Positions 1-64,000 of a stretch of 64,000 nt of DNA are shown piece after piece; position 1 is the stretch's first letter; each line of letters starts with the position of its first letter. Made by a program: the position numbers and the translations under genes. The stretch covers positions 3,288,501 through 3,352,500 of the forward strand of contig NC_135358.1 of assembly GCF_051622035.1 (NCBI RefSeq), given 5' to 3'. This DNA is from Arctopsyche grandis. Taxonomy: Eukaryota; Arthropoda; Insecta; Trichoptera; Hydropsychidae. The notes beneath the pieces are model-generated. The model worked only from the letters and a program-made list of their open reading frames with translations, searched no databases and was not told where the DNA came from.

Positions 1-1003
1 ATATTAGAACGATGAACTTAAGAGATGCGTAGAACTATTTATAATTTACTGCACTGATTGACACGGTCTTACTTCGCATGCTAAGACTATTAAGAGTTTA
101 GTTGTCACTGACTGTCGCATCAAAGTGTGGTTTATATGTATAGTCGATTCTTATCGACTTGTTACAAATATGTTATTACTTTGATATTCACATAACCAGT
201 AGCATGGATTAGGGGTTAGAATATAATGCTTTCGAATATATGTATGTAGTAGTCACGGCATACTGCTGGCTCCCGTGACTACTATTACAAATCTGTGGTT
301 GATTTGCTTCTTCACCTTCATTGTCATTCATTTTTTACATACCTCCTTTACGTTTCACATGGCTTTCGTGTCAGTGGTCATTTTTATCTCTTATCCGATC
401 GTTTTCATACTTTGCCATATTGCTCATTTTGGTCATCAATATACGTAAATGTATCGTCTGCCATTACGTTGGAGATAAAATATCGTATACAATGCGTAAC
501 AAATATCGAGAATCTCGGATACGGTGACGTTTATGACGGTACGTATGGCTACCATAATCTATCTTCAACCTTTTCGCCTTGATATGCTATTTCAGATTTT
601 AATTGTTTAAACGCCTATAATTCACTCTTTATTTTATAAAATTTGCTCTATAGGTTCTCGTTATCTCTAATATTTAAATATTTATAGTTTCTCATATGTA
701 TATATAAATTTCAAATTTGGAGTCTAACTTCATGTAATGTAATACACGATATATATTGATTTTTGGCCAAATATGTCAAACCTGACATTTCACTGTATAT
801 CTCCTCAGTCGGTTTTATCTGCGAGATAAGTATTCAATAAGAAGTTATGTTGTATCTAATTGTTAATATGATTTACAATAAGCTTACATACATTTAGTTT
901 TTTTACAATAAGCTTACATACATACATCACATACAATTATTTTTAGTTATCAGCTGATTTTTATTAATTTTATCTATTTATGTAACTCTTTATTTATAGC
1001 TTT
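1..1003. other. No gene seen; repeat remnants
   Basis: AT-rich. 300-690 shows similarity to 3640-3960 and to 27563-27690 inverted, so it is probably an old Helitron-like fragment. The short frames at 295-582 fall within this and are not supported as genes. Confidence 0.6.
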
Positions 1004-1049
1004 GGACCATTGTGGCATTACAGGAAGAACCTAATGCGCCACAATGGCC
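1004..1049 (-). repeat. Variant retroposon 3' hairpin
   Basis: The minus strand reads a strong stem (CCATTGTGG/CCACAATGG) around a loop with GCGCATTAGG...CTGTAATG. It matches the SINE 3' hairpin in loop but not in stem. An AT-rich, ATAAATAAAG-like tail lies on its 3' side. Confidence 0.5.
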
Positions 1050-1282
1050 TACATTTGAAAAATATTAATAAAGTAAAATACATAAAATAAAATGAAAAAA
1101 GAGTAAAAGCAGAAAAACATGATAAAAAAACAAAAGAAAAATAATACATATACATAAAAAATAAACAAAGGTGAAAAAATCAAATAAAATCCTCAAATCC
1201 CCATGGTTTCAAATTGAACAAAAGAAAAATATCGTTTATAATAAAAACGGACTGTTGGTAAATATGTATGTATATAAATATA

Positions 1283-1385
1283 TGACACTCTGGGCTTCGG
1301 GGGTGCAGGCGCTGGGGACAAAGCCCCCAGGGTGCCAGAGGCGTCGGGGCCGCAGGGGGGCGAAGCCCCCAGGGCGTTGGTGATG
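1283..1385. repeat. GC-rich island with GGGGGC/GCCCCC hairpins
   Basis: About 100 bases of very high GC with repeated AAAGCCCCCAGGG and GAAGCCCCCAGGG motifs that can pair with GGGGGCG. The surroundings are about 75% AT. A related GC segment lies at 41335-41365. Confidence 0.65.
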
Positions 1386-1847
1386 CACAAAATTTATCAC
1401 TTCGTAATTCGTAATTTATAATTCGTGCATCAATTTCTTTCTGAAACCAGCCGTTTCGCTGTCGATTCTGGATTCTAGAGGTGTACACACACACACATTC
1501 ATTCATAATTTCGAACGGGTTAGATTGCTAAGTGTAAAATGTGCCACTTTTTATTACGATTAATATTACGTGCGCGTGTGCCTATACATTACCTTAAATT
1601 ATCTATACTTATACGTACGAGTATATAACATATAACTTTATTTTTATTCATGTTTTAATTCCTTTGTGAAACCACCCGTTGAAATCATCGGGCAAAACAC
1701 TAGTTATATATGAAATGTACATAAGGAAAAAAAACAATAAAAATAAATCACACTGAGGCCTAAATTGAAGAGATTAGATTATTCCACTCATATATCACAT
1801 TTAAATTAAGAAAATAATGATGAGCGCATCTTACCAGATACATATAC

Positions 1848-2254
1848 CAGCAGCATAGCCCAGTCATTAAGCTTCTGCTTAGCGTCAAGAAGGCGCCGGG
1901 TTCAATCCCTGAATGAAAATGAATTTTTCAAAGTATGTTGTTGGTCAGACCTGGATTTGTGCCTATCAGAGTTTGCCAATATTCTCTGATTTTATCGTTG
2001 AAACGGTTCCCGGAAAAAAATTGGCTAAAAATCATTCCTACCTACTATGTCACCACTATTTGAAGTTTGATGTACAATAAATTTTATGTACAATTCATAG
2101 ATGTCTCGTTTTTTTGTATCTCGCAATTCAACGACTTGTAATAAAAATGCTGCATTTGTATTTGTAATTGTAATTTGTAATTGGTCAGGAAGGCGCATTG
2201 GGATTTACCTGTAAGGTCTTCCTGGTATATATGTAAATAAATAAATAAATAAAT
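1848..2254 (+). mobile_element. tRNA-headed SINE, complete
   Basis: The head has pol III A- and B-box-like elements (GGTTCAATCCC at about 1899). The body contains the family segment TCAGAGTTTGCCAAT...TTGAAACGGTTCC. The 3' end is a hairpin, CAGGAAG...CTTCCTG (2186-2224), followed by an AAATAAAT tail. Confidence 0.8.
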
Positions 2255-3540
2255 ATGTTAAAATAATTTCCGATAATCTACGCTCACCAAGGTGGAAAAT
2301 ATCGCATTCAGACACAGCAGCAACGATTTCATTGACAAGTTAAATCGTTCTTTATTTTAATGTTTTTGTAATTTTTCTTTTTTGTTTGATTTATATTACC
2401 ATGTCCTGCTCACTGTACATGGAATATAATATTTTCATTTATATTTTTTGTCTCACTGCTTGTGCTTCTTTTTTATATTATATTTTATTCTGCATGTGTG
2501 CCAATTTAAATTAAATAAAATAAACATACGTAGTTGCACGTTCGAACGTTAGTCAAAATGAAAGTACCCAGGTGGTCACGTAGGGGTAGGAAAAGTGCTG
2601 GTAAACAGTTCGGGATTTATCCAGGCGACATCCATACTAATTAGCAAAGTTTTAATAGGACGCACTTGGGTATACAAACATACATATGTACATACTCGAT
2701 TGCACTCGCAGCGAAGCCTAATATGTATTCGGGGTTTCCGGTGGCGGTCGGCCGTTACGGCGGCCGTTATAACGCCGTTATCGTTTGGCTTATGAGCGGA
2801 AATGGCCGATAGCGGATCTCAGACGCATCTGCCAGCGCCGTTACGACGACGACCTGCATTCACCGTACTATCGCCTTCCTTGGAAAACCTCGGCTTTTCC
2901 TCGCCCAACACCTGCCGATAAGAAAAGCCTATATCCACTTTCCCCCCCCCCCCTCTCCATTCTAAAATTCGTCATTTGCGACGAAATTTATGCGAACCGT
3001 TAGATGCGATACCGCCCGGAAAATTCTACATAATCACTAATTCAAACTAAATTCACTAATCTTAACAATTTCTATGTTTGACTTATTTAATATTAATGCT
3101 ATACAAGCTAGAGTAATTATTGCAAATTTGTTTTTCGATGATTAATTTTAGTGAAAATTTACGATTGTGATTATGAATTTTTATTTTGATGTATTTATTT
3201 TGTCTTTTTGTTTTTTGTTATATATTATATTTTTTTTATTATTTCATAATTTTTATCATATTATTATTCTTATTATTTTGATATTTTTATTATACTGTTA
3301 TTTCTATTTTTTTTCTTTTTTTGTTTTCTTTAACTATCTTACTCTATTATCATTTTTGTTTCTTATTTTAAATGTTTGAGCTTTTCTTTTTTTTACCTAT
3401 ATGTGAAAATTATTAATGGTTTACTTAACATAATTATATTTTTTTTACTATCAATCTATGTAACTTAATAAACTGTAAATTTTCCAAATAAATAAATAAA
3501 TAACACAAGTGAAAATATTTTCCGAATAGAATGTTGTCGA
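2255..3540. other. No gene seen; possible retroposon
   Basis: 2700-3010 is GC-richer with CGGCCGTTA and CCGTTACGACGAC-type words and a C run. The stretch up to 3503 ends in an AAATAAATAAAT tail after ATAAACTGTAAATTTTCC. This may be one retroposed unit, but no protein motif or target duplication was found. Confidence 0.4.
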
Positions 3541-4432
3541 TTTTTTATGTATCCTTAAGTCACCTGTACACCTGTAAAGAGTTTAGTTTTTTACTAGCCT
3601 CTTCTTACTTCACTTTCGATTTTGTCGTATGACGACATTTGGGTTATTTTCCACACTCTTCAGATTGTTTTCAAACTTTGCCATTTTGCTCGGTTTGGTC
3701 ATCAATATATGTATGTGGAAATCAAGTCCGAGGGTGAAAATTAATCGTAATAGACGATTTAAAATACTACATAATCTTTCTCGGTAACGTCTATTGTCCA
3801 CATTGCCGTGTTTGTCAACACTGTTCCGATCATTTTACCCTTCTCGCTATGTCAGATTTTAATTTTTTATATAAACGCCTATAACTTTTTCTTTTTGCAC
3901 TCTATATTTTATAAAATTTGCTTTATAAGTTCTCATTATCTCTCATATATGTATGTATATGTATATATTTTTTGTTTTTTTTCTCTTATATATTGATGAT
4001 TTTCGTATATAATCTCGTGGAGCGAAAAGCGTCTAAATGTTGTCTTATGGCCAATTGTGTCAGATTTGACATTTGGCGGTTGACGTCTTTTTGAATGGGG
4101 GTGAGTTTCAAGTTGTAAATAGCTACTGTATGGTCTGTACCGATCGATAAATGGGACTAAAACTATTTCAGATACATCTTATCTTACCGGTGTGTATAGT
4201 TTTAGATTTTAATTGTTTAAACGTCTATAACATTTTCTTTTTTCACTCTTTTTATTTTTCTCAGTATGAAGACAGCTATTAAATTTTAGTATATTAATAA
4301 ACTCTTCGTATACTTCAAGTCGGCGATTATTAGAGTGGTTCTAGATAAATTGCTCACAACGAGATTTCCAAAATGCAAGATAAAATTAAATTAAAAAAAC
4401 AGGTATATATTTAATATGAATACATACATATG
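3541..4432 (+). mobile_element. Helitron-like long repeat, left part (split by the RTE element)
   Basis: From about 3993 to 4432 this matches 41458-41888 closely, including the segment around TTGTCTTATGGCCAATTGTG, and the match continues on the other side of the RTE element at 8144-8318. The part 3640-3960 shows weaker similarity to 300-690. No coding capacity was seen. The left boundary is not resolved. Confidence 0.65.
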
Positions 4433-7400
4433 TGGAGTTCGGTCTTTCGTGTCATGCGGGGAAGACGTGCTTCTGCGTTCTTCCCGCTATTACTCGCTTA
4501 AACCCGGCTATTGCACGAAATTTAATCTAAAAATTTAACCATCTAATCACTTATTTTACTAATTGCATCCTAGTATAATTTAAGTGTAAAAATAAACAGA
4601 CGATCGGCCGTTAACAGCGTTTTTAATATCAGTGATTGCGAAAAATTTTGTGTTAATTTTGTGTCAGTTACAAAAGCGTATACGAACGAGATACATCTCC
4701 CTACCTGAATACAAAAAAAAAATAAGGGTCGCCAGTCAAAATTCGGTCCCACAGAAGCAATAAATCTTCCACATAATTGCTTTCAGACAAAAATTTTTAA
4801 CGAACTTTACTTAATAGAATAATAGCAAACAGAAACGGTGTTTCCCAACTGTCTAATAGTTCTTTTTCATATTTAATTTATATTAAAGTAATTCGTGTAA
4901 TTTTATATTCTTTACTAAATTTATTATTAAAATATTAAATTGCAAACCGCACTCACATATATAAATCCGTTGTCTCCAAAGAGGCGTCTCACGATAAAGA
5001 TCTGTAAAAAAGTAGTATAACAATTGCTAATCTATTATTATCATAACTAACTACTTTCACTTACAAAGTAACCCTGTTAAATGGCATGTAATAACTCATA
5101 AGTGATCCAAGTGATACCTAGGATGACTATCTGTCAAAGCTGACCACAGAGAAGAGTCTATGGCGGTAAGAACTCACTCCTTGAATGGAAATCTCTCTCA
5201 AGTACCGCCTTTTTCTCAACACATCTTGGATAAATGCGAGAAAAATAATATCCAAACCTCCAACAAGGTAAGAGTGACGATGGATGATAGCTTAGCTAAT
5301 AGAAACCTGTATTTAGCCACGTACAATGTAAGAACGTTATCGAGTGAAGGAAGTGTGCTTGCATTAGAGAATGAATTAGAAAATATCAAATGGGATATAA
5401 TAGGACTTAGTGAAGTAAGACGAAAACAGCAAAACCAAATAATCCTAAAAAGTGGTAACTGTCTCTACTGGAGAGGGCTACCAAATGGTAGAATAGGAGG
5501 AGTAGGGTTTCTTATCAATAAGAGAATAGAAAGAAATATTATAGAAATAAGCGACATATCGGAACGTATATGCTATATAGTATTAAGAATCTCGAGCAGG
5601 TACACTTGTCAAATCTTCCAAGTGTACGCCCCCACATCTAGCCACCCAGACGAGGAAATAGAAGACTTCTACGAAAAAATACAGGACGCATACGATAATA
5701 GCCGTCACCACTTTAAAATAATCATGGGCGACTTTAACGCAAAAATAGGACAAAAGGCAAATACTGAAAGAGCAGTAGGCAATTTTGGTACCGGCCAAAG
5801 AAACGACAGAGGCGATCGCCTCATAGAATTCGCAGAACACAACAGGCTCTTTATCACTAATTCATTTTTCAGGAAAAACACCAACAATAAGTGGACTTGG
5901 GAGAGTCCTAAAGGAGACAGAAACGAGATCGATTTCATCCTAACAAATGCCCTGCACTCCGTTAAAGACGTTAGTGTTTTAAGTAAAGTAGATATAGGTA
6001 GCGATCACAGATTAGTCCGTGCCAAGATGGCCATTAATATAAATTGCGAACGTAGGAAATTGATAAAAGGATGCAGTAACTCTCCAGATTTCGCTCAACT
6101 AAGGTCTAGGAAAAAGGAATTCGAACTCGAACTTGGAAATCGATACGGGAAATTAAACCCAGAAGCAGACATCGAGGAATTGAACACTGTAATTAGTTCG
6201 GTTCTAACCTCAACAGGTAAGAAATTAGGTGGATTCAGGAAACAGATTAAACTAAGCAAAATTTCAGCGGAAACAAAAAACCTAATTAAGCATAAAAGGA
6301 ATTTAGATAGGGATAATAATAAGCAAGAATACAATCTAGTAAATAAGGAAATTAAAAAGAGAATAGTCAGGGATGTCAGGGATTTTAACAGCAAGCTAAT
6401 AGAAAATACCATTAAGAATAACCGTAGCCTGAAAAAGTGCAAACAGGATCTTTTCTTAGGCAAAAACCAAATGATCGCAATCAGATCAGAGAGCGGAGTA
6501 ATAATTAGGAATAGAGAAGAAATCATAGACAGAGTTTACACGTTCTATGCAAAACTATACGAGAACGACAACGGCCAATTCCCCGCTCTGGAATCGACAC
6601 ACGGCCAAAGGGTTCCTGCAGTATTGCCTAGCGAAGTAGAGGCCGCGCTAAAAACTGCAAAGAACGGTAAAACCCCAGGGGAAGATAATATTCCCATTGA
6701 CTTACTAAAATGTGGCGGCCCCCCCCTAATTAATATCTTAGCTAGGCTTTTCAGCAAATGCATCCAGAACCAAGTTATACCAGAAGGATGGAATAACGCA
6801 ACTATCATTTTAATACACAAAAAAGGCGACAAAAGCGATATCAAGAACTACCGACCCATTAGTCTACTTTCAGCGGTCTACAAGCTCTTCACGAAGGTTA
6901 TTACAGAAAGGCTGAAGAATATCCTCGACGAGAACCAACCTATAGAGCAGGCAGGGTTTAGGGCAAATTTCAGCACAATGGACCACCTCCAAGTAGTTGG
7001 CGAACTAATCGAGCGCGCCAACGAATATCAACGGCCATTGTGCCTAGGTTTCGTCGATTATGAGAAAGCCTTCGATACAGTTAGTCATAATGCAGTACTT
7101 AACGCTCTAAAAACACAGGGAGTGCCGGAACCCTATGTGGGACTGTTAGCTGCAATATATAAGAATGCCACAGCTTCGGTTAAAATTTTTTCAGGTACAG
7201 ATAGATTTAGCATAGGAAAAGGAGTAAGACAAGGAGATACAATCTCGCCCAAGTTATTCAATGCGGTGCTTGAGGGAGTTTTCAGGAAATTGGATTGGGA
7301 TACAGCCGGAGTAAGCATCAATGGTCGCTTTTTGAGTCACCTTCGGTTCGCAGACGATATAGTTTTAGTAGCTCGTGATTCAGCTGACCTACTTATCAGA

Positions 7401-8128
7401 CTAACACAGCTGGACAGGGAAAGTAGAAAAGTAGGATTAAAAATTAACGTAGATAAGACTAAACTAATGTTCAATAGTTATTGCATGCCTGATAGCATCC
7501 CCTTAGATGATAAACCAGTAGAAGTAGTAAATAATTATTTATATTTAGGTCAAATAATTGACATGTCTGGTAGTAAAAATGAAGAGATAAAGAGACGTAT
7601 GAAATTAGGGTGGAGTGCATTTGGACGGATGAATGCTGTTTTTAAATCAAAAATGCCACTCTGCCTGAAGAAAAGGATCTTTGATCAATGCGTTTTGCCA
7701 GTGATGACGTATGGATGTGAAACTTGGACACTGAACGCCAAGATGCAAAATAAAATCCAATGCACTCAAAGAAGTATGGAACGCTGTATGCTTGGCATAA
7801 CGAGGAAAGACAGGAAGCGGAACACGTGGGTGAGAAATATGACAAGGGTAGTGGACATAGTGGATAGAGTGAAGAGATTGAAATGGCAATGGGCGGGTCA
7901 CGTAGCTAGGAGGATGGACGAAAGGTGGACAAAAGAAGTGCTTGAATGGTACCCGAGAGAAGGCAAAAGAGTAAAAGGAAGACCGCAAGGAAGATGGGTG
8001 AACGAAATTAGGAAAATGTGCGGAATGAGATGGATGAGTGTTGCGCAAAACAGAGACGAGTGGAAGCGTGTTGGAGAGGCCTTCATCCAGCAGTGGATGG
8101 CGAATGGCTGTAAATGATGATGATGATG
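4433..8128 (+). mobile_element. Full-length RTE-clade non-LTR retrotransposon (LINE)
   Basis: The element is bounded by a perfect 11-bp target-site duplication, ACATACATATG, at 4422-4432 and 8129-8139. It has a 5' untranslated region of about 0.7 kb, one long ORF (5160-8117), and a very short 3' end made of TGATGA repeats directly after the stop codon. A short 3' UTR with a simple-repeat tail is typical of the RTE/BovB clade. It has split an older Helitron-like repeat. The unsplit version of that repeat is at 41458-42096, where sequence matching the left flank runs straight into sequence matching the right flank. The open ORF and exact duplication suggest recent insertion. Whether the 5' end is complete relative to the family consensus cannot be judged from one copy. 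Confidence 0.93.
5160..8117 (+). CDS. RTE-type ORF2: endonuclease and reverse transcriptase, 985 aa, uninterrupted
   Basis: This single protein would nick target DNA and reverse-transcribe the element's RNA from the nick. An apurinic-type endonuclease domain covers about residues 50-290. It starts at NLYLATYNVRTL and has the catalytic Glu in SEVRRK (E85), MGDFNAKIG (D191, N193) and the terminal SDHRL (D282, H283). The reverse transcriptase covers about residues 490-780, with NYRPISLLS, GVRQGDTISP and the catalytic box FADD (residues 730-733). The C-terminal part (about 810-975) has TYGCETW, QRSMERCMLG, WQWAGHVARR and GRPQGRW, a layout typical of RTE proteins. No stop or frameshift is visible. 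Residues before about 48 are not recognisable, so translation could begin at a later Met, such as the one at 5280. The protein is probably functional, but activity is unproven. Confidence 0.93.
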   Translation: MAVRTHSLNGNLSQVPPFSQHILDKCEKNNIQTSNKVRVTMDDSLANRNLYLATYNVRTLSSEGSVLALENELENIKWDIIGLSEVRRKQQNQIILKSGNCLYWRGLPNGRIGGVGFLINKRIERNIIEISDISERICYIVLRISSRYTCQIFQVYAPTSSHPDEEIEDFYEKIQDAYDNSRHHFKIIMGDFNAKIGQKANTERAVGNFGTGQRNDRGDRLIEFAEHNRLFITNSFFRKNTNNKWTWESPKGDRNEIDFILTNALHSVKDVSVLSKVDIGSDHRLVRAKMAININCERRKLIKGCSNSPDFAQLRSRKKEFELELGNRYGKLNPEADIEELNTVISSVLTSTGKKLGGFRKQIKLSKISAETKNLIKHKRNLDRDNNKQEYNLVNKEIKKRIVRDVRDFNSKLIENTIKNNRSLKKCKQDLFLGKNQMIAIRSESGVIIRNREEIIDRVYTFYAKLYENDNGQFPALESTHGQRVPAVLPSEVEAALKTAKNGKTPGEDNIPIDLLKCGGPPLINILARLFSKCIQNQVIPEGWNNATIILIHKKGDKSDIKNYRPISLLSAVYKLFTKVITERLKNILDENQPIEQAGFRANFSTMDHLQVVGELIERANEYQRPLCLGFVDYEKAFDTVSHNAVLNALKTQGVPEPYVGLLAAIYKNATASVKIFSGTDRFSIGKGVRQGDTISPKLFNAVLEGVFRKLDWDTAGVSINGRFLSHLRFADDIVLVARDSADLLIRLTQLDRESRKVGLKINVDKTKLMFNSYCMPDSIPLDDKPVEVVNNYLYLGQIIDMSGSKNEEIKRRMKLGWSAFGRMNAVFKSKMPLCLKKRIFDQCVLPVMTYGCETWTLNAKMQNKIQCTQRSMERCMLGITRKDRKRNTWVRNMTRVVDIVDRVKRLKWQWAGHVARRMDERWTKEVLEWYPREGKRVKGRPQGRWVNEIRKMCGMRWMSVAQNRDEWKRVGEAFIQQWMANGCK

Positions 8129-8143
8129 ACATACATATGTATA

Positions 8144-8318
8144 TCTAATACATAATTTAGAAATAAACTTTGTATGTATGTATGTATGTTTGTTTGTTTG
8201 GTTCGTAGAATCCGTGAAGTTCAATTCAAATAAATTTAATAAAATGTTTACTATTAGATTAGCTATGTTTAGCAGTTTATATAAGCAAATACCGAGCGAA
8301 GCCGGGTAAAGCCTCTAG
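8144..8318 (+). mobile_element. Short non-autonomous Helitron-like element
   Basis: It starts TCTAATACATAATTT after an A and ends in GCGAAGCCGGG...CTAG before a T. The 5'-TC...CTAG-3' termini and insertion between A and T fit the Helitron rule. Its next neighbour begins at the following base. Confidence 0.7.
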
Positions 8319-8538
8319 TCTTCTATATAATTTCGAAAAAGACTTTGTATATATGTATGTAAGTTTTGGCTAGTAGAATGCGTGACGTTACATTTTATAA
8401 AAAAGCAAATGAATATCCAAATAAATTTAAATAAATTAAAACTGTTCAAATAAATTTAATAAAATGTCTACTATTAGATTAGCCATGTTTAAGTGGTTTA
8501 TATAGCAAATACCGAGCGAAATCGGGTAAAACCACTAG
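8319..8538 (+). mobile_element. Second Helitron-like copy, head-to-tail with the previous one
   Basis: It begins TCTTCTATATAATTTCG immediately after the CTAG of the copy at 8144-8318 and ends AACCACTAG before T. Direct tandem abutment without spacer is seen in some Helitron families. Confidence 0.7.
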
Positions 8539-8599
8539 TTTCATATAATTTTACATATGAGAAATATATGTATTTAATAATACTATAAATTTTACAAAG

Positions 8600-8903
8600 C
8601 ATTTATTTATTTATTAATTTATACCAGGAAGGCCTAACAGGTGGCCCCTATGTGGCTTTCTGGCCAGAAACATTATTAGTATTATACAAAGTAAATACAT
8701 ATCAATTAATATCCACAGGGATGTCTATGGTCAAATTTGTAAATTAACAGCTTTTTTTTTATACAATTTGACGAAATTCAGTAAATATGTACGTATCACA
8801 GAGTCGCAGATCCAAGGTCAGGCCAGCAAAAACCAGTGGTATTTGAACCCGTGACCATTCTGTTCAAAACATTATATACTAACCAATAGTCTATTCTGCT
8901 GGT
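8600..8903 (-). mobile_element. tRNA-headed SINE copy (minus strand)
   Basis: The minus strand reads head, body and the CCTTCCTGGTATAAAT 3' end in order. The B-box-like GGTTCAAATACC lies at about 8845. Confidence 0.75.
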
Positions 8904-9340
8904 TATCATAAAACATTCGCTTATTTTCATATGTCCAACTTATTATCTTCATTTTTAGTTTTGTTTATTTTTTTTCTGATTTTTTTAATTATTTTTTGTA
9001 TAAGAAAAAATACATGTAATATAAATAGCAATTATTTTTTGTACAAATTGTATTATTTGAAATAAAGAAAGCAACAAAATAATAGTTTTCTAAGAAGTTA
9101 ACAATAGCCATACCGGCAAAAAGCCATATTACCCTCCGCCATCAGCTTTAGAATAATTGATTTCGAATAATATTGGTTTCCATGTTTTAAAACTACATAT
9201 GTACATACAATAATATTTAATAGATTGGTGCTAAATCTTCCTTATATGTAATATAATACTTCATAATGTATTAGGTTACTAAAACAATCAATTTTGCATT
9301 TTTTTTGTTTCCAATTTTTCACATTTATGTCAAACTTGTG

Positions 9341-9425
9341 TCTCCGTGAGGGCTTTGTTTCTTCGCGCGCACCTTAGGTTTCCGTGCGCACCTTATGTCT
9401 CCGTGCACATCTTGTGTCACGGCGT
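9341..9425. repeat. Short minisatellite, about 20-base unit
   Basis: Four to five degenerate units of the type TTGTGTCTCCGTGCGCACCT between 9341 and 9425. It is GC-richer than its surroundings. Confidence 0.6.
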
Positions 9426-10077
9426 AATATCACACAAACACAAAAATCTATCTACATAGAAAGGATTGGTAATAGATTCGATACAATTCGGCAAGTGTGC
9501 AATTATTTCAAAACTTACTTTCTCTTTAATTGTGTTTCTGTGTTCGGCCGTCTTGAATCAATAATTAATTTTATCGAAATCGAAAGTTTTCAATTCGTCT
9601 CCGAAATTATTCACAGGTAAACTTTTCGTTCTTTTATCAATCGTTTGTGCGAAATTATTCATTTCGTATAAACGAAACGGGAGTCGGTGCTCCAGAAGAG
9701 GGAATGAGGAGGAATCGGACGGCTAATTTAATCGCATTATTAACTATTCCCCCTGGAACTTTGGTCCTGAAAATATTAAATATGTAAGCCGACGAATTTG
9801 GGGGTTTCGCTTTGTGTCGTATTTGCCGCCAAAAACGTACCGAAAAATTTGCTGGGTCTTCGCCATTTACGGTGACATTTAAGTATCCCAATTTCAAACA
9901 ATTACACCCTGAACTTTGCAATTATCATATAAAAATAAATATTTATTAAAAATCAGTAATATGAATTCAAGTTTAATTTTAACAAAACTTCAATTTTTAA
10001 ATGGAAGTTTAATATGATTAAATTTAATTTGAAAACTATGACATACACAGAGTAGCTCTTCGGAATTATATATTAGA

Positions 10078-10513
10078 CTAGCTGAACCCGGCATGCGTTG
10101 CAATGAGGGATGCAATTCCCACTCCCGTTCCAGTTCCCGTTCCCGTTGCGTTCCCGTTCCCGTTCCCGTTCCCATTCTCGTTCCCGTTCCCGTTCCTGTT
10201 GCGTTTCCGTTCCCGCTCCCGTTAGCGTTTTCGTTTCCGTTCCCGTTTGATTGATGTGATGATTGGAGCTCAACTAACGTCTCTTGAACGCCGTGTCGTC
10301 TTAAACCAACTGGTAACGTGGTTACCAACGAGCACATTTCCTTGACTACACAATGGTGCTTCAAGCTTTCGCGTCGGTAAAATCGTAATTACGAATATTA
10401 TGAGGTTTTTTCACAGTAAGCTTCCCGGACATGCATACAATAAATCCAGAAAGTTCCATCGTAATCGGTTGACTGGTTTAGGAGCATATACGACAGACAT
10501 ATGTATATATGAT
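10078..10513 (-). mobile_element. Second Helitron-like family, copy with CCCGTT minisatellite
   Basis: On the minus strand it ends GCATGCCGGGTTCAGCTAG followed by T. It contains the conserved segment GCTCCTAAACCAGTCAACC and a long array of CCCGTT-type hexamers at 10117-10245. The 5' end near 10513 is approximate. Confidence 0.65.
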
Positions 10514-10877
10514 ATAAAAATTGATGTTTTTAATTTTTTTTTATCAATATGTACATACATCATAAATATGTGCCATAACAAAAATTACCTCAAGGTGACA
10601 CGTATGGTTAGATTATTTTTTGTACATACCTATACATAAGTAATAACAAGTTTTCAAATAACAGTTGATACAATACAATAAAGACATCTATAGACAATCA
10701 ACAAAATTTTTGATACACAGCAAATTGCCAGAAACACATTATATAGTTGGCATATTTTTATAAGATTTCACAAATTCGAGATGCTTATAACTCGAATTTT
10801 CGAGAAACTGGAGAGAATAATATCGATTTATTGAATCCGTAACATCAATTTAATTATAAAAATCTGAATATCATAAC

Positions 10878-11000
10878 AGGAGACGGTCGATCTGTGTTTA
10901 AATATCTCGCTAGCAGCATATTTGGCCAAAACTTGAACCCATGACCTCACTGATAGTATGCACTAGCTCTACCAGCGCACTGCGCTGTGGCTATATATTG
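10878..11000 (-). mobile_element. SINE head, second tRNA-like type
   Basis: The minus strand reads GCCACAGCGCAGTGCGCTGG, GGTAGAGC and GGGTTCAAGTT, a tRNA-like A/B-box arrangement. No tail was recognised. Confidence 0.55.
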
Positions 11001-12410
11001 GTATATATGACAGTTGAAAATTGAACAGTTGAAATAAAGAAAGATGAGTTGTTTTCAAATTTTATTGAATACAATAAAAGGATTTATAAAAAAAAAATAC
11101 TGGGCAAATTAGTTTATGTACAGTTACTAACCAACTTTAATTAAAATTTGACCAAAAATTTAATTCCCGTATACATATTTATGACTATTCAGAATCCCGT
11201 GTAAAACTTTTAATCTTATAATTGTTAATATATGTATATATGTATATAGTAAAAAACTACAATGAAAGTGAGAATATAATGATCTATAAAACAGTTTTCT
11301 TTCTACCTATGTATGTACATATATGTATATACAGAAAAATGTAATTTTGAATTCACGAATATTTTTATTTTTATATGTTTTGTATGTATGTATGTACATA
11401 TAGTTACGATATTTTCATCAATAAATTAAATACCCAGTACAGTCGATCATTAAAAATAAATTCCGTGCCAATAATATTTGAAGGGGCTAATTTTATTTGG
11501 GTATGGTGAAAATTTTTGGGTGTATAATATTCGAAAGCGGTATTATTTCTAACGGTAGTGATAAATTTTGAAGCAAAAGACCCAATTTCATTTAATACTT
11601 GATATATAAAGAAGGTTCCATCGGCTATGTTCGCGTATAATGACTGGTAAATTTAACGAAGAGAAAATTACGTTTGTTCCCGATAGAAACAATAGCCTGT
11701 AAAGCGAGAGAGATAGAGGTAACCGTTACCTTAACAAATGTCTAATTTCCCATTCGAAATGTCACGATCCACGGTATATTGGGGGTGGGAGGACGGTCGG
11801 TGCGAGGGGGGGTTGAACGGGGGTGGGTGGAATTTTCGCAATTTTCTCTTGGCGAAATTGACAATCCTTCAATTCGATAAATCTCTTTTATTTCTCAATT
11901 TGCTTGATTGATTCCGATTTCGCTGAGGATATCGGTGCTGTTCGAACTTTAAGTATCCACCCCTTAATGGCCGCTTTTGAAAGTAAAAACCCAGATGGAT
12001 AATCCGCAGATATTATACAAAGAAGTCTACTTCTTCGTCTCGTTCTACTTACCTAAGCATCCTCTTCTTTTCAAAATAAGGAAATAAAATTAAAAAAAAG
12101 GAAGTTCAAACAGATTCGACGCGGGACGAAAAAAAAGAAAATGATTTGTGCGTCCACATAAATTTTCTCGTTCAACTTTAATCTATTTCTCGAGTTCGTC
12201 TTGGTACTTTCAATGCCGGCGGAAAATTTCACATAAGAACACTTTCGTGATTTTATTTTCAACGTGTATACAATTCTGTGACTGATGTCTGTGTGTATGT
12301 ATGTATCAACAAATATTGCGTAATCCTTCAATAATTCATCAGTCCAATTGTACGAAATTTAAAATATAATAACGTCACCACTCAAAAACCGATATAACTA
12401 TACATAAGTT

Positions 12411-12660
12411 GGTTGCCGGAAAAGTGCACTAAATTGCACTGAATAGTAGCGCAGTTTCAAGAAGTCATCATTTTCAATGGCGCTCAAAAATAACTTACGC
12501 ATTAGAATTCCACAAAAAATAGGTTAGCACCCTCAGATAACATCCAAATACCCCTTCACGCTTTTTTGTGGAATTTTATTGCGTTAGTTCGGCTTGAGCA
12601 TCTTTGAAAGTTTGGATGTCTCGAGAGTGCAACTATCTCGAGTGCATTTTTCCGGTCACC
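12411..12660. mobile_element. MITE with 9-bp target duplication
   Basis: Inverted termini GGTTGCCGGAAAAGTGCACT and its counterpart AGTGCATTTTTCCGGTCACC, flanked by ACATAAGTT (12402-12410) and ACATAAATT (12661-12669). It has an inner inverted pair, AATTCCACAAAAAA/TTTTTTGTGGAATT. Nine-base duplications occur in Mutator-like elements, but the class is not proven. Confidence 0.75.
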
Positions 12661-12721
12661 ACATAAATTATACTGTAAAGTACGAAAGTGCGATATATTT
12701 ATAATATTTTTATATATAACA

Positions 12722-12916
12722 CTAGTGGTTTTACTCGGCTTCGCTCGGTATTTGTAATATAAACCGCTTAAACCAATAGTAAATATTTTATTAAATTTAT
12801 TTGAATACTTTTATTTTATATAAATTTATTTCAATACTCATTTGTTTTTTTTATTAAATTAAATGTCACGAACAAATAAACATATATACTGTCTCTTTCT
12901 AAATTATATGTATACC
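12722..12916 (-). mobile_element. Helitron-like copy (minus strand)
   Basis: The reverse complement ends CGAGCCGAGTAAAACCACTAG-type and begins ATACATATAATTTAGAAAGAGAC. Similarity to 41330-41380 continues past the apparent 5' end into 12917-12960 (CCAGAATCCGGCACC). Confidence 0.65.
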
Positions 12917-13002
12917 AGAATCCGGCACCTTCACCCCCGAGGACTTCAAAAAAATCGAATGGGTCGTCTACGAACTAACGAACGAAGGTTACATACATAC
13001 AG

Positions 13003-13543
13003 CCAGCAGTTTGGCTTAGTGGTAGCGTATATATTTAGCACCACTGAGGTCAAAGGTTCGAGTCCTCGCCATCTGCTGGTTAGATTTGGGGGTTTTGTGA
13101 CTCCAAATCGATCGTTTCTCTATCAGAGTTTACCAATTTTATCTGATCATTGCTGAAACGGTTCCTGAAAAATGGTATTAGATCTAATCCTGTTGTCACA
13201 AAAACTGCCTGTGTATAATTTGTAATAATTATACACAGTAATCTGAAATCTATAGATATCTCTATAGACATCTCTATAATTTCGTTTTTATTATATGTAA
13301 AAATTGTACACAAAAAAAATCTAAAAATAATCCATAGATGTCTCTATGATTATTATTTCTGATTAATTGTTATATGCTATATATTCTGATTGTATATGTA
13401 TGTATTACTGTATTTCTGACTTCTGATTGTTTATGTATTCTGTATTTCGTTAACGTACACCCGTCGCATTGGAGCAAATCTGTAATGGCGAGTGTATATT
13501 GATTTGTAACAATAAAAAATAAAAAATAAAAAATAAAAATATA
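13003..13543 (+). mobile_element. tRNA-headed SINE variant with different 3' hairpin
   Basis: The head carries TTAGTGGTAGCG and GGTTCGAGTCC. The body has TATCAGAGTTTACCAAT and GAAACGGTTCC. The 3' hairpin at 13456-13495 has a stem unlike the other copies (TACACCCG/CGAGTGTA) but the same loop core (CGCATTGG...CTGTAA), and is followed by an AAAAAT tail. Confidence 0.75.
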
Positions 13544-15237
13544 TACAAAGTCTCTTTCGAAATTATATGTTAGATTAACATATTAAATACATAACATGTA
13601 ATAAGATGCGAAATGTAGATTGGTTCATTCGTCAAGGTCATACGATCATCATTCTGGAGTGAAAACCGTACCGTAAAATATTGAATTTGAGGTGGAAAAC
13701 CTGTAGTATGGAATGTCTTGCATTTATAGCCAGCACCAATATATGTATAAGAACCAGTCGTAAATACGAAACAGCCCTGCGAGATTTATATTATTTAGAA
13801 AATTATATCAAACTCACATAAAATACCAATATCTGACCAAAAGCATATAAAATTGCAGACCAAATTCAAACTGGAACGAAGCTGTTTCAATTGACATTTA
13901 ATTTGTGTAATTCTTTTGAGTGTTGCAAACATTTTGTGAAACAGAAAGATTTTTGCAACTAATTTTGAATGAATTTTCTTAGAAATGGCAGACATAATTT
14001 TCAAGAATTCACAGAAATTGAAAACTGATCTGAGATCAGTGATCTCCATTGAACGTACATAATATGATATATGGACACATTGAACATACATAATATACAT
14101 CTGTACACCCTTTTGGGCCGACTTTGCCCCACGTATCATTTTCATTCGAATACCTTTCGTAAGCCTCAATTATAACCGGATTTGAAAGATACGCCTCAAT
14201 TACGCTTTGTTACTCTTTCGAAAGTGTATATATTCATTCGGCTCTCGCATAAAATACGCACATACGTCGCTTGTCTTATTATTATTGTATTCTTTGCCCA
14301 CCCCTTCCCTCATTTTAACTCCATTGCATTGCGTATATATATATGTATACCTAACCCTATTGCGATGAAATAATTTCTTGAATTACACAGGATTTAGCAT
14401 CACAATAAACAATCATAATAAGCCGGAATTTTCTTTGAAGCGCAAGGGGGATGCCTTTTAACGTTGCCGGCGGTTCATTCATCTGCCTCTTTGTATTACT
14501 AGGGCTCCTTTATTATTATTAGTCATTTCACGAAATTCCCACAAGTTCTCACTGTATAATAATATAAAGAAAACCTATTTAAAATTTTCCACCCCTTCCC
14601 GCTCGGTGACGTTGTATACGAAATTCGAAAAATTTAAGTCCAACTTGGATTAAAGCGCGGTGAAATTAAGCACTGGTGAATTGTTGGGCTACTTTCAACA
14701 ATGCTCGTTATGTTTTATTTCATATTTAATTGAGAAAGTACTCGAAATTCAACCATGAAGTTTATGCGAATTATTAAATGGGTACTAATTGACTGTCCTA
14801 TAATAAGAGGCACCACTTGTGATGGACTAAAATATCAATTCAAATCAATTAATTTCACACACACGATTGAAAGTTTCAAGAGAGTAAAATGATTCAAACT
14901 ATTACGAAAATCGCATACTATCATTTTGTATCGTAGCTAATAGTTACCTATTCAAATGATTTATATCTGAACAAATACACGGAAGCTATGTATGAAATAC
15001 TGATTTCAACTAAAGTGTGAACTACATACGATAAATTTTCAGCTTCATTCGCGAGCGATATCACTATATTGATTGATATATGTGATAATCAATTGAAACG
15101 ATAAATTTTTCCGTACTACATTATTCGTCGACTGAAATGCAATGATAATAAATAAATTAAATCAATTTATTAAGTTCAAATGAACATACAGTATTATGAG
15201 CGTTTGAATATACTATATTTTATGCTATTTTACATAC

Positions 15238-15683
15238 AAGATATATTACCAGGAAGGCTTGACAAGAAGACCCCAATGTGCCTTCCTGGACAATTAATTA
15301 CAAATAATTCAGCATTTTATTATTACATAAATCACTGTATTTCCAGAAGTTGAAGAACATTAAATAACAATTAATTAATTAATTAATTACATAATTAATC
15401 CATTGAGACATCTATGGATTTAGATTTTGTATAAAATTTTTACAAATTATACACACAATAAATACAGAAGATTTGTGACAACAGGAAAGCTGATTTTTTT
15501 TCCAATTTTGAGGAACCGTTTAAACAATGATCAGATAAAATTGGCAAACTCTGATAAGAAACGATCGATTTGGAGTCACAATTACCCTCAAATCTAACCA
15601 GCAGTATGGCGGATCAAACCCACCGATCACTTGGTGCTAAACATACACGCTACCATTAAGACATACTGCTGGCTATACATACA
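15238..15683 (-). mobile_element. tRNA-headed SINE copy (minus strand)
   Basis: It begins on the plus strand with TACCAGGAAGGC, the inverted 3' hairpin, and ends with the inverted head GACATACTGCTGGCT. The body motif GATAAGAAACGATCG is present. Confidence 0.75.
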
Positions 15684-16657
15684 TATACATATTAACGCTT
15701 TTAATGTTTGATTAGATTTGACATTAACATAATGTCAAATTGTAAGGTCTGTTACATATGTACATATAAGACTACTTCTACCATTTGTAAATAATAAATT
15801 AAAACCCCTTTCAGCTTCTGAACTATGTATGTTTGAACTAATAAACGTGAATTAGGCGTATTGGACCCAAACAAATCGAAGTATCAACCTAAATAAAATC
15901 GTACAAGTACCGTATTTTTTTTTTGTTGGTGGAAACTTTTTGATCTCCGGAAATTGTTTAATAAAATTTGCGATTAAAAGTGGGATGAAAATACGTTGCG
16001 TCTGGTGAATTATGACCGGTCATAATTGCATGCGACCCGCCTTTCTGCCCTTCCGCGTTCCGGAAAAAATTTGTAATTACTTTTGGCTGTTTTGAGCAAC
16101 GGGTTTTAATAAATCACCAGGTACCGGCAGTCGGAGTCACTGGCTGTGCTCTCTGACCGCAAACAATTTTCAGTGTTAATTTGAAAAATTAAAAACTTGA
16201 CCCAAAGAACACCGGCTGTAAGCCCTCGAATGAGGAAACGACAGTCTAACTTGCCCTAATCCATTAATTCAAATACAGAAAAATATTTACTCGAAAGCCC
16301 CCAGTGTGGCTTGTTCCAATTTGTATCATATTTTCCGATTTCTAAGCCCGCTTTAAAGTCAAGGAATTTGACCCTTAAAGCTCTCAACATGAGGCTACCA
16401 CTCCCCCAACGAATACAGTCTTAGAGACCCTTTCGTCGGAGAACGAGACGGTTGTTCATGAATATCGCACAAGAACAATCGCACATCACTGTTCTAATAA
16501 AAAAAACCACACTGTACATAACCAAGTACAAAATAAACAACAACGCATGAACACGTAAAGCGCGCATGCGTTAGGAAATAATACCTGAAATGTGCCGTGC
16601 GAATGCACGCACACCTCAAGTAAACATACATGTACATATGTATGCATAAGCACGCAC

Positions 16658-16692
16658 ACACACACACAAACACACATACACACACAAACCAC
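16658..16692. repeat. (CA)n microsatellite
   Basis: CACACACA runs with a few CAAACACA interruptions. The long minus-strand Cys/Val frames across it are artefacts. Confidence 0.85.
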
Positions 16693-16725
16693 AAAATATT
16701 TTCCTATATTTATATTTATTCCATA

Positions 16726-17141
16726 CTAGCTGAACCCGGCATGCCTTGCAATTCCATAATAACGCGTTCAATTCCCGTTCCCGTTCCACAGACATTCAAT
16801 TTTATATATAGGTATGGATATATTTGTTGACTTGGGCCATCCGCTGTGTGTTTGTAGTACAGCCCTGAATGGTCAGTACATTCGTGTGCGAGGTAGGCGT
16901 GGCGCGATTTATGTCACACTTGCGGCGTGATGCGTTGAAGGCGGGATAGATTTACTTTCGTGTCATTAAAATCGTAATTACGAATATTATTATTAAGAGG
17001 TTTTTTCCCGTATTTTTTTAACAGTAATCTTCCCGGACATGCATACAACAAATCTTGAAAGTTTCATCGTAATCGGTTCAGTGGTTTAGGAGCCTATACG
17101 AGACACACACACAGACATTCAATTTTATATATGTATATAGA
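16726..17141 (-). mobile_element. Second Helitron-like family, copy 2
   Basis: The minus strand ends GGCATGCCGGGTTCAGCTAG before T and contains GGCTCCTAAACCACTGAACC. A stretch resembling the 5' end recurs at about 16790-16812, which suggests a deleted copy joined to a longer one. Confidence 0.6.
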
Positions 17142-19488
17142 TATAGAATTTTAGCATTCTAGAATTTTCTTCCATTATATTATGAAGTCCTACTCATATG
17201 TCTCATTCATTGGAGATTAAGAGAATTCAAAAACGGTTTCTAGGATATCTTTATATGAAATTGTAAGGTTATTATCCTTGGCTATATCCCAGTCCATGGT
17301 TTCCCAAACTATCTTCAGCGGAACACTAGTGTACCTGAATAGGTGTTTCGCGTAAATTTTGCTATTGTTTTATAGGCTGCAACACATTTAAACAACTTCT
17401 ACTTCAAAATGATAGGCGAGTGATGGTCAATCTCCACTGATGTTTATGAAGACAAGAATCTAAGCACATACAGGCTAAGAGTTTGAATAGACATTGGGTA
17501 CGGAAATAAATATTGTGGGAAAAGTATTACAATATAAGGTGAAAGTAAGACAAATTTTAATACATGAGATAATTCAATTTTGGATTTCATCAGTTGAATC
17601 TAATAACTTTGAATTTTTTTCCTGCCTCAGATGAATGACTTAAATTTTTAAGTACATACATATGTATATAGATGAAAAGCCAGTAGTTTTAAAGTAGATG
17701 AATTTTAAAGCCATTAAATGATTTCTGAGTGAGTTTGTCAGAAGAATACCCCAATATGGCAAAACAAGCTATTTTTGTCTTACTTCCGTTTTCAACGGTC
17801 AAAGTGCAGGAACAAACTCGACGCTACCCATATATAAGAATTGAACTCACCTTTATTGTGCCTGATATCAAGAAGATTTGTGATTCAAGGACTAAAAATC
17901 ATCAAAGTCGTTAGTAGCTTTATTTACTATATTTAAAAATATTTAGGAAATACGTAGATAATAAGTGTTTTAATAATATATTTTATTTTATATTTACCCA
18001 ACTTTAAAAATAAGCTAAGTGACTCGTTAAAATTTCCGGGTTTGTAAAGTCTTCCATTGCATAAAAAGTTTGGGAAACCCTGTCCTATTCCATTCCTATT
18101 AGGTCCTCAATTCCTATTATTCCTAATCCATTGAAGTCTTGTCGCGTTATGTTTTTTCAAAAGCACTTTTTTATGTTATTAAATAGGTTAGTACACTATC
18201 CTCTGGTTCTTAATGAATTTAAGTTTTATACACCTAGAAAGTTCAGGACCTGAGAAATATTTTATATATCTTTAGGAATATTCGGATATATCTGCTCAAC
18301 CGATATTGCTGGTAAAATTGACCTGTTTAATGTAAGCTGCGCTGAACTGGTTGAGTGGTTGTGGAGCAACGCCCGTGGTTGATTTTATCAATTATAAATG
18401 TCAAGCACGGTTGTTTTATATACCTTTATTTGTATTATGATTATTTGACTGGCCACAATGACGCGTTAGAGTACTCTGTAATGAAACTGTGGCTAATATG
18501 CTAAAAATAAAATAAATAAAATATAATGTGTAACGTATAATTGAATAAAAGCCTTGTAAAAAGTAAAAATACTGGACTGCAACTAAAACTCGACTACTAA
18601 ATTAATAATATAGACGTTCAATGATAACGTGTAAAATGTATTCATTGAAGTGTTGAAATTTGTATATAATGATTTGTATATTTGTATACAATAATTTTTA
18701 TATTTGTACAATTATTTGTATATAATATACATATGTATTTATAAAATTTACAATGTACATTGACATGCTTACAAATATCAATCATAAATTTTTAAAATTG
18801 CCGCAAGTAAATGCTAATACTGAGACATCTATTGAAAGAAATGTAAACTAATGTTTATTTTTATTAATTTTAATATTATAAAATAGATGTCTCTTTAATT
18901 CAAATAATTAATAACGCGTTTTTGTAATATGTACGCATTATAATAATTGGAAATATTTCAGGAGTACTTTCTAAATTTTTATTTTGTAATAAAATAAATT
19001 AAGTACCTATATGTATGTTTACATATACATATAACTACCACATTCGCGTTGATCCTTGTATTATATTATCCCAATATAACTATGAGATCATTCAATTATT
19101 TAACAAGTTTTGGTAACTGTGTATAGTGCATTCAACACGTTCAGTATGAAACTACGCCAATATTTATTTCATTTTGCCAAAAAATCTTTCTAATTATCAA
19201 TTTTCATTTCATTTCCGTAAATACATCGATGTTGAACTTGAATTTTAATCTAATTGGTACACGAAACAACATAAAAAAAATGTATTTTTGACCTATGACA
19301 CTTTAATCTAATTTTTGACATTATTTTCCCAATTCAGTCCACTTTTCTATGAACATCAGACTGATACTAGAATAAACCAGTATTTTTATTTCATATTCTC
19401 CTTATATTATAATTCCAGCAGTATACGAACGATCCTCAGATAGTTCGCTCGTTTTTATATTGATATTATAAATCTCGCAATATCAAAC
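17142..19488. other. Non-genic stretch upstream of protease gene A
   Basis: AT-rich, with one retroposon end (18300-18526). A TTATATTATA about 35 bases before TCAGATAG (near 19436) is a weak candidate promoter for the protease gene. Confidence 0.35.
18300..18526 (+). mobile_element. Retroposon 3' end with variant hairpin
   Basis: The segment ends in a hairpin (GCCACA...TGTGGC, 18452-18493) whose loop contains ACGCGTTAGA...CTGTAATG, then an AAATAAAATAAAT tail. The left boundary is uncertain. Confidence 0.5.
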
Positions 19489-22400
19489 ATGTCTTGGATT
19501 TGTAGTATATTTGTATTGATAACAATATTTCAATACAATCACGCCTGGAATAAATCCGATTTCCATATAGACTCGAAGGTATTTCATATTAATTTGTATA
19601 AATACTGATATTAGACTAAATAGAGATTTATCTGTCGATATGTAGGGTATAGCATAGCTTCTCTAACTTCGACAAATTTCGTAAACTATAGACTTATTTG
19701 CCAACAAATGCCCAGCCGTTCAAGTTCAATGCATTAAATTCACGCAACCAAATATAATATATGAATATAAACACATTTTTTCTGTTCAATAGCTTTCTAA
19801 GGAGTGTGGACATTCGAAATCTTTCTCTCCAGAGAACTATTTTGAACATTGGGGATTTTGGCCATGGCTTGGAATGGCATTTTACGACGGCTTCGGACGT
19901 GGAACAAAATGCAATGCCGTTCTCATACATCCTCAGGCTGTCATATCGAGTATAAATCAAACAAAACACATGCTATACATACATGATTAATTCAAATTCG
20001 TAATAATTTCCATACATATTTTTGTGCAGGTTTGCATTGTTTCAAGAAAATACCTGATATAATTTTAGAAGAACATCTCTTCGTAGCGTTTTCTCTTCCT
20101 GGATTACCATCGTTTCAAAACATATCAGTAATATGAAAAAAAATCAAACAAACACTGAGAATTCGATATATTAATTCGAAACTTGTTTTTAAACATTCCT
20201 CAGGTAACTCATTTAGATTTCCCTGGAACTAGGTACAATTCGGGATACGATTTGGCACTTTTGAGACTTTCAAGACCGGTCGTAGTCAGCGCTCAAGTTC
20301 AACCAATTTGCTTGTGGGAAGAAGATCACGACTATAGCACTCAATTGGCATCTCATATTGGAATGGTAACATCAAATTTTTTTGACCACATTTGATTGTT
20401 TTAGTCTCAAATGATTCAGTCGATTTTATTCAGATGGTGGGAGCAGATCTGAACAATTTATACGATTACGATAACTTCAACACACTGAGATCGTATCAAG
20501 CTCCAGTTCGAGTGATCAACGCAAAGAAATGTAGAGAAAAAGAGCCGAATTATTTCGACTCTCCTAATGAAAAGCCCTTGTGCTATTCTTACTACCGAGG
20601 TACTCGTTTGATTTTTTGATTTTTAAATGGTTTTTATTATTACTAAATTATGTTCACAATACATCTTATATCTATTTTAATAGCTACTGATCTACTGATC
20701 ATTTTCTATTTTACAATTTAATTTAATTTGGTTTGTAATCATAGTATTATATTATTCTAATGTTAATGTACAGCATAATAGGAAATATAGCTCAAAAACC
20801 TATTTACAATTCTTATAAATGCTCATAATACATCTAATACATAATATTAATTAAAGACTCTCTATAGTCGATGACCTAAAGCAGATTGTGTTTAGGTAAT
20901 CTGTGTGTTATACCTGAAGGGTATAGACATTTTGTTGTAATCACCGAGACTCTTCACAAGTGTGTTAGCATGGTTATTAGTGATTCTGTCATAGAATCTA
21001 CTGGTTAGTTTGTTAGTAATATCTGTAACAAACGGAATATTATTTATGGCATGCAGTTTTTTCAAGTTTTTGTTTGAAATAGAAGAGCTCTTACTATGTC
21101 TAAATTATTTATAATATAAGCCTTAAGAAAAAAATTCCAGTTCCTGTTACATGTCACGGATTTGGCTCGATGTTGATGTTTCCAAGATTATCGGAGACTG
21201 GAGATATTGTTTGGTATTTGAGAAGCATCGTTACTTTGAGGAAATGGCTTTGCGATGATAATTCTTATACTTCTTCATTCGATGTCGCTGACAGAAGACC
21301 ATGGATCGAATCACATTTTAGGGTAAGTTTCATAATTTCATAGATCATTATTTATATTTCTTAACCCTTTGAATGCAGACCAAAGCCGATCGCCGTTTTG
21401 CCAACAAGTCTATGAGCCTGAAATACGCCGATAGGCGTTGTTTTTTAAATATGTAAAAATAAATATGTAGGTAGCATTGAAAATAAAGTAAAAAATACAT
21501 TGAACATGGGTCGTGTAATCCGTGTCATTCATTTTCAACGTTTATAAAGACTGTTTTACACCGGAATTTCTGAATGTATAACCATGTTACGAATTTAAAT
21601 GGTTCCACGAGAATAAATTGATATATAGAACAGATTCCTATTTTATCATTTATATATGAAGTACATATATCCAGTTACAGAGATTTCGTTGATTAACCTT
21701 TTCAATGCTGACCAACACCGATTGGCGTTTTGCCAACAAGTCCATGGTCCTGAAAAACACCGATAGGCGTTGTCTTTTGAGCATGTACAAAGTAAACAAG
21801 AATATTACCCACTAAGCCTTTCCAGGTAGCATTGAAAAAAATACATTGAACATAGGTCTTGTAATCCGTGTCATTCATTTGTCAACGTTTATAAAAACTG
21901 GTTTACACCGGAATTACTGAATTTATAACTATAGTAGCTTTTCCCGATGAAAATCCCTAGCTGCTGAGTATTTTGGATTGTGGCTTGGCATTTAGATTGT
22001 GATCATTACATTTTAATAACAATGTAGAAGATGGAACTAGTTTTTGAAAAATACATTCATTAATAGACTTTTTTTGTTTATTTTATATTGTTGCAAGATA
22101 TATTAGAGAGTCTAAACACACCTTTACAAAACTCGAAATCCTCGACGGTAGTTATCTAGGGTTTGTTTGGATTGGCTACAATGTTTGTACCTGCTTTCTA
22201 TTGGATTTCTAAATAATTCTAGTTGGAAATTTTGGCGAAATTCTCAGCGTGGCTGGCTTTCAACAGAAAAGACGTCAGCACTCAAAGGGTTAAGCATCGA
22301 AATGAAAATATTGTATTATTAATATTTTATTTTAGACTTCAAAGGAGAAGAGTTGCGGTCGACAAGTAGCAACACATACCCCATTGGTTACACTTGGACA

Positions 22401-24540
22401 ACAAACACACAGAGGAGATTGGCCATGGCATGCTGCCTTATTCTTAGATTCTTTGACAAATAAATCCAAATCGTATAGATGTGGAGGAAGTTTAATATCT
22501 CCGTTATATGTATTGACAGGTGAATTTTCTTTTAAGAAAACAACAAAAATGTATAAACGTGTATAGAAATTAATTTCAATTCTTCATTATTAGCCGGACA
22601 TTGCGTCATGCTTGATTCGAAAATACTAGACGGAAGATTGTCGGCGAAATTGGGCAAATTCAGTTTGAATTCTAATGAACCAGATTCTTTAGACATACGG
22701 GTACACCTATTTCGTTACTTATTATACATACAATACATATGTGTATTATTATTATTTACTGAATTTAGGTATCTGAAGTCATTCTGCACGAATTCTACGA
22801 TCAAGATACACTTCGTAACGATATTGCACTGTTAAAGCTGTCGTCAAATGTCACCTACAATCAATACATTCAACCAGTTTGTTTGTGGCACAGTGATAAT
22901 CTCGACAAAAAGAATATTTTCAATCAAATCGGAAGGGTTTGTATATCTGAAATTCTTAAACAATATATACGTATAAAACCTAATACATTTTAATAAGCTC
23001 AAGACATAATACCTTCTAGGATCTCAAATTATTTCATTGTTTTTATTCACTTTCATATAATTCTTCATTCTAAGCTTTGATTTACAAACTATTTTCCAAT
23101 ATTTACTGAAAATCTCTACAGTTTTAATATTGATATAGAACTACAATACATATATTCAAAAATACGTTTCTGTATATTATTGAGCCCATGAGCTGACGTC
23201 GATTGAAAAGAATTTTTCTGAGTATATCTGTAGTGCTGCTTGTCAGACCTGGATATTTGTGACTCCAGGTCAATCATTTCGTATCAGAGATTGCCAATTT
23301 TCTCTGATCTCATTGTTGAAACGGTTCCTGATTAAAAATTGGCTAAAAATCTTCCTATCTACTATGTCACCACTATTTGATTAATGTACAATAACATTTA
23401 TGTACAATTCATATATGTCTCGTTAATTTGGGAGTATTCAGTGTCTTGTAATTCAGCGACTTGTATATGTGTAATAAAAATGCTGTATTGTTTGTAATTG
23501 GCCGGAAATGCGCATTGGGGATTACCTGTAAGGACTTCCTGGTATAAAATGTAATAAAAAATAAATATAAACACCAATAGAAAAATTAATTCATTAAATA
23601 AATGTTCAATAGTTGGCGGTAAATGAAAAAAACTATTGACCTAGAGGAAACATTGGTAGCATTGTAGTATATGTATATAGAAGTTATTTTCTTTTTTTTT
23701 ATATTCGTACGTTTTGATGGCACTGTTTTATCTGTGACTTACATACATATGTATATAGGTATATCTAATATTATATATTTGTATATATGTATAGGCACAT
23801 ATATGATGCCACTGACTGTGCCCATTATAGAACGCACTAAAATTTGTTACTATAAAACATACATATATTTACTTTAAATGCTGTACAATATATGTATGTA
23901 TGTCAAAATGTAACAACAAAAACTTAAAAGCCAAGGAATTGAAATACAATTCAATTTTTATTTAGTTTAATTTTTTTTATAAAAATGTTAGTCAATTCAA
24001 ATGCAATGCTTCATTTTGGCCCACCATGCTCTGCAAATTCTGCAATTCCTGGTAGTAGTATTAAAATTTTAACTTTCACTTCATATATGTAGGTTCCAGG
24101 TTGGGGTCTGAATGAAAAGAATGAATATCCAAATACCTTATTCGTAGCTGCGATACCCATCGTAGAAGATATCTATTGTTACCAAAGTCACGCAACGTTC
24201 TACGACTCGTTCTTAACCAACTCTACTTTCTGCGCAGGAAACCCCAGAGGAAACGGTAGATATATATATATGAAATTTAATCATTAGATAACTAAGCCTT
24301 TTTAACGTTAATTATTATTTCTTTTCAGGTACTGCTGTTTGCAACGGTGACAGTGGAGGAGGACTGATATTGCCTGTTGAGCAAAATGATCAAGATGTAA
24401 CTTGGTACGTGAGAGGAATCGTATCTGTCACAGTAAGGAGAGAAGGTGGAAACTTATGCGATACCAATTACTATGCCATATATACTGATGTAGCCAAATA
24501 TTTGGACTGGATCACGTTCCAAATGTCATTGGATTTGTGA
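19489..24540 (+). CDS. Tandem-domain serine protease A: dead N-terminal and intact C-terminal trypsin-fold domains, 562 aa
   Basis: Exons: 19489-19578, 19793-19949, 20030-20127, 20204-20365, 20434-20599, 21141-21322, 22336-22519, 22594-22700, 22769-22936, 24093-24255, 24329-24540. All junctions are GT-AG and the frame stays open for 562 residues. Exon 1 is a signal peptide ([20 protein letters not shown]). The first trypsin-fold domain (exons 2-6) has [14 protein letters not shown], keeps His85 (SLHC) and Asp131 (YDLALLRL), but the active-site serine motif is replaced by [10 protein letters not shown]. The second domain (exons 7-11) begins [17 protein letters not shown] and keeps His349 (AGHC), Asp400 (NDIALL) and Ser501 (CNGDSGGG). 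The CLW and CNGDSGGGL motifs recall gastrulation-defective and modular serine proteases. It is probably an extracellular cascade or immune protease. The residue six before the catalytic Ser is Ala495, so trypsin-like specificity is unlikely. The substrate is unknown. Confidence 0.9.
20608..21042 (-). mobile_element. Jockey-like LINE, 5'-truncated 3' end (copy 1)
   Basis: Read on the minus strand it begins in the last coding stretch of a Jockey-type ORF2 ([19 protein letters not shown], then a stop), followed by about 300 bases of 3' UTR and a tail of ATTTAAAAATCAAAAA type. It lies in intron 5 of protease gene A, antisense to it. Its 5' truncation point is the same as in the copy at 38447. Confidence 0.8.
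21361..22293. mobile_element. piggyBac-like non-autonomous element in intron 6 of protease gene A
   Basis: TTAA at both ends (21361-21364, 22290-22293) with inverted CCCTTTGAATGC / GCACTCAAAGGG termini. The left portion, from ACCAAAGCCGATCGCCG to ACACCGGAATTTCTGAA, is repeated at 21693-21930, preceded by another TTAA. No transposase frame remains. Confidence 0.75.
23185..23568 (+). mobile_element. SINE copy in intron 9 of protease gene A
   Basis: The body (CTGCTTGTCAGACCTGG, GAAACGGTTCC, CTACTATGTCACCACTA) and the 3' hairpin with GCGCATTGGGG...CTGTAAGG are present, followed by an AATAAAAAATAAA tail. The tRNA-like head is degraded. Confidence 0.75.
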
Positions 24541-24692
24541 AAAGAAGTTAAATGAATTCTCTATTGAAATTTATGTTTCCTCAACCGACAAAACTGTGAT
24601 AAAACATGTCATAATTGCATATTTTCAATTTTTTACTTTGACAAATTTCAGTTCGAAGCTTATTTTAACAAATTGATTTGTCTAGTTATACA

Positions 24693-24821
<129 letters not shown>

Positions 24822-24970
24822 GTTCATATGTATACATGTAGAAACATATTTTCAAAACTTTCATATATGTATATACATAATACATAATAGTTATATGATG
24901 TTCTTGGACTGATATAGTAATGAAAATATTTGTTACATACATACATACATACATGTAAATACTAGAATCT

Positions 24971-25165
24971 TGATTTTTTGATTTTTAAATGCTTTTTATT
25001 ATTACGAAATTATGTTCACAATACATCTTATCTATTTTAATAGCTACTGATCTACTGATCATTTTCTATTTTACAATTTTAATTTAATTTTGTTAGTATT
25101 ATATTATTCTAATGTTAATGTATAGCATAATAGGAAAAAGAGTTCAAAAACCTATTTACAATTAT
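24971..25165 (-). mobile_element. Jockey-like LINE 3' UTR fragment (copy 2) with 11-bp TSD
   Basis: The minus-strand 3' UTR of the same family as copy 1, about 195 bases, is flanked by the exact duplication TACTAGAATCT at 24960-24970 and 25166-25176. The duplication defines a genuine 5'-truncated target-primed insertion, just downstream of protease gene A. Confidence 0.85.
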
Positions 25166-25369
25166 TACTAGAATCTAATATAGTAGATAGATATACAAAT
25201 TTATATTATACTATATTTCTTTTAGGCTAAATAATTATAGTATAAATACTTCTGATATTAAATTTTATTATTCTGATACAAATAAATTTATTTAAATAAT
25301 CATATTATTTTTATTCAGATTTTAGCAAGCACTTTAAATACCAAAAGACCAATTTTAAATACCAAAAAC

Positions 25370-25562
25370 ATTTTTTTCTGTTTGACTTAATTCACAAATT
25401 GCTATTAATTTTTTTACTTCGCATATTTTTTATTTATTTATTTACTGGACATATCCAGAATATTGTAAAAGCAAAATAAACGTATTACAAGCCACCAGTA
25501 TTTCTAAATATTTTTGAACGCAAACATTATATTTAATTTTTAGCGAGATATTTTTCGAAATG
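25370..25562 (+). repeat. Unclassified dispersed repeat, copy 1
   Basis: Shares TTAATTCACAAATTGCTATT...GACATATCCAGAAT...CGAAATGAAGA with 40215-40380 (same strand) and 34665-34870 (opposite strand). No termini or coding content recognised. Confidence 0.55.
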
Positions 25563-25565
25563 AAG

Positions 25566-25909
25566 ATATTAACAGTGGGAAAAAATCCCAAGTGAAAATA
25601 CTTACTTTTGACTTTTGATTTGAACTGGATGACTACTTAGATAGATTTGAAAGCTGAAAAGTACTACAAATGGAAGATAAAATACCCGACTATAGATTCC
25701 AATATTCATTTTGAACAGGAAATTGACAGATTTTGAGACATCGACCGAACAACACCAAGATATAGAAAAATCGCGTGATTTAAAAAACACATATATCTCT
25801 GAATCTCGAGCCAATCAACATTTTTTATTACCAGATTCGTGTTTACTGGGCATAGATCTATAAGAAAAGTTATATCTCGTCTCTGAATCATTTTTCGTGT
25901 CGAACAGTG
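25566..25909. mobile_element. TIR element, CACTGTTCGACA family, left-truncated copy
   Basis: From ATTAACAGTGGGAAAAAATCC to CGTGTCGAACAGTG it matches 49219-49590 closely, and TA follows the right end. The left third of the element is absent. Confidence 0.7.
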
Positions 25910-25916
25910 TAACCAA

Positions 25917-26012
25917 CACATCTCTCCAGCAGCTAATTTAGCCAGGACTTGAACCCACGACCACTCTACTAGTATACGATAGCTCTACCAGTGAGCAACG
26001 CTGTGGCTTAAA
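25917..26012 (-). mobile_element. SINE head, second tRNA-like type
   Basis: The minus strand reads GCCACAGCGTTGCTCACTGG, GGTAGAGC and GGGTTCAAGTCC, matching the head at 10878. It directly follows an inverted-repeat element. Confidence 0.55.
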
Positions 26013-26127
26013 TAATTAAATCAGTATATGTAAAATATACAAATGTATTAATATATGAATATATCCAAATGTGAAAACTAACTAAATATCGATTTTATTA
26101 ATATACAAATTATAATATTATATTATA

Positions 26128-26334
26128 CAGGTTTTTCATTCCAAATTTACCCTTTTAAATTTCAAATTGATCGTTTTTCATTTCAAATTGACCCGTTTTC
26201 ATTTCAAATTGACCCTTTTTCATTTCAAATTAAACCTTTTTCGATGTCAATTTCAACCCTATTTCGAAGGCTTAATTTTGAATGAAGAAAGTCAATTTGA
26301 AATTAAAAAGGGTCAGTTTGGAATGAAAAACCTA
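26128..26334. mobile_element. Tc1/mariner-like MITE with internal tandem units
   Basis: Inverted ends YAGGTTTTTCATTCCAAA about 40 bases long, flanked by TA on both sides. The left half contains about four tandem units of TTTTTCATTTCAAATTGACC type (26170-26240). It lies between the two protease genes. Confidence 0.75.
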
Positions 26335-26626
26335 TATAAATACTATCTAAACTGTTACTTTATCAAATTCCAATATTTGATTACACCCTGAACCACTGTG
26401 TAATATATTTACATGTAATATTTCATAAAATAGGTAAACAAAAAGATTTCGATTACAAACCGACTGGTTTTTGAGTTCGACTGGTCCATCATAAATACAT
26501 TATAATTTGTTAATTAGTCTTCAACACATTCGCAATGACTGAACAAGTGTCATTGCTATAACTTTATACCTATTTAGAATATTTAAATATTTTTAAGTAC
26601 ATACATAGGTATGCCTTAATTTCAAC

Positions 26627-29600
26627 ATGACTCGCGTTTTAAGTCATTTTGCAGCGGTTTATTTTATCGTTTGCACATTCGGCGTCTTTTCAACATTGAT
26701 GGGATCAAATTTTTACATCAATTCAAAGGTTAGTGGAAAATTTATTTTACACCAATACAGAGGAGATTTGACGGTTGAATATATTTCTGACAGCTTCCAA
26801 AACTATGCGGTCACATGAACCATTACGTACCAGAGCAGAATTTTGTACAGTGGGGTAGCTGGCCCTGGTTGGGTATTTTATCTTATGATACTACCCAACA
26901 AAGTCATTGTGTTTGCATCCTCATACATCCTCAAGTGGCACTTACAGGTAAATTAAAAAAAATAGTAAATACATAAGGGGTGCGATTTAAATGTACATTG
27001 CGAAAAATACTTTGTATCTTAAAAAAATGTTTACGCATTAAAAATTTGCATCACTTTCGGTGAATTAAACAATCTCGCATTGTGCATTGAATAAAATATT
27101 TTGGCATTATAAAGCGACCATTGAAAAATATGAAACGATCATTCGAAAAAATAGATTTAGCATTAGAATAGATACATAAAGTGGCAACGTTGCAGTCTTC
27201 CGCTATTGACAAGTGTCGACTGTCAAAAGTGTTTACTTTTGTTTACGTATTACGTATGAATATGAATGATGATGTCAGGTCATAGAGTTGAAGCCAAGGT
27301 CGTGGGTATCGAAGGTCACAAGCCGAAGAGTAATAAAAAACACCTATATATAAAAATCCTCTTCTCTCTCTTCTATAATTTGTACATAAAATTATTATTT
27401 TGAATAAAAATATCAATAATTTTATTTTACTACCGCCATCTATGTTTAAAACTAATAAACAAACGGTGAATAAACGTCAACGACTATCTCGCCGGGCAGA
27501 TTTAAAACGCGTCTTACACGATATTTTTGCACCATCGTAATGGCGGAGGATCCATTTACTTATATTGATGACCAAAATGAGCAATATGGGAAAGTATGAA
27601 AACGATCGGATAAGAGGCGAACTTTTTCCTTAATTGTAATCGTAAGTGAAACGTAAAGGAGGTATGTAAAAAAGAAGGAATCCAGTAGAGAGAAGCGTTG
27701 GTCATTGTCGGTTCGTATTTTGGTATTCGTGACGTTGCCGAAACAGTGAATATGTGATTTTAATACACATTTCATCCGCTTTTTAAGTAGCAGATATTTT
27801 TTCAATGATCAAAGCAAAGTTTCTAATGCAATCTGTATCCGTCAGATGCAAACAATTTTTTCGTCATGTACAGAAACTTTTTTTAATGTACAAAAATTTT
27901 TTTAAATGCAAATTTATTTTATAAAATGGACGTTTAAGTTGTTCTCATACAATAAATACCAACTTAAAAAATATTGCTAACAATCAATTTGGCGATAAGG
28001 AATTAGACATAGACTGGTTTGCCGTTAATTACTATATCACTACACTGATTGAACTAATTGTTTTAAGCTTCTATTTGCACCCAAAATGACATTTCAAACT
28101 TCAACAACGACTTATCAGTATCGTTCTCTTTGCCCGGTTTGACGACATACCAAAATATACCTGTAAGTATTCAACCATGTTGGAATTTAAACTTGGGTAT
28201 TGGATGGAGAGATTTATTTAGTTTAGTTTGTCGTAGCGCTTCAGCAACGTCAAATTTCGTAGACAGAGACTTTATTAGTGAATTATCAGCCAACTAATCT
28301 CTTCTTCAATACCTATCATTAAATACTAACAACAATATGAAGTAAAATTGATATAAAGTATCTCTGATGCAACCAAGACGCATCTTAAAAATACAGAATA
28401 CAAACTCAATATCATTGAAAATCAACTGTTTCAGGTAACTCACATGCATTTATCTACCAATCAAATAACTGACGGTTCAAGTATAGCCTTGTTGAGGTTA
28501 CAAAGAACGGTTATAATTAGCCCGTCAGTTCAACCGATATGTCTTTGGGAAGAAAGCCAGAACTATACGGCCCAACTCGATTTGCAAATTGGAATGGTTG
28601 GCAATTTATAAACCAACACATTTGTATCGATATTGAATATTAAAATAATACAATCAATCGCGTTTCAGATGATAGGAACGGACCTAACAAATATTGGTGC
28701 TACGAACAATTTGAGAATATTACAATCTCCAGTGCGTGTCATTGGAGAGACTCAATGCAGATCTTCCTATGATGAAATTTTAGACAATAGAATGTGTTTC
28801 ACTTATATCAAAGGTGATTTTGATCTGTTTTAGCATTGTTTTATTATTTTATTGAATCTGTGTTATTAAATTCGCCTTTTAAGAGACCCAAAACTGTCAC
28901 TACATCGGTTCGATGATGATGTTTCCGAGGTTGGCCGACAACGGTGATCAAGTGTGGTATCTCAGAGGGATAATATCACAAAGGATATGGGGATGTTCGA
29001 ATGGAAAATATAGTCCCAGTCTAGATTTGGCCGGCATGTATAAATGGATCTCATCACATTTCAAAGTGTGCCCAATTTTTCAGTATCGATATTTTGAATT
29101 TAGCTAAGTCAGTTCAATTTGTTTCTTTATATTGTATATAATATGTTTCAGGCTTCGGTCGAAAGCAGTTGTGGTCGAAGGGTTGTTTCTTTCGCCCCGT
29201 TGGTGACTTTGGGTCAACAGGTCGAACGAGGAGACTTCCCCTGGCATATTGCACTGTATTTGTATTCGATGAATAAATTGTCAATATCTTACCATTGTGG
29301 CGGAACTTTGATGTCAAATTCGATAGTTATCACTGGTAATTTAAAAAACATTTACTATACACAAAATAATTTTTTCCAATAAAAAAATGTATGAATGCCT
29401 GTCAGTTGTATAATAAAAATGTGAATGATAGCGATGCTTCAAGCTAAGGTTGGTTTCTTAGCAACCTATTAATTAAAAGTGTCCAAGAACGTAGTGATTT
29501 GTCCACAAATTTATCTGCCATAACAGTTTCTCGGATACCATGTAGCAATTTGTTGGAAGACTTTTTCCAACGAGTATTAAATGTCTGCTATAACATGGTT

Positions 29601-32600
29601 AATTATTTTATTTTTATTTTTTATATTGTATATTTGGAAGTCTTATATTACGGTTTAAATTTGGAATAGTCTTGTATTGCGGTTAAGTTTGGAATAGTAT
29701 TCCCAACAATGTAGTGATTTCGAAACACCTTATTATTTTTAAAAACAAGCTTGCTGTCTTTCTTCTTTTCTTATATCTTCATTTCTTTCTATATTTTCGT
29801 TTTCTTTTAATCATTTTTTTACCTCTTTTTCTTGTTCACTTTTTCCTCTCTTATTTTTATTTTTATTTTATTATTGTATTATGTTGTTTTTTTTTCTCAT
29901 TTAATTTTATATATGTATGCATATAAGTCAAACCCCTTGGGTCTATTACAAATACATACATCATATATATAATAACGCTATTCCGTGTGTCTGTATGTCT
30001 GTGTGTGATAACGCTCGCCGTACTATAATAGTCATTTTGATTTGACATATGTATGTATTTACGTCACAATTAAAGCACTGCCAAAAAAACGCACGAATAT
30101 AATACGAACATAATAATAGATCAACAAAAAAAGTCGATATATACTGTTTGCTACCAATGTTTTCTCTAGGGCAATAAGTCTCTGAGCATTTAGCACCATC
30201 TATTGACAATGTATTAAATTAATTAAATAATTAATTATTTTTTCTATTTGAGTTTTATATTGTTTATAAGTAGGTAGGTAGGTATTTTTTACCGTGTGTT
30301 TTTCATATTAAATAATTAAATATGAATATTAAATTAAATATATTTAAAAGGTATTATGTCTGTTTGTCTGTCTCGTTTAGGCTCCTAAACCACTCAAACG
30401 ATTACGATGGAACTTTCAGGATTTGTAGTATGCGTGTCCGGGAAGCGTACTGTAAAAAAACCGCCCAAAAACGGGAACGAAAACGGGAAAAACGGGAATG
30501 AGTGGCATTGCAACGCAATAATTTCAAATGTTTTCACGTCGCGACCTGCGTTTCTTGGGTAAAATAAAAAAACAATTAAATAATTTCGAATGTGTTCGCT
30601 GCCTGCATTTTTCCGACAAATGGAAACGGGAACGATAACGGGAACGGGAACGCAACGGGAACGGGAATTGCATGCGTCATTGTGTTAATTGCATGCCGGG
30701 TTCAGCTAGTGTTTAATAAAATATATAAATAAAAAATGTCAAAATATTAAGTTGCACTTTAGGAATTTAATAAATAAATTCGAGAGATTTGTCTCTCGTA
30801 GGTTATCTATGTACGTATGTAACTCCGAAGTAATTTTGATTTTTGATTTTTAAATGCTTTTTATTATTACGAAATTATGTTCACAATACATCTTATATCT
30901 ATTTTAATAGCTACTGATCTACTGGTCATTTTCTATTTTACAATTTAATTTAATTTGGTTAGTAATCATAGTATTATATTATTCTAATGTTAATCTACAG
31001 CATAATAGGAAAAAGAGCCCAAAAACCTATTTACAACAAAGTAATGTCGTTGCTAGAAACCCTACGAAAGACTGGCCTTAAAACTTTGCATCTATTGGCA
31101 CTTTAATAAAGCAAGTAATTGATACAAAAGAAAGGAAGTATGAATGTGGGTATGAACATAGATATAATGCGGGTATTGAGGAAGACTTAAGAGACTGTCA
31201 TCATGGTAAAGAAATCATTAAAGTAATTTTTCAGCTGCCCATTGTGTCACAGCTCACAACGCGCCAATGGCACCCAACAGATTTGCCATAGCTTTGGGCA
31301 AATTCGATCTATATTCCAAGGAGCCAGGAGCTATAATAATAAAAGTAATAAAAACGATGCAGTACTTGGTATCATATAGCAAAATACTCATTCACTGATT
31401 TGATTAGGTTTCCCAAGTGATCGTGCATGAAAACTACGGTTATACATCCCTCCAGAACGACATAGCACTCCTGCTTTTGGAGACGAAAGTTAATTACAAC
31501 GAATACATTCAACCTGTTTGTATGTGGGAAGAAGCTAATACTAACAAACAGAGCGTATTCAACGTTGTAGGAAAGGTAAAATTTTTGCTGTAATCTCTGG
31601 AATGTTATCACTTTTTATTACTTGCGCTTAATTACAGGTACCCGGTTGGGGCAAGAATGAAAGGGAAGAACTTTCCCAATATTTATACGCGGCTTCAGTA
31701 CCGATTGTCGATGATTTGATCTGTTTTCAAAGTCATGAAGCATTTTACAGCAAATACCTGACAAATAAGACGATATGTGCGGGATATCCGAGAGGAAATG
31801 GTGATTACATTCATTCATATGATTTACAATCCAAATTTCAGATTATTTTACTAATTTAATGTATGTATATTGTGCTGCATTTGACATTTCATCTCTAATT
31901 TTAGAATCTGTGGATTATTAATGTTCTTTTTTCAATTGTAAGTGTATGGATTTTGTATCAACCTACACTTGCACGCGATGCATGTTTGCGTTTCAATTTA
32001 AATTGACTTCAATATATTGATTTAAATTTTTGATTACTATACTTTACAAACTGGATTTTTAAGTATTAAAAACACTAAAAAATTTAAATAATTTCAATTT
32101 TTATACAGTGAAAATCGCCCAAAACTACAGCTCACTTCGAAAAAGTGTCAAAACGTTAATACATTTTTTGAATTTTTACTTTTTTTTCTTTATTCTGATA
32201 AAAGTATCGTCTCAAAAATATGTATATAAGGCAATTATTTGTCACTTTAGATGTAAACTTTTACAGTTCTATACATAGTAGAAATCGATAATATATAAAA
32301 CTAAAAGCTGTTTAAAAATATGGGATGAGATTAGCACCAACAATTCTCTAGGTATAATAGAAGATCTGTCCTACTTAATCTTAATTTTTTTGATTTTTAA
32401 ATGCTTTTTATTATTACTAAATTATTTTCACATAGATCTTATATCTATTTTAATAGCTACTGACCTACTGATCATTTTCTATTTTACAATTTTAATTTAT
32501 TTTTGTTAGTAATCATAGTATTATATTATTCTAATGTTAATATGTACAGCGTAATAGGAAAAAGAGCTCAAAAACCTATTTACAATTCTTATCCTCATAA

Positions 32601-33047
32601 TACATCTAATACATAATATTAATAAATTTTAATTTAAAATCTTTCACAATGTCTCAAACTCATCGTAATGCCTTCAAAATAGAACAAGAAGCACTGTTTC
32701 AATATTATAGATATACGTTTATAGTAAAAAACCGACCATAGGTATATTTTATCATGTAGCATCTACTAATAACCGCTTTTACCTGCAATCACTAAAAGCA
32801 CCATTTTTATCATATCTCGTTTTCAGGTACGAACGTTTGCAACGGCGACAGTGGCGGAGGACTAGTTATTCCAATAACCCAATCAGATCAGAAAGTTTCT
32901 TGGTATTTGCGAGGCATAGTATCCGTAGCGATAGCAAAAGCAAACGAGAAGTCCTGCGATCCAAACTATTACGCCATATACACAGACGTACCCCAATACA
33001 TCAAATGGATATCGAACAACGTCAAAAAATTGTCAGAAGCATGTTAA
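26627..33047 (+). CDS. Tandem-domain serine protease B, paralogue of A, 561 aa
   Basis: Exons: 26627-26728, 26794-26947, 28068-28162, 28435-28596, 28669-28813, 28884-29065, 29152-29335, 31235-31344, 31408-31575, 31638-31800, 32827-33047. Exon phases match gene A throughout, and exons 4, 6, 7, 9 and 10 have exactly the same lengths. Exon 1 encodes a signal peptide (MTRVLSHFAAVYFIVCTFGV). The first trypsin-fold domain has lost the whole triad: the His position reads TASIC, the Asp position reads GSSIALLRL, and the Ser region reads NCHYIGSMMMFP. The second domain is intact, with His344 (AAHC), Asp396 (NDIALL) and Ser497 (CNGDSGGGL). The residue six before Ser497 is Asn491, again not the trypsin Asp. 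This is a secreted pseudoprotease-protease fusion arising by tandem duplication with gene A. Introns 7 and 10 have received Helitron and Jockey fragments. Its biological substrate cannot be read from the sequence. Confidence 0.9.
27563..27690. repeat. Dispersed repeat segment in intron 2 of protease gene B
   Basis: Inverted match to 330-455: the GTAAATGAC...AAAGTATGAAAACGATCGGAT part reads in reverse there (ATCCGATCGTTTTCATACTTTG). A weaker match occurs at 3660-3710. Its class is unknown, but it is associated with the Helitron-like long repeat. Confidence 0.5.
30335..30709 (+). mobile_element. Second Helitron-like family, copy 3
   Basis: Plus-strand copy in intron 7 of protease gene B. It starts near GTCTGTTTGTCTGTCTCG, contains GGCTCCTAAACCACTCAAAC and GGGAACG arrays, and ends CATGCCGGGTTCAGCTAG before T. 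A similar 5'-type segment (AATAACGCTATTCCGTGTG) lies at about 29970. Confidence 0.65.
30835..31038 (-). mobile_element. Jockey-like LINE 3' UTR fragment (copy 3)
   Basis: This is the same 3' UTR as the other copies, flanked by AAGTAAT at 30828-30834 and 31039-31045. It lies in intron 7 of protease gene B, antisense. Its truncation point is nearly the same as that of copy 2. Confidence 0.8.
32385..32622 (-). mobile_element. Jockey-like LINE 3' UTR fragment (copy 4)
   Basis: Same family as copies 1-3, slightly longer than copies 2 and 3, in intron 10 of protease gene B and antisense to it. A short AT-rich duplication (TTAATTT) may flank it, but it is too simple to be certain. Confidence 0.75.
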
Positions 33048-33350
33048 ATAGAAAACTTTCAGCCGTAAAAAACCTTAGGACTTAGGTGATCAATATCTCA
33101 ATTTGAGAGTAAATATAATTAAATGAAACGTTCGAGAATTTCCATTCGCGGGGTGTAATGAAGTGGAGCGGTTTAAGCATGCGCCGTTGCGTTTATCGGA
33201 AACAGTTGTCTCGTGGTTTCACAGCAAACTGGTTCAAGCTGTGACATGTGTCATGGTTAAATTATGATCTTGTCGTGATCCGAAGTTTCGTTGACATCGT
33301 CTGTGCCAATTCGACTCAAATTTGCCAAAATTTCAGCGCACAGCCTCGAC

Positions 33351-33545
33351 ATGACGGAAGACATACGAATGTTTTGGGAGTTCGTCAAAAAGTACGTACT
33401 TTTAAAGCCCCGAGTTGTTTATTACATTTCATCAAACATATCTGAAATAGTTTTTAATTTGTGCGTTTGTTTATTTAAAATGATTGTAGAACCTAATGTT
33501 CATGTGTTTAATTTTATGTGTCAATTTAATTTGCAACTTAAATAA
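33351..33545 (+). CDS. Weak candidate: short ORF or first exon, MTEDIRMFWEFVKKY
   Basis: An acceptor-like TTTCAG at about 33334 precedes ATGACGGAAGAC and the peptide MTEDIRMFWEFVKKYVLLKP. A donor-like AAA|GTACGT follows fourteen codons in. If unspliced, the frame runs to a TAA that overlaps an AATAAA at 33540-33545, so it could also be a small terminal exon. Local composition is less AT-rich than its flanks. I recognise no family and see no partner exons downstream before the gene at 38018. Confidence 0.25.
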   Translation: MTEDIRMFWEFVKKYVLLKPRVVYYISSNISEIVFNLCVCLFKMIVEPNVHVFNFMCQFNLQLK

Positions 33546-34112
33546 AACGTGTCGATCTACGGATGTGTTATATAAAATAATGTATTGAAATTGGGGCGAT
33601 TTGTTTCCACTGAATTATTTCGCCCATAATATTAACTAGTCAGGGTTGAACAATTTCTGTATACCACATATAATTCTATCGGGATGTATGACGATTTTAA
33701 TTTAATAAAATATTATATATTCTTACTTACTTCGACTATTTGATTTGAATTGTATGAGTTATTTCAGTGTGTATGATACAATACATTGAATTATTTGCAA
33801 ATAAGGTTTTTTTTATGGATGAAATTAAATTTATAGTCTTTACAAAATACTTACATTACTATACGTATAAATAACTATATACGTATAGTAATTCAAAATC
33901 AGTCTACATATACATACATACATATTATATGATATTAAGTACATATTACATTGCCTTATTATGATGATTGACCAATAAGATTTTGAATTATTAAAAAATG
34001 CATTTTTGAACAAAATTCTGCGTACATAAAGCAATGCTGATAGTAAAATTAATTTACTATTTATTATTATATTTAAAAAAAAAGCTCTACTTAAATGTAT
34101 ACATACATATTT

Positions 34113-34345
34113 AGCCAATAGCATAGCTCGGTGGTTGCATTAATGTCTATCACGTAGGCCTCGATTGAAAAGAATTTATTCCAAATATTGTCGCTAGTGC
34201 TGCTGGTCAGACTTGAATATTTGTGACTCCAATTTGATCGTTTCCTATCAGAGTTTGTCAATTAATCTGATTTCATTGTTGAAATACGGGTCTTCATCAG
34301 ATTGGCAAAATCTATCCTACCCACTATGTCACCACTATTTGAATT
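34113..34345 (+). mobile_element. SINE copy lacking its 3' hairpin
   Basis: Head remnants (ATAGCTCGGTGGTTG) and body (TGCTGGTCAGACTTG, CTATCAGAGTTTG, CCACTATGTCACCACTATTTG) are present. The copy stops before the hairpin and tail. Confidence 0.65.
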
Positions 34346-34664
34346 TGATTTAAAAATTTGAAAAATGTCACCCAGGGACAACGCAAAAACGGCATCTTGG
34401 GAAAATATTAAATTGGGTCCATCGACTAATATATTTATTTTCCCAAGTATAAATAATTAAAAATATATATATTATACATATATAAATTTAAAAACCTAGC
34501 ACAGCAGAATACGCCACGTAAAATTAACGATCTATTGATACAAAAAAAATCGACATAAATATATGTACATATATAAAAATTTCCAAATCATGTATTTTAT
34601 TCTTTACTCGTATGTATGTACATATATACATATGTACATATGACCTGTTATATGTATTTGAAAG

Positions 34665-34870
34665 TGGCATAAGTCCAATTTTCTTCATTTCGAAAAATAT
34701 TTCGCAAAATATTAAATATAATATTTTGAGTTTAACAATATTTAAAAATACTGATGGCTTGTAATACATTTATTCTGAGATTTTGGACATATCGTATTAA
34801 CAGAAGTGATAACAATTTGTGAATTAAGTCAAACAGAAATTGTGTTTTTGGACCTATAATTTTTAATACT
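34665..34870 (-). repeat. Unclassified dispersed repeat, copy 2
   Basis: Inverted match to the repeat at 25370, including CTTCATTTCGAAAAATATTTCG and ACAATTTGTGAATTAA in inverse order. Confidence 0.55.
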
Positions 34871-36351
34871 TACGATTATTAATTTATAGATATCTTCAAA
34901 TAATATCTAACAGCATAATATATCTTCTTTTTATAAAAAAATAATAATAATTCAATCATTCGACATATACTAAATATGCGAAATCAATTTGAACCCAAAG
35001 TAGGAGATAAAATGATCTTTTCGATGTGTATGTGAATTCAAATCTCGAATTTTTATCATTCATTCAGGAACTTAATAATTAGCAGCAAAAATAATAACTG
35101 AAAAAAATTTGTTTAAATCATAAATTAAATACATATGGTACATTTGTAAATGCACTTTGAACGGAAGCCTAAATAGAAATGGATGATTTGAAAATTAAAT
35201 ATTATTAAGCAAACGTGAGAAATTCACAATTGTTTTGTAACCAACTATGTATGTACTTTCACACAACTCATTTATATGAATCATCTTAATTAATTTCACT
35301 TCTGACTCATTCTATGTATGTTGTAATTTAACTAAAATCTTCATCAAAAAATGGCAACTAGAGGCAACCCTATTCCCTCACCTGTATATTTTGTACAGAT
35401 CGTCAGGTTGTATTCGCATGTCAATAATTAATGGAAAAATTCCCTTTGAACCATTTTCAATCGATATACAACGTCATTGTATTATAGGTTACATGTGCGC
35501 AGTCGTTTAAAACCATTTTCAAGAATATATTAATATTAATCAACCTTCAAAAGACGAGACAATTCACATACATGTTGTAGAACAAACACTATACTCAAAC
35601 TTATGATATACAAATGTATTCATATTTTAATTAAACACGACATACATATGTAATTACTATAAAATACCGCATTATACATACATAGTTTATCATCCCTATC
35701 GTAACTATTGATCGAAATAAAATGAAAGGCAATTACAACCATATTACATATCGATTTTTCGCACACAATAGAAGTTCGTGATGCTTTTACTAAATTGATG
35801 ATATAGAAATAATGAATCGCTTTTAATGGTCGATTTCAGTATGAAACCTAGAATTTCTTAATTACTTACATACATATATATAAAGAATGGGTACATATGT
35901 TCATTGAAACGTTGCAAAAAATCGGTAAGGACTCTATGGACAGTTATGCAAATTATTTTAAGTGAAAAATTCCTCGGTTCAATACAATACATTTTTTTTT
36001 TCGGTACAGGTAGACGAATATCTTCGGCGTAATATTATCAAGTTTAACTAGAAAAGTTAAGTGAACTTTCTTAGAACGTTTATAGCTAAAAGCATTGACG
36101 CCAATATTCGACAACAATCTAGATTAGTTATCTGAGGCAAATCCCTTCCTGTGCATTATTTTTATCTATGAAAAATGCGTTTCACAGACAAGAATGAAAT
36201 TAGTCATACTTACATTAAATAATACTACATATCAAACACACTATCGCGTTCTATAAGAACTTGGACTTAATGAAAGCACAATGAAGATCTATTATTTAGC
36301 CAAATTGAATTATTGGTGCAGTTTTTTTCTTATTTTTATGTCGTTATCATA

Positions 36352-36760
36352 AGATCACACTGCTAACTTTTTCTTCCACTATTTTTTTCGACCCCTTAAA
36401 CATGTGTGATCTTCACGAAAAAAATCAAGTGTAATTCTTGTATTAACGTGATGAAATTAAAAAAAAATGATTAAATTTTATAAACCGGAAGTGGGATTTT
36501 TTCCTTTTAGAAAGGTCAAAAATGTTGTCGCCACTACTCTGTCCACACCCCTAAACGTATCAATCTGAAACATTATATTTGTATTTTTTATATACTAACC
36601 TAGAGCTGATAAGGTTTTGGTCAGAATTCGTTAACCGGAAGAACATAGTATTTTTTTTTAAAACAATATTTCATTATTTTATTTTGACCTTTTAAATTAT
36701 TTTCATCTTCTTGATATTTTTTGTGTATTATACTGATAGTGGTTTTAAGTAATAATATAC
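36352..36760 (-). repeat. Inverted partner of the ACTTCCGGTT repeat
   Basis: Contains AACCGGAAGTGGGATTTTTTCC (about 36485), GTCCACACCCCTAAACGTATC and TTAACCGGAAG (about 36633), matching 45430-45830 on the other strand. Confidence 0.6.
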
Positions 36761-37986
36761 TCGTATGTAACTTTTTTTACGTTATATATTTTTATTTGGG
36801 CAATACAAGCTATAAGTTTTAATTTTTATTTCAAATCACATATCAATTCGCTTTTGAAACTACCCATTGATATTTCAATATATAAAACACTAGTAAAAAC
36901 TAAAGCCAAAGTAAGTAAAATAGAAAGACAGTCAATTAGTGGTGTACAATTGTAGGTCAGAGCGAAAAATACGAATTTTGGATGTACATCGATAAACCTA
37001 GTGGAAAAATTGCGTCGTATCAAGGAGACGTTAAATAAAAAATTTCATCTATTTTAAGCAATGTCCTATGCATAAAACCAATCGTTTAATCTGTAGGAAA
37101 ATTTTGATAAAGTAAACTTTTTTTCATATATCTTCCTTTTATAGAATAGTTTTGATTTTTTCACAATTAAAAAACATAAATGCATAAATTGGATCGATTA
37201 TGATAAATTTTTATAGATTAATGGGAGTTCAAAATCGCCGTTTTATGTATAAGAAAATTCCAAAGAAAGCGAGCCACGCTCAAAACGCACATTTGTATGG
37301 CGGAAGCATTCTTTTCAGAAAATCCTTTTTTCATGTTCCCGCCATTATTTTGAAAATATAAGTTGTTGAGAGCTGCCTTAGCAATATACCTTTAACTTGA
37401 ATACAAAAAATACCGGAAATATTTACGAATTTTATGAAATATAAGGAGGCCAAAACTACCACTTTTGACGTACATACATATATAATGACATTTTGGCTTG
37501 CTTCATCATTTTTATATTTATATCCTCTGATTACGTGATATATTTTAAACGCCTCTGTGCATTAAATTTTGCGATATGTTCTGTTACAAAATACGTATTA
37601 AAAAAAACTCAAAAGTAATACGTCTTAATATAATAATAAGTCATACACTAGAAATATCTATGAGATTCACCATGCACACATTATGTTTATTACTAATCCA
37701 AACATTCCACGCTCATTGCGTCAAAGAGTAAGTCATAAAGATTAAAGATTTATTGTGATTCTTTCAACAAAATGTAAATTACTCATATGGCTATAATAAA
37801 ATGTGCATTGAGACTTAAATGTGTACGAAAAATCTAAACGAAACTGTGCGATTCAAAAATTTCGCAAATTTTTATACCTACTCGACCACTTTTCGGAACT
37901 TTCTACTTCAATGTATAATACTATGTACTAATACATAGATACATATATGAATGGTAGTGCCCTAAGTAAAATTTCTAGCCCAAAGG

Positions 37987-38024
37987 TATATAAGGTCCCA
38001 TTTTCGGGTAGTCCAGGTCATTTA
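37987..38024 (+). promoter_or_regulatory. Core promoter of the small secreted protein gene (TATA and initiator)
   Basis: A TATATAAG box at 37987-37994 is followed 33 bases later by TCATTT (A at 38020), which fits the arthropod initiator TCAKTY. The presumed first exon, 38018-38086, follows and ends in a GTAAGT donor. The spacing is right for a focused TATA promoter. The exact start site is inferred. Confidence 0.65.
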
Positions 38025-38083
38025 TTGTCAGACTTTCGTATCACCTCTGTCTGTAGTGTCCTGAGCTGTGAAAGTCCTTCGAA

Positions 38084-39893
38084 ATGGTAAGTCTATCCTT
38101 GTAATTTAACTGTGATATTTTTATATGATATTAGATCAATTTCATTACGATTTTTCTTTTTCGTGCTTAGTTTTCAGAAATGAAGATTGTTTTTTACACT
38201 TTGACGATGCTTGTGTGGTTCACATCCGGTGCACCGGAAGGAAGTCCAACTTACAAACCAGCTCCGGTTTATAAACCGGCTGAAAATAATGGATTCGTCG
38301 CTGACCAGCCCATATATTCTCCGGTAAATTTTTCACTCAATTTGTGTTAAATTTTTAACTATTTATGTAGTTTAATCTGTAATCAATTCAACTTCTTCGA
38401 AAATTTTAATTCCTTTTTCTAGAATGTTTCTATTTGATGTTCATTTTGATTTCTTTTGATTTTTAAATGCTTTTTATTATAACGAAATTATGTTCACAAT
38501 ACATCTTATATCTATTCTAATAGCTACTGATCTACTGATCATTTTATATTTTACAATTTAATTTAATTTGGTTTGTAATCATAGTATTATATTATTCTAA
38601 TGTTAATGTACAGCATAATAGGAAATATAGCTCAAAAACCTATTTACAATTCTTATAAATGCTCATAATACATCTAATACATAATATTAATTAAAGACTC
38701 TCTAAAATCGATGACCTAAAGCAGATTGTGTTTAGGTAATCTGTGTGTTATACCTGAAGGGTATAGACATTTTGTTGTAATCACCGAGACTCTTCACAAG
38801 TGTGTTAGTATGGTTATTAGTGATTCTGTCATAGAATCTACTGGTTAGTTTGTTAGTAATGTCTGTAACAAACGGAATATTTTGTGATTTATTTTAATCT
38901 CGATAGATACGTATTATTTCATATTGAGTTTCGTTTTATTAATAGATCAAATCAACAAGAAATCTATCATAATTCAATCAGTCAATGTCAAAAAACTTTT
39001 TAATTTTAAAATTGAATCATTTTTTTCCGTATTTTATTCTGACTGATTATTTACATAGTACTAAAATATGCGTAATCAATAATAATTTTCTAACCAAAAC
39101 TTTTACATTCAAATATCTGATTGAGTAACTATGTAATTCTTCAATTATGAAACTTTTTATCGAAATCGTTCGACCGGAACCGTACGAATTATTAAAATGG
39201 AAATTTGACCTATTTTTTTTTTATTATATTCTAGGAAACATCAGTAGCTGTTCCACCATCAACGTCAGTAGCAGCAAACTCTGGAATATCCACATCTGTG
39301 GAAAACAACGCTCATCTGTACAACCCAGAAGGGTACGTAGATAATTACAACGGTTACGCAGCATACGACCCCGGATACGGTGTACAAACGGGGTAATTTA
39401 AAGTTCAAAATTACTAAAAAAAAAATCAAAAAACACACTCAAACTAAAATCGTCACTTTTATTCCAGATATGAAGGCTATTTGGTACCAACAGGCTATTA
39501 CTCTCCGATTGCAGCTGTCGAATCCGGACCTATCAGCCATCTTTGGAGTTTGATGCCACACTCTTCGGTTCGTATATACTCCAGATAAAATTTCAAAACA
39601 TTCAATTTAAATTGCAAATATTAATTATGTTCGTTTTACAGACTGTTCTGAGCGCAGTTGGCAGAGGTATATCTTTCGTTGTAAGTGGTGCTGGAATTCT
39701 GTTGGCCGGTGCTGCTCTAGTTTTCGGAATTTGCACGTTCACTCCAATATGCCACATTAAATTGGCAGGATTCAATCCTTTGACCATCAAAGAAGAAGTC
39801 CGAGCTTATATGACCCCTGACAATATTTCAACAGCCGTCAACTTCTTTAGAGAAGCTGTCAACAAATACAAAAAGATGCAAAAGGTCAACTAA
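38084..39893 (+). CDS. Small secreted or membrane-associated insect protein of unknown function, about 217 aa
   Basis: Exons: 5' exon 38018-38086, then 38171 (or 38178)-38323, 39235-39392, 39468-39567, 39642-39893. The main reading starts at 38180 with MKIVFYTLTMLVWFTSGAPE, a clear signal peptide. It continues with a Pro/Tyr-rich stretch (YKPAPVYKPAE), a Tyr/Gly-rich middle (YNGYAAYDPGYGV) and a hydrophobic segment near residues 140-165 (GISFVVSGAGILLAGAALV) followed by two cysteines, and ends in a basic tail. The first exon ends exactly with an ATG. Joined to the acceptor at 38170 this adds MFSE in frame; with the acceptor at 38177 it reads ATG-AAA-TGA and the Met at 38180 would be used. Composition resembles insect extracellular or cuticle-associated proteins, but I recognise no family. 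The second coding intron holds a Jockey fragment. Confidence 0.82.
38447..38882 (-). mobile_element. Jockey-like LINE, 5'-truncated 3' end (copy 5)
   Basis: Nearly identical in length and content to copy 1, including the 3' end of the ORF2 reading frame ([12 protein letters not shown]). It lies in the second coding intron of the small secreted protein gene, antisense. Confidence 0.8.
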
Positions 39894-40072
39894 GTTGAAC
39901 GTAGTCGTGGAAAGTCTCGTTACCAGTCCTTCAACTGTCGAAGATCACTAGCTTAAAATAATTTATATTTATTTATGTTCATTTCATTCTTTATTTATTG
40001 ACATTTTTCACCCTTACTTCCTACTTCTAGATTGTTTGAAATTATGTACGGAAAACTTGTATGTATAATAGA

Positions 40073-40079
40073 ACAATAA
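40073..40079 (+). terminator. Poly(A) signal of the small secreted protein gene
   Basis: An AATAAA hexamer lies about 180 bases after the stop codon at 39893, in a plausible 3' UTR (ACAATAAATT). No competing hexamer is closer with a better context. The cleavage site is expected within about 30 bases and is not determined. Confidence 0.55.
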
Positions 40080-40095
40080 ATTTATAACCAAAACC

Positions 40096-41365
40096 GACTT
40101 GATTATTTCGCAATATATTATTATAATATTTCTTCGTATATAAAAATTTAATATTTGAGCCGTTATAAATATTTGAAAGTTTCAATTTTCAGTTCCAAAT
40201 ATACTATTTCTGTTAATTCACAAATTGTTATTACTTATATATTTATTCGATATGTCCAGAATCTTGGAAAAGCAGAGTAAACATATTACAACACAACCAA
40301 TTGTTTTAAATATTGTTAAACGCAAAACGTTATATTTAATGTTTTGCGAGATGTTTCTCGAAATGAAGAAAAGTAGACTTATGCCACCTTCAATTATAAC
40401 TGCTTATTTAATTAATGCATTCATATGAAAATTATATTATGATCAAAGCTTGAAAAGTAGCTCAATTTTAAGCCATATTCAACTCAATGAAAAATTTAAA
40501 CATTATTGATTCGAATCTAATGAAAACATTAAATAATTATTATCGATAATACTTTAATTATTTAATATCAAAAATGAAAATTGATAAAATCAAACTTGAT
40601 ATATTTTTAAAATAATTTTCTTTCATAATGATCTGGGCTATGTATGTATGTACATATGCTAAGTTATTGAATTATTAATATTTTTGCTGCCTCTTATGGA
40701 CTACTTTTTAAAAATGCAACCATACGAATGCAGTGCTAATATTATATTAAACAATTTGCATAAATTCACAGTGCATATTTAAAATTGCATAAAATATGCG
40801 AATGTCGCGACCGATATCTTTACCAGCAACTGTATCAATACTTTTTGAATAAAATCAAAAAAAGAAAAAAAATTAAAGACGCAAAAAAAAAACCAACAGT
40901 GTATTTTATAATGTCTATGACATAATTTCCGAAACTAAACTGTGTTCAGAAAATGTCATTGTGTGGTTTATCTTATCGTTATCTGAACCGTCCGGCGTAG
41001 TACGGTGCAAATGTTGAACGCCACGATTGTTCGATGATTGATTTTGTTAAATGAAAACAAAATGGCTGTTATCGCTTTGCGAGATGTTGAACACAACTGA
41101 TTCATGTCCGATAAATAATCACTACGCTTTGATTCATCGTGTGGGCAATATCGTTAAATCGTCAATGAGTTGTGAAGTTCGTAATTAAATTGGTACTTAA
41201 ATACATACCTAGAAGTATATGTACAATTAACTGCAATTTGTTACAGCATGCAAAAAAGCTGAAACAATACGTTTCAAAAGTGTAACTCATCTAATATATA
41301 TCGATTCATAGGCGTCGATTCGAAGTCCCCGGGGGCGAAGGCGACGAAGGCGCAGGTGCCGGATT
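40096..41365. other. Intergenic stretch, nothing recognised beyond one dispersed repeat
   Basis: AT-rich. The segment 40930-41170 is slightly GC-richer and may be single-copy. No exon signals were found. Confidence 0.4.
40200..40390 (+). repeat. Unclassified dispersed repeat, copy 3
   Basis: Match to the repeat at 25370: TTAATTCACAAATTGTTATT, GATATGTCCAGAATCTTGG and CGAAATGAAGAAAAGTAGAC. Confidence 0.55.
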
Positions 41366-42096
41366 CTGGTATACATATAATTTCAAAAGAGACTTAGTAT
41401 ATGTATATGTTTGTTTGTTCGTGAGAGTCAATTTTATAAAAAACAAATTATTGATGATTGGCGTATATAACTTCGTGGAGCGAAGTGCGTCTAAAATGTT
41501 GTCTTATGGCCAATTGTGTCAGATTTGACATTTGGCGGTTGACGTCTTTTTGAATGGGGATGAGTTTCAAGTTGTAAATAACTACTGTATGGTCTGTACC
41601 GATTGATAAATGGACTAAAACTATTTCAGATACATCTCATATTACCGGTGTGTATAGTTTTAGATTTTAATTGTTTAAACGTCTATAACTTTTTCTTTTT
41701 TCACTCTATATTTTTCTCAGTATGAAAACAGCTATTAAATTTTAGTATATTAATAAATTCTTCGTATTCTTCAAGTCGGCGATTATTAGAGTGGTTCTAG
41801 ATAAATTGCTCAAAACGAGATTTCCAAAATACAAGATAAAATTAAATTAAAAAAACAGGTATATATTTAATATGAATACATACATATATCTAATACATAA
41901 TTTCAAAAGAGACTTTGTGTGTATGTATGTATGTTTGTTGATTTGGTTCATAGAATCCGTGACGTTCAATTCAAATAAATTTATATAAAATAAAACTATT
42001 CAAATAAATTTAATAAAATGTTTACTATGTATTAGATTAGTCATGTTTAAGCGGTTTATATTACAAATACCGAGCGAAGCCGGGTAAAACCACTAG
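41366..42096 (+). mobile_element. Composite Helitron-like repeat, unsplit copy
   Basis: It contains one 5'-type terminus near 41370, a body matching 3993-4432, a second internal TC terminus at 41889 and the 3' end CCGGGTAAAACCACTAG at 42096. This copy gives the empty-site structure for the RTE insertion. It is non-coding. Confidence 0.7.
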
Positions 42097-42465
42097 TTAA
42101 TAATAATTCAGATAATACGATATATGAAAATAAATTTTATTTTTTCAACAATCGATTGCTTTCTTCGTTCGGATATGAATTTTCAAATTTTGGTCTTATA
42201 CAGTTTTTGATTAGAATTGCTTGCTTTAATAATTATTATTAATTTAATACAAATTATTATTTTCGAAAATTTATAGTAGCTATATAACCGACAGCTTACA
42301 AACTATAGTCGATCCGATGAATATGTTTTACACTGTAAGGACGTAAAATATTATATGTATATATTTTTTTTGATTATTTCTTATTTATTGAAAAATCAAC
42401 AGACAACAGATGTAGAAATGCATAAAAATAAAGAATAAATGTAACAAAATAAAATAACATCTGAG

Positions 42466-42775
42466 CCACCTTGCCAGACCTTAAATATGTAACTCCAGGT
42501 CGATCCTTTCCTATCAGAGTTTGCCAATTTATCCGATTTCATTGAAACGGTTCCAACAAATTGTCAACCTTGCCCATTTTTTCGCAAATCTCGAGTTTTC
42601 GGCAACCTGGAATTGTATAAAAAGCTGCAAATTTACAAATGTGACCATAAATGTCCCTGTGGATGTTAATTGATATGTATTTACTAAATTTCACTAAATT
42701 GTTTAAAAAAAAGGCTGCTAATTTACAAATTTGACCATAGATATCTCTGTGGATGTTAATTGATATTTATTTATT
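42466..42775 (+). mobile_element. SINE body with an internal duplication
   Basis: The body runs from CTTGCCAGACC through GAAACGGTTCC. The stretch around ATTTACAAATGTGACCATA...TTAATTGATATGTATT occurs twice in succession (about 42625-42690 and 42710-42765). Confidence 0.6.
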
Positions 42776-42789
42776 TATTTTTATTTTAC

Positions 42790-43242
42790 AAATATACCAG
42801 GAAGGCTTAACAGGTAAACCCCAAATGCGCCTTCCTGGTCCACATAATTATTACATAGATACATGTAAATCTAAATATTTGACATATATGGTCAGTATAC
42901 ATATATTACAAACATCGTATTAATACGATAAATAACGATGAATAACTTTCATGTAACAATACGAATTTTATATTCGATAAACAACCACAGAGACATCTTT
43001 GGTGAGCAATATGGCGAAACCTAAGATATAACAATAACTAAAGGTTCGCAACAGAAAATTGGGAAGGAAACGCCAATTTTACAGGAATCGTTTCAGAAAA
43101 TCAGAAAAATTGGCAAATTCTGATAAGAAACGATCGACCTAGACAAATCAAGGTCTGGCCGACAGCGACACTTAGCGGGAATCGAACTCGTAACATCAAG
43201 TACGAAATAATTCAACATTCACCACTAGACCACGCTGCTGGT
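42790..43242 (-). mobile_element. SINE copy, nearly identical to the one at 56034
   Basis: Inverted full copy: ACCAGGAAGGCTTAACAGG hairpin end at left, head CCACGCTGCTGGT at right. Almost every position matches 56034-56488, so this subfamily was recently active. Confidence 0.8.
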
Positions 43243-43299
43243 AGACCACTTTGTATAATAATACGTATCAAATATACAATGTTTCTGGATAGAAAGCGC

Positions 43300-43358
43300 T
43301 TTGGGGTTACCATTTAGGCCTTCCTGGTATAAATTAAAATATAAATAAAATAAATATG
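43300..43358 (+). repeat. SINE 3' end fragment
   Basis: GCGCTTTGGGGTTACC...GGCCTTCCTGGTATAAAT followed by an AATAAAATAAAT tail is a short plus-strand SINE end. Confidence 0.55.
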
Positions 43359-43852
43359 AATGTTTCCATATTGAATGAAAACTTTTCGTACTGCTGTGCA
43401 GTTCCGGTCTATGTCCGCATGAATAGATCTTTGGTATTATATTTTTTTATCAAACCTTTCAATACCTACATATATTTTATCATTATTTTTATATGTTTTC
43501 ATATATATTGGATTATGTAAGTCTTAACCATGTTAGATCTAATTAATGATGATGTATACTGCATTCTGTTTAATTAAATTTTCCTTGAAAATGCCTCATT
43601 TTTATTGGAAGTACCGATTAGTCGAATGATTCGATCAGTTCGCGATATCAGCTCAGTGCATTTTTATTTCCATAAAACGACCTGTTTGAACTTATCTAAT
43701 CAGATAATAGTAGTCGGCTTAATTTCGCATGAAAGAACCACATCGAGAATGGTAAAATCTCGCACATACATAGAACCAACTTCAGATAACACCGATCGAC
43801 CGACAAGGCAACACATATTCACCTGGTTAAAGCACCTGTCGAAACAGACAAC

Positions 43853-44149
43853 ATGGGCATCTCAAGCTCATCTAAAAAGAAGCTGGACACCTCCAACACC
43901 CCAGTCAATGATGGGAGAAAGAAAAAAGCCAACCATCCCCCACCTCTTCAACCCTTGCCGGAGAACAAAGCAGAAGAAGCCGAAAAAACCTTCGAAAGAA
44001 TGGCAGAGTCGCCTGAAAAGTCACCAAACGTGAAAAAAGTGGATGAAGGGACTCCAAAGTTGGACGAAAGTGCTATAATAAGTGAAACGAAAGTGAAAGT
44101 AGAAGATAAGAACGAAACGAACGAAGATTCAAGGTACAATTCCAATTGA
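43853..44149 (+). CDS. Short charged protein with N-myristoylation-type start, 98 aa (possible first exon)
   Basis: The frame starts MGISSSSKKKLD, which fits the N-myristoyltransferase recognition pattern (Gly2, Ser6, following lysines). The rest is hydrophilic and low-complexity, rich in Lys, Glu and Pro (PPPLQPLPENKAEEAEK). Base composition here is clearly less AT-rich than the surroundings, and a plausible 5' UTR of about 200 bases precedes it. The frame closes at 44149 shortly after SRYNSN, but a good donor (TCAAG|GTACAA, about 44132) lies just before, so this could be the first coding exon of a longer gene. AATAAA-like signals follow at about 44275. I recognise no family, and the gene call rests on composition and the start motif. 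Confidence 0.5.
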   Translation: MGISSSSKKKLDTSNTPVNDGRKKKANHPPPLQPLPENKAEEAEKTFERMAESPEKSPNVKKVDEGTPKLDESAIISETKVKVEDKNETNEDSRYNSN

Positions 44150-45409
44150 ATTCGCACACACATTTGGAACAGGCACCAAAGCAAATATTTATAAAATAAC
44201 TAACATACCGATAAAATTAATCTGATAGGATTATTTCACATGTACAATACAATTTATGATACAAAAAAAATATATAAATAAAAAATAATATGTGATCATT
44301 ATACGGGCTTGATTTTATTTCAATTTTTATATTTTATTTTATTTATTTTGTTAAATTTTCTTGATTTTCCGGTCGAATGAATGAACTAATTTTCGCACGC
44401 ACAATAATAACCTGACCTTATTTAGTATCGCATTTCAGGTGTATTATATTATAACCGGTGTAATATTACTAGCAGTATCGCAATCGTATGCTAGTCCTAC
44501 TTTTAATGGGTATTTTACTTAAAATTAATCTTGTTACGGCTTATCTCTTGTAAATAAAACCATAGCGTAACTAATACTATTTATCTACCGACTTTTTGAA
44601 TGTATTTGTTTCGCAGAAACGTTACTCATTAATAATAATCGTTGAATGGGCTTTTGTGACTAGCACGATGTATGTATGTAGGTTTGACATTGAAAAATCA
44701 AATGCAATTGCTATATTTTAATCATACTTTATTGACTCTCAAATGGACACTGCTTTTGTGATAGGTTTAGATTGCAGTGAATTTTCCAATACATCCAAAA
44801 ATGAATATTGTGCTTCTTTAATCCGATATTGTACAATTTAACTTGTTAGCATTTTATGTATATTGGTTTTTTTATATCCAAAAATAAACGCGTTATCAGC
44901 GATGCACTATTTGCATAACATTTCGTTTCTTTTGTCTGTGTCTTATCGGGTTTCCGAAAATACAACACGACATTAACTGTTACCGGAAAAATTGTTAATT
45001 TCTAAGTTTTCTGCGGTAAATAATTATCTTTTCCGTCATTTCAATATAAGTACAACAATAAAAAGATTAGAACAACACTTGTAGAAGTTATTAAGATTGT
45101 GGATCAAATTTAAATTGAATTGAAATGAACTATCAAAAAAAATATCATGGAAAAGTAACTTTTTATAATTTTAAACAATATTTATTATCAATTCAACATA
45201 CATATGTAATTAACCAATACATTAAAAAATATTCCAATTATGATTTTGGTTGATTTTTTTACACAATTTATAGTTCAAATAAAAAAAAATCGGATGTGAC
45301 CAACCCATGACTTTATCTATGTGTTTGAGGAATAAAAGGTGAGAACATTTTCGATAAAAATTGAGCGCCATTGTAGGGAAACTTACACAAGACAAAAAAA
45401 AAGTACTTC
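44150..45409. other. Intergenic stretch, nothing recognised
   Basis: AT-rich DNA between the short charged gene and the ACTTCCGGTT repeat. No supported frame, repeat or splice pair. Confidence 0.4.
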
Positions 45410-46035
45410 CGGTTTTCAAATTCATTTTATTACTTAAAATCACTATAAATATTATACACATTAAATATTAACAAAGCAAAAATAATTTAAAAGGTCAAAA
45501 TAAAATAATAAAATATTGTTTTAAAAAAAAATACTACTTCCGGTTTACGAATTCTGACCAAAATCTTATCAGCTCTAAGTTAAAACATAAAGAATACAAA
45601 TATAATTTTGAGCTTGATACGTTCAGGGGTGTGGACAGATTAGTGACCACAACATTTTTGTGGTCACTAATCTGTCCACAAATTAGTGACCACAAAACTG
45701 TGGGAAAAAATCCCACTTCCGGCTTATTAAATTTAGTGATTTTTTTTATTTTCATCACATTGATACAAGAATAATACATGAATTTTTTTGTGACAAGCAC
45801 ACATGTTAAAGGGGTCGAAAAAAATAGTGGAAGAAAAATCGAACAAGAGTAAACTGCCACTTCCGGTTAACGGATACTTACCAAATTTTATACATAACTT
45901 GGTATTAAGCTTAAACTTTTAGTTATGAAATTTCAGTTCAATAAACCAAAAGGTTTCTGAGAAAAACAAAAAAAAACCTCGATTCTCTAGGAAGTAGTAC
46001 TCTTACTAGTAGTAGTAAAAGTACTACTTCCGGTT
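45410..46035 (+). repeat. Dispersed repeat with recurring ACTTCCGGTT motif
   Basis: CTACTTCCGGTT-type motifs recur at about 45411, 45536, 45714, 45858 and 46026. The part 45430-45830 matches 36352-36760 inverted. A hairpin, GTGGTCACTAATCTGTCCAC, occurs at about 45640-45690. Class unknown, non-coding. Confidence 0.6.
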
Positions 46036-46440
46036 CAGTTAAAAATATTCAAAAAATATTACCGTATAAAATTTATAATTTCTATTACATGTAAAAAAAA
46101 TTCAGTCTGATTCGATTAGCGATTTAGGAGATAATTGAATTCAAAAACTTAAAAAAAGAGGACACCTGTGTATTAAAAATGTGAAAAAAATTAAAGTCGT
46201 ATCGATAAGAAGTTCAGTAACCGATACTAAATTTCAGTTTGATAGGGAGAACTGAAACGAATGCTTTGAAAGATTCAAATAATAAAACCATATTTATGCC
46301 ATTAAATGTTCAACTTTTCCACCAAATAATTGTCCTTTCCTAATTTTCACTATGTCCTCTGGAGTTCGGTGGAATTTCAATTTTATTTTTATTTTAATAA
46401 TACATAACTATAAAGTTAATAAATTGTATACTTTGGAGAA

Positions 46441-46490
46441 ATACTTACATTCAGTATATATATGGTCTTATATATACTGAATGTAAGTAT
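46441..46490. repeat. Near-perfect hairpin
   Basis: ATACTTACATTCAGTATATA and its inverse flank a six-base centre (GGTCTT region). It sits exactly at the altered left edge of the foldback element copy 1. Confidence 0.7.
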
Positions 46491-46800
46491 CTTAAGTCGA
46501 AAGATAAAAAAAGGGTGCATGGTAAACGGTACATACTCACTCAATTTGCGCGAGCAGGATACAACAGGAACAAGAGGAACAGGCTTTTCCTCCCGTATTA
46601 ATGTGCGCGCAGAATACGGGAGGAAAAGCCTGTTCCTATTGTTCCTGTTGTACCCTGCTCGCGCAAATTAAGTGAGTATGTACCGTTTACCATGCACCCT
46701 TTTTTTTGATATTTCGACTTAAGATCTTTCGATTTTCGATCTTTGCCTTCCGATATTTGTGTTTTCTGTAATTAAAAATTCTGGCTCGTCACGTAGACCC
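46487..46800. mobile_element. Foldback DNA element, copy 1 (left end altered)
   Basis: Nearly perfect long inverted repeat around GGTGCATGGTAAACGGTACA and GGAGGAAAAGCCTGTTCC. The right end has the family terminus CTGGCTCGTCACGTAGACC, but the left terminus is missing. Family of the copies at 50201 and 62364. Confidence 0.7.
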
Positions 46801-47804
46801 CTCATCTAGTGACCCTCTTTACCAACACGTATGTAAGTATGTCGTGTTAAATATTAAATTTTAAATAACACACGTGCCATCTGTGCATGTGAAAATTAAA
46901 ATTGCGTGATGAATTCTTAATGGCCTTTTCGAGCCGCAATTTTTGAATCGATATCTACTTTCCTAGATTATGTCGGTACATTATAATAATATACGGCCAG
47001 CCATGAATACATTTAGTGTTGGTCGAACCTAAACATGAAATATTCGCATTAGTTGGTTGAAAGCGAGGTTCGCCATTGTATCGAGAGTCATTCGCTGAAA
47101 ACACTTTCAGCAAAACGGATGTATAGCACTCAACTGTACGCAGAATTGGATTAAAAATTCATAACTAACAATTATATTAGTCACTAACGTACAATTAATG
47201 TTTTCGTTCGATACGAATAATTACATGTGTGCTTTCTATTTCTAAAATTACACCAATTTAAATTAAACGCTGGACAAAGTCTATCATTTGATACCATTTA
47301 CATACTTCTGTGTCACCGCAAACGTCTTCAAAGACACCACTTCTTTCTTATCCAAGTAAGTTTTTGACAAAGCTAAATCAATTTACGAAGTCATTCTTTG
47401 TCCGGCGATCATGTTCTCATTCAAAATCAATATACATAATATCATTGATAACAATTTTCATTAAATACACTAACTAAAACATTAGTAAACAGACAAATCA
47501 ATCAAACTGGGGCAGTGTATGGATACTGTGGCTGTTGCAAAACATCATATTGCAAATTTAGAGTAAGTTCCAGCTCATTTTTTTAACAATTATCTATATT
47601 TAACTCATGCAAAAATTTGATTATTTCAAATGAACATTACTCTTTTTAATCTATTCCTAATTTAATACACTAATCCATAGATTACTAAAACAAACTGTAA
47701 CCTTATGTGCAAATATTTATATGTATGTGTAGTAATTCTAATAAAAATTTAATTTACATTGCACTCATGTCATTTCAAATATGTACCTTAAAAATAAGCT
47801 TATT
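46801..47804. other. Possible upstream noncoding exons, otherwise nothing
   Basis: Donor-like ends occur at about 47355 (ATCCAA|GTAAGT) and 47571 (AGAGTAAGTT), with an initiator-like TCATTC at 47089. They could belong to an alternative 5' part of the complete GST gene, but no junction can be proven. Confidence 0.25.
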
Positions 47805-48953
47805 CAGTAGAACCTCGATTGTCCGGACTAATTGGGGATGAAGGTAGTCCGGATAATCGAAAAAATCACAATTGACAGGGAAAGCCGTGTACATTCAGTT
47901 TGAATACTTTTTATTTGTCTACATTTACATATATAATAACATGAAGATCAATATTAAATTATTCTCTATTAAGAAATTCAATTATGGATTTTCGCTTAAT
48001 ATTGGCTATTCTTTTCGAAGCTGCCAAATCGCGAATACTTTTCATACAATAATAGACCAGATATTGGCTGTCCAGACGATCGTCTTTAAATGAACCATAT
48101 AAAAATACACTTCGACTTCTCAATTTCCTGATTTTTTCATAATCTTACGCTCTGAGCTTCCATCTTCTGACATTAAATAATTAATTAACTTTTTTTCACT
48201 TTTTTTTTCGGGGGCGTCATTTCAATTATTCCCAGGGGGGGGGCAAAATTTTTGACCAATAAGGAATGACTCTCTAGCGAGGGGGGTGTATTATATTTAA
48301 AAAATTAGTGCATATGAATTTTAACTATTTTTTTATATATATTTTTTTATCAATAACATTAATAGTAAAATAATTTTTAAAAAATCTATTAAGAGATTTG
48401 GGTATTTTTACATATTTATAATATACAAAATAATCTCCTGAAAATACATTGAACGCTTTTTTTAAAGTCTAAAATATAAAATCAGCATTAAATAAATGTT
48501 GAAAAATATAATGTTATTATTATTATATCATTTTATTTACAATACCATTTTATTTATAATAATACATTTAACAACGTGGATAATACAGTTCAAATCTAGG
48601 GGGGGGGGGCGATAGCCCTCTCCCCCCCCCCCCCCATATGACGCCCCTTATTTTTATATCCGAGATCTTTGACGTTCCAACACCATATTTATTTGACAAA
48701 AAACGTCCTAAGACACCGCTTTTTAAAACTTTGATTATATCTAATTTGCCTTTTAATGATAATACAATACTTTTTTTTATTTCTTTCCCATATTGGTAGT
48801 ATTAAAAATAAGTATTTAAATCGAGATCAAATTTTCAAGAAACAAACGTCCTTTGAGTATTGAATTTTGAAGACAACTGACTCATTTACCCGTCTTATTT
48901 AATCGTAAAATTTGTGTTGATTTTTAACAATCAGGATAATCGAGGTTCTACTG
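47805..48953 (-). mobile_element. Pogo/Tigger-like DNA transposon remnant
   Basis: Ends CAGTAGAACCTCGATTGTCC and GGATAATCGAGGTTCTACTG are typical of pogo/Tigger elements, and TA follows the right end. On the minus strand near 47990-48090 the frame FKDDRLDSQYLVYYCMKSIR, then DLAASKRIANIKRKSIIEFL, resembles the C-terminal end of a Tigger transposase. Most of the transposase is missing and a second element is nested inside. Confidence 0.65.
48209..48649. mobile_element. hAT-like element nested in the pogo-like element
   Basis: Left end CGGGGGCGTCATTT and right end ATATGACGCCCC with long G/C runs just inside (GGGGGGGGG, CCCCCCCCCC). This end type is common in insect hAT elements. The flanking T-rich sequence makes the 8-bp duplication uncertain. 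Confidence 0.6.
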
Positions 48954-49066
48954 TAATAATTCTTCAATATTAAGCTTTCTAAATTAACAATTGTAATTTG
49001 TTTTAACCTTGGTCAGTTTAATTTATAAGCAAATACTGATTTTCAAGTGAAGTCAAACATACATTA

Positions 49067-49590
49067 CACTGTTCGACACGAAAAATGCTTCAGAGACGAG
49101 ATATGACTTTTATTTTTATTGAAAATTCAGCACACTTCCAATTAATCTTTTTAAACAAAAACAAAACATAGTGTGGCCAGAACACTATCCCAATAAACAT
49201 GTTTCAATAGAAAATACTAAATATAAAATAGTATTAACAGTGCGAAAAAATCCTATGTAAAAATACGTACTTTTGACTTTTGATTTAAACTGGACGACTA
49301 CTTAGAGAGATTTGAAAGTTGAAAAGTACTAAAAATGAAAGATAAAATACCCGACTATAGATTTCAATATTCATTTTCAACAGGAAATTGACAGATTTTG
49401 AGACATTGACCGAACAACACCAAAATATATAGAAAAATCGCGCGATTTAAAAAACACATACATATATCTCCGAATCTCGAGCCAATCAACATTTTTATTA
49501 CCAGATTCAAGTTAACTGGGCATAGATCTATCAGAAAAGTCATATCTAGTCTCTGAACCAAAAAAAAAAGTCGTCATTTGTCGAACAGTG
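49067..49590. mobile_element. TIR element, CACTGTTCGACA family, complete copy
   Basis: Inverted ends CACTGTTCGACACGAAA and CATTTGTCGAACAGTG with an extended inner pair (TTCAGAGACGAGATATGACTT). The preceding bases are TA; TT follows. It is about 524 bases, non-coding, and ends seven bases before the possible GST TATA box. Confidence 0.7.
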
Positions 49591-49596
49591 TTATTA

Positions 49597-49630
49597 TATA
49601 TAAACCATATTATTATCGCAGTATTCATTA
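49597..49630 (+). promoter_or_regulatory. Possible core promoter of the complete GST gene
   Basis: TATATAAA at 49597-49604 is followed 30 bases later by TCATTA (A at 49627), an initiator-like site about 90 bases before the start codon. It begins only six bases after the end of an inverted-repeat element (49067-49590). An acceptor-like TTTCAG at about 49705 argues for an alternative in which the true first exon lies further upstream, as in the paralogue. Confidence 0.4.
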
Positions 49631-49715
49631 TGATTTTGCAAAATATTATACTAATGAATGATTGTGCATCAAAATTGTCAACAGTCACGCAGCAGCAAAA
49701 GTTTCAGGCATCAAA

Positions 49716-51875
49716 ATGCCAATTGATCTCTACTATCTGACACCGTCAGCGCCATGCCGAGCTGCGATGATGACCGCTAGAATCGTAGGCGTCGAGCTAA
49801 ACTTAAAAGTGTGCAATATTATGGAAGGAGATCACATGAAGGAAGATTATGGAAAGGCAATAAAAAATACTATTAATGCTAAGCCTTTTAAACTGCAATA
49901 ATACAAATTCCATATATAAACATATATGTACATATGTATAAGAAATACAAAAATAAATAATCTAACTATAAAGGTCTGTTCATACCTATCCAGCACGACC
50001 CGTATCCTGCAGGTGTCATGCAAGTGCGGATAGTATTATTTGGTACATTGTATATGGACGCGCATGAATGCGTAAATGCGCATGCGCAAATGGAGTATGA
50101 ATACGTCCATATAATGTACCAAAGAATACTATCCGCACTTGCATGACACCTGCAGGATACGGGTCGTGCTGGATAGGTATGAACAGACCTTAATATATAT
50201 CGGTCTCCGTGACGAGCCGGAATGTTAAATTACAGAAAACGCAAATATCGGAAGGCAAAGATCGAAAATCGAAAGATGTTAAGTCGAAAGATAAAAAAAA
50301 GAGTGCATGGTAAACGGTACATACTCACTTAATTTGCGCTAGCAGGATACAACAGGAACAAGAGGAACAGGCTTTTCCTCCCGTATGAATGTGCGCGCGC
50401 AGAATACGGGAGGAAAAGCTTGTTGCTCTTGTTCCTGTTGTACCCTGCTCGCGCAAATTAAGTGAGTATGTACGTGAGTATGTACCGTTTACCATGCACC
50501 TTTTTTTTTTTTGATCTTTCGATTTTCGATCTTTGCCTTCGGATATTTGTGTTTTCTGTAATTTAACATTCTGGCTCGTCACGTAGACCCGATACATATA
50601 CATAGCACTGGAACTTAACATTGCACAATTAAAATAATTATAATCAAAAATTGCTGGCTGAATTTTCAGATGAATCCTCAACGAACCATTCCGACATTGA
50701 ACGACAATGGTTTCATTCTATGGGAAAGGTTCATATTTTTCACCTTAAAATGTTTTTACTCAATTATGCGTATTGTATTGTCGGTTCATTCTATTTCAGT
50801 CGACCGATAATGGCTTATTTCGTAAATCAATACGGAAAGGATGATTCACTTTATCCGAAAAATCCAAAAGACAGAGCGCTCGTCGATCAACGGCTGTATT
50901 TCGATATGGGGTCTCTATATCAAGGCATCGTTGAATATTATGTGAGCTATTGTGTGTTATAGTACCTATATATAACAATAGCATGATTTTTATTAGTGTT
51001 TTGAATAAAAATATCTAAATAATTGATGGGAAGTGATAAAGTCCTTTGTGTTTCAAATTTTCATGTTAAATTGAGTTATTAAATCAATTTTGTGTTCAAA
51101 TTTTATCTATCTAGCAATAATGAAAGAATATCGATTTCTCAAACTATTTCAAATACTATGATCACATTTGCAGAAAACAAAGTAATAAATACAGTTTAAA
51201 AAAATTTAAATGACATCTATCGATTTGATTTGAAACATTTTTTCCAAATATAATAAACATAACATGCATACATTGTACATATGTAGATGTAGATATATGT
51301 ATATATGTACGTAAATTTATGTATAATATATTAAATCATAACAAAACCTCTTTCTTTAGATAAAGCTATCTGCATTTATTATATAATATTATATATTCTA
51401 CAAAATAGTTAGAACATAAATATTTTAAATTGAATAATATTCGCAATAATTTAATCACGATTCCCAGTTTCCAATGATATTCCACTCCACTCCACTTAAT
51501 CCGGAAAAGCTGAAAGCTTTGGAAAAAACTGTCGGCATATTAAACACAATCCTAGACGGCAGAACATTTTCAGCAGGAGATCATTTAACAATCGCTGATA
51601 TATCTCTAGCAGTTTCGGTCTCCAATTTGGAAGTAAGTAATTATCAAACAGATACATTAGTATTAAAAAAAAACAATAAATCAAACCATATACATGTTAT
51701 TAAAATAAACCTAAATATATCTCCGTAGGCGTTCGAATTCGACCTGGCTCCATATCCAAATGTTAAAGCTTGGTTTTTGAGAACAAAAGATGCTTTGGCA
51801 CCGTTTGGATATGAAGAGATCAATCAAACAGGAGCCAACATGATGGGAAGCTTCCTGAAAAGCAAAACTGGATAA
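49716..51875 (+). CDS. Delta-class glutathione S-transferase, complete, 217 aa
   Basis: It conjugates reduced glutathione to electrophiles in the cytosol as a dimer. Exons: 49716-49856, 50670-50728, 50800-50941, 51468-51632, 51729-51875, giving 217 residues, the normal length for the class. The N-terminal thioredoxin-fold domain has [11 protein letters not shown] with the catalytic Ser11, then NPQRTIPTL and [13 protein letters not shown] (glutathione-site Glu/Ser). The C-terminal helical domain has [20 protein letters not shown] and [15 protein letters not shown] (N-capping box). The family's usual LPGS reads LTPS here. The first intron has an unusual GC donor (AAG|GCAATA) exactly where the second GST in this window uses GT. 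The Met at 49662 upstream lacks family similarity, and the start at 49716 matches the paralogue. An AATAAA lies at 52019. Two palindromic transposons sit in intron 1. Confidence 0.92.
49971..50191. mobile_element. Palindromic MITE in GST intron 1
   Basis: Almost perfect inverted arms of about 100 bases, from AAGGTCTGTTCATACCTATC to GATAGGTATGAACAGACCTT, around a short CG-rich centre (GCGCATGCGC). It lies nine bases before the foldback element at 50201. Its superfamily is unassigned because no clear duplication is visible. Confidence 0.75.
50201..50591. mobile_element. Foldback DNA element, copy 2, in GST intron 1
   Basis: Termini CGGTCTCCGTGACGAGCC and the inverse. The two arms pair almost to the centre. 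The flanks (ATATATAT and ATACATAT) fit an 8-bp duplication with one difference. No coding capacity. Confidence 0.75.
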
Positions 51876-52018
51876 AAAACAAACAACTGAAAGCACAATA
51901 CAATTCAATTCACCGCAACTGGTATATGTACGTACAAATATGTGAAACAGCGTGTAAGCACTTAAAATTGCTTTAAACACACAAACAATTATAAAAATGA
52001 AATATTACTAGATGTTAC

Positions 52019-52024
52019 AATAAA
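52019..52024 (+). terminator. Poly(A) signal of the complete GST gene
   Basis: AATAAA, followed by an overlapping AATAAAT, lies about 145 bases after the stop codon at 51875. It is the first canonical hexamer downstream. Confidence 0.55.
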
Positions 52025-52544
52025 TAAATTTATGAATTATACTTCTCTTATCCCTTTGTGAATTTTATTTCCCCGATTTGACCATTTTGAAGTGAACAAA
52101 TTATATTACATTAGCAAAATCGCACGTGTATTGACACATGTATGTAGTGTTGGAAAATTGCGTCGACACGATGATTGGCAAAATATATCAAGTATACTCG
52201 TATATCTTAGTCAGAATGACTTGCACTTTAAACCAAAGAGACTCACCCATTATAATTCATAGTGTTCAAATATATTTATTATTCCCAAACGCCTCTTGTA
52301 TTTATTCTACGTTCTCTTATATGCCTGTGCCATTAAAATTGAAAAATAAATTGTTTTGCTGAATAATATCCGTATGTAGGATTTACACTTGCTTACATAG
52401 ACTGTGGTAATTGTATGCAAAATGTATTAGCACTCGATCAATATTTGGTGAATCAAGGTTGTTTATTGCTCAAATAGTTTGAATGAATAAATTTTACATT
52501 ATATCATATATTAAAGATATATATTTTATTTTTTAAAAGAATTT

Positions 52545-53100
52545 ATTGCCACAGTCTGTATACAGTTGCCCAAAACGACACTTAAGCCAAATATTTAAAT
52601 AACAAAAAAATACACGAAAAAAAAACACAAAAATAAGAAAAAAACATTATAAAAAATAGAAAGAACATTATAAACATTTTAAATTGTAAAACAAAAACAA
52701 ACAAATTTTAAAATAAGTAATAAAATTGAAAAGGTTAGTAGAAAAGACGTCGATGTGATTCGCTACCAAGTTGAGGCAGTGAGTAGCTCGAGCAATAGGT
52801 GAATCAGCCAGGATCCTGGTTCTTGCTTTGGTTTCCTGGATCAAAGGATGAGTGCGAGACTCGCGGAAGCATATATGGGGCCAGAAGGGTTGTCAATCTC
52901 ACCTATCAACAACTTACAGGAGTGAGATACCAGCAGCAAATATCTACTAGAAGATAGGAATTTATACATAACTCACAGATTCCTGAACAAATGCGCTTGA
53001 AAATTGAATAGTAGCCATGGCAAAGGGCCGAGATTAGAGCCCTGAGGTACGCCAGAACAGGTGACATACTCATCCGAACAGACATGCTAAGAGAGTATGG
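52545..53100 (-). mobile_element. Remnant of another Jockey/CR1-like LINE
   Basis: On the minus strand the segment near 53030-53095 reads YVTCSGVPQGSNLGPLPW, the conserved reverse-transcriptase motif of Jockey- and CR1-type LINEs. The sequence then jumps to a 3' region that ends near an AATAAATTC tail at about 52550. Most of the palm domain is missing, so this is an internally deleted fossil. Confidence 0.7.
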
Positions 53101-53472
53101 TTAGCAAAATTAAAAGAAACCCATAGTGATTTCTTTATAGCCATTGAATGTTTTATTACCATTGAACATTGATGAAATTTTCAATGGCGTAATTCTTTTC
53201 GATTGACAAAATTCCAAAATATTTTAGTTAAATCTTTTAACATAAAAAATCATGACAACTTAAAATTAATGCCTTTGAAATTGAGCGTAAACGACGAAAT
53301 TCATCGAAATCAGTTGGGTTATTTAAATTTTTCCAACGCCTGTGGATGAAATTTTGGATACGTTCTGCCAATTTGCTCAGATCGCACTCAACAAAAACAT
53401 TTATCATATGACAAATATATTATTTCGTACAAAATTTCTAAGACAGAGTTGACATCAGATATAAAAAACATA
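53101..53472. other. No feature seen
   Basis: AT-rich sequence between the LINE remnant and a Helitron-like copy. No frame or repeat recognised. Confidence 0.4.
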
Positions 53473-53884
53473 TCTAATATATAATTTCGAAAACGACTTT
53501 GTAAGTTTTGGGTCGTAGAATCCGTGACGTTATCGAAAAAATATAATTTTCTATCACGACAATATCGATATCGAATTCGATGCCATTTTCGATTCCGATT
53601 TTGATTTAGATTCCGGTTCCGGATTCCTATTTCAGTTCCGGTTCCGGATTCTTTTTTCAGTTTTGATTCCGGATTCTTTTTTCAGTTCCGAATTCCAATT
53701 ATTTTTTCAGTTTCGGATCCCGATTCATGTTTCAGTTCCGGATCCTGATTCCTGTTTCAGTTCCGGAACCGGATTCCTTTTTCAGTTCCGGACCTGGATT
53801 GCTTTTTCAGTTCCGGATCCGGATTCCTGTTTCAGTTCCAAATCGTGCGAAATGTGTACGTGCGAAGCCGGGTAAAACCACTAA
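53473..53884 (+). mobile_element. Helitron-like copy carrying a minisatellite
   Basis: It begins TCTAATATATAATTTCG and ends GCGAAGCCGGGTAAAACCACTAA, one base off CTAG. The middle (about 53590-53845) is a tandem array of about 25-30-base units of the type TTTCAGTTCCGGATCCGGATT. Confidence 0.65.
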
Positions 53885-54848
53885 TATTATATAAGGAACA
53901 CATTCTATCTAATAGAAATAATTTTCAAAAAATATCGTCCAGACTTACATGTGTAAATATTTTTTGTATAAAAATAAAATTAAGTAAATAAATCTGATTT
54001 AAAACCTTTAGACCGGTACGATAAAATGATAGTGTTTTATTTAACAAAGTAAAATATATAAAATCAGTTCTGTTTTATAATTTTTTTCCTCACATTCATG
54101 GTAATTTTCCCAAAAAACCATGTGAAACGTATAAGAGGTTAGTAAAAACTATATGAATCACATTTCTACTTGAAACTAATCAAAAATGCTTTTTTTAAAG
54201 ACAAATCGACAACCTTTTAAGCAACATAAGTCTTAAAATGTAATCGGTGTCTTTACATCATCGAATTTATTTCTCGGGCAATTGATTTCTTGCTGCTCCG
54301 TTGATTACCACTACTTCCTTTTTTCTTTAGTATTATTATTGATCATGATGAAAGCTATTCAAAATCATATCGGAGCCGAATTGGGAATATGTTGATTATT
54401 TTATATTTAAATCAATTAAATATTTATCCTTCGCAAAAAAAATAATAAAAACTCCAAATGATAAACTAAGATAGCTCCAATTACATTGACATATTTACAT
54501 ATATACTTTTAATCACAAATAAATTTACTGTCCCCATATCTTCACTCCACGGAAAAGGTGCGTATACATACTTGGATCACCGACCTATGTATACTATCCT
54601 TGATATAAAGGCGTTATCATTATAAAAATATAATAAACGTCTACTGACGTACTGTTTGTTTTCAACTTTTTCAAAATCAACAGATAATAATTAGACTCGG
54701 ATAAAATAATGAATGGTCTTAATTCAAAACTTTATATTATATTTCGTTATAAATAATAATATTTTTTATTTCAGACGATATGGAGAATAGTGCAATCCCT
54801 ATCGTCCATATAAACTACATATAGATAATACAAATGATATACTAATAA
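53885..54848. other. No feature seen
   Basis: AT-rich stretch between two Helitron-like copies. No exon signal or repeat recognised. Confidence 0.4.
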
Positions 54849-55079
54849 TCTAATAGATAATTTCGAAAGAGACTTTGTATGTAAGTTTGTATCTTTAGTT
54901 GGGAACTTCGAAAACAAAACAAAGTTTCAATGACGACAATTCAATTGGTTGAATATTATATTTTTTTCGATTCAAATAAATTTAATAAAAAAAACAAATA
55001 AATATTTACTATTAAAAATTCGCCATGTTTAAGCCTTTTTATATTACAAACACTGAGTGAAGCCGGGTAAAACAACTAG
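54849..55079 (+). mobile_element. Helitron-like copy
   Basis: It begins TCTAATAGATAATTTCG and ends GAAGCCGGGTAAAACAACTAG before T. It is a short, non-coding member of the same family as 8144-8318. Confidence 0.7.
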
Positions 55080-55748
55080 TATACGTATCAATTGACAAAT
55101 AACTTGTGGTGGTCGGTGAATCAGTTCCATCCATTAAATATATGTACATATGTACAGTGATGAACGCTAATGAGAAAAGAATATAATTTGACGATACAGA
55201 AACACGATAACGTAGGGAGGCCGCTCCCATCCTAAGAATGGCCTCAAAGTGAGGCACGTACCCTTCCACAAACATCTGCGATGCGTGTGGCTTAAAGCAT
55301 TAAAATATTTAAGAATATTCTATGTGTTTCCCAGCCAACTATTGATTGTAGGATTTGATTCCTACGGTTAGGAATATTCGAATATTCGAATAATATTCGA
55401 ATACGAATATTTTTCTTTCCTTGACTGACGGTACTATTCGCAAGTGCCAGAGAAGCAAGCAAACTGAAACTGGCAACCACGGGACCACGGCAGATAAACG
55501 ACTGCTCCAAACTGAATTACGAATCAGATCTGTTGACTGCGTGGTAAGCGGGATAAAGAAATATGGACCGCATACTTTAGTATGCGGTCTACCTTCACAT
55601 ATCTACTTTAGTATGCAATCTACCTTCACGTTTTTACTTTAATATGCGGTCTCAGTTCTCGCGTGTGACAATGAGACTGAATAATACCGACCCTAACAAC
55701 CTAATCTTAAATGAATAGGGCAAACCTTAACTTAACTTAACCTATCCT
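55080..55748. other. Non-genic stretch with small tandem hairpins
   Basis: 55375-55412 is a run of GAATATTCGAATA palindromes. 55566-55655 has three degenerate units of ACTTTAGTATGCGGTCTACC, the first forming a hairpin. No coding evidence. Confidence 0.5.
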
Positions 55749-55869
55749 GACCCTTAAATAAATAGGTCTTTGCTGCTAAGATATGTTTTTTTTTTTGTGA
55801 AAATATTAATAAAATAAAAATTTAAAAAAATATATATCTTAGCATCCAACACCTGTTTATTTAAGGGTC
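55749..55869. mobile_element. Small inverted-repeat element
   Basis: The arms GACCCTTAAATAAATAGG and CTGTTTATTTAAGGGTC, each with a CTAAGATAT/ATATCTTAG inner segment, bracket an A/T centre. A target duplication was not seen. Confidence 0.5.
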
Positions 55870-56033
55870 AAATCCGACAATATTTGGGTTCTTATCCATA
55901 GTCTTTTGTTTCGTTCTATAAATAATTACTAGACAGTACAAACTATTTGTAAAAAACGAATCAATGAATCAAAGTGATGTTTTTTACTTTATTTTTTTAT
56001 TTTATTTTATTTTTATTTACATACATATATACA

Positions 56034-56488
56034 AATATACCAGAAAGGCTTAACAGGTAAACCCCAAATGCGCCTTCCTGGTCCACATAATTATTACATA
56101 GATATATGTAAATCTAAATATCTGACATCTATGGTCAGTATACATATATTACAAACATCGTATTAATACGATAAATAACGATGAATAACTTTCATGTATC
56201 AATACGAATTTTATATTCGATAAACAACCACAGAGACATCTATGGTGAGCAATATGGCGAAACCTAAGATATAACAATAACTAAAGGTTCGCAACAGAAA
56301 ATTGGGAAGGAAACGCCAATTTTACAGGAATCGTTTCAATGAAAATCAGAAAAATTGGCAAATTCTGATAAGAAACGATCGACCTAGACAAATCAAGGTC
56401 TGGCCAACAGCAAGACTTAGCGGTGATTCGAACTCGTAACATCAAGTACGAAATGATTCAACATTCACCACTAGACCACGCTGCTGGT
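56034..56488 (-). mobile_element. SINE copy, nearly identical to the one at 42790
   Basis: Inverted full-length copy with the same internal sequence as 42790-43242, including CGTATTAATACGATAAATAA. It lies in non-genic DNA upstream of the second GST promoter. Confidence 0.8.
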
Positions 56489-56908
56489 TACTTACTGATT
56501 TACTGTTTGATTACTGATGTTTTTTATTTAATCTTAGAAATGTATGGATGCGAACCGAAAATTTAAAGAATGTAGCCAAACTCTCAAAACAAGAACGCCA
56601 ATATGAGGAGCATTTTTTGCGTGAAACATCGGGAGAGTTTGCAAAATGCAATTGAACGGTTTTGAAATATAAAAATATGCAATTGAACATTTTTTTCCTT
56701 TTTTTTTTGTCATTCATTTGATTTCCCGGTGCTAGCATCGGGATTCCGGGATCGGAAATTCCTAGCACCGCAATCCCGGTGCTGAAGTAATCTTCCGGGA
56801 TTGGAAGCACTAATATATATCAATCCAGAAATATTTTCACAAGGCTCGCATACCAATTGTGTCGATCTTCTGGGTTGTTGATCGAACGCCCAACACCGAG
56901 CTATGTAT

Positions 56909-56995
56909 TATATAAGTAACCGGCAAAATAGATGCCGGTTCAGTTGCACGAAAGTGTTCGTAGTCGCTGCTCGTACTACAGATAACTTTGTACCG
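56909..56995 (+). promoter_or_regulatory. TATA/initiator promoter and first noncoding exon, probably of the second GST
   Basis: TATATAAG at 56909-56916 lies 33 bases before TTCAGTT (A at 56942), the consensus arthropod initiator. A short exon 56942-56995 then ends in CCG|GTAAGA, a strong splice donor. The next supported acceptor on this strand is TTTCAG at about 61575, directly before the GST start codon, so the pair would form a first intron of about 4.6 kb. The link to the GST is an inference from order and splice signals. Confidence 0.55.
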
Positions 56996-59900
56996 GTAAG
57001 ATATCCCAAAATCATTTAAAAACCCTTTAAACGCCCAGAAACCAATGAAATCCTTACATAAAAAAAAATGATGATAATTTGTTCGGTTTAATTTTTTGTA
57101 CACCAATCTCATACCCTTCTCCCTTCCCTTTTTCTATTTCTCCCCTCCAACAGTGCTCCAAATAACTTTCGAAATGAAACCAGTTTCGTGTGGCATTCGA
57201 ACGATTTTTTTTCTATCTGAATTTCGTAAGTTGCGAACGAGTAAGTTTTGTGCAAATCGAACTTGTACAGAAGTTGAACGCGTTCCGCGCAGTATTGAAT
57301 CGATTTAATTACTTTTACCTTTTTATTACAAGCTGTTACCCATTTATTTCGTTATCTACGCATGATACTATGGGCTGTGTAACGTGTACGTGTATTTGAA
57401 CTTGTGTAGTATTCAAAATTTGCAAAAAATAATGAGCATGTGGTGTTTTGTTTGTTTTGTCTATTTTTGAATGTTTCTGTCAAGGTTATCTTTGGAAGCA
57501 TCGAATGCTTCTAATCATAAAATTATATTTTTTATGATAAGAAACACATTGCAATTGTTAGGAATAACATTTTGAATGAATTTTGATTAACTCGACCTTG
57601 GCTTTCCAAATTGTGTTGTAGATTAATGTCTAAAAAACATTAACACCACTAATTGGACATCGCAAACTGCAAGCAATATTAATAATAACTAGAGGTAGGA
57701 TAGCCAAGGGGCCGCTCATAGTTCCATTGTTGTAAATCCTTTGTAAAAAAGGTTCGGCAAACCTTGAACAATGCATTTACAACATTTGAACAATACGCGG
57801 CACCTTCTGGGTCCGGGCTTTAATAATAACACTGAGGAACAAAAAAACACGTTTTTGTTTTTGAAAAATCTTTACTAAGTTGGACCCACTGAAATCAGAT
57901 ATGATAATGATTTTTGTTGGTTAGTGATCGTTTAAAAAAATGCGCGATTTTTACAGTTTTTTGGCTTTTGCAGTCTTTAACTCAAAATCTAGTATTGTTG
58001 TGCTCAAAGTGAGTATTGGAATCAATCGTCAGATGTTTTTTCTATTGATTGTGATTTTTTATTGTTTTAAAATACTTATAATTAATTGTCTAGTGAATTT
58101 GAAAACTCAAAAATATATATTTTTTTACGGATTTTTTCTCCGTGTTATGTTGCGTTTATTTGGCCAGTTTTTTTATTTCACCACGTTCATAACGATTGGT
58201 TTTCTATCTCAATATTTTTTTTTTATCTAAACGTAATAACTCGAGTGGTATTTAAAATATAATACTAGCACATTTTAATGAATAAAATTAGGATGCACTG
58301 ATTTAGATCAATTGAGAATTTGTAGTACATTTTTGTGATTTGTAATTTAATATATACGGAATATAATAATTTCAACTATTTTTATTATGTATTTTTCTAC
58401 TTCGGTTTGCCGCTCTTCGAAATGTGCCGCCCTTAGGCGCTGCCTTACTTGTCCACGGGACGTCCCTTGTTAAAGTTAGTTGGAACTTTGACCAGAGCCG
58501 TCTGTAATTAGTTATGGCAATTTTAAATTCAGCTATCGCTAATGGGCTGTCTCATCTATAATATAATAAAATGATATATGATAAATTTGTTTTATATACA
58601 TTTTACATACGAAATTATGCATTAATACATATATATGTATGTATGTTGCACCGAATTTGTGAAATTTCCTAATACAGATTAAAAAGTCTATTAACGCATT
58701 CGGCATATAATTTGCCTACAACATGAATTAAGCAACGGGTTTACGTTTTTCATGAATTGTGCAATTTAATGCCGATTACAAGTAATTGACAATTTCACAA
58801 ATTCAGCGTAACATACAAGAAAACATAGAAGAGGCTTGTAAAAATGAATGGGCTCGTCTTTTTAGTAAAGCTAACGTTAGAATGTATAATCAAATTTATT
58901 TTCCACTATTTCCCAATTATTAATTCAGTTAGAAACATATGTACATAATTAAAGAAAAATGTCTTTTTCCTATAAGTTTTGGTTAAAAATCTACAAAATA
59001 CATATGTCTGGGTTATAAAAAATCTCTCACAGTCATATGATATATTTTTTTATTAAAATGTAGATTGTAAAGTTAAATTGTGCATTCGGAATAAATTTCG
59101 ATATGACATGAAAAATCGTGATAAAAATTGTGATAATAATTTTGATAATTATGATTGACATAAAATCAACAATTATATTATTATTGTGTCCTAATTAGCT
59201 AATATAACCTGGGGGGTTTATGTTTGATTGTTTAACACAACATACATATAATTACAATTATAAATTTTATTCGATATAACAGTTTAATTTGACATGACAT
59301 AATATCATTATCGTAATAACTCTCATTATTGTTATCTTCATTAAAGATGTTTGTGTTATTTAAAAATGAATATAATTTGCCTGTATGTACATGCAGTATG
59401 CTTTTATTATATATTTACATATATTTAGTGTGTACATATTTACATATCTACTTACAGACGATTGTATTATGATACAAATTAATAATAATCATGGAACTAA
59501 CTAACAAAAAGTGGTTTAAAACAGCCACGTATTTTTTGCATTCGATTTGCATGTGAATTTTCTCACGTTTGTAGGATTTTTTGAAATGTTTTCTATGAGA
59601 TGAATTACGAGTAATTAAGGATTTAATTTTATTGCAAAAATAACGCTTATTATATGTGTAGGATTGAATGGAAAATTTTATAGTAGAGGTCATAATAATC
59701 GATTTTAGAACGTTAAACGGGCTAATGGGTTAACTACAAGGCCATCGAATCCCATAGCAACCCATGCATTCATTTGTGAAATGAAAATTCCAACACTCGC
59801 GAAAAACTTAAATACCTTCGATGTATAAGAAACCATTTATAATAAATTTAAAAGAATAATTTAACAATACTAAACTTTTAGTCTAAAAATATTTAAATGC

Positions 59901-61575
59901 CAAGTCATTTGTTCGACTGTGCGAATCAGGTCAAAAGTTTCGCTTTTTAGAATCGGCATCTCAATGGCGATTATAAAAACATTACCACATCGAATACAAT
60001 AAAATTACAGGAAATTGCGATTGTGTGTGTATCCGTGCCAGTTGTGCAAAACCATGCACATAAATTGCATTGCAAACTGCACAATACACTGACTTTTTCG
60101 AAGATTAGTTTGTTATGCAAATCGGTGTTGAGAAACGATGCTTATTTGAACTTCAAATATATACATACATAGGTACATAAGAATAAATCTGTCTAGGTTA
60201 TGGAAATAATAATATGTATATATAATATATATATAGTCGCTTTCCTCCATTGGTGCATTCAATTTTCCCAAAAAACAATTGCATTTAGAATCTTAGACCA
60301 ATGCAATCACTTCTGATCAGGTACGGAGCCAGGATTTTTTCATGGGGGGATAATCAAAGAAAAAAAACTTTTTTTTAGTAAGAAACTTACTTCCATTCTA
60401 AATAAATGTGACTTTACGCCTCGACCAGATAATGTCAATTTTAAATCGACAAAATCGAGGTTTCGTATTCTCCAGTTTTCTCCTCCGAAACCGGACCAAT
60501 TTTAAAAAAGATTTCATCATCGGTATGAGAAAGATATTTTCTATGTTTGTGTGGTCGTATTTTTTTTTTAATCAACCGTTAAATAAACACGCTGGACTTT
60601 TTTCGTGGGTGTAAAAAAGAGGCGATTTTATAGATGTTTGGCGGCTTCTAGCTCCTATAAAAAATAACTAATAAAAAAAATAAAAGCACAGATGCATGCC
60701 AATGGTGGATATCCATAGCATATTAAAAAATAATTTATCTAGTGCCATTATTGAGGAAGAGGAAAGTGTAATACGTTTGTATGGACAAGGCGCTGGTGTA
60801 CAGCCCTCTTAAACATGGCCAATCTAATAGTAAACATTTTATTAAATTTATTTGAATAGTTTTATTTTATTTAAATTTATTTGAATATTTATTTGTTATT
60901 TTATTAAATTGAACATCACAGATTCTGCGAACCAAACAAACATACATACAAAGTCTCTTTCGAAATTATATATTAGATAATAATATGGAGTGGTTATAAA
61001 GAAACAACAATAATATTATTATATACGTCGAATTATTTTAGAAAATCTTTCAAATTTTAGCATTCAAGTTCATATTTTGACTTGAAAATTTTTTCCAAAT
61101 ATTTTTGTAAAACAAACTATCGCCAAAAAACTATCAATTTACTAAGTTTCTACCGACTGTCTTTTTTTCTTTGGTTCATTTTTTAAATATTTGTTCAAGA
61201 AACGATTATATAAATAATACATATCATTATTTTTTAAATATATCTAAAATCTTGACTGTCGATTTTTAAAATCAAGAATAGCCTCCCAGAAATCGAATAA
61301 TCTATCAATAGGGGCCAAATTTTTTTTCTGTTTGCGAATTTCTAATTAAAAGCACAATTTTGTATGAAAATCAGTATTTGAGCTTGACAAAGGAGAGTAA
61401 TAACTTCAAAAATATGCGAATTCGGAAATCCTGACTTGGTTGGGGGGGTAATTACCCCCATAAACCACCCCCCGTAGATCCGTCCTTGCTCCAGATGTTG
61501 ACAAAAACAACAATAGAAAGTCAAAATTCGAAACATTGACACCAATTGTACATATTTCAACCTGTATAATTTCAG
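56996..61575 (+). other. Probable first intron of the second GST, with repeat remnants
   Basis: It runs between the noncoding exon at 56942 and the acceptor before 61590. It contains the Helitron fragment at 60806 and G-rich hAT-like ends near 60322 (GGTACGGAGCCAGGATTTTT) and 61440-61495 (CCGTAGATCCGTCCTTGC). 57400-60300 otherwise shows nothing identifiable. Confidence 0.45.
60806..60977 (-). mobile_element. Helitron-like copy, 3'-truncated (minus strand)
   Basis: On the minus strand it starts TCTAATATATAATTTCG and runs through the family body, but the terminal GAAGCCGGG...CTAG part is missing. Confidence 0.6.
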
Positions 61576-61589
61576 CCAAACCTTCAAAC

Positions 61590-61730
61590 ATGGGTATTGA
61601 TTTCTACTACCTCCCCGGATCTTCACCATGCCGTGCCGTCATGATGACAGCAAAGGCACTCGGAGTCAACTTGAACTTCAAACTGATCGATTTGATGAAA
61701 GGAGAACACCTCACTCCCGAGTTCTTGAAG
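61590..61730 (+). CDS. Delta-class GST, first coding exon only (rest beyond the window)
   Basis: Forty-seven codons starting [20 protein letters not shown] show the thioredoxin-fold start of a delta-class GST, with the catalytic Ser in LPGSSPCR and the glutathione-domain helix. The exon is exactly 141 bases, as in the complete GST at 49716, and stops at a normal GT donor (AAG|GTAATG) after the family sequence EHLTPEFLK. An acceptor (TTTCAG) just before CCAAACCTTCAAAC-ATG shows that a 5' noncoding exon precedes it. The following NPQ...IPTL exon was searched for up to 64,000 and not found, so intron 1 is longer than 2.2 kb. Its PG motif is closer to the family norm than that of the other copy. 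Confidence 0.85.
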
Positions 61731-62264
61731 GTAATGAAAAACAGTTGCAACGGTTTTCACAGATCGTGACTAATCAATCGATCGGGCTGCATTCCGATGC
61801 AATCTACGATAGTGCATTGCACTCTAGTTTCGTAACAACCTGTCCAACCATACTTGAAAAACTTCCGAGTCGTTCTAGAATCTAAATACTCCCACATTCC
61901 TAAATATTAAAAAAAAAATCCGTTATATGTGAACAGTTCAGCACGACCTTGGTACGTACTTTCGAGTCAAATATTCAAATAAGGCGAATGTAGAACACTT
62001 TCCACTGACGGAAAACGTGGGTATTACGTTCAACATGATTCATGTACGATGTAGAATACGAAAAATAAAATTCGGTTAATTATAATTATAGTATAGTTGG
62101 ACCAAGGCTGTCGTGGTAATATAAAAAATCATATTAGGCCACATTCTATGTGAAAAAATACATACGTACATATATGACTAGGTATACTCGTAGCAGATAC
62201 ACTTTTTTTCATTTTTACCATGTCATGCCATGCCATGATAGGTTGTCCCAAAACAACACTTTTT
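61731..62264 (+). other. Intron of the second GST, nothing recognised
   Basis: This follows the first coding exon of the second GST. The next expected exon motif (NPQ...IPTL) is absent here and up to the window end. Confidence 0.5.
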
Positions 62265-62363
62265 TTTATTTATACCAGACAGGCCTAACATGTAGCCCCA
62301 ATGCGCCTTCCTGGCCAGAAACATTGTACATTTGATACAAGTAATTATTATACAAAGTAAATA

Positions 62364-62740
62364 CGGGTCTACGTGACGAGCCAGAATGTTAAATTACAGA
62401 AAACACAAATATCGGAAGGCAAAGATCGAAAATCGAAAGATCAAAAAAAAGGGTGCATGGTAAACAGTACATACTGACTTAATTTGCGCGCGCAGGGTAC
62501 AACAGGAACAAGAGGAACAGGCTTTTCTTCCCGTATTCTGCGCACGTACATTAATACGGGAGGAAAAGCCTGTTCCTCTTGTTCCTGTTGTATCCTGCTC
62601 GCGCAAATCAAGTGAGTATGTACCGTTTACCATGCACCCTTTTTTTTGATCTTTCGACTTAAGATCTTTCGATTTTCGATCTTTGCCTTCCGATATTTGC
62701 GTTTTCTATAATTTAGCATTCTGGCTCGTCACGGAGACCG
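62364..62740. mobile_element. Foldback DNA element, copy 3, inside a SINE
   Basis: A 377-base palindromic element with termini CGGGTCTACGTGACGAGCC, flanked by the perfect 8-bp duplication AGTAAATA (62356-62363, 62741-62748). An 8-bp duplication fits hAT- or P-like transposases. The superfamily is not settled by the termini. Confidence 0.8.
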
Positions 62741-62999
62741 AGTAAATACATATCAAATTTGTAAATTTGCAGCATTTTTTTAAACAATTCAGCGAAATTC
62801 AGTAAATACATATCAATTAACATTCACACGGACATTTATGGTCAAATTTGTAAATTTTCAGCATTTTATACAATTCAGCGAAATTTGAGATTGCTGAAAA
62901 GTCGAGATTTGCGAGAAAATGGGTAAGGTTGCCAATTTGTTGGAACCGTTTCAATGTATATCAGATAAATTGGCAAACTGTGATAGGAAACGATCAACC

Positions 63000-63216
63000 C
63001 AGTGCCGGTTAAAGGGGGGGGGGTAGACCGGGCGGCGCCCAAGGGCGCCAAATAAGTTAGGGTACCGAACGATGCGCCAAAAGCGCTTTAAAATTGAAAA
63101 TTAGATCACCAAAATCCATTCAAAATTTTAGATTAGAGCGCCAAAAGCGAAAGTTCTTTCTAAGGGTGTTTATAAAAAATTGCCCGAGGGCGCCATTGGG
63201 TGTAAGACCGGCACTG
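63000..63216. mobile_element. hAT-like MITE inside a SINE
   Basis: Termini CAGTGCCGGTT and AGACCGGCACTG are flanked by GATCAACC (62992-62999) and GATCGACC (63217-63224), an 8-bp duplication with one difference. The CAGTG start, short inverted ends and 8-bp duplication are typical of hAT. Confidence 0.8.
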
Positions 63217-63423
63217 GATCGACCTGGAGTCACAAATCCAAGGTCTGGTCAACAGAAACCAGTGGGAGTCGAACCCGTGGCCTCTTTGTTCAAAGCATTG
63301 TATGCTAACCACTAGTCCACGCTGCTGGTCATAATTGAGTGGATTCAATTCAAATCCTGCTATGATTTTCCCAATAGTTTTCAGCATCTCGAAATTTGAT
63401 GATTTATGTATATAAAAAAAAAT

Positions 63424-63560
63424 ATCCATAGATGTCTGTATGATGCTTTGTTAAAATTATTCTAAAAATTATATATCAATGTTTGTATAATTGGCGAGGA
63501 AGGCGCATTGAGGTTTACCTGTTAGAACTTCCTGGTATATACATATATGTATGTAAAAAT
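63424..63560 (+). repeat. SINE 3' end fragment
   Basis: Contains GAGGAAGGCGCATTGAGG...ACCTGTTAGAACTTCCTGG, the SINE 3' hairpin, plus a short tail. The head is missing. Confidence 0.6.
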
Positions 63561-64000
63561 AAACCACATAAGTAAATACCACATAAGTAGTTTGCCTATC
63601 CACTTAAATTGAGGAAAAAAAACGGAAAATTCAATTATTTTAAAATCTGATTTAAACGGTGTCAAGAACAAGATTTTCAAAGCTGTTAAATAGATTTCAA
63701 TACCGACCATAAAAATTGGATAAAAACAGCTTTTCTTAATTTACCTGGATTTTTTTTTAATAAAAACCATTATTTTTTGCACATAATTGTCCAACCTTCT
63801 CGCTTACACCATTATCTGCACCGAGAAGCAGTGTTGAAAAATCGTGTGGTCAACCGAGCGAATAACAAGCTAGCAAAAACTCGTCAAGGACAAGTCCTCA
63901 ATTTAGCAATTTCAATCAATGGAACATACCAGAAGGGGATACAATATTACACAATGAACACTACATTTATACAATATTCTCAAAATGCATCTTAATATAA
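63561..64000. other. Window end, no supported feature
   Basis: The plus-strand 72-residue frame at 63777-63995 (HHYLHREAVLKNRVVNRAN) is less AT-rich than the surroundings, but matches no family I know and has no splice context. Confidence 0.35.

Follow-up and report, generated by a model that had tools for sequence, protein, structure and literature searches.

Two neighbouring genes on the forward strand of the window (the whole 64,000-nucleotide stretch of Arctopsyche grandis DNA analysed here), gene A followed by gene B, encode chains in which a hydrophobic leader is followed by a trypsin-fold domain with an incomplete catalytic triad (D1) and then by a second trypsin-fold domain with an intact one (D2). 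Both proteins are interpreted, at about even confidence, as secreted serine protease zymogens with a serine protease homologue (SPH) as their N-terminal regulatory part, D1 being most likely the disulfide-tethered regulatory prodomain of a chymoelastase-like protease. The protein kind is a known one, although its dead-first arrangement is unusual. Insect SPHs are known mainly as separate cofactors, and their loose association with the partner makes their mode of action difficult to study; a dead-first fusion, if real in the protein, would fix both partner and stoichiometry and thereby offer a direct test of the effect of an SPH on a protease.

Gene A spans positions 19489..24540 (+ strand, 562 amino acids), with exons 1-6 at 19489-19578, 19793-19949, 20030-20127, 20204-20365, 20434-20599 and 21141-21322, and exons 7-11 at 22336-22519, 22594-22700, 22769-22936, 24093-24255 and 24329-24540. 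Gene B spans positions 26627..33047 (+ strand, 561 amino acids), with exons 1-6 at 26627-26728, 26794-26947, 28068-28162, 28435-28596, 28669-28813 and 28884-29065, and exons 7-11 at 29152-29335, 31235-31344, 31408-31575, 31638-31800 and 32827-33047. Each model comprises 11 exons separated by GT-AG introns, and its spliced translation contains no internal stops. Exon 1 (19489..19578 in A and 26627..26728 in B, both +) encodes a putative signal peptide, which a previous sequence-only reading had also proposed and which is assigned here from the hydrophobic N-terminus of both proteins (Kyte-Doolittle 12-residue maximum of 2.64 at residue 3 in A and of 2.28 at residue 10 in B). Exons 2-6 (19793..21322 in A and 26794..29065 in B, both +) encode the dead domain D1, assigned by alignment and by matches to Pfam Trypsin (E=6e-10 and E=1.2e-13, respectively), and exons 7-11 (22336..24540 in A and 29152..33047 in B, both +) encode a linker plus the intact domain D2, assigned by residue mapping and by stronger matches to the same family (E=1.3e-45 and E=1.4e-45). 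Each half of both proteins is, then, matched by Trypsin (PF00089) far above chance, and the two proteins align with 269 identities over 557 columns (48%, E = 0.0). Spliced models, Pfam and alignment all bear out the two tandem genes, each with a dead and an intact trypsin-fold domain, that the sequence-only reading had described. Besides Trypsin, the weaker Pfam matches, all of them below the Pfam cut-off, are to DUF1986 (0.0014 in A-D2, 0.0099 in B-D2 and 0.082 in A-D1) and to a zinc finger (0.18 in A-D1).

By its residues at H57, D102, S195 and D194, D2 is classed as an S1A protease and is predicted to be an active enzyme: the triad maps to His349/Asp400/Ser501 in A and to His344/Asp396/Ser497 in B, with Asp194 in place in both. 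D1 is classed, also by its residues, as an S1A serine protease homologue, that is, a trypsin fold in which at least one of H57, D102 and S195 is replaced. In gene A it keeps His85 and Asp131, and the segment corresponding to GDSGG reads CHGFGSM; in gene B all three triad positions are replaced (TASIC, GSSIALL and CHYIGSM), with I and S at the His and Asp positions. Between Cys191 and the next shared Pro, the D1 loop of both genes lacks one residue relative to the D2 loop, and the gap falls at position 194 in both the BLAST and the MAFFT alignments, so that Ser195 would be replaced by Phe in A and by Ile in B; counted without the gap, Asp194 becomes Phe/Ile and Ser195 becomes Gly, and GDSG is absent on either count. 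A serine located one place beyond this site (residue 234 in A and 229 in B) is conserved in both genes and is predicted to be non-catalytic because the GDSG context is missing. Since A-D1 retains both His and Asp, with this serine adjoining the site, its inactivity is a prediction from motif loss. D1 also departs from active enzymes at its start, since neither gene has an IVGG-type sequence there (the alignment has a 3-residue gap) and no recognisable activation motif precedes the domain. Across the aligned residues, the loss in D1 is stepwise, with GDSGG and the activation motif gone in A and B and His57 and Asp102 gone in B only. The graded loss of the triad noted before is correct and can be refined, in that both genes share the losses at the serine loop and at the activation motif. 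Being common to both, the GDSGG and IVGG-type losses are most simply older than the A/B duplication, by parsimony on two sequences.

Each domain, D1 as well as D2, is encoded by a cassette of five exons, with intron phases 1, 0, 0, 1 in all four domains. Three of the four introns within the domains lie at identical alignment columns (94, 132 and 188), the fourth, which adjoins a gap, lies at column 244 in D1 and at column 246 in D2, and the entry intron of each domain is in phase 0, 4 to 6 residues ahead of the first cysteine. Eight columns hold cysteine in all four domains (four disulfide pairs by homology), at the positions numbered 1, 42, 58, 122, 168, 182, 191 and 220. Given these matching introns, phases and cysteines, D1 and D2 look like copies of one five-exon cassette; S1A introns are partly ancient. 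In phmmer comparisons, the scores of A-D1 are 251 bits with B-D1, 71 with A-D2 and 42.5 with B-D2, the best PDB chain reaching 41 (this PDB comparison covered A-D1), and B-D1 scores higher against A-D2 (49 bits) than against its own B-D2 (35 bits). The scores thus appear to back a close relationship between D1 and D2 for gene A only and, because A-D1 against B-D2 is at about the PDB level and B-D1 is nearer to A-D2, they fall short by themselves of proving an internal duplication. An origin by duplication within one gene, or by the fusion of tandem genes, is consequently likely but not proven. The D1-D2 unit would come from a duplicated protease cassette, the two copies of which were joined; D1 would have lost its serine motif first, the unit would then have been duplicated into A and B, and B would afterwards have lost His and Asp. 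The arrangement would illustrate how a spare copy of a catalytic domain can become a regulatory domain.

The activation site of D2 was located with Protein C, which was aligned to D2 from Gly19 onward, the new N-terminus being counted back from that residue. A putative site, PL↓VTLG (the arrow marks the cut), lies ahead of D2 in both genes, between Leu302 and Val303 in A and between Leu297 and Val298 in B, and reads L↓V; polypeptidases of the Tenebrio type have L↓I before each domain. With Cys191, Ser214 and Cys220 as reference points, the pocket residues 189/216/226 read A/T/A in gene A and N/A/A in gene B, position 216 being less certain because the 214-220 loop is longer than in chymotrypsin. 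D2 has no Asp189 and is therefore predicted not to be trypsin-like, with a likely preference for small-to-medium hydrophobic P1 residues. The Leu before the predicted new N-terminus is also a likeness, by sequence only, to Drosophila ModSP and Manduca HP14, a P1 Leu at the activation site being a mark of ModSP. We infer that the missing Asp189 and the PL↓VTLG site would together suit a Leu-preferring, ModSP-like enzyme. ModSP itself is described as a chymoelastase-like protease that prefers Leu at P1 and autoactivates (PMC10732536, in the part of the text available), and self-activation of D2 would be possible in principle. The equivalents of Cys1 and Cys122 in gene A are residues 292 and 420, and a disulfide of the Cys1-Cys122 type between them would tether D1 to D2 after cleavage. 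D2 would accordingly be pictured as a chymoelastase-like enzyme activated by a Leu↓Val cut, perhaps self-inflicted, and D1 as a non-catalytic docking surface that would set where, when or on what D2 acts, a role that clip, GD or LDL-receptor/CCP modules have in other insect cascade proteases.

The gene models A and B each join two S1A domains in a single reading unit and come under the broad definition of polyserases or polypeptidases, which asks for two or more such domains per chain. The available part of a Tenebrio molitor study (PMC11172050) lists seven polypeptidases (four active-then-dead, one dead-dead, one active-dead-dead, plus Nudel), six of them with Sushi modules and L↓I sites, and cites related polypeptidases in Tribolium and Anopheles. 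A and B resemble pSerP448/900/333/382, pSerPH608 and pSerP614 of that study in having at least two S1A domains, a secreted chain and Leu at the predicted activation site, and active and dead domains occur together, as in A and B, in five of these six proteins (PMC11172050). However, by the same account, in the Tenebrio proteins the active domain (if any) comes first and the dead one after, whereas the order is reversed in A and B; the former carry Sushi modules in front and measure 837-1347 amino acids, whereas the latter have no Sushi and about 560 amino acids; and the pocket of the active domain is S/S-or-A/G-or-A in Tenebrio, in contrast to the residues given above (PMC11172050). Human polyserase-2 and -3 also have tandem S1A domains in each chain, and polyserase-2 includes dead ones, although in the part of PMC1435904 available its first domain is the active one and two dead ones follow, so that the active domain leads there and trails in A and B; the active-serine codon is TCN in the human polyserases and AGT in D2 of both genes (PMC1435904). 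Nudel, an insect protein too, likewise carries an active and a dead S1A domain on the same chain (PMC11172050), but it is described in the texts consulted as very long, with many LDL-receptor modules and the active domain first. In the sections available, Nudel appears in the Ostrinia and Plutella surveys as a chain with two protease-type domains, whereas no such chain is named in the honey bee survey. In Aedes, a 'polyserase 2-like' protein is given among the components of an immune complex (PMC5310873), and the Helicoverpa 'polytrypsins' have two complete domains (PMC9693090).

At E up to 1, neither protein has a Pfam match to a clip family domain, to the GD N-terminal domain or to Sushi, LDLA or CCP/Wonton modules, and membership of the Clip-SPH, Gd, ModSP and Nudel families was rejected, their defining modules being absent. 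The parallel with clip-domain SPHs that had been drawn earlier is not supported in that form: those proteins share with A and B a dead trypsin fold partnered with an active protease, but they are separate proteins, whereas A and B have no clip domain and both folds in one chain. Similarly, the regulatory part of ModSP and HP14, as far as the consulted descriptions go, is made of LDLA repeats with CCP/Sushi and Wonton, in contrast to the SPH domain of A and B. A literature search, the scope of which lay outside the key Drosophila, Manduca and Anopheles serine protease surveys and which drew on partial texts, found no description of a two-domain form with the dead domain first (SPH-SP order) and no extra modules; one text match to 'SPH-SP', in the accessible part of PMC2996933, is probably the word 'SPH-specific'. 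The description of the system as under-described is thus only partly justified, since tandem active/dead polypeptidases are in print (PMC11172050, as far as available); what that search did not find is the dead-first form without extra modules.

As read from the gene models, the DNA supports D1 and D2 being parts of one chain in both genes, because intron 6 of gene B (29066..29151, +), the sole DNA between its D1 and D2 exons, has just 86 bases and the linker WIxSHF[RK]xSxExSCGR between the domains is conserved between A and B. The fusion of a dead and an active domain in one reading unit, claimed by the sequence-only reading, is supported for both paralogues on these grounds. That each locus instead holds a lone SPH and a lone protease gene that were misjoined, or that A-D2 and B-D1 form an SP-SPH chimera, is very improbable. 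Each domain, being a full five-exon cassette, could formerly have been its own gene. In either gene, reading on past the end of exon 6 would add a short tail before a stop codon and yield a D1-only product, so that alternative transcripts are possible. A start-site check before exon 7, covering the unspliced in-frame extension only, found an in-frame ATG three codons ahead of exon 7 in gene B, but no hydrophobic leader follows it and the 86-base intron offers scant space for another exon; in gene A, a separate spliced first exon would be possible inside the 1013 bases of intron 6, although the frame upstream of exon 7 stops directly beside the exon. The conserved linker also argues against separate genes. 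The active-then-dead order of the chimera is unsupported, since A-D2 ends in a stop, the sole phase-0 GT within 24440-24540 (at 24490) lies inside the domain, and tblastn with the four domains as queries (E up to 1) found no additional protease sequence in the window.

In a pairwise codon model of A against B, omega = 1 is rejected for D1 (226 codons, 2dL = 88.5) and for D2 (272 codons, 2dL = 96.8), tests which rest on two sequences with saturated synonymous sites. Along the profile likelihood of D1, the drop is 1.0 at omega 0.10 and 3.0 at omega 0.15, which places the upper bound between these two omega values. Separate fits give omega of 0.045 for D1 and 0.146 for D2, and a joint fit with shared time gives 0.061 and 0.047, two omegas beating one by 2dL = 4.1; dS is saturated in both, which makes absolute omega unreliable and the point values scatter. 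Identity between A and B is 46% in D1 and 54% in D2, and D1 thus appears clearly constrained, somewhat less than D2 by identity and by the joint fit. The comparison of dN/dS by domain, which had been put forward as a test of function, therefore points to purifying selection acting on D1 in the comparison of A with B. Decay of D1 toward a pseudogene part, in keeping with the stepwise loss of its triad and its lower identity, is scarcely credible and was rejected for the A/B divergence, neutral evolution being strongly excluded, no stop or frameshift being found and the splice sites being intact despite the saturated synonymous divergence. As D1 thus seems to be kept under selection, it probably helps to control D2. 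It is possible, but doubtful, that D1 neither binds nor regulates anything by itself and is simply a prodomain that acts as a spacer or aids folding, or else a remnant retained because secretion requires the fold: the cysteines are its best-kept features and it is slightly less constrained than D2. The two windows after the former serine (228-242 and 236-250) are, however, among the best conserved of D1, with 10 identities out of 15 each, as are 100-114, 140-154 and 148-162, against 3/15 in the windows at His57, 5/15 in the window spanning the former serine site (220-234) and 1/15 in the least conserved one (204-218); this is weak evidence against a mere spacer, as the post-serine stretch may reflect core packing.

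The main functional rival of a regulatory prodomain is a digestive role in the gut, or an adaptation to inhibitors, in which D1 would act as a decoy, capturing protease inhibitors from the diet so that D2 is spared. This is distinctly unlikely. A Leu activation site is atypical of digestive enzymes. In the available part of the elastase-like table of Tenebrio the activation sites are R or H (PMC11172050). On its side is the response of Helicoverpa armigera to soybean inhibitors, which strongly induce one of its two-trypsin-domain 'polytrypsin' genes and repress another (PMC9693090, as far as accessible). Both trypsin domains of those proteins are complete, however, whereas D1 of A and B has no normal active site and their D2, which lacks Asp189, is predicted not to be trypsin-like. 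For the preferred regulatory prodomain, an immune setting would be a guess. A more specific version, in which D1 would be a built-in cofactor, an SPH of a kind that is a separate protein in other insect cascades but is here the disulfide-tethered prodomain of a self-activating, initiator-type chymoelastase, steering the enzyme to its target or trigger, with the D1 domains of A and B diverged to sense or bind different partners, is tentative and rather unlikely as it stands.

In the surroundings of the two genes, a six-frame scan of 33050-48048 with stops read as X found no Pfam family at E up to 0.001; the same kind of scan recovers Trypsin in two of the three + frames of 19000-33047 (8.3e-26 and 7e-13). 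Searches for relatives in viral and prokaryotic contig collections gave 26 and 22 pattern matches, respectively, with none confirmed, as expected there. Ten single ORFs were scanned with Pfam at E up to 0.01, one in 1-19000, four in 33-48 kb and five in 48-64 kb; the nine ORFs of the last two regions have no match at this threshold, and the one in 1-19000 is a retrotransposon, with Pfam matches. The window as a whole is AT-rich, with a G+C content of 31.8%.

The active serine of D2, the second trypsin-fold domain, which has an intact triad in both tandem genes, is encoded by an AGT codon in gene A and gene B, and position 225 of this domain is Tyr in both (window 24329-24540 and 32827-33047, exon 11 of gene A and gene B, respectively). 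This combination of AGT serine codon and Tyr 225 is a marker of clotting- and complement-type S1A proteases.

A dispersed repeat is present in four copies in and between the two genes: one in an intron of gene A (20608-20809), one in the intergenic region (24970-25161) and two in introns of gene B (30835-31036 and 32382-32574). Two of these copies match at 96% across 197 bases, and the remaining copies match in shorter pieces. Gene A introns contain other repeats: a 99-base element with two copies (83% identical) within intron 6 (21361-21459 and 21693-21791), and a 69-base repeat found once in intron 9 (23231-23299) and once downstream of gene B (34195-34263), with 84% identity. A long AT dinucleotide run lies shortly downstream of gene A (about 24697-24818).

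An open ORF of 996 residues (5127-8117, + strand) codes for an endonuclease domain (PF03372, E=3.7e-12) together with one of the reverse transcriptase family (PF00078, E=1.6e-33), and represents a non-LTR retrotransposon that may be intact.
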